From: Arenicola marina
Taxonomy: Eukaryota > Annelida > Polychaeta > Arenicolidae
Assembly: GCA_964019135.1 (NCBI GenBank)
Contig: OZ025263.1
Coordinates: 24,551,639 to 24,615,638 of the forward strand
Reading direction: 5' to 3'
DNA: 64,000 nt
The notes beneath the pieces were generated by a model that was not told the origin of the DNA, did no database searches, and was given only the letters and a program-made list of their open reading frames with translations. A program made the translations under genes and the position numbers. This document shows, in pieces, positions 1 to 64,000 of the stretch (positions within the stretch are counted from its first letter, which is position 1; each line of letters starts with the position of its first letter).

Positions 1-2810
1 GGAACAAAGTTAGCCAAATCTGCCAAGGAATTTAAAACAATGCTGTCATCCTCAGATGTGTTCTTGTGTCACTGTAATTCATGCACATTATGCAACATAG
101 CTAATGGATAAGGTTTTATGAGATGCAAAGGTTATTCTATTTTCATTGTCATATATACATATATCTTATCCGCTCATGTCATTTTATCATTGTCGATCAA
201 TAGCATGTGTGCTAATTTTTATTGTGGACTTTTACATACCGACGTTAAATAAAACTTTATCTTATCTTATCTTATCTTGATAGGTGTGGGTGTGTGTGGT
301 GTCTGGACAGTATTTGCCTATTTGTTGAGCTCAACTGTCAAAAAGTCAAAATGCCCCACTTAATTTATTTACCAATGAGGTTTTATTAGGATTATATTGG
401 CAAGTATTGAAATAAATAGCTCTTATGCTTTGGTGCATACCCAGCTACAAAATTAAGTGAATGAAGACTAGCAGCCTATAGAGGAGTAGGGGCTGGGGCT
501 ATTTTTATATAAAACATTGCCCCTGAAAAAAGGGGATATACTGTATATTCTGCTTCAGTAGTAGCTATGCCATTGTGCTTATCCATATAGAATTATATAT
601 GTCAAAAATATAATATACATGGAATATATAGCTCAATAGACTAATCATGTCTTGTATATCTCTACAGTTATCACGTTATAATAATAAACTTCTTTATTAC
701 ATGCTATAGTTGACTGGGCCATAGTATGTATTGATTAAGGTATTTTATTGATAAAACCTCTCCGGAAATCATATTGCACCTCTAATAATTGATTTCCAAG
801 TATATTTCTTCAGTATGTAGATATGCAAATTGCAAATGTTGTGATATGACGATTAATTATTCAAGCATTGTGGAAATAAACATTTTACCAGGTTTTATAT
901 TTCTGGATTACATGACATAAACTATAATGTATGAAATTATTTGCACTTGCATTTTTAACCACTTTATTCCTTGATTGTTCGACTTCCAGCAAAGTAACCA
1001 TATATTTTCCAACTGGCAGTCTTGCATCTGAGCTATTACATGTTGCCAAACCTAGTTTATTATAAGAACATTCTTTACCAAGTTACTATCATTTATTGAA
1101 TATGTAATGGTGGATAATCAGACCAGTGTCCCAAATGTAACAAAGTGTTCAATTTCTTCACAAATTCTTTTTTTGGGTGAAAATGTGCTCACAAAGTATG
1201 ATCAGTTGTTGTGAGTCACTGGAAGTATGATCAATAAAAAGTAATTATTAGCATAACAGACTCATTAGAAAAGTTATTAAAAAATATGTTAATATTAAGT
1301 ATACCCATTGCTACATTCATTAAGGTATGCAATATAGAAGTTCGATAATGTACCGGTAATCTTTTTTTTAGCATCACTTATCTATGTGTGTTCTCTGTCT
1401 CATTTCAATATTATTTCTTTGTATGTGCTTAATTGTCCATGGCAAATATTAGCAACAACAACAAAAATTATAACATTCAGTTGTTGTATCCCTTCATATT
1501 AAATTTTTCAAGAAAGTATCTTTTTTATGCATAACTTACTAATCTGTTGATGGCAATGTTACTTTTTATAATCATTTGCATTATTACGCTTTGACTAGAG
1601 GCAGTTTACTTGGAATATATATTATAAATATTATTTGATGTTATTTAGCAAATGGAGTGAAAGAGATAACGGTATTTGAGTTCAGATGGTTGAACTCAGC
1701 ACATGCCAAACTTTCTGAAGATCTGTATTTCAGTCATGGATGCATCTTTGTCTATTTTATCTCAAACAAAGCAACAAAGTTATGTGTCTGTCTATTTGAT
1801 TAATATTGAAAAAAATATCTATCATTTTTATGAGTTAACTTTGTGTATATTGTACAATGGGCCTAACGCCATATGTATCAATAAAGTATCTTGTTCATTG
1901 TTGTACCTCCTTTGTTATTTTCTGATTTCACGTATACCTACTGGTAGTACATTTAGCTTGATAACCTAATCAGGATGTTTGAATTTAATGTTAAATTTTA
2001 TATATACCGAAGAATGTTAAATCTACATTTCTTTTGTAAATAATATACATCTGATAGATGTATATACATATTTATTGATAGATACAATTTATGATTAATG
2101 CACTCACAGTGTACTGAACTTTATCAGTTCATGTTCAAGAATACCCAATTTACGGTTAGAAATATTCTTGCTAAAAATACTTCCAAGTGTATAAGTTAAT
2201 AGCCGTGCTGGTTCTGAGCCACCACTGAAGATTTCATATTTAGACTAATTATCTTGGTTTAAGGTTGCTGACTTATGTACCTGGTAATATTGTAATCCAT
2301 GGCCCAAGACTCTAAATATGTCTTCAAATTTTCTGACATTTAGGGGTCAAAAATCTGTGTCTGTCACTTTTTTATATCTTCAGTGTCAAATTTGGGGGTC
2401 CATGTCCAATGCCGATTTTTCAAATATACTTGTGTCGCATGTTGCCATTTATCCCTTCCAGACCCCTACAATATTTGTACCTGCATGCACCGTGGTCGGA
2501 AATATTTTTAGTTGAAAAAGACTACTGTTTACTTTTTCGCAGTATTTTTTGGGGGCGAGTTTGACAGGGAATTACTTTTCACAATGGGTCAATCAGATGC
2601 ATCTGAACCAACTCTATCCCCCCCCCCCCCCCCGACTTTAGCCCAATTGCACTTGATCAGTGTGATACAGATATGTCCGCAGCTTGGTTCCCCCCCGTAT
2701 CGGGAACGCTAACGGTTCTTGAACGCAGACGACCCTAGCGCACTCTAGCGTTGGTTCATGACAGCACATGTAACTAGTTCTCTCATTGGTCAGAATTAAG
2801 AGGTCGGTTA
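1..2810. other. AT-rich intergenic DNA, no gene seen
   Basis: No supported coding. Short (TTATC)n at about 260-278 and a poly-C run near 2621-2634. Open frames of 60-90 codons have no recognisable features. Confidence 0.6.
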
Positions 2811-3011
2811 AGGGGTATCCCTTAAATAATTAAAGCGGTACCGCTTAATTATTTAAGCGATACCCCTTAAATATTTAAGCGATACCCCTTAAATATTTAA
2901 GCGGTACCCCTTAAATAATTAAGGGATACCCCTTAAATAATTAAGGGATACCCCTTAAATATTTAAGGGGTATGGCTTAAATAATTAAGGGGTACCGCTT
3001 AAATAATTAAA
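2811..3011. repeat. 22-bp palindromic satellite
   Basis: About nine units of the form TTAAATATTTAAGCGATACCCC, with variants GGTACC and AATTAATTATT. Most units contain an AT palindrome (TTAAATATTTAA), so single strands can fold into many small hairpins. Confidence 0.85.
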
Positions 3012-4847
3012 GGTGAGCCTGATGTGCTGTCATAGTTAAGGGGCTATCGCCCGTGGGTTTTAGTTGTTGTCAAAGACGATTAACATAATTGGTCCATGTA
3101 CAAGAACAGAAGCATTTGGCAATACATGTGTATCATACTACGTTTACATTTTTCATTGAGCCGTTGGCTATAACCCTTGAATCAATTAAGGTTTTAATCA
3201 AGATACTCCTGGATCGGCGGGCACGAAACAGAGTCTCTTGTTCACAAATCACGATCCGACGCAGGATAACCTGTTTGTTCAAAGTTATGATACAAATGGA
3301 GGGTCATTGATCGCTTTCAAAATCTTGAAGTGTGTTGCCCTAGTCAGTGGCAGTGGTGATAGCGTGCATGGCGCCACCAAGCGGCGGGATTGGGGTTCAT
3401 AAGCCAACGGCTTCAATGTTTCGACCGCTGGGGAGAACACGGCAAAGAACGCTTTTTACAGAAGCTCATTGACACGGTGGAAGAAGTTTGGCCTTAGAAG
3501 CAGTATCGACCAAGCTTTGGATTTGAATGGCATTGATAATGGCTATCGAGTCTTAATAAGTTGTTGGCATAAGCAGAACATGATACGAAGATGCATTCTA
3601 CCTATAAGATAAATTAAACAAAACCGTCGTACTGGTACAAAGACCCGAAAATTACTAAAATAACTAGAGAGCTCAGTATGTTTCGTAAAAGTAGAGAAGA
3701 CGAACATGTTAGTCTCTTGAATGGTACAGGGAAGCAAAATCACGTCTTGCGAAAGCGTGTGATCAGCAGCAGAAAGCTTATCGGGAAGCTGCTAAACAGA
3801 AGTTGCTAAACAGAAGTTGAATTGGGCGGCTAGAGTATTTACACTCCATACTTAATACAGACTCAGCAGAACTTTAAGCGAAGCATTGAAGCGGAATTGT
3901 CAAAGCACAAAAGTAAGTGTAATATTAGCTTTCAAACACGTTGAACATAGGACACCATTAATTATGATGTAAACTATAAAGACTAGTGCCGGCTATAATA
4001 TATCCCTGCCTTGTAACAAGAAACATGGAGGGTCGGAATCCCAATTGAGCTAAAATATTATGACGAGTTTCTCAGCGAGCCAGGGATATTCTCTCACAGA
4101 ATTGGTACTCCAATATGTGTGGCAATACAAAGGAGGCACCTGATTATTGCCACTATAAAACCGTGTTAAGCCCAGAGTGCTACCTGACATTATACACGAT
4201 TTGAACGGTTGGATAGCGTGTATTCCGATGCGCGAATCAGAACTTCTTGATCGAAAGTTCGGCATTTAGATCTTACATGAAACGCTATGTCCATTGTCAT
4301 CGCGTCGTTGAAGATGAAGTAGTCACAAGCTCACTTTTTACTAAAGTGCGAATTGTGAGACAATATTCGTGAGATATACATAAAGCAATACTATTATATA
4401 TACCCAATAATGGATACAAATCTAGAGCTGATGTCCACAAACAACGAGCAAGGGAAAAGTCAAGAGAGGTTACTGAAGAATCACATATGCAAGTTTTACA
4501 TCGCCCATATGCGCGGTTATGGCTGTGTTTTTTTTATGTACCCTCCCTGGAGGCCGGCCCATAGTACGAATATACACGCGACACATGTGTGTGGACGGAC
4601 TGTAACCCATATAGTAAGTGTGGTGTCTATTGCTGTTAGTTTACTGGAAGTACGTTGGAGGGGGTGCGGAGTGTGGGGGACTGTTTCAAGACCAAGAAGA
4701 ACACACCAACAAAACAACGCTGTTTCAGTTCGCGCCTTTAATCAACTTTATTAATACCGCGTTTTGACGTCATATGTGCTGACGTGATGAAACGAAACTT
4801 ATATTGTGTGAACATCTTCAGTCTAATGAAATTTAATATATAGATAA
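3012..4847. other. Intergenic, no gene recognised
   Basis: Higher in GC and without obvious repeats from about 3180 to 4300. Fragments of open frame exist, but no domain could be named. It may contain an old decayed element. Confidence 0.5.
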
Positions 4848-4945
4848 TCGATCTAACGAAACTTATATTTAGGTAATCGATCTAACGAAACTTATATTTA
4901 GATAATCGATATAACGAAACTTATATTTAAATAATCGATTTAACA
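4848..4945. repeat. 29-bp minisatellite
   Basis: Three to four copies of AACGAAACTTATATTTAGAT plus AATCGATCT in intergenic DNA. Confidence 0.8.
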
Positions 4946-6431
4946 TCTCTGTCTGCCGAAGAGTTGCGCTATTAATTAAAACATTGCGAAAGATATGTAT
5001 ATGGGTCATATTGGTCCGAGGGCGAAATGGCTTTGTTTCAGCAGAAGGCTACGTTATCCTGCCCGAGCCTTTAGATGAAGATAGCATTAGGATATTTGTG
5101 CTGATATTACAGCTAAATTAGCGGAGCACCAGAAAATATACCGTGCACGGATACACTGACCAACCATCATTAAAGAGACATACAGCTCACACCTATGTTA
5201 CTATTTCACTAGTAGTGGAATCAAACCAGACATTGTTAGGAATGCTTCACACGGAGTTGTAGGGTAACATTCTAGTGTTAAGTAGGTCATCGCAGTACAA
5301 ATCACAGCATTATTTTGACAATATGCAGCACGTTATGTTAAATTAATGGTTAAATGTACAAGACGCAGTAATACTGATGGCAGCCTCAAGTATCCGGGGA
5401 AACGTTATCCCCACAGCATAGTATACCAACACACAATGCCCCTCCCCCTCCCACCAAGACCTGGTCCACAGTACGAATACCGTAAACTCCACACACAATG
5501 CCCCCCCCCCCCCCCACCATTCTACCAGCAGAGTGAGTCCCCAATACGAATACCGTAAACTCCACACACAATGCCCCCCCCCACTCTACTAGCACTGAGT
5601 CCCCAGTGTGAATACCGTAAACTCCATACCCAATGCCCCCCCCCCCACTCTACCAGCAGAGTGAATCCCCAGTACGAATACCGTAAACTCAACACACAAT
5701 GCCTCCCCACCCACCCATTCTACCAGCACTGAGTCCCCAGTGTGAATACCGTAAACTATAGACACAAACCCTCCTCCTCCCCCGTTAATACCGTAAACTC
5801 CACAAAGACCCCCCCCCCCGTGAATACCGTGAACTCCACACACAATACCCCGCACTACCAACAGAGCGAATCTCAAGTGTGAATACCGTAAACGCCACAC
5901 ACAATGCCCCCCCCACCGTCAATACCGTAAACGTCACACACAATGCCACCCCCCCGTGAATACCGTAAACGCCACACACAATGCCACCCCCCCCCGTCAC
6001 ACATCGTAAACAAACTCACGCACACTTGTATAATAATAAAAATACGTTAATAACGAACTATACCTTCTTCCGGCAGAGGGCGTTCCGGTAACCAAATAAT
6101 CCCTCCTCCTCACGTGAAATTTAAATAGCTGAATTATCTCGCATACAACTGAATAATTATTCGCGATATGGAATAAAATCAAATGAAGACCATGAGCTCT
6201 GTTACTTCATGTTTGTTTTACAATTATTGAAGTAAAGGAACGAATTAATTAATCAAGCCGTACCTCGATTAGTAATATAAAGCGCTTATAGTGGCCTAAA
6301 ATTTCATATTATGTACAATATTATATAATATCATCGATTATATATTATACGATCGACTTACGTCGTAATAAATATGACGTATATATGATAATTTCCCTCA
6401 TCACAGACTTTCACTACTTGCAATATTCGAC
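4946..6431. other. Intergenic, C-run array then AT-rich
   Basis: Apart from the C-run array nothing is seen. 6001-6431 is the AT-rich 3' flank of the ASB-like gene. Confidence 0.6.
5405..6000. repeat. C-run minisatellite
   Basis: Repeated GAATACCGTAAACTCCACAC plus ACAATG and 6-13 C, alternating with ACCAGCAGAGTGAGTCCCCA spacers. The long C tracts on the plus strand mean G tracts on the minus strand (quadruplex potential). The overlapping minus open frames (VEFTVFVLG repeats) arise only from the repeat. Confidence 0.85.
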
Positions 6432-8032
6432 CTACAAGGCTTCATCACCGCAGGACTCGGACAGGAATTGCTGCAACTGGTGCGGAATGGGAAGCTCCGA
6501 CACTCGACCGATGTCCTTGCCCTCAAGCGCCATCAAGATCTGACCACGGCAGATGCGTCGGGCTGCGCTGTACCCGCCCACTCAACTTCTGGCGAATGAC
6601 CTCCTTCGTCAGTTCAGCCGACATCGTCAACTCCTCCAATGCGGCGAGCACGTCGCGGACGTAACGTCGCTGCTCGGGCATCGGGAGAGTGTCCAAGAAG
6701 CAGTCGAGGAACGGCCAGTAGAGGATCATGTCTTCCTGGAGCAGGTTGATGAACGTGAGGACGTGTACGCTGGCCGCTTGGTGGCACAGCAGCGTCACCA
6801 ACACCTCCAGGAGATGGGCGCAGATCATCGTCCAGTCGGCCGTATCGAAATACCGAAATGTCCCCCAGTGTATCGTTCGCAAGGACGAGATCAGCAGGTC
6901 AGGTCCGAATGAGATCGGGTGGTGGCAACGCGGGTCGGCTGTCGACAACTCGGCATCTTTGGCTAATAATGAGGTTACCACGTCCCTGTGGAGTGCTAGC
7001 ATTTCGGGCAGGCAAGACAGGTACCTCGTGGTGGCATCGAGTTTGTTGCGAAGGCTTGATTTGTTGCATATGATGTAATAGTAACCTTGAAGGGTGAGGC
7101 GCAGGGCTTCCCCGATATCAGCCCCGGATTGCGCCTCAATGATGATGTGGAAGACCTCCCGTAGACTGGAGATATTGCGCAACACTTCCTGCCGCCAGTC
7201 GTCGGACGCGAAGAAAGCCCTGTGGGGAATGATCCGCATTCTGTTCGCGATTAGAAACTTCAAAATTTCTGAACTGCGCGCGGGGGGTATAGTGCCACTC
7301 ATCTTCCCGTCTACCAACAATCTGACAATCTCGACGCTTTCGTCGGTATTCATTTCGGAACACACGCCGTGCAAGGGTGACTTTCCTGACGAATTTAAAC
7401 ACGTCGCGTCCGCTCCAGCGTCCAGGAGACGCCTCACACCGTACAGGAATCTGGCTCTAGCTGCCTCGTAAAGCGGGGTCACCCCTTGACTGGAAGCACT
7501 GGTGACGTCATCGGGACGCTGGACCACGAGGAAATCGAAGCATTGGCGGGCGCCTAGGCGACACGCGACGTGCAGCGCTGTGCCGAGCGGATTCACACGA
7601 GACTCATACAAAGGGAGCAGTTTGCCTAGAACTGCAACATCGTCCTGGAGAATGGCGGTGACTAGAGGTAGCCGCACGCTGGACATGAAAGACGCGCTGA
7701 TGCAGGATCTGCTCTCCCTGTTCACCGCTTGGCCGTAGCCTAGCTGGATGGTGAAAGGGGCAGAAGTCCACGTGAATAGCCGTCGAGGGCGAGTCCATTC
7801 CGTGACCCTGAGAGAGTCGTAAGATATCGAGGTGGCCGGCCTCCACCGCCGCACACAACAGCTGAACCTGCAACAAGCGCTTCGTGAAGGCGTCCATGAC
7901 CGTAATATACTGGGCGTCAAATGCCGCGAACACTTCCTCCGGGGGTGACTTGTCGCGTACTTTGGCGAGGACCCCATCCGTTAAGCTTGTAAGACATCCC
8001 TGAGAGACAACCACATCCCCGGTTCGCTGCAT
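6432..8032 (-). pseudogene. Ankyrin-repeat / SOCS-box (ASB-like) gene, single exon, frame broken
   Basis: The main open frame (7977-6523, 484 codons) holds about three ankyrin repeats, e.g. NPLGTALHVACRLGARQCF, GVTPLYEAARARFLYGV and SGKSPLHGVCSEMNTDES. It is followed by about 250 residues of helical sequence without named domain. The start frame differs: ATG at 8032, in good context (AACCATGC), gives MQRTGDVVVSQ and an ankyrin-like LLCAAVEAGHLDILRL, and only joins the main frame after a shift between about 7700 and 7850. A second shift near 6560 is needed to reach RRICRGQILMALEGKDIGRV and SELPIPHQLQQFL, a convincing SOCS box ending at 6432. ASB proteins are substrate receptors of Cullin-5 ubiquitin ligases. 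All three pieces use different frames, so this is a recent pseudogene or an assembly with indel errors. No splice sites that would repair the frames were seen. Confidence 0.65.
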
Positions 8033-8092
8033 GGTTCTCCTCTCTGCGTGACAGGGAACAAACAGTAAAAATAAATAATATTCATCCATCAC

Positions 8093-9554
8093 GTATATTA
8101 TACAAAAGACGGAGCAGCCAATTAAACTGGCTAATCGTTTTTAACTTTCATTAGCGGGTAAATCACAATCAAAGTCAAAAGTCAAAAATACCACTGTTAT
8201 GTGGTATTTAAAATATTTTAAAGTGCAAGAAATAAAACTTTCAAGTAAAAGATCCATTGGGCTACTTAAATACATAAAATTAAAGACAAAATTATGCAAA
8301 TCTAAACATTTTTGACAAAATTACAGTAATTTTTATGATCTAAAATGGATGAAATTCTGTTGTTACGAGTGTTCATTTTAAATATCTTAATGTTCGGGCT
8401 GTATATTTATAGTATTAATATTGATGTAATAGTGGAATAATGATGTTTATTTATGTAATAATGCATTAGGTAAGTCAATTTATAATTGGCTGAAGTCAAC
8501 GGGTCATTTATTTGTTATGACATTTCTAAAAAAAGTATCCATTTGTTAAGAAAACTCCCATTTACCACAATGATTTGTAATTGGGTGACATAAATGTAAT
8601 AAAGACATTGTATTAAAGAAATAAATCATCAGAATCTATTATTACAAGCAAAATAATCATTATAAATGACTAATATCAAGCAAAGTCTTCAGTAATATGA
8701 AAAATCCACTTTGATGACAATAGCCAAAATATGCTGAAAATGATGTAGTGTACGTACCCCCTCCTGCATTCGCAAGGTAAATGAAGTAATGATTTTTTTT
8801 ATTGCAGCCACCGTTTTATTCTATAATGATGTTATTATCCATGAAAAAGATTGACTTCAATATTCTTATATTCGCTAGATATGCACATATAAAGTTTGAT
8901 TGTAGTGTATGTACCCCTATGTAGTGTACGTACCCCCAGATTCAAACAGTATTCAAGTAAGTAAATCATACCAAATAGGCTAAGGATTCTGGGACAAAAT
9001 TGTTGTTCCATCTACGTAACTATGATGAAGTATTCATTTAACTGATATCTTTGAAAGACAGATCATTGTGTAATATTTAAAGGCTAGGACTATAGATTGT
9101 AGTGTATGTACCCCTGCCTACTCTTCAAGCCATGGTAAAACATATATTTTCACCCATGCATGCTTGTGCCATAAAAATACAGATTCTAAACTCTAGACTG
9201 ATATGTTGTAATATAGTAAAATTTTAATGGGATACAAGTTTCATTTTTCATCATATGTGGCTGCAAATAATCACCTTGATTATTTATGATGATGCATATA
9301 TTATTTATTTATGTGAATCTGTAAAACAACAATTTCAATAAAAAAAACCTGCACTTTATTTATATTGTGCACAGAAGCCCTAGCAAGCCACAGTCGACAT
9401 CAAACAGAATATTGTATAATATGTTTTCTCTGCAATTTATTGATAACCCTACCGAACAGTGCGAACAGCTAGCGCGCAGGGATATAAAGCCGACCAAGCC
9501 GACCAACTTCTGCTCAGGTCAACAAATCTGCTTCTCTCCAGATAGCCCAAAGGC
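8093..9554. other. AT-rich intergenic DNA
   Basis: Upstream flank of the ASB-like gene. Holds only the TGTAGTGTAYGTACCCC copies; no coding. Confidence 0.6.
8744..9114 (+). repeat. Four dispersed copies of TGTAGTGTAYGTACCCC
   Basis: The 17-mer occurs at 8744-8760, 8901-8917, 8920-8936 and 9098-9114, differing only at Y, with unrelated AT-rich sequence between. The spacing is irregular, so it is not a simple tandem repeat. Function unknown. Confidence 0.85.
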
Positions 9555-9615
9555 TAAATCAGTGGAGGGGCCCCCTACCCCGCCTCCCTCCCGGCCTCCC
9601 CCCTCCACTGATTTA
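9555..9615. repeat. Hairpin with 16-bp perfect arms
   Basis: TAAATCAGTGGAGGGG at 9555-9570 is the exact inverse of CCCCTCCACTGATTTA at 9600-9615, with a 29-nt C-rich loop. It could be a foldback remnant. Confidence 0.75.
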
Positions 9616-9711
9616 CTGTGCCTGTGTTTGACATCGAGAAGAGGTTGGTAATATAAAAAATTAAGGAATATAGGAATATAGGCTCGATTTTTTTCTGTCT
9701 TTAGTTTAGGC

Positions 9712-10246
9712 CTAGTCAGAGGTTGGCGCAAGTGCCCCCAGGCAAGCTCGCTTCTCCAGGGGCACAACGGTCACAATGTTAAAATCCTTCGACGTTAGTA
9801 GGGAATCGACTGTAGCTTTTATTATAATGCGGGCGCGTACAATAATAGTGCTTACTATTCTATATACCTTGTTCTATCTTTTGACATCAAGAAAGTGTGT
9901 CAACACTAGATTGTTCCAGTCATATTTTCGCGAACAAATGTTGGAGCGACTTTTCCCTACCAACCGCCATGTGTATGCAGCGCCACCTGGCGAATCCCGC
10001 CACCATTTGAACCATATGTAGCCTGGGTCCCAAACTTTGTAACAGTCAATGACCTGTGAAAGAGGGCGCTGCTGTTGTCTTTAAGTTCAAAGTGAGCGAC
10101 TGACAAGGCCCTCTAGCGGAGAGTCATATGTTAACGGAGAGGAGGAACCAACTCGCATTCACAGGTACCGACACCCACCAAAATATGGCGGATGGCTGGT
10201 CGGGAACAGTTGTGCCCCTTGGCTGACTTGCGCCAAAGTCAGAGGC
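9712..10246. repeat. Possible foldback element with 60-bp inverted ends
   Basis: The left block (9712-9775) contains TTGGCGCAAGT and GGGGCACAACGGT. The right block (10198-10246) contains ACAGTTGTGCCCC and ACTTGCGCCAA, the inverted counterparts. The 420 bp between them hold no recognisable gene. Likely an old MITE; ends are blurred. Confidence 0.5.
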
Positions 10247-10630
10247 TAAGACGATAGTGTCAGTGCCGACGATTTAATGTGTGACGTTCAGAATCACTGT
10301 CTGTCTGCCAATCTGAGGGTGATTGTATCTATATAATTACATATCTCACAAAACTTACACTTTTCCCAATCACTGACAGCACGACAAATTTTGCTGTTGT
10401 TAAACTTGTTTGTAAACAAATGTGGCGTTTAGACAACCAGCGTTTACCACTCGCAACTATTGTCCATCCCAATAGATTTACACAAAGGTCTTCTTCCATG
10501 GGCGCGTAATGAGGGGCGGGGCCAGACGGCGGCCAAAATGGATGGATGGTGTGTTTTTTATCTTTATTGCGCAACCGACAAAATAGGCTACATCAGTTAT
10601 CTTAATTATGGAAAGGGGGTTGGGGGCGCG

Positions 10631-11494
10631 GGGGTACCCTAGCCCCGTTTGATGGCGTTAATGGTTACGGCAGACTGATAGGCCGTCCTTACCGCCACGG
10701 CGTAGGCCGCCATATTCAGTCTAAAAAACGGTGAGATGTCCACTTTACAAGTTGCTGGAGGTTTTGACACCAAACACTTACCTCAAATTTTTAGTTGTTT
10801 ATGTTCAGGAGCATTATCCTCAAGGAGTGTCTGACTAAAATACGTTTCGTGCAACTAACACTAGCTCAACTCATTCATTTTGTTCACTAACAAGTTTTCC
10901 TGGCTAGCGTTGCCATCTTCTTGTGTTGTCTCGTCCCACGAGATCGCTAGATGTCGCTAGTTGCTTCCGGTCAACGCCCTCTAGCGAACTGGCTGCGCAT
11001 TTGTCAAAGACCAGGTTCCCGTTCTGTTTATCTACAGTAAGTGTCACCTGTCTTCTGTACACCTGACATAAAAACACGTGTCACTGTTAATAAACAGAAA
11101 GAGTGTTGGAACCAGGTCTTTGGGAAATGTGCAACCAGTTCGCCAGAGGGGGTTTACCGGAAGAAACGAGTGACATCCTGCGGTCTCGTGAGACGACACA
11201 ACACAAGACAACAAAACTTGTCAGCAAAAGTTGGTAATGGACCAAATAAAAGAATTGAGTGAGTATTAGTAGCAGGAAAATTATTTCTGTCAGACACTCC
11301 TCGAATATAATGTTCTGGAACCTAAAAAAGTAAGAATTAAAGGTGAGTGTTTTGTATATAAACCTCTAGCAACTTATAAAGTGGACCTCTCACGGTGTTT
11401 GGGACCAAACATGGGGACCTACGGTGTGGCTGTTATGGACATAGAACAATATAAAATCCATAACAAGCCATCTGATGGGGCTAGGGGGTACCCC
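10631..11494. repeat. Long imperfect palindrome (about 430-bp arms)
   Basis: The ends GGGGTACCCTAGCCCC (10631) and GGGGCTAGGGGGTACCCC (ending 11494) start two arms that match inverted almost to the centre near 11062. Corresponding blocks include GTCCACTTTACAAGTTGCT with AGCAACTTATAAAGTGGAC, and GAGGAGTGTCTGAC-type with GTCAGACACTCCTC. Also CGAACTGGCTGCGCATTT pairs with AAATGTGCAACCAGTTCG, and CTGTTTAT with ATAAACAG near the middle. Arms differ at roughly a fifth of positions by eye. It is either a foldback DNA transposon or an inverted duplication; no coding was recognised. Confidence 0.8.
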
Positions 11495-12104
11495 ACCTGA
11501 ATCGCTAATGCCCTAATCGCTAATTGGGAGAGCAATATAGAATCTCCAATAATAGGGCATTTTAAGGCTGCATGGGCGCGAAAAACAACGCCTTAATGGT
11601 GATATTGCGAATATTTTTATTAGATCGGAAAAGTTATTCCTCCCCCAACCCCCCTCTAATTAATCAATGTATTAAGGTTTTATCGTTTTTCCATTACTAT
11701 TGATACAATTCATTGTTATTGTGACAATACAAATAATTAATTAATTTACGTCAGAAGTTCTTTCCTGATTTATTTTCAATAATCCTTTTCCGTCCAATTA
11801 AAGTGAATTTAGCGTAAAGAATACCGCACGTGGGGTAGGGTAGATGGCATGCGTCATTCTGGGAGACGAAATGACTACAAATTATGTCTTATTATGTTTC
11901 GATATACCAGGCTTCAATGCCACCATAACCTGTTTCTTACAACGAACTATCTGCAACTTATTGTGAAAATAAATCGTCCCCTTATTTTATTAATTTATAA
12001 AAGTATTTCCCAAAAAATTCATTAATTATCTCACGAGTATTAAATTTAGTGATCTTATGTGTAACATAGATCAAATTATGATAAAACGGGAATTCCACGG
12101 GAAT
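11495..12104. other. Intergenic between palindrome and LINE
   Basis: Nothing recognised. Confidence 0.6.
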
Positions 12105-14149
12105 TCTTAAGGAACTGGCGGCCTATATCGCTGCTGAACGCAGATTTTAAAATATTAACAGGTGCCTTGGCAAGCAGAATGAGGTATTGCCGGATGTTAT
12201 TAGTACAGACCAGAAGGGTTTTCTGAAAGGTGGATTCATTGGGGAAAATACCAGATTAGTTTACGACATAATGCATTATTTGTTAAGTAATAATAAGTCT
12301 GGTTACTCCTGGTAGATTTTGAGAAGGCATTTGATACTTTGAGCTGGGAGTACACAAATAAGGTTTTGGAAGCATATGGATTTGGCCCGTCTTTTATCAA
12401 ATGGTTCAATATAGTATATAAAAAACCAAGGAGTTGTATTATTAACAACGGTACTATGTCTGAATGGTTTAATTACACTAGGCAGAGGTTGTAGGCAAGG
12501 AGATCCGCTTTCTCCCTATTTATTTATATTAGCCATCGAGCCTTTAGCGATGTTCCTAAAATCGGATAGTTCTGTGAAAGGTATTACTATTAAAAAAATT
12601 GAATATATTATTGGTCAATATGCTGATGATACATTTTTGATGCTGGACGGCAGTGAGGAATCCCTAAGACGTGTGTTAAAGATTATGGAGGAATTTTATA
12701 TTTGCTCGGGGTTGCGCGTGAACGTCGATAAAACAAAAGCCATTTGGATTGGGAAAACAAATCGCGTTATGAGAGTATGTACGGATATTCCACTGGAGTG
12801 GGGCGAGGAATTTGTTTTGTTAGGTATTCAGTTTAGTGCTAATTTGGACCAGATGATCGCTCTAAATTATGATAGGAAAATAGAAGAATTCAATAGAATT
12901 TTGAAGGTATATGGAAAAAGGAATTTGTCTCTTAGGGCTAGAGTGACAGTTGTAAAATCACTGGCCTTACCAAAGCTGGTACATTTAATGTCAGCGCTTC
13001 CAACACCAGGCCAAGCTTATATTGATCAGCTCACTAGCGCTATCCGCAAGTTTATCTGGAGAAATAAGACACCTAATGTCTCTATGAGTAGAATGTGCCA
13101 AGAGATAGATTCCGGAGGTATGGGCCTTACCCATGTCCCTTCGTTTATTAAAGCACTGAAAATCGCATGGATTAGTAGACTAGTAAACACATGTGGTACC
13201 TGGCAAGATTTATTTTGTGAAACGATTTGCGAAGAAAAGAAATTATGTTGGGAGGTAGACCTCCAGTCTACTAAACTTTTCTGTAAGGTCTCAACCCCAT
13301 TTTGGGCGGATGTCTTCAATGCCTGCTATTATTATCGAAATTCGCAAGGTATATCTGAAACTGAGATACTAAAATACCCAATATGGAACACACATTTCTT
13401 GACAAATACTAACATTTTGTCCAAGAAGAACGAATTTTTAAGCAAGGGTTTAAGGTATATAAGAGATTTAACGAATGACAGCGGAAACTTACTAGGTTGG
13501 TTTGAGTTTAAAGAAAGATACAAGGTTGACATTAATTTTGCTGATTTTTATGGTCTTATATATTCGTTGCCTCGCGACTGGCGACTAGCTTGTAATCAAG
13601 ATGAAGCGCTTGCTAACGATAGTAGGAATAGTCGTTTAGATGAAATGCAAAAAGAAAAACGTGTCTGCCATTGCCATTATGTTTATTTGAGACTAGTGCA
13701 TGTACTCCCGTTTAACTGTGTTAATGAGGCCAAATGGCAAAGGTTTTTGGATTGCAGGATGTCAAATTTAGAATGGCAACGAATTTACAAGCTTTCTTAT
13801 AATTGTACGATTTATGAAAGATTAAGAAGTTTTCAGTTTGATATATTGCATAGGATAACAGCCACAAATGTGTCTTTGAAACGATGCAAGATTAAGGATA
13901 TAGACCGTTGTACTTTCTGTAATGCCGAACTTTCCAAGGGGGCATAAATGCCATAAAATCCAAGTTTCACACGGAAAGGTATATTGCTCAGAGTCACGGC
14001 TGGAATCACATTAGCTAGGAAATTCCAGACGAAGTGGCAACCCATCCAACCATTTTTTTTGACATAGGAGATATAATTTTATGTTAATGTTATGTACATT
14101 GTGCGTGATGTAACTTTATCATATGTGCTGTAATTGAAAAAAAAATGAC
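12105..14149 (+). mobile_element. 5'-truncated L1/Tx1-like LINE, reverse transcriptase part
   Basis: A decayed non-LTR retrotransposon. From about 12113 the reading NWRPISLLNADFKILTGALA begins, then KGFLKGGFIGENTRLVYDIM, then (frame change near 12305) LVDFEKAFDTLSWE. After another change near 12475 the frame 12550-13947 follows, with RQGDPLSPYLFILAIEPLA just upstream, YADD at residues 24-27, FYICSGLRVNVDKTKAIWIG and the thumb/connection region. These are RT blocks of the L1/Tx1 branch. A CTFC near the end (about 13910) is what remains of the Cys-rich C terminus. The 5' ORF, endonuclease and first RT blocks are missing. The 3' end trails into a short A-run at about 14137-14148. At least two frameshifts and a 5' truncation mean it is dead. 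Confidence 0.88.
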
Positions 14150-14191
14150 AAAAAACTTAGCCAAATGTGCCTATAAAGCCAGCGCACAGAG

Positions 14192-14352
14192 ATACGCAGC
14201 TTTGGAAAACAGTCTAACGACACGTGGATCGATGGTTCGAGTCTCGCTGTGTACATGTCTGTGTGCATGATCGCAGGATAAAGATCCCATGACTTTCTTC
14301 GCAAAGAGTAGGGTGTTAACCCCGACGACATGGCTTCACTCTCCCTTTCTTC
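14192..14352 (+). mobile_element. SINE copy 1 (tRNA-derived family)
   Basis: It shares with the copies at 22190-22420 and 43738-43840 the blocks CGTGGATCG, GTTCGAGT (box-B-like), GATCGCAGGATAA, CTTTCTTCGCAAAG and a GACATGGCT-CACTCTC core. The tRNA-like head is degraded and the distal third of the family consensus is missing. Confidence 0.7.
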
Positions 14353-17300
14353 TTCCAACAAACACCCCACAACACTTCAATAAACTATTATTTTACATTA
14401 ACGTGGGTGTCCAACCTAATATAATCGCGATATGCACCGAAAGTTTACAAATTAAGTTGACGAGTGTTTACACTTCGTCTCGGCCGACTGGTAAGGAGAA
14501 CAAAATTAGGCCAACCCGCCCCCATCAATGTCAAGCAGCGCGACATTTTGCAGGAGCTAGTGACGTATATTGTGACCCGTCATGTGGCGCCGCCTTACGC
14601 TTTAACTGGAAGTTATATCGCGGCGGGAACTCTTCACATTGGTGGTACAGTTCAGGGAAACTCGTGAAACGAGAGATAAGGGCCGCGATTTACGGATGAA
14701 TTGCGGCTGTTCCAAGCCGCGCAGTAGACCAGTGTTTCATGGAAAATAGCATCCAAACATATTGATATATTCCTTGCAAACATTGTCTCCGTAAAAAAGG
14801 CATGATTGGAGTCTACTTATATTTGCGATGATCACGCGCTCTTGTTTTGCTCACACAGCCTGATTAAGCGGCGAAATCGTGGCTGGCGCTCATTGTATTG
14901 TATTGTATTGTAAGCTGCAGACAGGACTTGTAATTTGGAGGATAGACACTTGGGTATTGTATGAATCGGTAAAGCAGCGTTAGAGGCCAGGCTGGCGGTT
15001 CCCTTTAAGCTTCAGTCATTTATTGGCCTACTTGGCCAACGCGGGCACCGCACACTAAGTGTCACGTGGCCGTGTTATGCTAAGCCGTGCCTCTGGTCCA
15101 TGCATTGCGGCGTCATTCCACTGTGACGCGTACATATCACAGAGCGAATGTATCGTGTCTTGGTGAGGTTATTCTTTGGCATGTTTGCAATATATCTTTA
15201 ATATGCGAATTGTTCAGTGATCTTATAACTGTTGTTGCAATTAATTTACCTTTAAAATTGTGGTAGTAATATCAGAATAACCACGGGCAAAACCGCAATT
15301 GTCCGTATAGGTTTAGAATAAAATGACACATCGGCTCTCGTCGTGTTTTATGTAGTCAAATGGGAGATACAGCAGTGGATCCTGCAGCCTTGGGGAGGCA
15401 AGACGTGCCACGCATGGTCAACGTATTGGGCCTAATTATTGGGCCGCGGGAATTGTTTTCCATAATAAATATAAGAAAAATAAAGTAGAATAACTAAGCA
15501 GGTCATAGTCATATATTGGTATGTCTCGTGTCAACAGCAAATCAGCAAGACTTATGTAAATAAAATATTGCATTGATAGGAGCCTAAGGAATCCGCTACG
15601 ACAGCGTGTATGTGTCCTGGTTGGTGGGGTGCTGTCCATATAGAAACCCTCCACTCTCCATACAGCGCTATGCGATACAAACTCAAAACGCTTCTCATTC
15701 GTGAAAGTTGATTATTGAAACCGGACGTAATATTCGTAACGCGTGTGAACCGTGTTAAGTTCACACAAGTTACGAATATTGCGTAATTCGTAAGTTGTAC
15801 TGTGCTAATTATGTGTATGCCAATCGATCAGATATAATCGTTCCCATAATTCATATTTTCTGTTTTCATGCGTATTCCGAAATGGGAATCTAGTATCTTC
15901 TAGGTCTGTTTCGCTTGCATTTTAGACTAATTAAGGTCTATATATATGTAAATATAAACATATATATGTATCTTTATATAAAAATATATATGTATCCCAA
16001 TATAAAAATATCTAAAAAATATTGATGTGTCTAAATATGGGTATGTCTAAATGATAGATGTAAAGCGTAGATACACTGCTGGACGTACTATATATTGCCA
16101 AGTTTGAACAAATATGATTTGAAAACACGAATTTACATTTTCAGATACTCCTTTATTTCTTAGCCCCCAAGTCAGGTTATGTGATCACTTTCTTAAGCAC
16201 AATGATTCTGGCAAAATTTACGAAGTCAGCACATTTTAAGTTTCGTTGGAGAATCGCACTTCGTTACATTATTGTTCCAAACAATCGGTTACTATTTTAA
16301 ACGATATCCGTTTTCAAAATAAGAAACCATAACATTACACCTCATCGATCGCTGTGCATGGTACTTAACTAACAGTTTGCCACATATATAACAAGTAATA
16401 TTAACAATTATAACTAACAAGAGGTCAACATTCTTGTGCATTACAATCGGTTACCTTTATGACATGTTCGCTGGCACCTAAACTACTGTGCATAAACATA
16501 TGATGAATCTATATGTGTCTAGCCATGCTCGATGTCTGATGTCTCACACCAATCGCCCAGGTAATGTCAATGTACCGGCGAGGCTTGGCCGCACACAGGA
16601 AAATAAGACATAGTGGAGTTGACTGCACTCATGTCATGTCCAGCTGCTTACAAGAATTGCACGTATAAATTTGCAGTTTTTTTCACGCGAAAACATTTCC
16701 TACGGTTCTTTAAAATTATTCGACATGCAGCTTTCATTTTAGTGCACAGGTTTCTTATGAGTACGACTAATCTAGAATTAGTAAACCATGCAACCACAAT
16801 TTGCTGTATAGCTCTATGGACCTCTGCCTAGAGGTTGGTTAGACCATAGTTCTTAGGAGCATCATGGATTTAACGTTTTGCACCATATTGTCCCCAGGCT
16901 GTAAACAACCATATTGTTTATTTCCCCTTTCGCATATGCTCTTAGTAGTAAGAAACTTCTGAGAATGCAAAGGAGAAAACAGGGACATTGCTGTAATGTT
17001 CTGGGATGGGATATTTAACATCGTTATAATACGTATAATTGGAAAACGACACGTTCTATGTACAATTAAAATACCGCATATCCTTAAAGCGTATCGTTTG
17101 TGGACCAACATCTTTTTGCAAAACGATAACCATGAAAAATCTGAGGGTAAACGACTAAATGGCTGATGGACTGAAAACAGGTAGCGTCTTTAGCGTAAAG
17201 TGGAAATACAGTCCAAGCAACAATGTTGTTTACTCTATATTTGTAATAAGTTCCCGTGTTATATAATATCCCACAAATTGCATACTAACAGCAATGCAAC

Positions 17301-17782
17301 AGGGCGAATGCCATAATCCAGTTTCGAAAATCCTCCTCTTCGGGGCTGAATTTTACCGCGACCTTCCCACAAGACTGATGACCTTGAGGAAGCTATAACA
17401 CTACCAAGAGGAGGAACGCTGGATTCGCTATATTATAATAACTACGATATAGGTAAATGTATATATTTATATATTTCCTAATTCTACATATATTATATTA
17501 TTATATATTATATTACAGGAACAAATGCATGTGTTTCCGTTAATGCATTCATTTTCTCAATACAAACCAAGTTAGCAGAGGCCTTAAAGCGCCCCAAATT
17601 CATGCGATTGACTACAGAGTCCGTTATCTACAACACAGATGCGCCCGAAATTCATTGGCGAGTTACTGGTCCTGGTGTGCAATGACATTATGACAGTGGC
17701 GACAATGACGGCGATGTTATGACAGCGAGGTTCGCTCGATCTACTCGAACTGACTTCTTCCGTGGCTGACGATGGGTTGGAT
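14353..17782. other. Intergenic / possible mucin 3' UTR
   Basis: Contains the 15729-15780 hairpin, an AT-rich TATATATG stretch near 15940-16020 and (ATTGT)n near 14885-14910. The tail of the mucin transcript probably ends in the upper part of this stretch. No other gene recognised. Confidence 0.5.
15729..15780. repeat. 52-nt hairpin with 12+7 bp perfect stem
   Basis: AATATTCGTAAC, 3-nt bulge, TGTGAAC, 8-nt loop, GTTCACA, 3-nt bulge, GTTACGAATATT. Nineteen base pairs around symmetric internal loops. Not within a recognised gene. Confidence 0.85.
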
Positions 17783-17806
17783 TCAGGTATCCGTGGGAAC
17801 CCAGAT
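17783..17806 (-). CDS. Candidate last exon (IWVPTDT-stop)
   Basis: About 530 bp downstream in gene sense, the pyrimidine-rich tract CCTTTCCTCGTCTTTCCC is followed by AATAG|ATC. In the required phase 0 this gives I-W-V-P-T-D-T and a TGA. It is the best terminal exon seen between 14 and 18.3 kb, but so short that chance cannot be excluded. The nearest AATAAA in gene sense is near 16915, which would give a 3' UTR of about 0.9 kb. RNA evidence would settle it. Confidence 0.35.
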   Translation of the reverse strand: MWVPTDT

Positions 17807-20800
17807 CTATTGGGAAAGACGAGGAAAGGGCGATAATACCAGTATAACAGGTTTAAATCTAACCTCTTAATTTAACTGCCAGTTTAATGTATAGGTTGGT
17901 TCACATAGTATCACACCACGTAATTTATTGGCAACAAGTGTCTGATTGTTGTAAACAACATCAGTAATGCAATGACCATTGTAAATATGTATTGAATCGT
18001 ATTGATTTTTTGTCTTTGCTTTATCTTCTATTACATATCTTCATTGAAGCGGTACAGACAAAAAAAACACAGCAGCTGCGTAGGTCAAATAACTAAGGCT
18101 ATGATGGCGTTACTTGTTCGGGTTGTGACCGTCTTGACCGGGCTTCGAACCAGAGACCTACAGTCGAATGTTCTACCCACTGGACCACGGAGGCTGCCCC
18201 GGGTTCAGGAAGGTTTTTTGTATAATGAATATTTATTTAAAGAGGTTTGCAACAACACACATAGAGTACACATCTTAATGCTTACTTCAATTCCGGAAGC
18301 TTACTTCTACCATATATGGCGTGTCATACTCACGAATGGTCCATCGTTGGCGAGCGGCACTGGTCCCCTGTTCATGGTCCCGATGGCTCGGCGAGCAGTC
18401 GTGGCGTAGTCCGGATCGGTGACGCTGTCCTCGTAGGACGGGATCTCTTGTCGTTGGGAGAAGTTCTTCAGGATCGACCAATCCTGTCACGCAGAAACAG
18501 AATAAACAAGGTCAGCCAGTGCCTGGATCGTCCTGCCGGGGTGGTAATGGACAAGTCTGTAGCTGCAGTCTATAATGGCCTATAGGGTCTTTTTATCGGA
18601 CTTTATCGGACTTGGTGTAGTGCAAACCCAATAACAATGACCTCCCAGCTACAAATACAGCTACACTTGGACGATTGCTGGGTCATCATCTAGTTTGCCC
18701 ATCGCTTTAGCATCTGACCGATGTCGGTAATGAAATCAATTTATAGATGTATAAAACTGTTAATGAGAGTCGGCACTAAACGGAAAAACTAACACATTAA
18801 ACACCTTGAACTAACCTTGAAGTTAGGTCCAGATATGCTGGATAGGGGGGGCCGGTTTGGGTTTCCATGTGTTAAATGGTATAAATTACGGCCCTAAAAG
18901 GGAAGGGGGGGACGGGGGCGGGGCCGGGTCAGCTTCCCCCTGGATCCACTCCTGGGGGGGGGGGGGTGTTACTTACGATTGGGCGTCCCGGGGCGACCGA
19001 CCGCGGTTTAACGTGGATCCTATCCGGATCGTACGGCGCCGCACGTGTGACATGCGACCGGAAGTCGTCCGAGCGGAGCGTGCCGTTGTTCTGCCAGTGC
19101 ATCCAGCGAGCCCGGGGGATGGGCGGGTTTGGAAAGAACTCCCGCTCAGAGTCCGTGAAGCTGCTGCCATCGGAAGACGGCGGCGGGCTCTTATCGCGGC
19201 GCCGGTTGCAGCAGACGATGACGAGCACAACGACCAGGACGAGGAGAATGATGCCGAAGATGGTTCCCATGATGACGGCCAGCAGCGGGAAGTCCTCGTC
19301 GGGGAGGACTGCAACAGGGAAGGGCACATTGAGGCGGGGCAACGTGATATGGGTTATTGTGATATGGGGTATTGTGATGTGGGGTATTGTGATATAGGGT
19401 ATTGTGATGTTGGGTATGGTGATATGGAGTATTATTGTGATATGGGGCATTGTGTAGATTTAAGGTACACAGGCTAGACGGTGTGAACCAACGATTTCAA
19501 GGGCATAGCACAACAGTTCAGCTTGAATGGCATATAACTTTTGTTTGAACCACTAAAGAATTATATCGGTATCACAGTTGTATTATAATTACTGTGCAAG
19601 CTTTATGTACAAATACTGGACAGTGAACTAGTTAATAATGACACAAGCCCATGGTTAACCCACATTATATTAAGTCAAATATATCAAATAAAAACAGATT
19701 GGTAATGTTTGCCATCGGCCGGTGAATTAATGTCGTTATTTGAGCATTTGACCTAGATCCATGTGTCTTGATATTAAAATCGGACTAATTCTCTGGTCAT
19801 AATGTTGGTTTTCCTATAGTGGGCGGCTCAGGCCAGTGTCGGTTTGTGGACTTACATCGGTATTTCACTGTATCGGCCTTGACCTGGTATGAGAAGATAC
19901 TGAGATTCTGCCTCAAGGCTTCCTCCAGGAGAGGGGGATCTGCTTCTTTATCCAACGTCAGTATCCAACTCGCCCAGATGGTCCCCGGCCTAGAACAGGG
20001 GTTGACGATAATTGACATTGCACCAGGGGTGCTGTGTGAACATTATACGGCGGGCATGTATGGAAGGTGGGGGGGGGGGAGGGGTCACGTAACCAGGGCG
20101 GGCGGCAATAATAGGGGGTGGAGCGGTCCCGCAGCGAGGGTGGGGCGGGCACGTAGCGAGGGTGGGGCGGGCACTAATAGGCGTGGGGCGGACATGTAGC
20201 GAGGGTGAGGCAGGCACGTAGCGAGGGCGGGGTAGGCCCGTAGCAAAGGTCGGACATGCACTAGAGGGTGAGGCGGGCAAGTAGCAAAGGTAGGACAGGC
20301 ACTAGAGGGTGGGGCGGGCAAGTAGCAAAGGTAGGACAGGCACTAGAGGGTGGGGCGGGCAAGTAGCAAAGGTAGGACAGGCACTAGAGGGTGGGGCGGG
20401 CAAGTAGCACAGGTAGGACATACACTAGAAGGTGGGGCAGGCACGTAGCAAAGGTAGGACAGGCACTAGAAGTTCGAGGCAGGCACCCATAGGGTGTGTG
20501 GCGGGCACTAGAGGGTGGTGCAGGCACTAGTTGGGAGGGGGGGCGGGGGTGGGGGGCGTAGCGAGTTGGGTTGGGTCATACATAATATATACAGTGAACT
20601 GACCAAGTAGACCATGGCTTCGCCTTTGCACCGCTTGGAACCACAATAGTAAAGCGTCAAAGACGTATAACGCTGAACGATCAACAAAGAATGGACCCCC
20701 CTCCACCCCTCTCGTGACTTTGACGACTTGTCGGACTTACCAGAACTCGACGCCGGAGACCGACACATGATGGGGCACGTAGGTGAGCGCCAGACAGCCA

Positions 20801-23800
20801 TACACCTGCTCCAGCTGGAGGGATAATTAAAAATATCTTCTTTATTATCCATAATATCACTGCTGTCATTGTCCCAGTTCCTATCAATATGGTTGTTACA
20901 ATCACTAACAGTATTGTAATTATTATCAGTAATATTAACATCTAACCATTATCGTTTTCATTATCATGAATTTAAAAAAAAAAAAAATTAAAAAAATAAA
21001 TTTGGAAAACGATCATAATGAAATCGTCATGTAATCTACCCTAAGTTTGGTTTCTCCAGCCAGCTGCAGAAACTCCGGGGATGAGGTGTTTGCCAGCACT
21101 GGGTCGTAGGTCTGGTCGATGATCTGGAAGGTCCCGTTGTAACGGTAGGTCGTCTCCGGGTCCTCCACTCGCTTAATCTCACAGACTGCAACAACAATGA
21201 CGGCATGAATTAATGGTGGCACCAATGGCTTCATCTCAATGAAATTGTTCGGTGCAAACATGGATTGATGGTCATCATCGACAAACGACCTCACGGGAAA
21301 GATCCGGTTACAAGGAAAAGAGAATTTGGCAATATCAAGGAAAAGAGAATTGGGGAATTACAAGGAAAAGAGAATTGGGCAATTACAAGGAAAAGAAAAT
21401 TGGGCAATTACAAGGAAAAGAGAATTGGGCAACAGTCGTCGCAACGATGACCTGTCGTTAGGTCTAGGCTTATACTCACTGCACGCCTATATCGGCGTTT
21501 TAAATCCAGTTTTTCAATCCAGACGAAAGATAAACTTTCCAGGACGCATTAATAACATGCATGCTTTACGCCCTTTTAACTATTCCCCACGGTTATGTTT
21601 TTATCTCATGAATGCGCCTTTTGGTTTCGCCATAAAATACCCAATCTTTTCCCCTGTGCCTTCTTCCCATCTTAAACTGTTTCACTGCAGCGTTAGCTGT
21701 ATTAATGTAATAATAATAAGGATAATAATAATAACAACAAGGCATTAACTTTAACTTTTATGGAGACTCACTGAGCTGTTCCATAGGTTGGTAGGATGTA
21801 CTAACCAACAAGTGCAGATCATTCAGTATCAAACATGCTAACAATAAGAGGCTATTTTAATATACATTTGTACCGATAGGGTTTTAATACAGCACACAAA
21901 TAATTGTACTCACTGTAGTACTGACAGTCTTTGCCGTAATAGCTGTCCGTGCAGTCGCACTCAAAGCGATTGACCCTGTCAATGCAGGTGCCGCCGTTTA
22001 GACACGTATTGACAACGCAGTCATCAATATCTGATAAAGAATGGAATCAGATGTATTATAGATTATGCATTTAATGTAGTCACATATAGTCATATGTAGT
22101 CGTTACATATAATAACGGGAAAATAATGAATAAATATATTATGTAAACATTCCTACTATAAAAATAAATAATCGGGCAATGAAGATATGATTGGTTGGTT
22201 GGTTGTATATTCAGGATGATTTAACCAATGCTGTCCATATCACGCCAATTTAAAGAGAGTGAGGGAGCCATGTCATTGGGGGTAATCCCCTACACTTTGC
22301 GAAGAAGGACATGGGGTCCTTATCCTGCGATCTCGCAGACATGGCCAACTCGAACTCCCGATCCACGTGCCATTTAGCCCTCTATGTGAACGCTCTAAAC
22401 CAATGAGCCATCGGGAGGCCCAGGCAATGTCGATGAAGGAAAGAAGAGAGGAAGAAATGGAGTACCTGTTTCGCAGTATTCGCCGGTGTAGCCCTCACGA
22501 CAGTCGCAGGAGTAGGTCTGGTTTCCATCTACACACAGGCCGCCATTTTGACAGAGGTCATCGAGTGCTTGGCCATCTCGGAAGGCAATACACTCGTTGA
22601 TTTCTGAAGTGGGAGGAGGACAGAAGTAGTACTGGCAACTAGTGCGATGTGAGCGGAGGAGACGAAGGGGAAGTGATCGAGGAAGCTGCATGCACTACCT
22701 GTGTTAAATACCTCTGACAGCGATAAGTGCCCTGAATTTAACGTTCTGATTAGTCACTGGATTATGGTGTGCCAATAGGGGGGGGGGTATTTAATACATT
22801 GCTGGGTCTGGGGGGTTCGCGGTAAAGCCCCCCCTTTTTCCCCCGGCAACCTGCTCTACGAACGCATAGTTCCAGAGCTCCCCAACCTCGGTCGGATGTT
22901 TGACAATATCCGCTCTACAGGGGTATCTTTTTCATCATCAATGTCCACTCTACAGGGATATGTTTGTCATCACGAATATCCGCTCTCTCAGGCATCAAGG
23001 CAGCCGCGCACCTCCCCCCCCCCCGCCCACCAGATTTGTATAATACCACCACCGAATGGGATTGGAACCTCCTGCATAACATGTTCACACATGATATGTG
23101 GCACTATGCATATCATATCATGCATATAACCCGAACGAGGCAAGTTACTAGCTACTTCAATGAATGGCCACTATTGTTCAAAGAAGGTATATATAATTAG
23201 CACAATTAGCTTCATTCACGTCACAACGTCCGACGATATGAGATAGCGACAAAACGAAATATATATCCCTTATCATACCGATGCATGAATAGATCGATCC
23301 ATACACCGAGACTAAGACCCACCCGGTCCAGTCCTTTTTCCTTAATCCTGAGTATGAAATTGACAATCATAGCTGATAGTAGATACAAGTGAGAAATAAT
23401 CATCTCTGAAACTGACAAGAAAGTGACATGCTCCTTTGTGTGTCCGACTTGTTTGTCCGACATAACGCATATGGAAGGCCTTTTTTCGCAACATTATCGG
23501 ATAAAAGCGACAGTGACGTCAAAAGATTAACAGCCTAGATCGGTCTGTTGTTCTACCTGGTCTAACTAATCGGTGAATATCCTAATTGGTTACTTAATAT
23601 TTAAGATGTGGCTATTACATAAAGATATGAACGAAGTTCAGAGCTTTTATTTTAGATCCAAATCGACAGTAGGGACCTATATGTGACATGTTACAATTCA
23701 TATCAAATTGCTTATAACGCTATACCTAATGTATGTTTTGGCACATTTTGACCCATGTATTTGTTCACGATGGATGATACATAATATTTAAAAAAGGTAA

Positions 23801-26800
23801 AACATTGGTGCATATCACTCACCTTCGCAGCCTAAGTTGGTGGGCTCATATCCCGCGTTACATGTGCACTGGTAGGCACCCATCAGGTCCGAGCACTTGC
23901 CATTCGGACCGCAGATTGTGGCGTTCTTGCACTCGTCGATGTTTTGGTCACAGCTGCCGCCGTTCTCGAATCCAGGGGGACACTGGCTGCACCCCGTGAC
24001 AGGGTCGCAGGGGGTCGTAGCGTCCGCACAGCGACACAGGGACATGCACCCGACCCCCCATTTTAGACCGCTTTCTGTGCAATCTGTTGGGGGGGGGGGG
24101 GGGGTCATCGGGAATGGAGAAACACGTGCGTTAAAATGGTGACACTTGGTGACAGTTTGGTCAACAAATAATTCAACCTTTAATTTCATTGTGTGAAGGC
24201 TGTTAATTTGAAACGGGTGAACAACAAGCAAGGTTTGGAACACAATCGTCTCATCGACTGAAATGGTGATGATATATACATAATACTGGGGACATAACCA
24301 AGTGTGTATCTTCATTATGATGATCATTTGTAACAGTTTTAATCATCCATAAAGGCGACTAAGAGGAAAGATGAGAGTCCGACTAACTCTACTCCATTTG
24401 CACTAATTAAGGACACGAGTATATTAACAGTGGCAGACCCAGAGGGGTGGCGAGGGGAGGGGGGGGGGGGGTATTGGTATCAGGAACCCAATTGTTTTAC
24501 CCAGGATGACCTTTCTCCCCTTTTTAAATGCTAAATGTAAACTTTCTCATGAGTGGCCCCCCCGCCCCGCTCCCCCCCCCCCCCCCCCCCCCGACTCATC
24601 ACCTATGTTTCGTGAAGCCCATCCTTGTTTACGTTCAACACAAATGGCAGCCGTAAGATGTTCGGATAACTCATATTGCTTACCCAAAGTGCCCCCTCCC
24701 CACCCCCGCCCCAATTCCAAAATTCTGTTTCCGAATTGTCAAATATCGGCCGTTAGGAATTGGACTTACCTTCGCACGTGCGACTGTCCAGGAGAAGCTC
24801 GAAACCCGCGTTACAGACGCAGTCGTAACTGCCGTTGGTGTTTTGACAGACGGCGTTACTGTCACATTCGTGAGCACTCGCGCACTCATTAATATCTGAA
24901 TGTATGGAGGAAACAGATAACACACTTTATTCAGAATACCGTTGTCTGTAATAGGTGTATAATATGTAGAGCTGTGTAATAATAACACACCTCAAGGCAA
25001 AGCTGTACTACTAAGCTCACTAAACACGTGATTATGACAAGTTATGAGTGAGATTATTTCAAACATCTGTTATTACATTTGGACACCAGAATAACGCCAT
25101 CTGGATTTAGGCACATGGGTCATCAGACAAAATACGTCATCGTGTTTGTTGCACAGCTGCTTTGGATGATCACATATCACCAATCAAGTAACTATAGTTC
25201 ATACCATAGCATACAGCAAAAGTGCCATCAATATATATCCAGCCTGTCAGGGCTGGAGACAGAGACGACTAGTGATCTACATGCCGACATTATCACCTGA
25301 CACCAATCTATATATAGATACGATGTACAGAGTGATCTGACGTCGATAACAATTAAACCAAAACTAATAATATGCGAGGTTGGCAGAGGCTACTGGTCGA
25401 CGCACATCTAGGTATACCAAACGGACGACACAGCTGTCTCAACACCACGTGACTGACCCTTACCTATACACGTTGTATTATCGGCTGGGTCGACTTCATA
25501 GCCCAGTGCGCAGATACACTCATCGAGATTATTGCAGCCGTACTTACACGCCAGGCTACAGTTCACCGTCGAATCTACCGTAGAGCAGACAGCCGCCAAT
25601 TATAGCAATAACAGTGGCGAACTCATTGTCACACCCAAACTTATGTAAAAAGGCAGATATATGTAGATATATATGTCTATATAATTATGTAAATATCATA
25701 TAAATAAATAAATATATATATATATATAAAATCAACAAAAGTAGTATCATATCATATCACTTAGCGAAGATATTTAAATTGAAATCAAAGCGGTACATAT
25801 GTACGTGACCATATGTTAGCATTATCCTCTGATGCTAGAGGTAGCCTTCCCCCCGGCATGGTAGCCAGTGGTAACAACACACCAAACCCAGAACCATATT
25901 GGTATAACGCTGGAAACTAAGGAGGATAAAACCAAGGGCATGTCATCAAATGAAACCATAAGCCCTTCCAATGACGTGTTACTCCTGTATATATTTCTTC
26001 GGTGTCTAGCTTTGCTGACACATTACTAACCTTGGACACACGGTGTACCGTTAAATCCTGGGAAGCAGCCACAGGTGAAGTTAACATTATCTACGACAGG
26101 ATCTTTGTCCGTGCAATTTTGGTCACACGTGAATAGTCCTAGAGCGCACTCGTCGATATCTGTCGGGGACGTTCATAATGCATATAAAGATATAGTTTGT
26201 CATGTCCAGGAACACGGACTATGCTGCTCAATTTACTTAAAGTGGTCCATATAGGAAACTATGACTACTAAATCAAAATTTCAGCTCTTGACTATATATT
26301 CCAGTCGATGTCGAAAGCGTTCAATTAATGAACTTCCAAATATACATTGCCATGACTGTTAGTGTCTATTTTGCATGGCGTTAGTAACCAAAGATTTCTC
26401 TGTCAATGACCACAAAATCTCGCACTTTTCTCGGGTTCTCCTGTAGTAATTATAGCAGTCCTAGTGATTCTTTCCTTGAAAAGGCCGAGAGATAAGTACA
26501 CAAGTTATTGCTTCCGCCAACTTCCAGCGTACTTCTATATGGGATACACGAACCTATGTTTGATGGCCTGGACACGTGTTAGACTGAGAGTGGGAACTTA
26601 CTTAGACACGTGTTAAACTGAGAGTGGCTACTTACTTAGACACGTGTTAGACTGAGAGTCGCTACTTACTTAGACACGTGTTAGACTGAGAGTGGGTACT
26701 TACTTAGACACGTGTTAGACTGAGAGTGGGTACTTACTTAGACAGTGTTAGACTGAGAGTGGGTACTTACTTAGACACGTGTTAGACTGAGAGTGGGTAC

Positions 26801-29800
26801 TTACTTAGACACGTGTTAGACTGAGATTTGGTATTTACTTAGACACGTGTTAGACTGAGAGTGGGTACTTATTTTGAGACGTTTCAGCCTGAGCGTGGGT
26901 ACTTAGTTAGGGACGTGTTAGACTGAGAGTGGGTATTTACTTAGACACGTGTTAAACTGAGAGTGGGAACTTACTTACCCACGTGTTAGACTGAGAGTGG
27001 GAACTTACTTAGACACGTGTTAGACTGAGAGTGGGAACTTACTTAGACACGTGTTAGACTGAGAGTGGGTACCTAATTAGATACGTGTTAGACTGAGAGT
27101 GGGTATTTACTTAGACACGTGTTAGACTGAGAGTGGGTACTCCCTTAGAGACGTTTCAGACTGAGATTGGGTACTTATTTAGACACGTTAGTGGGAATTC
27201 ACTTAGACACGTGTTAGACTGAGAGTGGGTACTTACATAATACGTGTTAGACTGAGAGTGGGTATTTACTTAGACACGTGTTTGACTGAGAGTGGGTACT
27301 CCCTTAGAGACGTTTTAGACTGAGAATGGGTACTTAATTAGACATGTGTTAGACTGAGAGAGTGGGTACTCCCTTAGTGACCTTTCAGACTGAGAGTGGG
27401 TACGTATTTAGACATGTGTTAGACTGAGAGTGGGTACTTAATTAGACACGTGTTTGACGGAGAGTGGGTACTTACTTAGACACGTGTTAGACTGAGAGTG
27501 AGTACTTACTTAGACACGTGTTAGACTGAGAGTTGGTATTTACTTAGACACGTGTTAGACTGAGAGTGGGTACTTATTTAGAGACGTGTTAGACTGAGAG
27601 TGGGTACTTGTTTTGAGACGTTTCAGCCTGAGAGTGGAAACTTATTTAGGGACGTGTTAGACTGAGCGTGGGTATTTACTTAGACACGTGTTAGACTGAG
27701 AGTGGGTACATACTTAGACACGTGTTAGACTGAGAGTGCGAACTTACTTAGACACGTATTAGACTGAGAGTGGGTACATACTTAGAGACGTGTTAGACTG
27801 AGAGTAGGAATTTACTTAGACACGTGTTAGACTGAGAGTGGGAACTTACTTAGACACGTGTTAGACTGAGAGTGGGAACTTACTTAGACACGTGTTAGAC
27901 TGAGAGTGGGAAATTAATTAGATACGTGTTAGACTGAGAGTAGGTATTTACTTAGACACGTGTTAGACTGAGACTGGGTACTTGATTAGACACATGTTAG
28001 ACTGAGAGTGGGCATTTACTTAGACACGTGTTAGACAGAGATTGGGTACTTATTTAGACACGTGTTAGACTGAGAGTGGGTACTTGATTAGACACGTGTT
28101 AGACTGAGAGTGAGTACTTACTTAGTCACGTGTTAAACTGAGAGTGGATACTTACTTAGACACGTTTCAGACTGAGAGTGGGTACTTATTTAGACTGAGA
28201 GTGGGTACTTATTTAGAGACGTTAGTGGGAACTTACTTAGACACGTGTTAGACTGAGACTGGGTACTTATTTAGATACGTGTTAGACTGAGAGTGGTTAT
28301 TTATTTAGACACGTGTTAGACTGAGAGTGGGTACTCCCTTAGAGACGTTTCAGACTGAGAGTGGGTACTTAATTAGACACGTGTTAGACTGAGAGAGTGG
28401 GTACTCCCTTAGTGACCTTTCAGACGGAGAGTGGGTACGTATTTAGACACGTGTTAGACTGAGATTGGGTACTTAATTAGACACGTGTTAGACTGAGAGT
28501 GGGTACTTGTTTTGAGACGTAGGTGGGAATTTACTTAGACACGTGTTAGACTGAGAGTGGGTACTTACTTAGATACGTGTTAGACTGAGAGTGAGTACTT
28601 ACTTAGTCACGTCTTAGACTGAGAGTGGGTACTTAATTAGACACGTGTTAGACTGAGAGTGAGTACTTACTTAGACACGTGTTAGACTGAGAGTGGGTAC
28701 TTGTTTTGAGACGTAGGTGGGAATTTACTTAGACACGTGTTAGACTGAGAGTGGGTACTTACTTAGATACGTGTTAGACTGAGAGTGAGTACTTACTTAG
28801 ACACGTGTTAGACTGAGAGTTGGTATTTACTTAGACACGTGTTAGACTGAAAGTGGGTACTTATTTAGACACGTAGGTGGGAATTTACTTAGAAACGTGT
28901 TAGACTGAGAGTGGGTACTTACTTAGATACGTGTTAGACTGAGAGTGGGTATTTACTTAGACACGTGTTAGACTGAGAGTGGGTACTCCCATAGAGACGT
29001 TTCAGACTGAGACTGGGTACTTATTTAGACACGTTAGTGGGAACTTACTTAGACACGAGTTAGACTGAGATTGGGTACTTGCTTATTTAGACACGTTAGT
29101 GGAAACTTACTTAGACACGTGTTTGACTGAGAGTGGATACTTACTTAGATACGTGTTAGACTGAGAGTGGGTATTTACTTAGACACGTGTTAGAATGAGA
29201 GTGGGTACTTAATTAGACACGTGTTAGACTGAGAGTGGGTACTTACTTAGACACGTTTCAGACTGAGAGTGGGTACTTATTTAGACACGTTAGTGGGAAT
29301 TCACTTAGACACGTGTTAGACTGAGAGTGGGTACTTACATAATACGTGTTAGACTGAGAGTGGGTATTTACTTAGACACGTGTTTGACTGAGAGTGGGTA
29401 CTCCCTTAGAGACGTTTTAGACTGAGAATGGGTACTTAATTAGACATGTGTTAGACTGAGAGAGTGGGTACTCCCTTAGTGACCTTTCAGACTGAGAGTG
29501 GGTACGTATTTAGACACGTGTTAGACTGAGAGTGGGTACTTAATTAGACACGTGTTTGACGGAGAGTGGGTACTTACTTAGACACGTGTTAGACTGAGAG
29601 TGAGTACTTACTTAGACACGTGTTAGACTGAGAGTTGGTATTTACTTAGACACGTGTTAGACTGAGAGTGGGTACTTATTTAGAGACGTGTTAGACTGAG
29701 AGTGGGTACTTGTTTTGAGACGTTTCAGCCTGAGAGTGGAAACTTATTTAGGGACGTGTTAGACTGAGCGTGGGTATTTACTTAGACACGTGTTAGACTG

Positions 29801-32800
29801 AGAGTGGGTACATACTTAGACACGTGTTAGACTGAGAGTGCGAACTTACTTAGACACGTATTAGACTGAGAGTGGGTACATACTTAGAGACGTGTTAGAC
29901 TGAGAGTAGGAATTTACTTAGACACGTGTTAGACTGAGAGTGGGAACTTACTTAGACACGTGTTAGACTGAGAGTGGGAACTTACTTAGACACGTGTTAG
30001 ACTGAGAGTGGGAAATTAATTAGATACGTGTTAGACTGAGAGTAGGTATTTACTTAGACACGTGTTAGACTGAGACTGGGTACTTGATTAGACACATGTT
30101 AGACTGAGAGTGGGCATTTACTTAGACACGTGTTAGACAGAGATTGGGTACTTATTTAGACACGTGTTAGACTGAGAGTGGGTACTTGATTAGACACGTG
30201 TTAGACTGAGAGTGAGTACTTACTTAGTCACGTGTTAAACTGAGAGTGGATACTTACTTAGACACGTTTCAGACTGAGAGTGGGTACTTATTTAGACTGA
30301 GAGTGGGTACTTATTTAGAGACGTTAGTGGGAACTTACTTAGACACGTGTTAGACTGAGACTGGGTACTTATTTAGATACGTGTTAGACTGAGAGTGGTT
30401 ATTTATTTAGACACGTGTTAGACTGAGAGTGGGTACTCCCTTAGAGACGTTTCAGACTGAGAGTGGGTACTTAATTAGACACGTGTTAGACTGAGAGAGT
30501 GGGTACTCCCTTAGTGACCTTTCAGACGGAGAGTGGGTACGTATTTAGACACGTGTTAGACTGAGATTGGGTACTTAATTAGACACGTGTTAGACTGGGA
30601 GTGGGTACTTACTTAGACACGTGTTAGACTGAGAGTGAGTACTTACTTAGTCACGTCTTAGACTGAGAGTGGGTACTTAATTAGACACGTGTTAGACTGA
30701 GAGAGTGGGTACTCCCTTAGTGACCTTTCAGACTGAGAGTGGGTACGTATTTAGACACGTGTTAGACTGAGAGTGGGTACTAAATTAGACACGTGTTTGA
30801 CGGAGAGTGGGTACTTACTTAGACACGTGTTAGACTGAGAGTGAGTACTTACTTAGACACGTGTTAGAGTGAGAGTGGGTACTTGTTTTGAGACGTAGGT
30901 GGGAATTTACTTAGACACGTGTTAGACTGAGAGTGGGTACTTACTTAGATACGTGTTAGACTGAGAGTGAGTACTTACTTAGACACGTGTTAGACTGAGA
31001 GTTGGTATTTACGTAGACACGTGTTAGACTGAAAGTGGGTACTTATTTAGACACGTAGGTGGGAATTTACTTAGAAACGTGTTAGACTGAGAGTGGGTAC
31101 TTACTTAGATACGTGTTAGACTGAGAGTGGGTATTTACTTAGACACGTGTTAGACTGAGAGTGGGTACTCCCATAGAGACGTTTCAGACTGAGACTGGGT
31201 ACTTATTTAGACACGTTAGTGGGAACTTACTTAGACACGAGTTAGACTGAGATTGGGTACTTGCTTATTTAGACACGTTAGTGGAAACTTACTTAGACAC
31301 GTGTTTGACTGAGAGTGGATACTTACTTAGATACGTGTTAGACTGAGAGTGGGTATTTACTTAGACACGTGTTAGAATGAGAGTGGGTACTTAATTAGAC
31401 ACGTGTTAGACTGAGAGAGTGGGTACTCCCTTGGAGACGTTTCAGACTGAGAGTGGGTACTCCCTTAGAGACGTTTCAGGCTGAGAGTGGGAACTTACTT
31501 AGACACGTGTTAGACTGAGAGTGAGTACTTACTTAGTCACGTGTTAGACTGAGAGTGGGTACTTACTTAGACACGTTTCGGACTGAGAGTGGGTACTTAT
31601 TTAGACACGTGTTAGACTGAGAGTGAGTACTTACTTAGTCACTTGTTAGACTGAGAGTGGGTACTTACTTAGACACGTTTCAGACTGAGAGTGGGTGCTT
31701 ACTTAGACACGTGTTAGACTGAGAGTTGGTATTTACCTAGACATGTGTTAGACTGAGAGTGGGTACTTATTTAGAGACGTGTTCGACTGAGAGTGGGTAC
31801 TTGTTTTGAGACGTTTCAGCCTGAGAGTGGATACTTATTTAAGGACGTGTTAGACTGAGCGTGGGTATTTACTTAGACACGTGTTAGACTGAGAGTGGGT
31901 ACATACTTAGGCACGTGTTAGACTGAGAGTGAGAACTTACTTAGACACGTATTAGACTGAGAGTGGGTACATACTTAGACACGTGTTAGACTGAGAGTGG
32001 GAACTTACTTAGACACGTGTTAGACTGAGAGTGGGAACTTACTTAGACACGTGTTAGACTGAGAGTGGGAACTTACTTAGACACGTGTTAGACTGAGAGT
32101 GGGAAATTAATTAGATACGTGTCAGACTGAGAGTGGGTATTTACTTAGACACGTGTTAGACTGAGATTGGGTACTTATTTAGACACGTGTTAGACTGAGA
32201 GTGGGTACTTGATTAGACACATGTTAGACTGAGAGTGGGCATTTACTTAGACACGTGTTAGACAGAGATTGGGTACTTATTTAGACACGTGTTAGACTGA
32301 GAGTGGGTACTTGATTAGACACATGTTAGACTGAGAGTGAGTACTTACTTAGTCACGTGTTAGACTGAGAGTGAGTATTTACTTAGTCACGTGTTAGACT
32401 GAGAGTGGATACTTACTTAGACACGTGTTAGACTGAGAGTGGGTACTTACTTAGACACGTGTTAGACTGAGGGTGGGTACTTACTTAGACACGTGTTAGA
32501 CTGAGAGTGGGAACTTACTTAGACACGTGTTAGACTGAGAGTGGGTACTCACTTAGATATGTGTTAGACTGAGAGTGGTACTCCCTTAGAGACGTTTCAG
32601 ACTGAGAGTGGGTACTTATTTAGTCACGTGTTAGACTGAGAGTGGGTTCTGAATTAGACACGTGTTATACTGAGAGTGGGTACTTACTTAGACAGTGTTA
32701 GACTGAGAGTTGGTATTTGCTTAGACACGTTTTAGATTGAGAGTGGGTACTTACTTAGACACGTGTTAGACTGAGAGTGGGTATTTACTTAGACACGTGT

Positions 32801-35800
32801 TAGACTGAGAGTGGGTACTCCCTTAGAGACGTTTCAGAGTGAGAGTGGGTACTTATTTAGACACGTGTTAGACTGAGAGTGGGAACTTACTTAGACACGT
32901 CTTAGAATGGGAGTGAGTACTTACATGGACACGTATTAGACTGAGAGCGGGTACTGACTTAGACACGTGTCAGACTGACAGTTGGTACTTACTTAGACAC
33001 GTGTTAGACTGAGAGTGGGTACTTACTTAGACACGTGTCAGACTGAAAGTTGTTACTCACTTAGACATGTGTTAGACTGAGAGTGGGTACTTACTGAGAC
33101 GCGTGTGACAATGAGATTGGTTACTCACTTAGACACGTGTTAAACTGAGAGTGGGTACTTACTTAGTCACGTTTTAGACTGAGAGTGGGTACTTATTTAG
33201 GCTGAGAGTGGGTACTTATTTAGACACGTTAGTGGGAACTTACTTAGACACGTGTTAGACTGAGACTGGGTACTTATTTAGATACGTGTTAGACTGAGAG
33301 TGGGAACTTACTTAGACACGCGTCAGACCGAGAGTGGTTACTCACTTAGACACGTGTTAGACTGAGAGTGGTTACTCATTTTGACACGTGTCAGACTGAG
33401 AATGGGTACTCTCTTAGACACGTGTTAGACTGAGGGTGGTTACTCATTTTGACACGTGTCAGACTGAGAGTGGGTACTCTCTTAGACACGTGTTAGACTG
33501 AGAGTGGTTACTCACTTAGACGCGTTTCAGACTGAGAGTGGGTACTTATTTAGACACGTGTTAGACTGAGAGAGGGTACTTACTTGGACACGTGTTAGAC
33601 TAAAAGTGGGAACTTACTTAGACACGTGTTAGACTGAGAGTGGGTACTCACTTAGACACGTGTTAGACTGAGAGTGGTTACTCACTTAGACACATGTTAG
33701 ACTGAGAGTGGTTACTCATTTTGACGCGTGTTAGACTGAGTGATTACTCACTTAGAAACGTGTTAGACTGAGAGTGGTTACTCACTTAGACACGTGTTAG
33801 ACTGAGAGTGGGTACTTGATTAGACACGTGTTTGACTGAGAGTGGGTACTTACTTAGTCACGTGTTAGACTGAGAGTGGATACTTACTTAGACACGTTTC
33901 AGACTGAGAGTGGGTACTCATTTAGACTGAGAGTGGGTACTTATTTAGACACGTTAGTGGGAACTTACTTAGGCACGTGTTAGACTGAGAGTGGGTACTT
34001 ATTTAGATACGTGTTAAACTGAGAGTGGGTATTTACTTAGACACGTGTTAGACTGAGAGAGTGGGTACTCCCTTAGTGACCTTTCAGACTGAGAGTGGGT
34101 ACGTATTTAGACACGTGTTAGACTGAGAGTAGGTACTTACTTAGACACGTGTTAGACTGAGAGTGAGTACTTACTTAGTCACGTGTTAGACAGAGAGAGG
34201 GTACTTACTTAGACTCGTTTCAGACTGAGAGTGGGTACTTATTTAGGCGCGTAGGTGGGAATTTACTTAGACGCGTGTTAGACTGAGAGTGGGTACTTAC
34301 TTAGATACGTGTTAGACTGAGAGTGGGTATTTACTTAGACACGTGTTAGACTGAGAGTGGGTACTCCCTTAGAGACGTTTCAGACTGAGAGTGGGTACTT
34401 ATTTAGACACGTTAGTGGGAACTTACTTAGACACGAGTTAGACTGAGATTGGGTCCTTGCTTATTTAGACACGTTAGTGGGAACTTACTTAGACACGTGT
34501 TTGACTGAGAGTGGATACTTACTTAGATACGTGTTAGACTGAGAGTGGGTATTTACTTAGACACGTGTTCGACTGAGAGTGGGTACTCCCTTAGAGACGT
34601 ATCTATCGTGGGTACTTACTTAGACACGTGTTAGACTGAGAGTGGGTATTTACTTAGACACGTGTTCGACTGAGAGTGGGTACTCCCTTAGAGACGTATC
34701 TATCGTGGGTACTTACTTAGACACGTGTTAGACTGAAAGTGGGAACTTACTTAGACACGTGTTAGACTGAGAGTGGGTACTCCCTTAGAGACGTTTCAGA
34801 CTGAGAGTGGGTACTTATTTAGACACGTGTTAGACTGAGAGTGGGAACTTACTTAGTCACGTTTCAGACTGAGAGTGGGTACTTACTTAGACACGTGTTA
34901 GACTGAGAGTTGGTATTTACCTAGACATGTGTTAGACTGAGAGTGGGTACTTATTTAGAGACGTGTTCGACTGAGAGTGGGTACTTGTTTTGAGACGTTT
35001 CAGCCTGAGAGTGGATACTTATTTAAGGACGTGTTAGACTGAGCGTGGGTATTTACTTAGACACGTGTTAGACTGAGAGTGGGTACATACTTAGGCACGT
35101 GTTAGACTGAGAGTGAGAACTTACTTAGACACGTATTAGACTGAGAGTGGGTACATACTTAGACACGTGTTAGACTGAGAGTGGGAACTTACTTAGACAC
35201 GTGTTAGACTGAGAGTGGGAACTTACTTAGACACGTGTTAGACTGAGAGTGGGAACTTACTTAGACACGTGTTAGACTGAGAGTGGGAAATTAATTAGAT
35301 ACGTGTCAGACTGAGAGTGGGTATTTACTTAGACACGTGTTAGACTGAGATTGGGTACTTATTTAGACACGTGTTAGACTGAGAGTGGGTACTTGATTAG
35401 ACACATGTTAGACTGAGAGTGGGCATTTACTTAGACACGTGTTAGACAGAGATTGGGTACTTATTTAGACACGTGTTAGACTGAGAGTGGGTACTTGATT
35501 AGACACGTGTTAGACTGAGAGTGAGTACTTACTTAGTCACGTGTTAGACTGAGAGTGAGTATTTACTTAGTCACGTGTTAGACTGAGAGTGGATACTTAC
35601 TTAGACACGTGTTAGACTGAGAGTGGGTACTTACTTAGACACGTGTTAGACTGAGGGTGGGTACTTACTTAGACACGTGTTAGGCTGAGAGTGGGAACTT
35701 ACTTAGACACGTGTTAGACTGAGAGTGGGTACTCACTTAGATATGTGTTAGACTGAGAGTGGTACTCCCTTAGAGACGTTTCAGACTGAGAGTGGGTACT

Positions 35801-38800
35801 TATTTAGTCACGTGTTAGACTGAGAGTGGGTTCTGAATTAGACACGTGTTATACTGAGAGTGGGTACTTACTTAGACAGTGTTAGACTGAGAGTTGGTAT
35901 TTGCTTAGACACGTTTTAGATTGAGAGTGGGTACTTACTTAGACACGTGTTAGACTGAGAGTGGGTATTTACTTAGACACGTGTTAGACTGAGAGTGGGT
36001 ACTCCCTTAGAGACGTTTCAGAGTGAGAGTGGGTACTTATTTAGACACGTGTTAGACTGAGAGTGGGAACTTACTTAGACACGTCTTAGAATGGGAGTGA
36101 GTACTTACATGGACACGTATTAGACTGAGAGCGGGTACTGACTTAGACACGTGTCAGACTGACAGTTGGTACTTACTTAGACACGTGTTAGACTGAGAGT
36201 GGGTACTTACTTAGACACGTGTCAGACTGAGAGTTGTTACTCACTTAGACATGTGTTAGACTGAGAGTGGGTACTTACTGAGACGCGTGTTACAATGAGA
36301 TTGGTTACTCACTTAGACACGTGTTAAACTGAGAGTGGGTACTTACTTAGTCACGTTTTAGACTGAGAGTGGGTACTTATTTAGACTGAGAGTGGGTACT
36401 TATTTAGACACGTTAGTGGGAACTTACTTAGACACGTGTTAGACTGAGACTGGGTACTTATTTAGATACGTGTTAGACTGAGAGTGGGAAATTACTTAGA
36501 CACGTGTCAGACCGAGAGTGGTTACACACTTAGACACGTGTTAGACTGAGAGTGGTTACTCATTTTGACACGTGTCAGACTGAGAATGGGTACTCTCTTA
36601 GACACGTGTTAGACTGAGGGTGGTTACTCATTTTGACACGTGTCAGACTGAGAGTGGGTACTCTCTTAGACACGTGTTAGACTGAGAGTGGTTACTCACT
36701 TAGACACGTTTCAGACTGAGAGTGGGTACTTATTTAGACACGTGTTAGACTGAGAGAGGGTACTTACTTGGACACGTGTTAGACTGAAAGTGGGAACTTA
36801 CTTAGACACGTGTTAGACTGAGAGTGGGTACTCACTTAGACACGTGTTAGACTGAGAGTGGTTACTCACTTAGACACATGTTAGACTGAGAGTGGTTACT
36901 CATTTTGACGCGTGTTAGACTGAGAGTGATTACTCACTTAGAAACGTGTTAGACTGAGAGTGGTTACTCACTTAGACACGTGTTAGACTGAGAGTGGGTA
37001 CTTGATTAGACACGTGTTTGACTGAGAGTGAGTACTTACTTAGTCACGTGTTAGACTGAGAGTGGATACTTACTTAGACACGTTTCAGACTGAGAGTGGG
37101 TACTTATTTAGACTGAGAGTGGGTACTTATTTAGACACGTTAGTGGGAACTTACTTAGGCACGTGTTAGACTGAGAGTGGGTACTTATTTAGATACGTGT
37201 TAAACTGAGAGTGGGTATTTACTTAGACACGTGTTAGACTGAGAGAGTGGGTACTCCCTTAGTGACCTTTCAGACTGAGAGTGGGTACGTATTTAGACAC
37301 GTGTTAGACTGAGAGTAGGTACTTACTTAGACACGTGTTAGACTGAGAGTGAGTACTTACGTAGTCACGTGTTAGACAGAGAGTGGGTACTTACTTAGAC
37401 TCGTTTCAGACTGAGAGTGGGTACTTATTTAGGCGCGTAGGTGGGAATTTACTTAGACACGTGCTTGACTGAGAGTGGATACTTACTTAGATACGTGTTA
37501 GAATGAGAGTGGGTATTTACTTAGACACGTGTTCGACTGAGAGTGGGTACTCCCTTAGAGACGTATCTATCGTGGGTACTTACTTAGACACGTGCTTGAC
37601 TGAGAGTGGATACTTACTTAGATACGTGTTAGACTGAGAGTGGGTATTTACTTAGACACGTGTTCGACTGAGAGTGGGTACTCCCTTAGAGACGTATCTA
37701 TCGTGGGTACTTACTTAGACACGTGTTCGACTGAGAGTGGGTACTCCCTTAGAGACGTATCTATCGTGGGTACTTACTTAGACACGTGTTAGACTGAAAG
37801 TGGGAACTTACTTAGACACGTGTTAGACTGAGAGTGGGTACTCCCTTAGAGACGTTTCAGACTGAGAGTGGGTACTTATTTAGACACGTGTTAGACTGAG
37901 AGTGGGAACTTACTTAGACACGTCTTAGAATGGGAGTGGGTACTTACATGGACACGTATTAGACTGAGAGCGGGTACTGACTTAGACACGTGTCAGACTG
38001 AGAGTTGTTACTCACTTAGACACGTGTTAAACTGAGAGTGGGTACTTACTTAGTCACGTTTCAGACTGAGAGTGGGTATTTACTTAGACACGTGTCAGAC
38101 CGAGAGTGGTTACTCACTTAGACACGTGTTAGATTGAGAGTGGTTACTCATTTTGACACGTGTCAGACTGAGAGTGGGTACTCTCTTAGACACGTGTTAG
38201 ACTGAGAGTGGTTACTCACTTAGGCACGTTTCAGACTGAGAGTGGGTACTTATTTAGACACGTGTTAGACTGAGAGAGGGTACTTACTTGGACACGTGTT
38301 AGACTGAAAGTGGGAACTTACTTAGACACGTGTTAGACTGAAAATGGGAACTTACTTAGACACGTGTTAGACTAAGAGTGGGTACTCACTTAGACACGTG
38401 TTAGACTGAGAGTGGTTACTCACTTAGACACGTGTTAGACTGAGAGTGGTTACTCACTTTGACGCGTGTTAGACTGAGAGTGATTACTCACTTAGAAACG
38501 TGTTAGACTGAGAGTGGTTACTCACTTAGACACGTGTTAGACTGAGAGTAGGTACTTGATTAGACACGTGTTAGACTGAGAGTGGTTACTCACTTAGACA
38601 CGTTTCAGACTGAGAGTGGGTACTTATTTAGACACGTGTTAGACTGAGAGAGGGTACTTACTTGGACACGTGTTAGACTGAAAGTGGGAACTTACTTAGA
38701 CACGTGTTAGACTGAGAGTGGGTACTCACTTAGACACGTGTTAGACTGAGAGTGGTTACTCACTTAGACACATGTTAGACTGAGAGTGGTTACTCATTTT

Positions 38801-41800
38801 GACGCGTGTTAGACTGAGAGTGATTACTCACTTAGAAACGTGTTAGACTGAGAGTGGTTACTCACTTAGACACGTGTTAGACTGAGAGTGGGTACTTGAT
38901 TAGACACGTGTTTGACTGAGAGTGAGTACTTACTTAGTCACGTGTTAGACTGAGAGTGGATACTTACTTAGACACGTTTCAGACTGAGAGTGGGTACTTA
39001 TTTAGACTGAGAGTGGGTACTTATTTAGACACGTTAGTGGGAACTTACTTAGGCACGTGTTAGACTGAGAGTGGGTACTTATTTAGATACGTGTTAGAAT
39101 GAGAGAGGGTACTTACTTGAACACGTGTTAGACTGAAAGTGGGAACTTACTTAGACACGTGTTAGACTGAGAGAGGGTACTTACTTCGACACGTGTTAGA
39201 CTGAGAGCGGCTACTTACATGGACACGTGTTAGACTGAGAGCGGGTACTGACTTAGAGATGCGGTAGACAGAGTGATTAATTACTAAGACAACTGTTAGA
39301 CTAGAGAGTGGGTAATTACTTAGACACGTGTTAGACTGAGAGTGGGTACTTACTTAGACACGTGTCAGACCGAGAGTGGTTTCTCTCTTAGACACGTGTT
39401 AGACAGAGTGGTTACTCACTTAGACACGTTTCAGACTGAGATAGGGTACTTATTTAGACACGTGTTAGACTGAGAGAGGGTACTTACTTGGACACGTGTT
39501 AGACTGAAAGTGGGAACTAACTTAGACACGGGTTAGACTGAGAGTGGGTACTCACTTAGACACGTGTTAGACTGAGAGTGCTTACTCATTTTGACACGTG
39601 TCAGACTGAGAGTGGGTACTCTCTTAGACACGTGTTAGACTGAGAGTGGTTACTCACTTAGACACGTTTCAGACTGAGAGTGGCTACTTATTTAGACACG
39701 TGTTAGACTGAGAGAGGGTACGTACTTGGACACGTGTTAAGACTGAAAGTGGGAACTTACTTAGACACGTGTTAGACTGAGAGTGGGTACTCACTTAGAG
39801 ACGTGTTAGACTGAGAGTGGTTACTCACTTAGACACCTGTTAGACTGAGAGTGGGTACTTACTTAGACACGTGTCGTTCACGGTATAATATCCGTCAGGA
39901 CAAGCGCATTCAAAGGAGCCGTAGGTGTTGGTACATGCGGCGCCGCTTATACATGTACTTGCATTCCTACACTCGTCGATATCTGAAACATCGGCAATAA
40001 CGATTACTCCTATAATAGGTATAAATGTGACATGAATATATACTACCTTGAAGTCACAAAGCGATCAAACCGAGAGGGGCAAAATCACACGTAGAAGCAT
40101 GTCACACACCCTTTATCTGACCGCTACGTGACAGCACTGTGTTCGCACGATTCCGGTCAGTGCAGGATAAGCGTGAGACGCCTTTTAGTAAAAAAAGCGG
40201 AGGGGGGGGGGGGGCCAGTTTTGTCCTTGTGTACACCAATCAAATGGGCTTAAAAACAGCATTTCCATTCCTTTGCTATGGCGGACATACATACCTGCGC
40301 ACTTCTTTCCCCCTAGAAGCTCGAAGCCAGCTGCGCAGCCAGAGCAGGTGTAGGCATTGCCCGTGGAGTTGTGTTCCGCGGCGTCCGCGTCCTTACACTG
40401 GATGCTGGCTTGGCAGGGATTCGCCAAACACCCGTTCACTTCAGTATCGCAGAAGTCGCCTGGAGCAAGCATGGCATATAATACACAGCGTGAGATGACA
40501 TCATGGCAAACTATACGCCGCGTGAGATGGCGTCATGGCAGACTATACGCCGCGTGAGATGGCATCATGGCAAACTATACGCCGCGTGAGATGGCATCAT
40601 GGCAAACTATACGCCGCGTGAGATGGCGTCATGGCAGACCATACGCCGCGTGAGATGACATCATGGCAGACCACACGCCGCGTGAGATGGCATCATGGCA
40701 GACAACACACCGCGGAAGAGGGCCACAATAATAACTTTGGACTAGCGATCAGTTCATATGAATATGAATAATATGGGTTCGGAAGTGGCCAAACATTTTA
40801 TTTCATAACGTCACATTGATCTCCCAATCCTCGCTAATCTTCGCTCCCAACAAGTATATAGCGGCTACTCACCTTCCCAGGCCGGGAAACAGTCGCAGTA
40901 TGTGACCTGGAAGGTGTCCGTCTTGTTGTAGGCGCTGAGAAGATGCTCGTAGTCGCAGACCCCTTGATTCACGGAACACGGGCACATGCGGACGAGGGTT
41001 ATCAGCGCCACCGCCCTGGCATCCTTCGAATCCGTGCCAGTGAATCTGCAGAGGAATGGTAGTAACGAAGATGAGGATAGCAGTGACCTATTTCAGACAT
41101 ATAGTTTAGCCAGGCTACGGCGCTTAGATGGCTAAAATCGCCCATCATTTTTACATGGCAATTTAAGCCCACTAAGCCCCGTAGTCGGCTAAACTGCGTT
41201 CGCGAAATCCACCAGTGGACTTACATGAGCTGAGCTGAGGCGGCTACCTCAACAAATACATAAGTCCGGGGATCGTGCGTTGGCGCAGAAAGGACCATTG
41301 TACTCGCATTACCTCATTGCGTATATGTGGGATTATATTGATTAAATTGATTAAATATAGTTATTATGCTGACACCAGATTAAGTTGATATCATTACATA
41401 AGGCGATCACGTGACTAATTAAGCAATTAATTTGGGAGCGCGGCCTTGAAGTTGACCTCCTTGACCCCTAATGCTTGCTACCCGTACCTGAATGTTTCTG
41501 TGGGGTTGAGGTTCTGTGGGGTCCACGTGAGTGTGGCCGTCTGGCCTGTGACCATGAATGTGGCTCCTGGAGGTAGGTTGAAGTCGGCTATCAGAGTCAC
41601 CGTGTGCCCCTCGGGGTCGTTGGCTGTGATGACCATGGTGGCTTCCACCATGAGCTGCACGTCCAGCACTGTGAGACCCACGATAGTAGGCGGATCGTTG
41701 TCTGGGAAACGTGGGGTAGAGAGACGCAGACCGTGAGACGAGGGATGATAATCAGAGCATCATAGGTCCCAGGCAGATCGGATTTATTCCAGGTGACATG

Positions 41801-44800
41801 ATGAGGATGATGGAAATATCTATACGATCAATTTCTCAATTTGTGTTTTCAGTTACAGCTGATGACATCGGTCTCTTATTTTGCATTTTTTTGTATTTAT
41901 TTCTGTATTTTTGTTTTATTTCTCGATGTCATAAGCAATATTGTTGATAATTTATGGATTCAAATTAATTAAGGTTTAGTTAATTAAGTGCTTAACCACA
42001 TATAAACCATTGAATTCCAAGGATCACCGATGCATAGATTTACTCACTGAGTAAGCCATCCATCTTGAAATTCTCCTCCTGGATTTCTTTGGTTGCCTGG
42101 GCAACGGCAGGGTCCCCGGTGACGAAGAGGTCGTAGAGGCACTGTAAGTTGCTTGCGCACAGGGTATCGGCGGTGGTTTCGGCGGCGGCGTCCGGCCAGA
42201 TGACGTCATCTTGGAAGAGAGGCTGGAAGAGCTCGTTCTGGAAGGTGAAGTAGTCCGTCCCCGGGGGGTAGTAGAACAGGGAGTCCACCGGTGCAATCCT
42301 CCCTGCAATTCGCAAAAGAAACATCGGCTTTTAGTATCCACATGAGATACACCTGCAACAATACAAAATACACGTAGTGTCTCGTCACATAGATGAAAAC
42401 TACAGCGTCACCGCTCATGTCAACGAAATCAGTCACGCCAACGCCCTCGTCACGCCGTGCCTGTTCCACGTGACGTCACCAAAACTTACATTGCGGGCCG
42501 AAGTCGGCGAAGATGTCCCTGTCCGAGGCGGTGAAGGGGTAGACAGTGCCGTCCGGCAGTGCGAGGTCGTCCTCCGTTCGGTTGTTGAACACTCCCAGGA
42601 GGCCATGTGTCCTTCCCAGCAGGCCACTGGTCAACAGCACACGGAAGTACAGCTGCCCAGGCGCCGCTCCCAGGATTAGAGCCACGCCTCAAATAAGAAA
42701 TACATTTATTATGAAATACAGTAAATCATATAATTATTAAGTTCCGTTTTATAAAAATCATATCATTATTAAATTCAGTTCATAAAAACCATATAATTAT
42801 TAAATTCAGTTCATCAAAACCATATAATTATTAATTCAGGGCATAAAAATCATAAAATTATTAAATTATGGTCATAAAAATCATTAAATTATTAAATTCA
42901 GGTAATAAAAATCATAAAATTATTAAATTCAGGTCATAAAAATCTTCGTTTTTTTAATAGAGACAAATCTAAACCAGATGTCTAAGTTATAGACCTGGCT
43001 GGCAATATAAATGATGGCAAAAAGCCCTCACAAGCTCTCGTATTATAGACACAAGAATAGATATGTAACAGTTTTCCTCATACTGACCCTAACTGGATTA
43101 TGTTACATTCTGCAAATCGATTACGTTAATAAATCCCTCGATTGCAATTGGTTGACTGCCTTATTGTAATTGAATATTTTGATCTCAACTTGTTTTCAAG
43201 CTCTGAACAAGGGTCAAGCAGGCGTGTCCAGAAGGCGCCACAGCTCAGTAGATTAAAGCATAGACAATTCTTGGCGTACCAGCGGGAACCCTGCTTGGGG
43301 CATCCAGCAGGGACATTGCTAGGAGCGAAGAGCAGGAAGCCAGCTTGGGGTGTCAGCAGGGACCCAGCTTGGGGTGGTCAGTAGGGAGCCAGCTTGTGGC
43401 GGCCAGCAGGGACCCAGATAGGGGCGGTCAGCAGGTACCCTGATTAAGGCAGCCAGCAGGAAGCCAGCGTGGGGCGGCCAGCGGCGACCCAGGTAGGGGC
43501 GGTCAGCAGGGACCTAGCTTGTGGCGGTCAGCAGGGAGCCAGCTTGTGGGGGCCAGCAGGGACCCAGATAGGGGCGGTCAGCAGGGACCCTGTTTAAGGC
43601 AGCCAGCAGGAAGCCAGGGTGGGGCGGTCAGCCGGGACCCAGGTTGTGGCGGCCACCAGGGACCCAGCTTGGGGATGCCAGCAGGGACCCAGCTTGGGGC
43701 GGCCAGCAAGGAGCCAGTCTGAGGCGGCCAGCAGGATGGTTGGTTGATTATTCAGGACGCTATGACCACTTTTGGTCATATCGCGTCAATGGGAGAAAGA
43801 AGGGACAGTGGAGCCATGTCCCCGGGAGTAACCCCCTACCGGCCAGCCGGGAGCCAGCTTGGGGCTGCCAGCTGGGACCTGGCTTGGGGCGGCCAGCAGG
43901 GACCCAGCTTGGGGCAGCCAGCAGGGAGCCAGCTTGTGGCGGTCAGTGGGGACCCAGCATGGGGCAGCCAGCATGGACCCAACTAGGAGGGGTCAGCAGG
44001 GAGCCAGTTTGAAGGGTTCAGCGGGGACCTTGCTTGGGGCATCCAGCAGGAACCCAGTTGGAGGCGGCCAGCAGGGAGCCAGCATGGGGCGGCTAGAAGG
44101 GGCCCGGCGTGGGACGGCCAACAGGGAGCCAGCATGGGGCGGCTAGAAGGGACCCGGCATGGGGCGGCCAGCAGGGAGCCAGCATGGGGCGGCTAGCAGG
44201 AACCCAGCATTGGGCGGCCAGCTGGGACCCAGCATGGGGCGGCCAGCAGAGACCCAGCCTGGGGAGGCCAGCAGGATACAGTCGAGCTCTCACCGGATTG
44301 GAAGGCCACATACAAAGTGGCGCCATCTTTGCGGAGAATCATGCTCTCAGCTACCATCTCGTCGCCGTCCGCAGCGTTGAGGAACCAGTCAGTGAAGGAC
44401 TGGGTCTCATCCACAATAATCTCCAGCCCTGGAATTTATGTATTTCAATATATATATAACTAGATAATTTAAGTAATTAAATATGGAGTTAGCGTTATTG
44501 GATTGCTCCCGGTCAGCGAGAAAACATCAACTATCACGAACCTTCTAGATGAGTAAAATGAGCGAAATTACTCAATCCCGGAATTGATGGTTATAACATG
44601 ATATAAGTAATAATATTACATTATTTCGCATGCAGCGAAAACTGATTAAATTCGTGGTTAAATGTGTAGGCCGACGAGAGGCCATCAGTGCAAGTATGGC
44701 TTAGCGAACGGCCATTCCAATGGTAATGAGTGTTTGACATTGCCGTGTTTGGCGGTGTACCCACCGGAGAAGTCGGCATTGACGGCCACGTATATCCGGG

Positions 44801-47800
44801 CCGAGGCGCCCTGGGTGTCCCCCACGGTGGACGAGTCCTTGGCGGCGATGGCCCGCCACAGCGTGGCCTGGACCGGGGAGCTGTCCGGCGCCGTTGCCTG
44901 CGCAGCCCGGCCCTGCAGGTTGAAGGTCTGGTTCTTGATCAACCAGTACTCGCCCAGCCCGTTAAAGGTGTACTGCAGGCCGTCCACAGTAGTGATGTGC
45001 GGGTCGCCGAAACCAACACCTGCGTAAAGGGAGAAAGTTTAAGTTCATGTAGACATTGTAACTGTGACGTCATCAGGGGAAGTAGGTATTCATGCACTGA
45101 ACAGGAATGGAGACCTAAGGGCAAATAACTTGTTTCTATAAGGTTAAACGACGAACTATAAATAGGAACCAAAGCGCGGGGTGAGTAGGTATCAAGTTCC
45201 ATACCATAACAATGTCAACGACAAACTGCAGCAAGGCTAGTGGTGGGCGTAGGGACGGGGAATTGACGAGACGGGTGTTGCGGCTGCCTCAATCTGCCAC
45301 CGTTTTTTTGTTTTTTTTACTATAGTTTTGTTGACCATTATAATAATAGTATTATTATAACATTTTTACCTTATAATTTGTGCGTTATTGTAATATTGTT
45401 TTAGTATCATAATTTTGCATTATTAAAAATGATTGTGTTATTAATTTTTTGGGTATTATTATAATTTTCGTATTATTTTGTATTATATTAATAGTTATAT
45501 TTTTATTTATTAAAAAAAAAGCATCTGTGCACTTACAGGTTGTAGGGGCCACGTAGTACGCACAGCTGGCCAGAGGTCGCACTTCATAGAAGAGGTCGCA
45601 CTGGTCGGACAGTTCGCAACATTGGTCCTTCGGTATGATGTCTTCCTGCTGGTGGAGCTCAGGGTAGTAGATGGGGTTGTACCTCAGCAACGACCCAGAA
45701 TCGAAGTCCTGGATGGTGCGGAGAGTTCCATAGAGCTCCGTGGCGCCTGGGGAGGTGTCCGCCTCATAGCAGCATCGCTAAACCACGTTATGACACGTTT
45801 TTTAGCATATACATGTATATAACATTCGAACATAATGTTGAATTGATTGCCTAAAATACTTGCAACATATTTAGCAGTCAATAAATTATTCCCCCGCAAA
45901 TATTGATTTCTATATACACTTACAATTTATAAATATACCTTTATATATATATGACTCAAAACTGGATAATTTTTTTTCTTCAAAAAATGTACATGCTTAG
46001 ACTGGTATATTTCTTGCACCAGAGGTTGTGCGTGAGCTTGTAGTGGAAGATTAATACACATAAAGCGTATACCAATGTGTTTCAGGGGCGGATCCAGGGG
46101 GGGGTTGGCAACCCGGCCCCGCCACCCCCACCCCCCCCCCTTTAGAGCCGAAATTTATACCATATAAAAACCAAACTCGCCCCCCCCCCTATACAGCATA
46201 TCTGTAACCGACCCTGATAAACGCCCCCCCCCCCCCATATCCAGGTTTTCTGAATCCGCCCCTGGGCTTTATCAAGACGTACCTGCGCCCATTCACCGAG
46301 GGCGATGAGGGCAAAGGAGTCCGCACACCCGGTGAGGATGTCACGCTGATAGCGAGCATCCAGACCGGCCAGCTCCCAGGTACAGGGACAGTGCGGCAGC
46401 TGAACCAGGGCGTCATCAATCTCGTCCAGGCGGCTGTCTTGGTAGAAGACTCGGCACAGGTAGTCGGCTGTGTCCTCCGTCTCCTCGCACGTGACGTCAC
46501 TGGTCTGGAAGACCCAGATCTTCGCCTCGCCTATGGAGGGGTACATTCGTGCGCCGCATGTATTGCAATGGTCATAGGTAAGGGGGTTACTAGGACGGGA
46601 AGCTGCGCCGCTATAACGGCGGGGGTGGGGTTGAGGGTGGCGAGTGTTGGGTGGGACGTGGGGCGTAACTAAGGAAGCGTTGTCGCTATTACTTAAATGG
46701 GGACGCCTAATGATGCATGGCATTTCGTCAAGGGTGCGCTGTTGTCATGGTTACTGATGATACGTGGGCTGGGAATGTATCCCGCCATGGGCATGTTAAA
46801 TTAGCCGACAAAGCGTAACCATACTGAAATTCCATCGCGTAATGTAGTGATGTAAGTCACGATGGTCGTCACCATGGGAACGAGCGGTGCATGTCACCCA
46901 GGCAACCGTCATTGGCTTAGGTTAGGGTTAACTATAATACGGGTTATTAATCCCGTTCGGAAGTACCTGTGTTGCCCAGTGAGTCCGGGTCATCCAGGTT
47001 GGTGCCTTCCGTAGACAGGGAGGAGAACATGTTAAAGGTATCGGGAGCGGACACCATGTCGGCGCTCGGGATCTGATACCCCTGGGCGGCCGGGTACGTG
47101 GGATCCAGATCCAATTCGTCGTACAGGAAGATCATGTAGCTTCTGGATCTGGACGAGTCCGACATCAGCACCAGTTGGAAGGTCGCCGTCTGAGCAGAAG
47201 AATGGAAGAATTTGAACCAGAACGATGATACATGCAATGTCATATATATATATATACATAAATATATATATATATATATGTATACGTGACAGGTCCAGGA
47301 TACCTCCATTATGACTCGTGGTCGCTGGCATCAAGGCCACCTCAGCAAAAAAAAAAATTATCGCGAATAATTAAGGTGAATTAGAATCTTGAATAGTACG
47401 GACAATGAATGGCGAGAAACCCGTAGACAAGATCACCTATGGTGACGGTAAATATAAAATAAGGCTGATCAAGCTGGTCAAATTGATCAAAAGCTAATTA
47501 TTGATTAATGCGACAATGAAACCCACCAACCACCCCACAGCATATTAGCGCATATCTAGTGTATTGAATCAAAAGTGGATGTTTTTTTTTACGGCGGCCT
47601 TCTCATATTTCGCATAAATACGAATTACACATAAGCATCAGTTTGGCATATAAAATCTCAGATACTCACAGATGTGCCTATGTAGTTGACGAAAGGGAAA
47701 GGGACCATGTTGGACCACGTGATCACCGCCACTTCGTCTGGGCTGAAGCCATCATCTCCCTTTGTTCTCCGGATGTCCATGATGGCGCGTTGCATCACGA

Positions 47801-50800
47801 GCGCCGTCCCAGCGTCCTTGTATTGGTCGGGGGTGAAGCGTCGGTAGACCTACACAAACCATTATATAGAACACTTAGTGGTTTAGGCCATGCATCTGTC
47901 TCGGCGTCCTTGTATTGGTCGGGGGTGAAGCGTCGGTAGACCTACACAAACCATTATATAGAACACTTAGTGGTTTAGGCCATGCATCTGTCTCGGCGTC
48001 CTTGTATTGGTCGGGGGTGAAGCGTCGGTAGATCTACACAAACCCTTATATAGAACACTTAGTGGTTTAGGCCATACATCTGTCTCGGCGTCCTTGTATT
48101 GGTCGGGGGTGAAGCGTCGGTAGATCTACACAAACCCTTATATAGAACACTTAGTGGTTTAGGCCATGCATCTGTCTCGGCGTCCTTGTATTGGCTATGC
48201 GTGTAGCGTCGGTAGACCTACACAAACCATTATATAGAACACTTAGTGGTTTAGGCCATGCATCTGTCTCGGCGTCCTTGTATTGGTCGGGGGTGAAGCG
48301 TCGGTAGATCTACACAAACCCTTATATAGAACACTTAGTGGTTTAGGCCATGCATCTGTCTCGGCGTCCTTGTATTGGCTATGCGTGTAGCGTCGGTAGA
48401 CCTACACAAACCATTATATAGAACACTTAGTGGTTTAGGCCATGCATCTGTCTCGGCGTCCTTGTATTGGTAATGGGTGTAGCGTCGGTAGACCTACACA
48501 ACCCATCATATAGAACACTTAGTGGTTTAGGTCTAATAAGGTTACCTGGTGGTAAAGAATTCCTTCGGATCCATTCGGGGCAGCCCCGGTCGTGTCGAAG
48601 TCCATCCAGAAGGGGGCGATCATGGCCTTGTCGGTATCGTCCAGAGGGAAAAACTGCGGGTCGTAGATGACGTACTCCTCCAGAAAGTTCACATATCCAT
48701 TGATGGACGCCTGCGAGAAGCCGAGGACACAAGTATCGATTATTGACGGTGGCTCAAGTACATGCAAGAAATAGCAGAGAACGTGGATGAATTATCCCCA
48801 AAATCGGGGAGAAGCAACCCACAAATAATATGCTTGCAAGTAAAATTCTCACATGCCTTTTGAGGTCATGATAACAGACGTACTTAAACTAGTGAATATT
48901 GTCGAATTATTTAATCATATTTTGTTAGGCAATATTAATTTGCTGCGCTGGCAAAATAGGGAAATCCTAGTTTGATGTGTACTCACGAATATATTTGGAT
49001 AGGTGACACATCCAAAAAGGAATCCGTACTCCATCCAGATGGGGGCAGAGAAGCCGTCGTCGCTGTTGGTGAGTGACTGGTCTCTCGCACCCAGTCCGTA
49101 GGGGTAGAGCCCGGACGTACGCACTGTTAAATGACAAATAACATATTACCATGTATTCATCAAGTGATATGTGCATGACATTTTCTCACAAATACAGGTT
49201 TCGCCGGTATTTAATGACTGTATCATATTTTAAAATTTAATTCATTTCAGACACACCCGTTTTTTTGCCTCATTCATCAGACAAGGCATTTGTATCCACA
49301 CATCAAACGTGTATCAAATTTGTAACGTCTCACACTTATAATGATAAACGATTAATTATTGATTTATACACATTAATAAAGCAACGACACATTAAGTTCC
49401 CATCCAGTTAGCGGTTTTTTCTCGATTAATATGTTACACTATGTAACGCAACGCAGGGTAACGCAGGGTCGAATCCAGATATGTTGGATAGGGGGGCTTC
49501 GGTTTCGGTTTTCCGATGTTAAAGGGTACAGATTTCGGCCCAAAAAGGTGGACCGGGGCGGGGTCGCCACCCCACCCCCCTGGATCCGTCCCTGCGCGAC
49601 ATCGTTATGCATCAATAGTAATGCTTACCCATCTGGCAGTTAGGTCCTGTAAATCCCACAGGGCAGCTGCAGTAGTACGTATTGACCATGTTGGTGCAAT
49701 TGGCAAGACCTTGACATGGCTGAGAGGCGCACCAATCTGTTTCAATGAACAAAAAAATGTTATTATTCTGTGACGGAGAGATGATCGAAAACGATTCTCG
49801 TAACATATATAATATTCGTCAGTGTCGCTGAAATAATGATTTACGCCGGCAAAAAAACATTGATATTCTAATGAACAAACAACAATCACTGTTTGACATT
49901 ATAATATTGAGCCAATGACGTCATAGTGTGCGTGAATAGCGCATGTCGGGTCTCACCTATCGGGCCAGGAGCTGTACCATTGGCTGAAATTGACAAGAAA
50001 GTGATTATTTTAGATGACCTTTTAAGACGGAAATTTAAGCAAGGATATTACAGGTTTTGCTGTGATAACAATAACGGCAAGTGGTGGCATAATAGGCCAG
50101 GTCATTGCCACCACCACATTCTCTCGCTTAAACCCGCCCTGTTTGATTATGAAAAATGCATTAATGAAGAGGTCAAATCTGGCACATGTTTTTCATCATC
50201 CTTATTTCTCAGCATATTTAGGCCTCGGCATGCAGTTAATTATAACGTGAGCACCGTTCTATATCAGTGTCGCTAATCCTGTAATTCTCACCGCAATACG
50301 GGTTGAAGCATGTTTCGCACTGGGTGCTGTTGTTGAATATGTCCTCGCAGTATTGGCCCAATTCGCACTCGGACTCGTCGACACAGAGGCGGCTGACGGA
50401 GCTCAGCGCACCGCTACCGTCCCGTACCACCTCATGCTTGCACCGCGACTGAAAACCCGCAGCTATATATCAAACTATGAGCCCGTACCCCTTCATGCTC
50501 GCACCGCGACTGAGCTATTGATCAAACAACTGTCCCTTACCATATCATGCTTGCACCGCGACTGAAAACTCCAAGCTATATATCAAACGATGAGCCCGTA
50601 CCAACTTATGCTTGCACCGCGACTGAGCTATTTATCAAACGACTGTCCCGTACCACATCATGCTTGTACCGCGACTGAAAACCCTGATCTATATATATCA
50701 AACGACTGTCCCGTACCACATCATGCTTGTACCGCGACTGAAAACCCTGATCTATATATATCAAACGACTGTCCCGTCCCACATCATGCTTGCACCGCGA

Positions 50801-53800
50801 AAGAAAACCCCCAGCTATTTATCAAACGACGAGCCCGTACCAACTTGTACTTGCACCGCGACTGAGCTATTGATCAAACAACTGTCCCTTACCATATCAT
50901 GCTTGCACCGCGACTGAAAACTCCAAGCTATATATCAAACGATGAGCCCGTACCAACGTATGCTTGCACCGCGACTGAGCTATTTATCAAACGACTGTCC
51001 CGTACCACATCATGCTTGCACCGCGACTGAAAACCCCCAGCTATATATCAAACGAAGACTCTTTACCACCGCATAGTATATAAAATATAGTAATAAAACG
51101 ATGGTGATTTAAGTCAATGATAATAAGATATTATTAAAATTATATAAGCGATAGTAAGTTAACAAATATAATGATAATACGAATTAATGATACGGCCATA
51201 ATGAGTTAACAGGGGATAAAACTACCAAGACCATATCTCTTACAATACTGAAAAAAACGAAAACAGTTGCAAGGAAAAAAAATTCAAAGATAATTATTAC
51301 AACAAATAACACGTCACTATTGTTAACAAATTGCGGATAATTACAAGACATTGTATTATGAAATGCGGAATGGGAACATATTGAAGTTCTTTCCACAGAA
51401 GGTTGACTCACGTTAGGGTTGTTGCACGGCACATCGACAGCAACTTCGTCGCATTTACTCCAAGACTCAGACTTGATGCAGACCGGGCAGAAGCCATACT
51501 GTGTATCCGCTTGACAAACAGAGTTTGGGTCTACAAGAAACCATAACTATATATGATAAATCAACGCTCAGGATTGTATTCAACATTACCTTCAATGTAG
51601 TTTGATATGATTATGTTTTTGCAGCTTGGGAGTATCGTTTTACTTAAATTGACTATAGAGTATAGATATAAGTTATTTATTGGTTTCGGAGATGTAAACA
51701 TGTTCAGATATATAAATACTTTAAATAAATGCATACAAACCTGCAAGAAATTTAAACATCGATGTCAAGATATGTGGCTCCGTTACAAAATGGCCATACA
51801 TTGCTAAGCATTATTTAATGTTTATTTGTGACATTGCAGTTAGATCATCTTGCCACGAGTACGTGCAAACATACTCACGTTGTGATACATAAGTCGCAGA
51901 AAATGCATGTGTTATTCCGAACGGGTATTGTCCTGTTACAAGTACACAGTGAAGTGTATCACCAGCACACACATGCACAAAACACTACCCCGACAAAAGG
52001 GAGTTTACGACAATTGTGACGATTAAGAAATACATTTATATTAGCAAAGGAAGACTGACCTGCACAGACAGGGCTAGAGACGCACTGCTCGCAGCGAGTG
52101 CCGTCCGCGTCGGCACCATAGTCCCAAGGGATGCAGACCTTGTTGTCTTGGGTGGAACTGCTGTTGAAGACACAGTCCACGGTCTTGGCGCAATACCTCT
52201 TGAAGTAGATAGGGGTTCCTCGCTTGTCCAGGAGTTGTTCTTCCTGACACACGGCCTATAAATGGCGGTGCACGAACACGAGAAATGTAATTCCCACATT
52301 GATCGCTGTCATAGTCACATAGGCCAAGCAATTATTTCTAGTACCAATGCAGCTGTTTTTGATGCTGCAATTATTACTGCCATCATAAACAAGGCAACCA
52401 TACATTGCTTACAGTTTGGCTACTACATGTGGTGTCATAATGTGGACGCCAATGCTAGGATTGGTACGTTCGCTATCGATGCCATTACAAATATATTTAC
52501 TGTTGTTATTACAAAATCAAGTCTTCTAGTTTTATGATTAGTTCATCACTTCACTGCCGTTCAATATCACTGATGCTACAACGTCTATGACTATATTACT
52601 TATCACAGTATCACTTATAACAGTTCATTCTCCATGTGCATTGTTCTTATTCCGACAGTTGCTAAGATATTTTGGGCCTAGTTCTGAGTATTCCACTTTG
52701 AGGCGACAGTGCTTGTACCAAGAATTCTGGGAATTAAATCATGCAGTCGTCATAGATAACGTCACCAAATGACGTCATCGAATGACGCATCTGATGACGA
52801 CATAGATAACGTCATCGAATGACGACATGGACAACGTCATCGAATGATGTCATCTAATGATGTCATCGAATGTCATCGAATGACGTCATTTGATGAAGAC
52901 ATAGATTACGTCATCGAATGAAACATCTGATGACGACATAGATAACGTCATCGAATGACATCGAATGACGTCATCGAATGACATCGAATGACGTCATCGA
53001 ATGACTTCATCGAATGGCGTCATCGAATGGCGTCAACGAATGAGTCATCTGGTGACGACATAGATAACGTCATCGGATGACGTCGCATTTTGCATGCGGC
53101 ACTCACTCTGACGCCGGCACAGGACTGGACCACAGCATGGAGGTCGCACATAGTAGGCGACGTGCTGTCGCACACGTAGCAACTTGGAACCGCAGGGCTG
53201 GTGCAGTCAGGTTCTAGCAAAGTCATACGGAGCAAAGGACATGAACAAAGCGGTAAGGCATACATACGTTCCATGACATAGTATCTGCGCGTTCAAATTG
53301 TGCCCATACAGATATGCAACGAGAGATTGTGTTTCAAGGCGGTGTAATTAATATGCATCGTGAAAACGGTAGGGCCTTACTATTTAGTACCATCGATTCT
53401 TGTGCTAAGCCAAATGTGTCGCCCCAAGGGCTTAACTGGGCCCGCTGGGGGGAAGGGGGGGGGGGGGCAGGGGGGCACTATTATACAAACCTGGTGGGGA
53501 GGTTCCGCGGGTGCCTTGGTGCCGGTGGTTGCCGCGGAAAATACCCCTTCCAAGCGGATTTTAGCGGCAAAAACCCGACCGAGTAGAATTTGGCGGTGAA
53601 AAAGAGGGGCTTTACCGAGGAACCCTCCAAACCCAGCAATTTATTAAGTGTCCCCCCCCCCCCTCCTCCTCCGCCCCCCCCCCCGGGAACTGGGTCAATC
53701 AACTCCTGGATCAATGACGTTGCAGGACGTGACCGCTCCAGTGACAGGTCTAGAAATATACTTAGTCATGGCATATACATGTATATACATATACATTATT

Positions 53801-56800
53801 AACCGGAACAAGATATTTCCCCCTCTTCTCTAAGAACAAAGATATTGTGAAGAAGAGACTGACCTGTACAGAAAGGGCTGTCGATGCACTTCTCGCAGCG
53901 AGTACCGTCCGCGTCATCACCATAGTCCCAAGGGATGCAGACCTCGTTGTCTTGGGTGGAAGTGCCGTTGAAGACACAGTTCGGGACCTCGGCGCAATAT
54001 CTCGTGTAGTAGATGTAGGTTCCTCGCTTGTCCGTGAGTTCCTCTTCGAGACATACCACCTATAAATAGACACATACGTCAGGCTAGATGGTGATCGCGA
54101 GGCAAGAGAAAATAAATTCATATTTAAAGTTGCATAACGAGCTCTTTCCCGCCAAAACTAAGCCCAGGTGACATATATATCACAGTTTGCAAAACACGCG
54201 ATTGTTTCATTCTATAAATTCAGAAATAAACATGCATCGCCGCTTCGGATGTGATGTGGCAAATGTGTCTATCCCGGGACACCGCGGAACTCTGTCGCGG
54301 CACTGCTACTTATAACAAAGCATCGCGAAGCACACAAACTGTCGACGTTGATCACTAAGTTGAAAACCTGTGGTAAATTGATATCACGCGCAAGGCTAAG
54401 AGACTCCACTCGGCAGTCTGGTATGCGTTGGAATATAGACAAAAGAAATGTTGGATAATTCTAGGGCTGATGCTGTATTTTGACTTCTTTACTTGAGGCG
54501 GTATGCATCTTTAAGAGTTGCCCCAACTGGCGTTCGTGCTCACGCTGCCGGTATGGTTACTGTTATTCAATACCATTTACGTGATTACAGCCCAGACGGA
54601 CAGCGTTGGCATTGATAAGGTTACTCTTCACACGCTCGTTGATATTGTTACTAGACCTACAACTACAGTGTGTACGTGGGTATCAAATTGCACTGATTTC
54701 CTGGCGATGCACACTATAGAACTTATCCCTAAAAGTATGAAAAGTATCCATCAATAGAACAGTTTTGTGCAATTGATGAGGGGCGAAAACCAGATGACAT
54801 TATACGGACTATGCAAATTTATCGTCGCAGCCTTGAGAAAGAAAAGGCAAGGCGTGTTATCACCACTTTAGCGCAATTTATTGGTCGCTGTGTGTTTTTT
54901 TTCTTTTTTGTATTAATTAATTGCACCAGGTCTGGAGGCCAGCCAAAGTACGCAATAAACTGTACTGGCAACTTCAGTGTATATACAATTATAATGTCGC
55001 TGTTATTGTTAATAGTGAAATACATACTTATTGATCCTATCATAACAATTTCGGCTACGGTGACTATAGTTTTCCGCCAGTCCTCGCCAAATTAAGCAAG
55101 TAAGTAAAGCAGTACAAGTAAAGGGAGCTTTTGGGTTTACGGTTGGTGACACATCATTGGCCGCCCCAGAGGGGCCCGTATTCATAATCGCCACTTAGGC
55201 TACGCCACTAGACTTAAGGTTAAGAGGAAGATTTGTCGAGCGATTAAGGCTTCAAAATACATGGGTCTGAATTAAGAAAGTGCTAAAATTATATTAAAAA
55301 TAATTTATTAATCATGAGCACCACCACAATGAGCTGGTGAGGCTAAGACGAAAATGCACTTTTCGTGCTTAACTTGCGAGGAGATTATGATGAATATTGC
55401 GACTCGGGCGACTACTGGGTGACTATTATTCATTTTGAACCCGATATTCGCTCGACAAATCTTCCACTTAGAGTTAAGTCTAGTGGCGTAGCCTCAGTGG
55501 CGATCATGAATGCGACCTCTGGGGTTTATGCTCGGGTTACTTACGTCTCCGCCAGCACAGGATTGGACGACGGCGCTAGCTTCGCAAGCGGCAGGCGATG
55601 TGCTGTTGCACACGTTGCAGCCCGGTAAGGATTCGCCGGGGCAGTCACCACCAGGTTCTGACAAATACAGACAGGACATTCAACAGCCTGACCTCACATG
55701 TATTCGACCCGAGCAGATATAAACGCGGTTCTACCCGATATCCATACCTTGATGAACACTCCAAGTATCGATTTCGCGATGAACGCGGCCAAGTATCGAT
55801 TCCCGGATGAACGCGGCCAAGTATCGATACCTGGATGAACGCGACCAAGTAGCGGAGCCTGGATGAACGCGGCCAAGTATCGATATCTGGATGAACGCGG
55901 CCAAGTATCGATATCTGGATGAACGCGACCAAGTAGCGGAGCCTGGATGAACGCGGCCAAGTATCGATACCTGGATGAACGCGGCCAAGTATCGATACCT
56001 GGATGAACGCGGCCAAGTATCGATATCTGGATGAACGCGGTCAACTATCGATACCTGGATGAACGCGACCAAGTAGCGGAGCCTGGATGAACGCGGCCAA
56101 GTATCGATATCTGGATGAACGCGGCCAAGTATCGATATCTGGATGAACGCGGCCAAGTATCGATACCTGGATGAACGCGACCAAGTAGCGGAACCTGGAT
56201 GAACGCGGCCAAGTATCGATATCTGGATGAACACGGCCAAGTATCGATACCTGGCTGAACGCGGCCCAGTATCGATACATGGATGAACGCTGTCAAGTAT
56301 TGATACCTGGATGAACGCGGCCAAGTACTGATACATGGATGAACGCTGTCAAGTATTGATACATGGATGAACGCGGCCAAGTATCGATACCTTGATGAAC
56401 GCGGCCAAGTATTGATACCTGGATGAACGCGGCCAAGTATTGATACATGGATGAACGCTGTCAAGTATCGATACATGGATGAACGCTGTCAAGTATCGAT
56501 ACATGGATGAACGCGGCCAAGTATCGATACATGGATGAACGCGGCCAAGTATCGATACATGGGTGAACGCGGCCAAGTATCGATATGAACGCGGCGTTGA
56601 TGAATACGCGTCGCCGTCGGAACCTTATTGGATATGGCGGGGTTCTAGGTATTGTACAGCCATAACAACACAACCGAAGCTTAAATATTATTTAGTTGTA
56701 ATGATTACTATATTATAATTATAAATATCACCATTGCTATCATTAAAGTCATTATTAATATCAATATTATGGTTATCATGGGTTTGCACTTTCAAAGTTT

Positions 56801-59800
56801 AATGCTACTGACCTGCACAATCTTGCGTAGGGGTGCAGGTTTCACACAATTCATCGAAGTCATCGCCAATAAATTTGCACATTTCTGTGTATATGTCTGA
56901 GCCGTTGTCTGGGCAAGCACTCTTTGAGACGCACTCTCTGACCACCTCGATGACGCTTCCCCTCTTGTTCCTCAGATCCCTCTCAATGCAGAATGACTGG
57001 CAACGGCGAAAATAAACCAGTAACATTAGTTTCAAAACCAAATGAATCATTTCCCGCTGTAATATATTTTACCAATAAATATGTGCGTTTATACATGAAT
57101 ATGTATGTCTAGTTATATGGTATGTCGCAGAGAAAGGGGGATTTGTAGGAGTTTGGCCATCTCTGTGTCCGTTAATGCCATTCTCTCGAAAAGAGACAGC
57201 TTTGGTCCATTTATGTGAAATAATGCATACTTAGACATGCATATTTAATATCTATGTTGTGTGTTTCATCGTCATATACGAGGTATTAGTTTTTTTAACT
57301 TCGTATTTTGAGGGAAATATATAAACACACACACAGTCAGCTCTCTCTATTACTGTACCTCACTGGTATTACCACACGACCGTAATACACTGTTGGCATT
57401 GCACTCATCCCAGCCACGGTTGGACGTACATACGGGACACGCCAGCTCCTGGCCAGACGGACATACCGGTCTTATTACCCCTGTAATGACGTCATAAATT
57501 AAGCATTAAACCAGTAGGTAGACAGGCATAGTGCCTAAGACATGTTGATCAAACGGTGAACAGTAATTTTTATCAAGGTTTTGTCGCTTTCGTCGCTTGT
57601 CAATTCTTGGACAATGAAACACATCCAACACTTTTACTTCAATTTAATTCCGCTATATTGCTGTAGAATCGATATAATATAAAATAGCATAATAATACCC
57701 AGGCTACTAATCCGACCCGCTATACTGCTGTAGAATCGATATAATATAATATGGTATAATAATACGCATGCTACTAATCCGACCCGCTATAGTGTTGTAC
57801 AATCGATATAATACAATATAGTATTATAATACCCAGGCTACTTACGGTCACATGTACAGTTGTAGCAAATTTGCCCTTGCAAGTCGGTGCCATCAACACA
57901 GGAGCCGGCCGTGCCTCCCGCCAGGTTGAGACAGTCATCGCTGGGCACACACTGGCGAGACACGTTGAACACCACTCCTCGCTTGTTGATCCATTCCACG
58001 TGCTGACAGACGTACTGCGGGCAACAACAAGCGGCATAAAAATGTGACATCTGGGGCAGGGCATTAAAGTATTAAGATGTGACACCTGGGGCAGGGCATT
58101 TAAGTATATAGATGTGACATCTGGGGCAGGGCATTTAACTATATAGATGTGACATCTGGAGCAGGGCATTTAAGCAGAAAGATATGACATCTGGAGTAGG
58201 GCATTTAGGAAAGTGCTGGTAACATCCGGCGAGTTGTACTTACTCCATCCTCGCATTGAACTTCAACTCCATTAGTGGCGCACTGGAGCCACGTGTCCTC
58301 GCCGCTGCATACGACGCACGGACACGCTGTTGACACGCCGAAAAAGACAGCAGTTCTAACACGTTATGTGTGTGTATATATATATGTCATCAGTTCATGA
58401 TAGAGGTACGTGCGATACTGAACTATAAATATGACATTGAAACCTGTTATACGTTTTGCGAACGTTGATATTGGATTAGTTTTACAAGCATGAAATTCAA
58501 TCTAACAATTGCCTTAAGGTGTACCGCTCATTAGGGAGTACCGCTCGTTAAGCGGATCAGAGCAAGTCTTGTACTTACGCGTGGCGGTGGTCGTGGTGGA
58601 TAACGTTGTCTCGGTAATGGTGGACTCCGTGGTGGTTGTAGGAATGGCCGTGGATGTGGTCGTCCCATTAGTTGCAGTGGGTGTTGTCACAGTTGTGGAA
58701 GTTGCTTCAGTTGTTTCAGTCGATGTTGTCCCAGTGGAAGTTGTTCCAGTATTCGTGGCAGTTGTTTCAGTCGGTGTTGTCCCACTGGAAGTGGTTCCAG
58801 TATCTGTAGCAGTTGTTTCAGTCGGTGTTGTCCCAGTCGAAGTTGTGCCAGGTATTGTGGCAGTTGTTTCAGAAACAGTTGGTCCAGTGGAAGTTGTTGG
58901 AGGGACTGTGGCAGTTGTTTCAGTAACAGTTTGTCCAGTGGAAGTTGTTTGAGTAACTGTGGCAGTTGTTTCAGAAACAGTTGGACCAGTGGAAGTTGTT
59001 GGAGGGACTGTGGCAGTTGTTTCAGTAACAGTTGGTCCAGTGGAAGTTGTTGGAGGGACTGTGGCAGTTGTTTCAGTAACAGTTTGTCCAGTGGAAGTTG
59101 TTTGAGTAACTGTGGCAGTTGTTTCAGAAACAGTTGGACCAGTGGAAGTTGTTGGAGGGACTGTGGCAGTTGTTTCAGTAACAGTTTGTCCAGTGGAAGT
59201 TGTTTGAGTAACTGTGGCAGTTGTTTCAGAAACAGTTGGTCCAGTGGAAGTTGTTTGAGGGACCGTGGCAGTTGTTTCAGAAACAGTTGGTCCAGTGGAA
59301 GTTGTTTGCGGGACCGTGGCAGTTGTTTCAGAAATAGTTGGTCCAGTGGATGTTGAACGTTGTACAGTGGCTGTCGTCTGAATAGGGGTAGTTTCAGTCA
59401 CCGTACTGGTGCCAGTAGCGCTCGTGGCGCTAAAAGTCACTGTCTGTGTGGTTTCCGGAGGGGTGGTCTCGGTGACAGTCGACGTAGGAGAGGTCTCAGA
59501 AAGCGAGAACGTCACTGTCTGTGTTGTTTCCGGAGGGGTGGTCTCGGTAACAGTCGACGTCACAGAGGTCTCAGAAAGCGAGTACGTCACTGTCTGTGTG
59601 GTTTCCGGAGGGGTCGTCTCGGTTGCCGTCGCGGTGGTTGCTGATTGGCTTTGGGTCACCGTTTGTGTTGTCTCAGTGGCTGTCTCTGTTGAGAGCAAAT
59701 GCACAGTCCAAGAATGAGCAATGATTTTAAACAAGTACCATGAAGGCAAAATCAATGCACACGTAGCGTACAAATTCAGCTCCATATAGAGCGACCAACT

Positions 59801-62800
59801 ATATATTTAAATGTTACTAAACTTTATCTTTGTCACATTTACATTAGATCGTTGTCTGTAATAGCGATAATTGACCAGTCAATTTATACAGCAGCTTAAT
59901 CTACTTCATGCTAACATAGAGTGCGCACTTTACCACAGACACAGCGTCATACTCCGCTTCGCAAATACACCAGTATTAAATTTGTGAACAATAAGAGGGA
60001 GTAAAATATATAGTTGAATTTTCCTTTCCATTCCCTTGTGCATGCCTATTTCAGTGTACATGTGAATAATAAGCTACAACGTGCATATATATAATCATAC
60101 ATATTCTTTTATGTACATATATATATAATATATCATGCACATAATAACAATGCATGCAATGCAGTAAAAGGAACACATATTTATCAATGATTAATGTGAC
60201 ATGCAGTTTATGTTTTCCAAGTATGGTACGTTATGTATGCTATACATTCTATCCACTATATCATATTGCCTACCAACCCGTCTCAAGTAGCCTGCATAAC
60301 CCGCCTTTTAATATTATGCTGCCTACTTACCATGCCCCTAATATCATACTGCCTATCCATCATGTCTCCAAAATCATACTGCCTACTTACCATGCCCCTA
60401 ATATCATACTGCCTACCCACCCCGTCTCCAATATCCTACTGCCTACTTACCATGCCCCTAATATCATACTGCCTAATCATCATGTCTCCAATCTCATACT
60501 GCCTACTTACCATGCCCCTAATATAATACTGCCTACCCACCCCGTCTCCAATATCCTAGTGCCTACTTACCATGCTCTTAATATTACACTGCCTACTTAC
60601 CATGCCCCTAATATCATACTGCCTACCCATCATGTCTCCAATATCATACTGCCTACTTACCATGCCCCTAATATAATACTGCCTACTTACCATTCCCTTA
60701 ATATCATACTGCCTACCCACCCCGTCTCCAATATCCTACTGCCTACTTACCATGCCCCTAATATCATATTGCCTACCCATCATGTCTCCAATATCATACT
60801 GCCTACTTACCATGCCCTTAATATCATACTGCCTACTTACCATTCCCTTAATATCATACTGCCTACCCACCCCGTCTCCAATATCCTACTGCCTACTTAC
60901 CATGCCTCTAATATCATACTGCCTACCCATCAAGTCTCCAATATCATACTGCCTAGTTACCATGCCCCTAATGTCGCACTGCCTACAAACCCTGTCTCCA
61001 ATATCCTATTGTCTACGTACCTTCTCTTCTAATATTATGTTTCCTACTTACCCTGTCTCTACTATACTATTGCCTACTTACCATGCCCCTAATATCATAT
61101 TGCATACCTACCATGTCTTCTAATGTGATATTGCCTACTTAAACTGTCGCCTAACATCATATTGCCGATCAAAATTGTATTGCCTATTCCCCTTATGCCA
61201 TATACGAACCTCCCCATATCGCATTGTCACGTCATCTATATGATTCTGTCACACATATTGACGTTGTAGCTTCTGTGCAGTATGTGCTTGTTACATTGCG
61301 ACAATATTGACATATTATTATTATACAATTTCATTACGCTACACACTATGCTACGGCATAGGTTATACAGTATGTAATACATTTACAATATTTCGCAGAC
61401 GTTACAGTTTACGGTACCTGAGGTTCCGGAGGTGGCGGAGGTGCTGGAAAACGGAACTGTAGCGGTTGTTTCTGTCCCAGTTGTTTCTGTGATGCTCGAC
61501 AGAGGGACGGTTTGAGTTGTCTCAGACACAGTTGCTCCAGTGGTGCTTGAACCCGGCACTGTTGCAGTTGTTTCCGTCGCCGTCACTTCAGTGGTACTGG
61601 ACACAGGGACCGTCTGGGTGGTTTCCGTTTCAGTGGGGGTCGTCACTGTCGTGCCACTGGTGCTTGTACCTGGCACTGTGGCGGTTGTTTCCGTCGCTGT
61701 CACTTCACTGGTACTGGACAAAGGGACGGTCTGGGTGGTTTCCGTCTCAGTCGGGGTCGTCGCAGTCGTTTCCGAGGTGCTGGAGGCCGGGACTGTGGCT
61801 GTGGTCTCGGTGGCCGTCGCTCCGGACGTGCTGGAGGCCGTGACTGTGGTTGTGGTCTCGGTGGCCGTGGTCTCGGTGGCCGTGGCTCCGGACGTGCTGG
61901 AGGCCGGGACTGTGGCTGTGGTCTCGGTGGCCGTCGCTCCGGACGTGCTGGAGGCCGTGACTGTGGTTGTGGTCTCGGTGGCCGTGGCTCCGGACGTGCT
62001 GGATACCGGCACAGTCGCTGTGGTCTCGGTCCCAGTCGTCTCTGTCCCTGTGCTGGACCCCGTCACTTCAGTGGTGGAAAACAACACGGTGGCTGTTGTT
62101 TCAGGCGGCGTGGTCCCGGTAGTCGTCTGGCCCGTGGTGGAGGTGAGAGGGACCGTCTGGGTGGTCTCCTCCGGGGTGGTGCTGGTCCCCGCCGTGTCCG
62201 AGAGGGTCACGATGACCGTGGTTTCCGCCGGGGTGGTGCTCTCCGGCACCGTGCTCTCCGTGAAGGTGATGGTTGCCGTGGTCTCCTCAGAAGTGGAAGC
62301 TGAACGCGTGGGAACAAGTTTAAACTATAGTGTGTGTATAGGATTATAGGTGCGTAATGCAAGTTTTGCGAACAGCGCACACATCAATCAGGGCAAAAGC
62401 AAAGATAAAAACAGTTTATGTATTGCACAATTGATAATATAGTATTATGGGAATTAAAATCTGAAATGACGTAAAATAAGACATCATCAAAATACACCAT
62501 AAATATTTTAATTCAACGAAAATATTTAAAATACACAAATAATTAAACCTAAGATACACAATAACTAAATCTGTATTGGAATGTTACCAAGGTATGTACG
62601 CTTATAGCACCAACAATTATGTATGAGCACATATAGTATACGATGTGCACGCTATTCATAATTAGCATAATATTTCATCACATCGCAATATCGTCTTCCA
62701 TCAACAGCCATTAACATGCGACACACACACGAATGTATGAACATACACAGGTTACAACAACACGAGAACGGCCTTCAATTCATGGATGTGGCCCCCCACC

Positions 62801-64000
62801 ACCCCCCCCCCCTCCGGAAAGAACTAAAAAAAGTAAACAATCAATTATGCCTTCATATTAATGTACCTTATTCCCTTGCTTAAAGCCAATTTATTAAATG
62901 ATATCTCTCGCGATTTATGGCTTTGCGCCATGTGTACAGTAACCAATGTATCTTCAAACCAGTATGCATGCTTTGGAAAGGAAAGGGGCTTTCTCGGCAA
63001 TGGCAGCTTCACAGGTGTCTTAACATTTATTTTGAGGCTTTTAGCTTATCATGGGAGAACAATATGTGGCATACTTCATTGTGCAAAGACATTTACGTGA
63101 AGATAATATTTGGCATAAGTTATTATGTACAGATCATATTTAATGGGGTCTATATTGTCCAAAGAAATGTATGTGTAAATAAATACGAATAGCAATCAAA
63201 TATCTCAGAACCTGCCATACAGCCGAGAATTCCCACATTATTTTTCATATGCCATGGTCGGATAGTCACTATAATAGAGATAGTAGCATGATAAAGCAGA
63301 AAATATATGCACGGGCACATTCATTTCATTCCTTTAAATATGCAAATAAGTTAACATGAAACTATATGCATGAATATATACTTATACAAATGGCGAAAAA
63401 AGAAAAAAAAAGGTTGGAAATAATAGGGCGTGGGGACAATATCATTGAACAGAATGAATACAACAAAATAATGATTTGCTTCGCAGAAGAACTGGAAAAC
63501 AAATCAAGTCAAAATGACGTGTGGACGGTGAGTTGCGTGAACGTATAAGGACTTCTTGCAACACACAGACATGGGTGTAGCCATGGTGAGGGTGTTTGTT
63601 GCCATGGTCAAATTTGCTATGTTTGGCTAACTTACCCGAAAATGATTGCGTGCTGTCAAGACCCGTCGTAGCCGTAACCATGGAAGTCTCAGATTCAGTC
63701 ACAGTCGGAGTCGTTTCAGTGGTAGACCCTGTTGTTTCAGTCACAGTCTGCGTTGTTTCAGTGGGAGTCGTTTCAGTGATAGAAGTAGTCTTTTCAGTGC
63801 TAGACCCTGCTGTTTCAGTCACTGTCTGTGTTGTTTCGGTGGGAGTCGTTTCAGTGATAGAAGTGGTCTTTTCAGTGGTAGACCCTTCTGTTTCAGTCAC
63901 TGTCTGTGTTGTTTCAGTGGGAGTCGTTTCGGTGATAGAAGTAGTCTTTTCAGTGCTAGACCCTGCTGTTTCAGTCACTGTCTGTGTTGTTTCAGTGGCA
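17783..64000 (-). CDS. MUC4-like transmembrane mucin gene (5' end outside window)
   Basis: This is a spliced gene read on the minus strand. Forty exons were placed by GT-AG sites, conserved domains and matching phases; a 41st is tentative. Coding in the window is about 8.4 kb (about 2,790 residues). Domain order is Thr/Ser mucin repeats, five two-exon Cys modules, microexon, EGF, NIDO, AMOP, VWD, cadherin-like, EGF-type exons, SEA, transmembrane helix, tail. NIDO-AMOP-VWD-EGF-TM is the established MUC4 arrangement; the Cys modules and a recognisable SEA domain are additions. The product should be a cell-surface, heavily O-glycosylated glycoprotein of epithelia. Nearly all module boundaries are phase 1, which favours exon shuffling and duplication. 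Signal peptide, start codon and promoter lie beyond 64000. No frameshift or stop was met in any exon. Orthology to vertebrate MUC4 is inference from architecture only. Confidence 0.88.
18060..18194 (-). mobile_element. tRNA-Tyr-like pseudogene or SINE head
   Basis: On the minus strand from 18194, GCCTCCGTGG is followed by box A TGGTCCAGTGG (18187-18177), an ACTGTAG anticodon-loop-like block (GTA, Tyr) and box B GGTTCGAAGCC (18151-18141). An eight-T run near 18060-18067 could end pol III transcription. Acceptor and anticodon stems do not pair well and there is no complete cloverleaf, so this is a relic or SINE rather than a working tRNA. Confidence 0.6.
18334..18483 (-). CDS. Cytoplasmic tail exon
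   Basis: This 150-bp exon, phase 0-0, has acceptor CGTGACAG|GA and donor CATTC|GTGAGT. It encodes DWSILKNFSQRQEIPSYE, DSVTDPDYATTARRAIGT and MNRGPVPLANDGPF. Two Tyr lie in acidic context (PSYEDS, DPDYAT) and could be phosphorylation sites; no named signalling motif was recognised. A donor follows it, so the stop codon is in a further exon. Confidence 0.82.
18822..18953 (+). repeat. G-run short element, copy A
   Basis: Begins GGTCCAGATATGCTGGATAG, has G runs, a central TTAAATGGTATAAATTACGG block, and ends CCCCCTGGATCCACTCCTG. The same order of blocks recurs at 46083-46265 and 49464-49594. It is a short non-coding dispersed element; ends and class are uncertain. It lies in the intron close to the donor of the transmembrane exon. 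Confidence 0.65.
18977..19308 (-). CDS. Transmembrane and cytoplasmic exon
   Basis: This 332-bp exon (phase 1-0) has acceptor GTTGCAG|TC and donor CAATC|GTAAGT. It opens FLPDEDFPLLAVIMG and continues with about 24 apolar residues (TIFGIILLVLVVVLVIV), then CC and the stop-transfer cluster NRRRDK. Topology is therefore type I, with mucin and SEA outside. The tail is Ser/Pro/Arg-rich (SPPPSSDGSSF, REFFPNPPIPRARW). The juxtamembrane CC is a possible palmitoylation site (inference). The plus-strand open frames over this exon are its antisense shadows. Confidence 0.88.
19341..19446. repeat. 15-bp minisatellite before the transmembrane exon
   Basis: About seven copies of GATATGGGGTATTGT with variants, starting about 30 bp from the acceptor of the transmembrane exon. 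It does not include exon sequence. Confidence 0.8.
19856..21185 (-). CDS. SEA domain, three exons
   Basis: Exons are 21040-21185 (phase 1-0), 20741-20814 (0-2) and 19856-19989 (2-1). The first encodes YRYNGTFQIIDQTYDPVLAN and SSPEFLQLAGETKLR, the second LEQVYGCLALTYV and VSVSGVEFW, the third PGTIWASWILTLDKEADP and LEEALRQNLSIFSYQ. The L-x-N-x-SS-x-EF pattern and the helix-strand order are SEA-type. SEA domains of MUC1, MUC3 and MUC13 self-cleave at G|SVVV, keeping the subunits non-covalently paired. The aligned position here is G-TIWA, with Thr replacing Ser, so autoproteolysis is possible but unproven. The domain lies directly outside the membrane helix. Confidence 0.82.
20055..20545. repeat. 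40-bp G-rich minisatellite
   Basis: Units of the type GTAGCAAAGGTAGGACAGGC plus ACTAGAGGGTGGGGCGGGCA, with a degenerate 5' section. It sits in the intron within the SEA domain, G-rich on the plus strand and therefore C-rich in the transcript. Confidence 0.85.
21312..21433. repeat. 25-bp minisatellite
   Basis: Five copies of CAAGGAAAAGAGAATTGGGC plus AATTA in the intron between the last EGF exon and the SEA domain. Confidence 0.85.
21914..22030 (-). CDS. Calcium-binding EGF exon next to SEA
   Basis: This 117-bp exon, phase 1-1, has acceptor TATCAG|AT and donor TACA|GTGAGT. It encodes DIDDCVVNTCLNGGTC, then IDRVNRFECDCTDSYYGKDC. It has six Cys, LNGGTC and YYGKDC, and a DIDDC calcium-binding start. 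It is the last EGF before the SEA domain, as in transmembrane mucins MUC3, MUC12, MUC13 and MUC17, where EGFs flank SEA. Confidence 0.9.
22190..22420 (-). mobile_element. SINE copy 2, most complete
   Basis: In its own sense it begins GCCTCCCGATGGCTCATTGG (tRNA-like head with box A) and reaches box-B-like GAGTTCGAGTT. It continues through GATCGCAGGATAAGG and TTCTTCGCAAAGTGTAGGGG, and ends in a (CCAA)n tail at 22191-22205 on the plus strand. About 230 bp. It lies in the intron between two EGF exons, 46 bp from an exon donor. Confidence 0.78.
22466..22603 (-). CDS. Calcium-binding EGF exon
   Basis: This 138-bp exon, phase 1-1, has acceptor ACTTCAG|AA and donor ACAG|GTACTC, a rather weak donor. 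It encodes EINECIAFRDGQALDDLC, QNGGLCVDGNQTYSCDC and REGYTGEYC. It is a cb-EGF with a long first loop and a QNGG-x-C motif typical of Notch-like repeats. Confidence 0.88.
22604..23822. other. Intron, 1.2 kb
   Basis: G run near 22780, a three-copy 36-bp repeat (TATCCGCTCTACAGG) near 22900-22995, otherwise nothing. Confidence 0.6.
23823..24083 (-). CDS. Double exon: Cys-rich loop plus calcium-binding EGF
   Basis: This 261-bp exon, phase 1-1, has acceptor CAACAG|AT and donor GAAG|GTGAGT. The first half encodes DCTESGLKWGVGCMSLCRC, then CDPVTGCSQCPPGFENG, a laminin/MEGF-type pattern. The second half is a cb-EGF: NIDECKNATICGPNGKC and YQCTCNAGYEPTNLGC. Two modules in one exon imply loss of the phase-1 intron between them. 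A 15-base G run lies immediately upstream of the acceptor in the gene's sense. Confidence 0.88.
24084..24769. other. Intron with long G and C runs
   Basis: A 15-base G run at about 24089, another at about 24460 and a C run near 24574-24592; no coding. Confidence 0.6.
24770..24895 (-). CDS. Calcium-binding EGF exon
   Basis: This 126-bp exon, phase 1-1, has acceptor ATTCAG|AT and donor GAAG|GTAAGT. It encodes DINECASAHECDSNAVC and YDCVCNAGFELLLDSRTC. It is a canonical cb-EGF: DINEC start, NTNGSY loop with potential beta-hydroxylation Asn, and a G-F/Y before the last Cys. It is followed in the protein by the two-domain exon at 23823-24083. Confidence 0.9.
24896..25463. other. Intron, nothing notable
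   Basis: AT-rich, no repeat or coding recognised. Confidence 0.6.
25464..25574 (-). CDS. Atypical small EGF-like exon
   Basis: This 111-bp exon is phase 1-1, with acceptor CTACGGTAG|AT after the pyrimidine-rich CTGTCTGCTC tract and donor ATAG|GTAAGG. It encodes DSTVNCSLACKYGCNN and DECICALGYEVDPADNTTC: six closely spaced Cys, no calcium-binding start. The spacing C-x3-C-x3-C is shorter than usual and resembles the small EGFs of the sushi/TNF-receptor-type class. The acceptor is the least certain of the EGF series. Confidence 0.72.
26031..26159 (-). CDS. EGF exon after the 13-kb array
   Basis: This 129-bp exon, phase 1-1, has acceptor CCGACAG|AT and donor CAAG|GTTAGT. It encodes NIDECALGLFTCDQNCTD and FTCGCFPGFNGTPC: a cb-EGF start (NIDEC) with six Cys and an insert between C3 and C4. 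The intron upstream of it is 13.7 kb, by far the largest in the gene, because of the minisatellite. Confidence 0.88.
26566..39870 (-). repeat. 13.3-kb junction minisatellite carrying decoy 5' splice sites
   Basis: Tandem 34-bp units (about 390 by length). On the minus strand the consensus is CACGTGTCTAAGTAAGTACC followed by CACTCTCAGTCTAA. The unit starts inside the EGF exon that ends at 39863: its last 13 bases GACACGTGTCTAA and its donor GTAAGTA are the first unit. Later units keep GTAAGTA, GTAAATA or GTGAGTA at the same place, and most keep CACGTG. The array fills almost the whole 13.7-kb intron. Large blocks are themselves duplicated (offsets 2,102, 2,182 and 3,184 bp). If the second donor were used the reading would be L-S-K-Y-P-L-S-V-stop. 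Confidence 0.95.
39863..39982 (-). CDS. Calcium-binding EGF exon whose donor seeds the 13-kb array
   Basis: This 120-bp exon, phase 1-1, has acceptor GTTTCAG|AT. It encodes DIDECRNASTCISGAACTN and YGSFECACPDGYYTVNDTC: a cb-EGF with DxDE start, six Cys and the aromatic before C5. The exon ends ACG TGT CTA A|GTAAGT. The last 13 exonic bases, GACACGTGTCTAA, and the donor are present in the 34-bp unit that then repeats for 13.3 kb downstream. The next exon completes the codon to Asn, giving NIDEC. Confidence 0.9.
40295..40459 (-). CDS. EGF-like exon
   Basis: This 165-bp exon, phase 1-1, has acceptor GCTCCAG and donor GCAG|GTATGT. It encodes GDFCDTEVNGCLANPCQASI and QCKDADAAEHNSTGNAYTC, then SGCAAGFELLGGKKC. 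It has eight Cys: a loose EGF with an inserted polar loop carrying an NST sequon. The upstream intron holds a 32-bp repeat that starts about 25 bp from the acceptor but does not include exon sequence. Confidence 0.82.
40485..40715. repeat. 32-bp minisatellite
   Basis: About seven copies of GCGTGAGATGGCATCATGGC plus AAACTATACGCC, starting about 25 bp upstream (gene sense) of the acceptor of exon 40295-40459. No exon sequence in the unit. Confidence 0.85.
40873..41045 (-). CDS. Cys-rich exon completing the post-VWD unit
   Basis: This 173-bp exon (phase 2 to 1) encodes RFTGTDSKDARAVALITLVR, MCPCSVNQGVCDYEHLL and VTYCDCFPAWEG. The Cys arrangement (CPC, C, CDC) reads like an EGF-type fold completed by FCDTE in the following exon. 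Acceptor TCTGCAG and donor GAAG|GTGAGT are both strong. It sits where MUC4-like proteins have the first post-VWD EGF. Confidence 0.78.
41488..41701 (-). CDS. Cadherin/Ig-like beta-sandwich exon
   Basis: This 214-bp exon (phase 1 to 2, the only phase-2 junction in the middle of the gene) encodes NNDPPTIVGLTVLDVQLMVE, then MVITANDPEGHTVTLIAD and TLTWTPQNLNPTETF. DPPTI, NDPEGHTVT and LTWTP resemble dystroglycan-type cadherin-like or putative-Ig domains found in large surface proteins. It shares its phase-2 boundary with the next exon, so the two are probably one structural unit. Family assignment is by pattern only. Confidence 0.75.
42048..42687 (-). CDS. VWD C-terminal part and post-VWD region, two exons
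   Basis: The exon at 42490-42687 (acceptor TTTGAG, a non-pyrimidine base before AG; donor CAAT|GTAAGT) encodes LYFRVLLTSGLLGRTHGLLG, then GVFNNRTEDDLALPDG and DIFADFGPQC: the GLLG-x-FN-x(4)-DDL-x(3)-DG end of the VWD domain. The exon at 42048-42302 encodes DSLFYYPPGTDYFTF and LFQPLFQDDVIW, then CASNLQCLYDLFVTGD and VAQATKEIQEEN, matching the region that follows VWD in MUC4/SUSD2. Both are phase 1-1. Confidence 0.87.
42723..42945. repeat. 35-bp AT-rich minisatellite
   Basis: About seven copies of ATAAAAATCATATAATTATT plus AAATTCAGTTC, in the intron before the VWD C-terminal exon, starting about 35 bp from its acceptor. Confidence 0.8.
43205..44275. repeat. 25-bp GC-rich minisatellite interrupted by a SINE
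   Basis: About 38 units of GGGACCCAGCTTGGGGCGGC plus CAGCA, filling the intron inside the VWD domain, with SINE copy 3 inserted at 43738-43840. Unit boundaries do not reach the exons. The overlapping open frames on both strands are repeat artefacts. Confidence 0.9.
43738..43840 (-). mobile_element. SINE copy 3, inserted inside a minisatellite
   Basis: This 5'-truncated copy of the same SINE (blocks GGTAGGGGGTTACTCCC, GGGACATGGCTCC, ATTGACGCGATATGACC, a CCAACC tail) sits between units of the 25-bp array 43205-44275. The array flanks continue on both sides in the same phase of repeat type, so the array predates the insertion. Confidence 0.75.
44294..45019 (-). CDS. VWD domain, N-terminal exons
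   Basis: The exons are 44765-45019 and 44294-44428, both phase 1-1. The first opens with GFGDPHITTVDGLQYTFNGL and GEYWLIKNQTFNLQGR, a textbook von Willebrand D start (GDPH, T-x-DG, Y-x-FNG), then a Thr/Ser/Ala loop and ARIYVAVNADFSG. Its donor is GG|GTGGGTA-like and weaker than most. The second gives LEIIVDETQSFTDW and MILRKDGATLYVAFQSG. In MUC4 this region lacks most Cys of gel-forming mucin D domains, and the same holds here. Confidence 0.88.
45537..45777 (-). CDS. AMOP-VWD linker exon with CC motif
   Basis: This 241-bp exon (phase 0-1) has acceptor GGTTTAG and donor ACCT|GTAAGT. It encodes RCCYEADTSPGATELYGTL, a Tyr/Pro stretch (LLRYNPIYYPELHQQEDIIP) and DQCCELSDQCDLFYEVRP, then CAYYVAPTTC. 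The RCCY and QCC-x(3)-C-xLF-x(4)RP-x(3)C-x2-Y signatures are those linking AMOP to VWD in MUC4 and SUSD2. The last codon is completed by the next exon to give Cys, then VGFGDPH. Confidence 0.88.
46083..46265 (-). repeat. G-run short element, copy B
   Basis: It is the longest of three copies. On the minus strand: GGGGCGGATTCAGAAAACC, GATATGCTGTATAG, G runs, ATGGTATAAATTTCGGC, more G runs, CCCCCTGGATCCGCCCCTG. Its end is about 17 bp from the donor of the AMOP exon, so it is a recent neighbour of a working splice site. Confidence 0.65.
46283..46530 (-). CDS. AMOP domain exon
   Basis: This 248-bp exon (phase 1-0) has acceptor CCATAG and donor GCGCAG|GTACGT. It encodes a Cys-containing domain with the AMOP hallmark LPHCPCTWELAGLDARY preceded by DSRLDEIDDALVQ and followed by LTGCADSF. 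AMOP (adhesion-associated domain in MUC4 and other proteins) always sits between NIDO and VWD in this family, as here. A G/C-run repeat element ends only about 17 bp from its donor. Confidence 0.9.
46967..49123 (-). CDS. NIDO domain, four exons
   Basis: Exons are 48987-49123 (phase 1-0), 48546-48710 (0-0), 47670-47849 (0-0) and 46967-47189 (0-1). The first gives the classic nidogen opening GLYPYGLGARDQSLTNSDDG and the second FFPLDDTDKAMIAPFWMDFD with GILYHQ. The third gives VYRRFTPDQ and DEVAVITWSNMVPF. The fourth gives FQLVLMSDSSRSYMIFLYDEL-like strands, then a linker to AMOP. NIDO is an extracellular domain of nidogen, tectorin, SUSD2 and MUC4, thought to act in adhesion. The exon at 47670 has its acceptor and first 38 bases repeated seven times upstream; that array fills the whole intron. 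Confidence 0.92.
47850..48540 (-). repeat. 92-bp junction minisatellite of a NIDO exon acceptor
   Basis: Seven intronic copies in exact 92-bp steps (TCGGTAGA at 47933, 48025, 48117, 48209, 48301, 48393 and 48485, with the exonic original at 47841). Each has 38 bp copied from the 5' end of the NIDO exon (GTCTACCGACGC start) plus the acceptor TTTGTGTAG and 54 bp of intron. The array is the entire 696-bp intron. Two copies share a variant (CTATGCGTGTAGCG in place of TCGGGGGTGAAGCG). Confidence 0.93.
49464..49594 (+). repeat. G-run short element, copy C
   Basis: Same block order as copies A and B: GAATCCAGATATGTTGGATA, G run, TTAAAGGGTACAGATTTCGG, G-rich, then CCCCCTGGATCCGTCCCTG. Located in the intron between the EGF exon and the first NIDO exon. 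Confidence 0.65.
49629..49736 (-). CDS. EGF-like domain exon before NIDO
   Basis: This 108-bp exon, phase 1-1, has acceptor GAAACAG and donor ATGG|GTAAGC. It encodes DWCASQPCQGLANCTNMV followed by YYCSCPVGFTGPNC: six Cys in EGF order, no calcium-binding DxNE start, and an aromatic/Gly motif (GFTGPNC) as in Notch/Delta-type EGFs. It contains one NCT N-glycosylation sequon. It separates the Cys-module block from the NIDO domain. Confidence 0.88.
49957..49983 (-). CDS. 27-nt microexon encoding ANGTAPGPI
   Basis: A perfect acceptor (ATTTCAG|CC) and donor (ATAG|GTGAGA) flank 27 nt in phase 1 to 1. They join the module 5 exon (ending TGC G|) to the following EGF exon (starting AT TGG) without changing frame. 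The peptide is a short Gly/Pro linker with an NGT N-glycosylation sequon. As the exon is a multiple of three it could be skipped. It is predicted from splice signals only, with no domain homology behind it. Confidence 0.55.
   Translation of the reverse strand, partial: PMVQLLAR
50292..51530 (-). CDS. Cys-rich two-exon module 5 (divergent)
   Basis: It comprises exon A at 51412-51530 (acceptor TTGTAG, donor CTAAC|GTGAGT) and exon B at 50292-50448 (acceptor TTTTCAG, donor TTGCG|GTGAGA). A encodes FCPVCIKSESWSKCDEVAV and DVPCNN. B encodes RCKHEVVRDGSG, RLCVDESEC, QYCED and QCETCFNPYC. It keeps the Cys pattern and phases of its siblings but lacks the KRG signature. The acceptor and first 28 exonic bases of exon B are repeated ten more times in the intron upstream, the clearest 3' splice-site array in the window. 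Confidence 0.75.
50449..51053 (-). repeat. Junction minisatellite of a module 5 acceptor
   Basis: Ten intronic copies alternating 52 and 61-63 bp, each repeating the first 28 bases of exon 50292-50448 (TCGCGGTGCAAGCATGAGG start) with an acceptor. CCGCGA marks copies at 50504, 50556, 50617, 50669, 50732, 50795, 50866, 50908, 50969 and 51021, with the exonic one at 50443. Two acceptor types alternate: GTTTTCAG and ATAGCTCAG. Confidence 0.92.
52060..53213 (-). CDS. Cys-rich two-exon module 4 (Ly6/uPAR-like)
   Basis: It comprises exon A at 53107-53213 (acceptor GCTAG, donor GTCAGA|GTGAGT) and exon B at 52060-52255 (acceptor TTATAG, donor GCAG|GTCAGT). A encodes SCYVCDSTSPTMCDLHAVV and QSCAGV. 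B encodes AVCQEEQLLDKRGTPIYF, RYCAKTVDC, KVCIPWDYGADADGTRC and QCVSSPVCAG. The near-identity to module 3 extends to the shared IPWDYG-DADGTRC block, absent from modules 1, 2 and 5. The intervening intron carries a repeat rich in TGACGTCA next to the exon A donor. Confidence 0.8.
52752..53095. repeat. Short-period repeat rich in TGACGTCA
   Basis: Degenerate 12-14 bp units of GACGTCATCGAAT with GACGACATAGATAAC variants, ending at the donor of module 4 exon A. Several copies contain the full palindrome TGACGTCA, the CREB/ATF consensus. Confidence 0.85.
53214..53863. other. Intron with G/C runs
   Basis: G-run block near 53440-53475 and C-run block near 53650-53690 flank a GC-rich stretch (CCGCGGAAAATACCCC, GGATTTTAGCGGC). 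Possibly another short dispersed element; family not identified. Confidence 0.5.
53864..55657 (-). CDS. Cys-rich two-exon module 3 (Ly6/uPAR-like)
   Basis: It comprises exon A at 55545-55657 (acceptor TGTCAG, donor GGAGAC|GTAAGT) and exon B at 53864-54059 (acceptor TTATAG, donor TACAG|GTCAGT). A encodes GCNVCNSTSPAACEASAVV and QSCAGGD. B encodes VVCLEEELTDKRGTYIYY, then RYCAEVPNC, EVCIPWDYG and RCEKCIDSPFC. It is very close to module 4 in both exons, so 3 and 4 come from a recent tandem duplication of an A+B cassette. The intron between A and B is 1.5 kb long and contains a MITE whose end lies about 20 bp from the exon A donor. Confidence 0.8.
54060..55163. other. Intron of module 3, unannotated part
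   Basis: No coding or repeat recognised before the MITE. Confidence 0.55.
55164..55524. mobile_element. MITE with about 75-bp terminal inverted repeats
   Basis: Left end CCCCAGAGGGGCCCGTATTC and right end GAATGCGACCTCTGGGG are inverted copies. The match runs about 75 bp through TAATCGCCACTTAGGC, TACGCCACTAGACTTAA and AAGATTTGTCGAGCGA. The interior of about 200 bp has no coding. No target duplication was evident. It is a non-autonomous DNA transposon remnant in an intron of the mucin gene, about 20 bp from the donor of module 3 exon A. Confidence 0.8.
55740..56590. repeat. 28-bp minisatellite
   Basis: About 30 copies of GAACGCGGCCAAGTATCGAT plus ACCTGGAT, in the intron between modules 2 and 3. 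The unit has no stop in any minus frame and 28 is not a multiple of three, so all three minus frames stay open (AFIQVSILGRVHP-type peptides). No exon sequence in the unit. Confidence 0.92.
56813..57480 (-). CDS. Cys-rich two-exon module 2 (Ly6/uPAR-like)
   Basis: It comprises exon A at 57359-57480 (acceptor TTACAG, donor AGTGAG|GTACAG) and exon B at 56813-56996 (acceptor GCCAG, donor GCAG|GTCAGT). A encodes LACPVCTSNRGWDECN with a final SCGNTSE. B encodes SFCIERDLRNKRGSVIEVV, then ECVSKSAC and ELCETCTPTQDC. Phases 1-0 and 0-1 match module 1, so the pair duplicates as one cassette. The NKRG signature is shared with module 1. It acts presumably as an extracellular disulfide-bonded spacer or ligand-binding unit; function unknown. 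Confidence 0.75.
57655..57845 (-). repeat. About 66-bp repeat touching the module 1 donor
   Basis: About three copies. The real junction reads GACC|GTAAGTAGCCTGGGTA on the minus strand. Two downstream copies read GGATTAGTAGC followed by CTGGGTA or ATGCGTA, i.e. the same block with the donor lost. Confidence 0.65.
57846..58326 (-). CDS. Cys-rich two-exon module 1 (Ly6/uPAR-like)
   Basis: It comprises exon A at 58244-58326 (phase 1 to 0) and exon B at 57846-58014 (phase 0 to 1). A holds PCPCVVC and two later Cys. B holds VCQHVEWINKRGVVFNVSRQ, then QCVPSDDC and ICYNCTC. Cys spacing C-x2-C, C-x8-C, C-RG-C-x5-C and a final C-x2-C matches the four sibling modules downstream. The layout of CxxC start, a basic RG loop and a paired-Cys end, split over two exons, resembles three-finger (Ly6/uPAR) domains, but this is a resemblance by eye. 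The B exon donor reads ACC|GTAAGT, and decayed copies of this junction form a short array just downstream. The 170-bp intron between A and B holds a 35-bp repeat. Confidence 0.75.
58040..58195. repeat. 35-bp minisatellite
   Basis: Four to five copies of GATGTGACATCTGGGGCAGG plus GCATTTAAGTATATA, in the short intron between the two exons of module 1. Confidence 0.85.
58579..59685 (-). CDS. Mucin exon, 17-residue TSTGPTVSETTATVP repeats
   Basis: This 1,107-bp exon is 369 codons long, phase 1 to 1. The acceptor is CTCAACAG|AG and the donor ACGC|GTAAGT. Its centre is a regular 51-bp array encoding 17-residue units of the form TTSTGPTVSETTATVPQ, about ten copies. The N-terminal side has longer units (TETTPPETTQTVTFSLSETS), and the C-terminal side decays into TTTESTITETTLS. 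No Cys. It forms the membrane-proximal part of the glycosylated rod and joins directly to the first Cys-rich module. Unit length is a multiple of three, so copy-number change would keep the frame; length polymorphism is expected. Confidence 0.9.
60300..61140 (-). repeat. 30-bp minisatellite with GTAAGT in most units
   Basis: About 28 units. On the minus strand a unit reads GGTAAGTAGGCAGTATGATA plus TTAGGGGCAT, so G|GTAAGTAG, a strong 5' splice consensus, recurs every 30 or 60 bp. Alternate units have GGGTAGGCAG instead. It lies in the intron between two mucin exons. The 292-codon plus-strand frame here (LPTYHAPNII repeats) exists only because 30 is a multiple of three. Confidence 0.9.
61418..62299 (-). 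CDS. Mucin exon, irregular Thr/Ser/Val repeats
   Basis: This 882-bp exon is 294 codons long, phase 1 to phase 1. The acceptor is CGTTCAG|CT and the donor TCAG|GTACCG, a weak donor compared with the GTAAGT used elsewhere. It encodes about 18 loosely repeated blocks of 13-17 residues of the type ATETTATVPASSTSG, rich in Thr, Ser, Val and Pro and lacking Cys. It is a PTS domain and so a target for dense O-glycosylation. Local duplications are visible: a 50-60 residue stretch around 61800-62000 is repeated almost unchanged. The long plus-strand open frame over this exon (61540-62349) is its antisense shadow. Confidence 0.88.
62300..63635. other. Intron between mucin exons
   Basis: AT-rich, 1.3 kb; a C run near 62795-62810, nothing else seen. 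Confidence 0.6.
63636..64000 (-). CDS. Mucin exon, Thr-rich 26-residue repeats (runs off the window)
   Basis: The frame is open to the window edge and encodes a Thr/Ser/Glu-rich tandem repeat of 26 residues (78 bp), with blocks such as TETTPTETTQTVTET and STEKTTSI. Such PTS repeats are O-glycosylated rods in mucins. The exon ends TTT TCG G|GTAAGT (phase 1) at 63636, and the next exon restores the frame as F-S-A-S. The true 5' end of the exon, and any further repeats, lie beyond 64000. The last third before the donor (about residues STVTESETSMVTATTG) is less regular, as is usual at the edge of a mucin array. Confidence 0.85.

Follow-up and report, generated by a model that had tools for sequence, protein, structure and literature searches.

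Tandem repeats whose unit crosses a splice junction, termed mirages, have been reported from the amphioxus Adh3, globin, TnC and PGBD5 genes, where they are described as not disturbing regular splicing, and the mirage paper warns that the copies could serve as cryptic sites and yield aberrant transcripts. In the published examples, BflGb6 carries 6 and 3 units of 150-160 bp each in two haplotypes, and the Adh3 units measure 10-72 bp. Splice signals also stand in tandem inside the human UBC and VCX3A genes (PMC10809524), and introns have been described as arising when AG|GT proto-splice sites are duplicated in tandem (PMC3087553).

Here we describe an intron of the annelid Arenicola marina that consists almost entirely of about 400 tandem copies of its own exon-intron boundary and is an extreme case of this little-studied repeat type. 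The window, that is, the whole stretch of DNA analysed, comprises 64,000 nucleotides of contig OZ025263.1 (assembly GCA_964019135.1, positions 24,551,639 to 24,615,638). Coordinates below are window positions, and the host gene lies on the minus strand. The features at the center of the analysis are:

26571..39874, minus strand: tandem array, 34-bp unit, 401 units (TRF and wrap-around alignment)
26160..39862, minus strand: intron of 13,703 bp, nearly all 34-bp array
39841..39874, minus strand: exon-proximal unit with the presumed real donor TAA|GTAAGTA, matching the consensus at 34/34 positions
39863..39982, minus strand: calcium-binding EGF exon of phase 1-1 with the required frame open, whose last 12 bases are the unit's first 12 (EGF_CA, E 4.7e-11)
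26031..26159, minus strand: next EGF exon, in frame when the exon-proximal donor is used

As in the amphioxus mirages (Adh3, BflGb6, BflGb9 and TnC, together with the PGBD5 duplications), the unit crosses a splice junction, combining the end of an exon with intron; many copies, though not all, keep the splice signal (GT in 244/401 units here); donor-side and acceptor-side cases both occur; and there is internal turnover, seen here as 173 distinct units and as repeated blocks at 98.4-99.5% identity. The first-pass annotation had already drawn the comparison with amphioxus, and the published descriptions bear it out. Unlike the globin mirages as reported, the present array is far larger, with 401 units of 34 bp over 13.3 kb. 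The UBC array, as described, has coding units in which AG|GT serves both ways, whereas the units here are intronic and their consensus donor lacks AG|GT (PMC10809524). With intron gain from AG|GT proto-splice sites the locus shares a duplication across a splice signal, but its acceptor at 26159 is not built from the repeat, and 411 bp lie between the two (PMC3087553). The array therefore more likely enlarged an existing intron than created one.

Results

The array and its host gene

TRF (period 34) finds 400.3 copies with 81% matches over 26571-39874, and wrap-around alignment on the minus strand resolves the array, read from 39874 to 26571, into 401 units, the last a 9-base stub, so that the count of about 390 given in the first-pass annotation was somewhat low. 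The alignment score was 19591, vs 22 and 18 for two shuffled copies. At least 30 of the 34 columns are present in 365/401 units, whose mean identity to the consensus is 91.7%. Only 411 bp of the intron, at its acceptor end, are not array.

The core observation of the first-pass annotation, an array whose unit crosses the exon-intron junction and the GTAAGTA donor, is confirmed with corrections. The unit comprises 12 exon bases and 22 intron bases, with the donor directly at the junction, and the first unit is the consensus itself. It begins inside the exon as claimed, and the exon's identification as EGF was right, but 12 bases are shared (39874-39863, ACACGTGTCTAA) rather than 13: the base before them is G in the exon and, among the 401 units, A in 308 and G in only 61. 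Within 3 kb of the 39863/39862 junction there are 85 near copies (at most 5 mismatches) of the 24-mer centered on it. Because the shared bases contain the last cysteine codon of the EGF_CA domain, the exon is the likely source of the repeat. A 29-base stretch of the unit had no exact match in viral or prokaryote collections.

The host is a large mucin-like animal gene. Profile matches above cut-off are to VWD (2.9e-11), C8-3_MUC4 (9.6e-10) and EGF_CA (3.5e-18); against a cut-off of 25, NIDO scores 25.5 bits on one exon and falls slightly short at 24.8 bits on another, AMOP reaches 20.0 bits, under its cut-off of 25, and the mucin repeats were recognized by eye in the list of open reading frames. 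The order in MUC4-like membrane mucins, a candidate class for the host gene, is mucin repeats, NIDO, AMOP, VWD, C8-3_MUC4 and EGF. Our model contains 30 exons chosen by hand on frame, phase, domain and splice score, and some exons may be missing from it; for exon 62305-61418 the first base was placed by rough guess, with no AG before it, but only the donor of this exon is of importance. When 13 of the hand-picked exons are joined via the exon-proximal donor, they give 761 stop-free codons against 23 and 28 stops in the other two frames, a result not fully independent of the picking, since phase and absence of stops were among its criteria. We infer from frame and position that this donor is the real one. 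Past it, the frame of the EGF exon runs in the ORF listing to ...CLSKYPLSV and a stop ending at 39840, and extension of the exon to the donor of any distal unit adds this one shared in-frame stop, which ends 23 nt beyond the junction.

Growth of the array

With the stub left out, the 400 units comprise 173 distinct ones. The array also contains repeated blocks of 2127, 1426, 641, 615 and 577 bp at 98.4-99.5% identity, the largest of which is:

31614..36924, no strand assigned: internal duplication, 31614-33740 vs 34798-36924, 99.2% identical over 2127 bp with 17 differences

This duplication continues at 98.4% over a further 641 bp, with 10 differences. Such long, near-identical blocks indicate that the array grew in part by kilobase-scale duplication. 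They could also raise the suspicion that its size or copy number is an assembly artefact, given that long tandem arrays are prone to error and that the 1426- and 615-bp blocks are 99.4-99.5% identical. We regard this as highly improbable in view of the number of distinct units and of the 17 and 10 differences in the largest block and its continuation, which a simple assembly duplicate would not show; moreover, an artefact would change the copy count and not the junction-spanning unit at the exon. The 34-bp unit has a palindromic core, ACACGTGT, and longer palindromic cores are present in two other arrays. That such cores may act as seeds of arrays is a weak lead, with P 0.023 against plain shuffles when summed over 15 units and P 0.13 for the 34-bp array alone.

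Decoy donors and their preservation

The array had been described as holding hundreds of near-identical donors, which overstates their uniformity: in register, GT is intact in only 244/401 units, GTRAGT in 175 and GTAAGT in 140. The idea of many competing donors nevertheless stands, with 136/401 units, the real one counted, equaling or exceeding the real donor in a nine-base score and thus 135 decoys; the scoring matrices were approximate remembered values for animals with no training on this genome. GTRAGT occurs in 117 of the first 225 units, near the exon, and in 58 of the last 176.

In the first-pass annotation the array was seen as a huge binding surface for U1 snRNP that might prevent premature polyadenylation, retain U1 or delay splicing; the rival reading weighed here is that selection maintains it for such a role. 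On the sense strand, the density of GTRAGT is 13.2/kb in the array vs 0.71/kb in the rest of the window, and sense exceeds antisense by 176 to 22 in the array (a plain text count, one above the 175 in register) compared with 32 to 20 elsewhere in the window; a second array of the gene, at 60309-61141, has 14 sense and 0 antisense. According to a review, intronic poly(A) sites up to about 1 kb away are suppressed by U1. A repeat every 34 bp is far denser than that range requires, however, and signals on which such suppression could act are nearly absent from the 13.3-kb array (2 AATAAA, 0 ATTAAA). GT is also missing from 157/401 units. Among the 173 distinct units, with gaps counted as losses, it ranks last for intactness among the 34 dinucleotides (60.7% vs a median of 82.1%, a rank expected about 1 time in 34 by chance). 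Identity averages 0.858 over the donor columns, compared with 0.937 in the 12 exon columns and 0.933 in the remaining 16 intron columns (P 0.12 by rank test), and changes counted on a tree average 5.5 per column in the six donor columns vs 5.9 elsewhere (P 0.65). Column identity, tree changes and dinucleotide intactness thus gave no sign of selection for keeping donors within the array. Because preservation is no higher in the donor columns than in the unit's other columns, the proposed U1 function is unsupported, and we consider it very unlikely.

As for the opposite form of selection, we do not claim that decoys are purged, since the evidence is mixed: GT has the lowest intactness among distinct units, but tree changes in the donor columns are not raised, and intact decoys are commoner close to the EGF exon than far from it, a gradient that removal of the most dangerous decoys would not produce.

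The consensus unit contains, in order, the donor, an acceptor-like CTCTCAG and a TCTAAC that we take to resemble a branch point, with 16 nt from the AG to the next donor. This arrangement raises the possibility that the intron is removed stepwise, with units serving as recursive or nested splice sites, or else supplying a series of alternative donors and microexons, and the human UBC tandem array of dual AG|GT sites is reported to splice stochastically (PMC10809524). Against this, the acceptor of the consensus unit scores 1.9 vs a median of 6.5 for the 29 predicted acceptors, although 2 of these score lower; the consensus has TAA|GT in place of AG|GT and no good acceptor directly before the donor; and the 16-nt piece, if included, would bring an in-frame TAA (A|TC TAA, by reading the sequence). 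We therefore find stepwise removal very unlikely. Acceptor-like sites scoring at least 4.5 number 10 in the array (0.75/kb), roughly 7-fold rarer than in the rest of the gene's intron sequence outside arrays (5.5/kb), and the best of them scores 7.3, in unit 2.

RNA structure as a marker of the real donor was rejected, because 256 nt around the junction fold no more stably than shuffles (z -0.43; 59/200 shuffles equally or more stable).

Other arrays at splice junctions of the gene

The gene carries further arrays at or near its junctions:

50419..51055, minus strand: acceptor-side junction-spanning array, 10 copies of the exon's first ~30 bases upstream of the exon start at 50448, CAG before 9/10
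50292..50448, minus strand: exon whose 5' end is copied in that array
57650..57842, minus strand: 67-bp-unit array starting 3 nt past the donor of exon 58014-57846, not seen spanning the junction
40470..40714, minus strand: 32-bp-unit array that stops 10 nt short of the acceptor of exon 40459-40295, not seen spanning the junction
47812..48531, minus strand: 92-bp-unit array starting 14 nt past the donor at 48546
43279..44275, minus strand: 25-bp-unit array starting 18 nt past the donor at 44294
52748..53084, minus strand: 13/25-bp-unit array starting 22 nt past the donor at 53107
58036..58207, minus strand: 35-bp-unit array that stops 21 nt short of the acceptor at 58014, acceptor-like CCAG in its units
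42723..42944, minus strand: 31-bp-unit array that stops 35 nt short of the acceptor at 42687
19344..19454, minus strand: 15-bp-unit array that stops 35 nt short of the acceptor at 19308

These arrays bring up the possibility that splice junctions in this genome are birthplaces of minisatellites, linked to transcription or splicing, with the 34-bp array as the largest of several in the gene. For this comparison 15 intronic arrays were kept. Mono- and dinucleotide runs, the AT-rich 25678-25730 and the poly-G-like 53447-53475 had been dropped beforehand, as had sub-rows or overlapping rows of one array, rows inside 26571-39874, all rows outside 18977-62324 and the mucin-exon arrays at 58709-59623 and 61537-62075. 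Ten of the 15 lie at most 40 nt from a junction vs 2.2 expected (1 in 200,000 simulations), although this is a single gene with hand-picked exon ends, and the 40-nt limit was chosen after the distances were known. Limits of 25, 60 and 100 nt take in 8, 10 and 10 arrays vs 1.4, 3.3 and 5.3 expected, counts reached in 0, 0 and 0.59% of 20,000 simulations each. The excess persists without the 34-bp array (9/14 vs 2.0 expected) and in a stricter gene model (9/11 vs 1.9; 0 of 200,000 simulations), which was given 12 of the 15 arrays (19344, 20116 and 60309 omitted with their exons) and counts 11 because the array at 21308 falls outside its introns; leaving out both spanning arrays in the stricter model gives 7/9 vs 1.4 (P 1.5e-5). 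Near copies of junction 24-mers, by contrast, were found for only 2/58 junctions vs 13/400 random 24-mers outside arrays, a rate no higher, so most arrays adjoin junctions but do not copy them. Array edges could also come to lie at junctions through survival bias, or because arrays extending into exons are selected against. On balance, a birthplace at junctions is possible but falls short of likely. This account concerns origin and is compatible with a tolerated mirage.

Discussion

We think that the array is probably a junction-spanning minisatellite, or mirage, of extreme size that is tolerated and self-expanding, without demonstrated function, and that the exon-proximal donor is probably picked by position. 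A short stretch over the donor of the EGF exon would have been duplicated in tandem, and its copies would then have multiplied within the intron, presumably by slippage, as well as by the duplication of blocks of up to about 2.8 kb that the near-identical blocks document. The resulting array appears to be tolerated.

Position is the likely basis of donor choice because the nine-base donor sequence cannot separate the real site from its 135 decoys. The proximal donor is probably singled out by exon definition, through the acceptor of the same exon, which lies 120 nt upstream. Against this, experimental rules hold that when several strong donors compete, the one nearest the acceptor is often favored; in DOK7 this choice is reported to depend on SRSF1. 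Most tests of models of splice-site choice have set no more than two or a few donors against each other. The decoys may be less dangerous than their number suggests, since strong acceptors are scarce in the array, leaving few decoys that could be recognized as separate exons, and since exons extended to a distal donor meet a stop 23 nt past the junction. Errors of the latter kind would be expected to go to nonsense-mediated decay and give no new protein. Ten acceptor-like sites scoring at least 4.5 do occur within the array, a counterpoint to the safety of the decoys.

More speculatively, and we hold this only tentatively, junctions may be hot spots of minisatellite birth where transcription or splicing seeds duplication, with this intron a runaway seed whose equal donors would show choice by position only. 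One exon facing 135 decoys that equal or better its donor by the nine-base score, all in the sense orientation, makes the locus a natural test of donor choice, because rules based on the donor nearest the exon, the donor nearest the acceptor or exon definition predict sharply different RNA-seq outcomes. If it holds genome-wide, the clustering of arrays at junctions would tie the birth of repeats to gene structure and give mirages a general rule.

Structure of the array and its host gene

The junction-spanning array is real and unusual. Tandem Repeats Finder reports a single array of period 34 at 26571-39874 (400.3 copies), and a wrap-around alignment along the minus strand, on which the gene lies, divides it, from 39874 to 26571, into 401 units, the final one a 9-base stub, with a score of 19591 vs 22 and 18 in two shuffled copies. 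At least 30 of the 34 columns are present in 365 of the 401 units, whose mean identity to the consensus is 91.7%. This consensus reads ACACGTGTCTAA followed by GTAAGTACCCACTCTCAGTCTA, the exon ending between the two at 39863. The exon-proximal unit (39874-39841) equals it exactly, thus bearing out the first-pass annotation's view that the unit crosses the end of an EGF exon and its donor into the intron. The array is as huge as that annotation held, its count of about 390 copies being somewhat low. Because of where the exon end falls in the consensus, the exonic share of the unit is the last 12 bases and not the 13 originally proposed; the exon has G just ahead of them, a base that 61 of the 401 units share, but 308 have A there. 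Only 411 bp of the 13,703-bp intron, at its acceptor end, lie outside the array. The CpG within CACGTG is mostly intact across 26571-39874 (C in 374 and G in 377 of 401 units), and on a tree built from 156 distinct, nearly gap-free units its two columns change 6 and 7 times, near the mean of 5.9, so that there is no sign of CpG decay.

Blocks of 2127, 1426, 641, 615 and 577 bp recur inside the array at 98.4-99.5% identity, the 2127-bp and 641-bp blocks being in line with each other, and additional blocks of 373-625 bp recur at 93.7-96%. The array therefore grew not by small steps alone but also by duplicating segments up to about 2.8 kb long. The 17 substitutions between the near-identical copies of the 2127-bp block argue against simple duplication in assembly.

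The likely source of the unit, exon 39982-39863, codes for an EGF domain of the calcium-binding type, as the first reading had it (EGF_CA, E 4.7e-11). When the array intron is spliced out between the exon-proximal donor and acceptor 26159, 13 joined exons from 45019 to 21914 give 761 stop-free codons in one frame, with 23 and 28 stops in the remaining two. Since the exons were hand-selected by frame, phase, domain content and splice score, this open frame is supporting but non-independent evidence. The protein contains VWD (2.9e-11), C8-3_MUC4 (9.6e-10) and several EGF domains; exons upstream give a NIDO match close to that domain's cut-off and a sub-threshold AMOP match, and are preceded by threonine/serine-rich mucin repeats. 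Given these matches and repeats, the predicted host gene appears closest to membrane mucins of the MUC4 type. When the first 280 residues were searched against PDB sequences, they returned distant VWD-type matches only, the best being the Fc fragment of IgG binding protein (6.8e-10), and the ORF at 19459-18929 contains a transmembrane segment, judged by eye. The threonine/serine-rich mucin repeats are encoded by coding minisatellites at 58709-59623 (51-bp units) and 61537-62075 (117/51-bp units). Two further ORFs lie in the window:
6523-7980, minus strand: ankyrin-repeat ORF (Ank_2, E 2.9e-10)
12415-13947, plus strand: reverse-transcriptase ORF (RVT_1, E 2.6e-13), probably a LINE-like element

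Donor copies and the proposed U1 platform

The donor GT is intact in 244 of 401 units, GTRAGT in 175 and GTAAGT in 140, and an approximate donor matrix places 136 units, the one with the presumed real donor among them, level with or above that donor. Donor sequence alone is thus unable to single out the real site. Many donors would compete, as first supposed, though they are not near-identical throughout. GTRAGT occurs 176 times in sense and 22 times in antisense within the array; the rest of the window, with 15 listed arrays set aside, has 32 and 20, a sense density of 0.71/kb vs 13.2/kb in the array.

The array had been proposed to act as a surface for U1 snRNP. If U1 binding had kept the donors, they ought to be more intact than other parts of the unit, which they are not. 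With gaps excluded, the six donor columns average an identity of 0.858, the 12 exon columns 0.937 and the other 16 columns 0.933 (donor vs all others, rank test P 0.12). When the 173 distinct units are compared, no dinucleotide of the 34 is less intact than the donor GT (60.7%, the median being 82.1%), and only one of 34 hexamers is less intact than GTAAGT; changes counted on the tree do not differ between donor and other columns (5.5 vs 5.9, P 0.65). Moreover, the array holds two AATAAA and no ATTAAA, vs 1.07/kb and 0.58/kb respectively in the rest of the window, and so has little to protect within itself. A review puts the range of U1 suppression at about 1 kb (PMC3826338). Donor non-preservation and the scarcity of poly(A) signals speak against a selected U1 platform; U1 itself may still bind.

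Why the array may be tolerated

Of the 29 acceptors predicted as real, 24 score 4.5 or more. The array contains 10 acceptor-like sites at or above this score (0.75/kb), vs 5.5/kb in intron sequence elsewhere in the gene, arrays excluded. The CTCTCAG of the consensus unit scores 1.9 (median of the 29 predicted acceptors, 6.5), and two of the 29 score lower. Because the array is poor in high-scoring acceptors, a strong upstream acceptor is rarely on hand to define an exon with a decoy donor in a farther unit; the real donor has its own exon's acceptor 120 nt upstream. Past the junction, the exon frame continues as ...CLSKYPLSV until the first unit brings a stop whose last base is 39840, so every distal donor would yield the same premature stop. 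On general grounds, exon definition would favor the real donor over acceptor-poor decoys, and nonsense-mediated decay would act on transcripts from distal donors. Acceptor scarcity and the shared stop may therefore make the array harmless.

Relation to amphioxus mirages and to other arrays

The amphioxus precedent invoked at first pass is confirmed by PMC3087553 and PMC3902484. The former describes tandem repeats across exon-intron boundaries, on acceptor and donor sides, in Adh3 ("mirages", units of 10-72 bp) and two globin genes, with length instability and, in BflGb6, 6 and 3 units in its two haplotypes; RT-PCR suggests that regular splicing is undisturbed, and the copies might serve as cryptic splice sites. 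PGBD5 and TnC are further cases (PMC3902484), and introns of amphioxus VCBP3 are reported to contain whole or partial exon copies including splice sites (PMC2632668). Judged against these cases, the Arenicola array shares the mirage features tested but differs in its size of 401 units; among the matches listed, mostly outside the subscription literature, no title or abstract start indicates a larger one. Repeated splice sites in human UBC are reported to splice stochastically (PMC10809524), making this a risk here too, and the choice between two close donors is reported to depend on SRSF1 (PMC5585400).

Two other minisatellites of the gene bear on this comparison:
50419-51055: second junction-spanning array, at the acceptor of the exon starting at 50448
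60309-61141: array with a 30-bp unit, in the intron separating two mucin exons; the weak donor predicted at 61418 is 276 bp away

The first ~30 bases of the 50448 exon recur upstream of its start in 10 copies, nine of them with CAG in front. In the array at 60309-61141, GTRAGT occurs 14 times in sense and never in antisense; this array is possibly a mirage that has lost its junction link. Near copies of the spanning 24-mer exist for 2 of 58 junctions, those of 26571-39874 (85 copies) and 50419-51055 (6 copies). This is no higher than the rate for random 24-mers outside arrays (13/400; 183/400 with arrays included), so most junctions are uncopied. Intronic minisatellites nevertheless cluster at junctions in this one gene and its hand-made model: 10 of 15 cross a junction or come within 40 nt of one, vs 2.2 expected (reached in 1 of 200,000 simulations with random placement within the same introns). 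A stricter model gives 9 of 11 vs 1.9 (0 of 200,000), and 7 of 9 vs 1.4 without the two spanning arrays (P 1.5e-5). Units of the arrays at 26571-39874, 52748-53084 and 55739-56585 contain palindromes of 8 to 10 bp (ACACGTGT, ATGACGTCAT and GTATCGATAC); summed over the 15 array units, palindrome content gives P 0.023 vs shuffles.

On this sequence analysis, the array is best classed among the mirages, as an extreme example that is tolerated and of undemonstrated function, and the intron that bears it is a ready-made test of splice-site choice.
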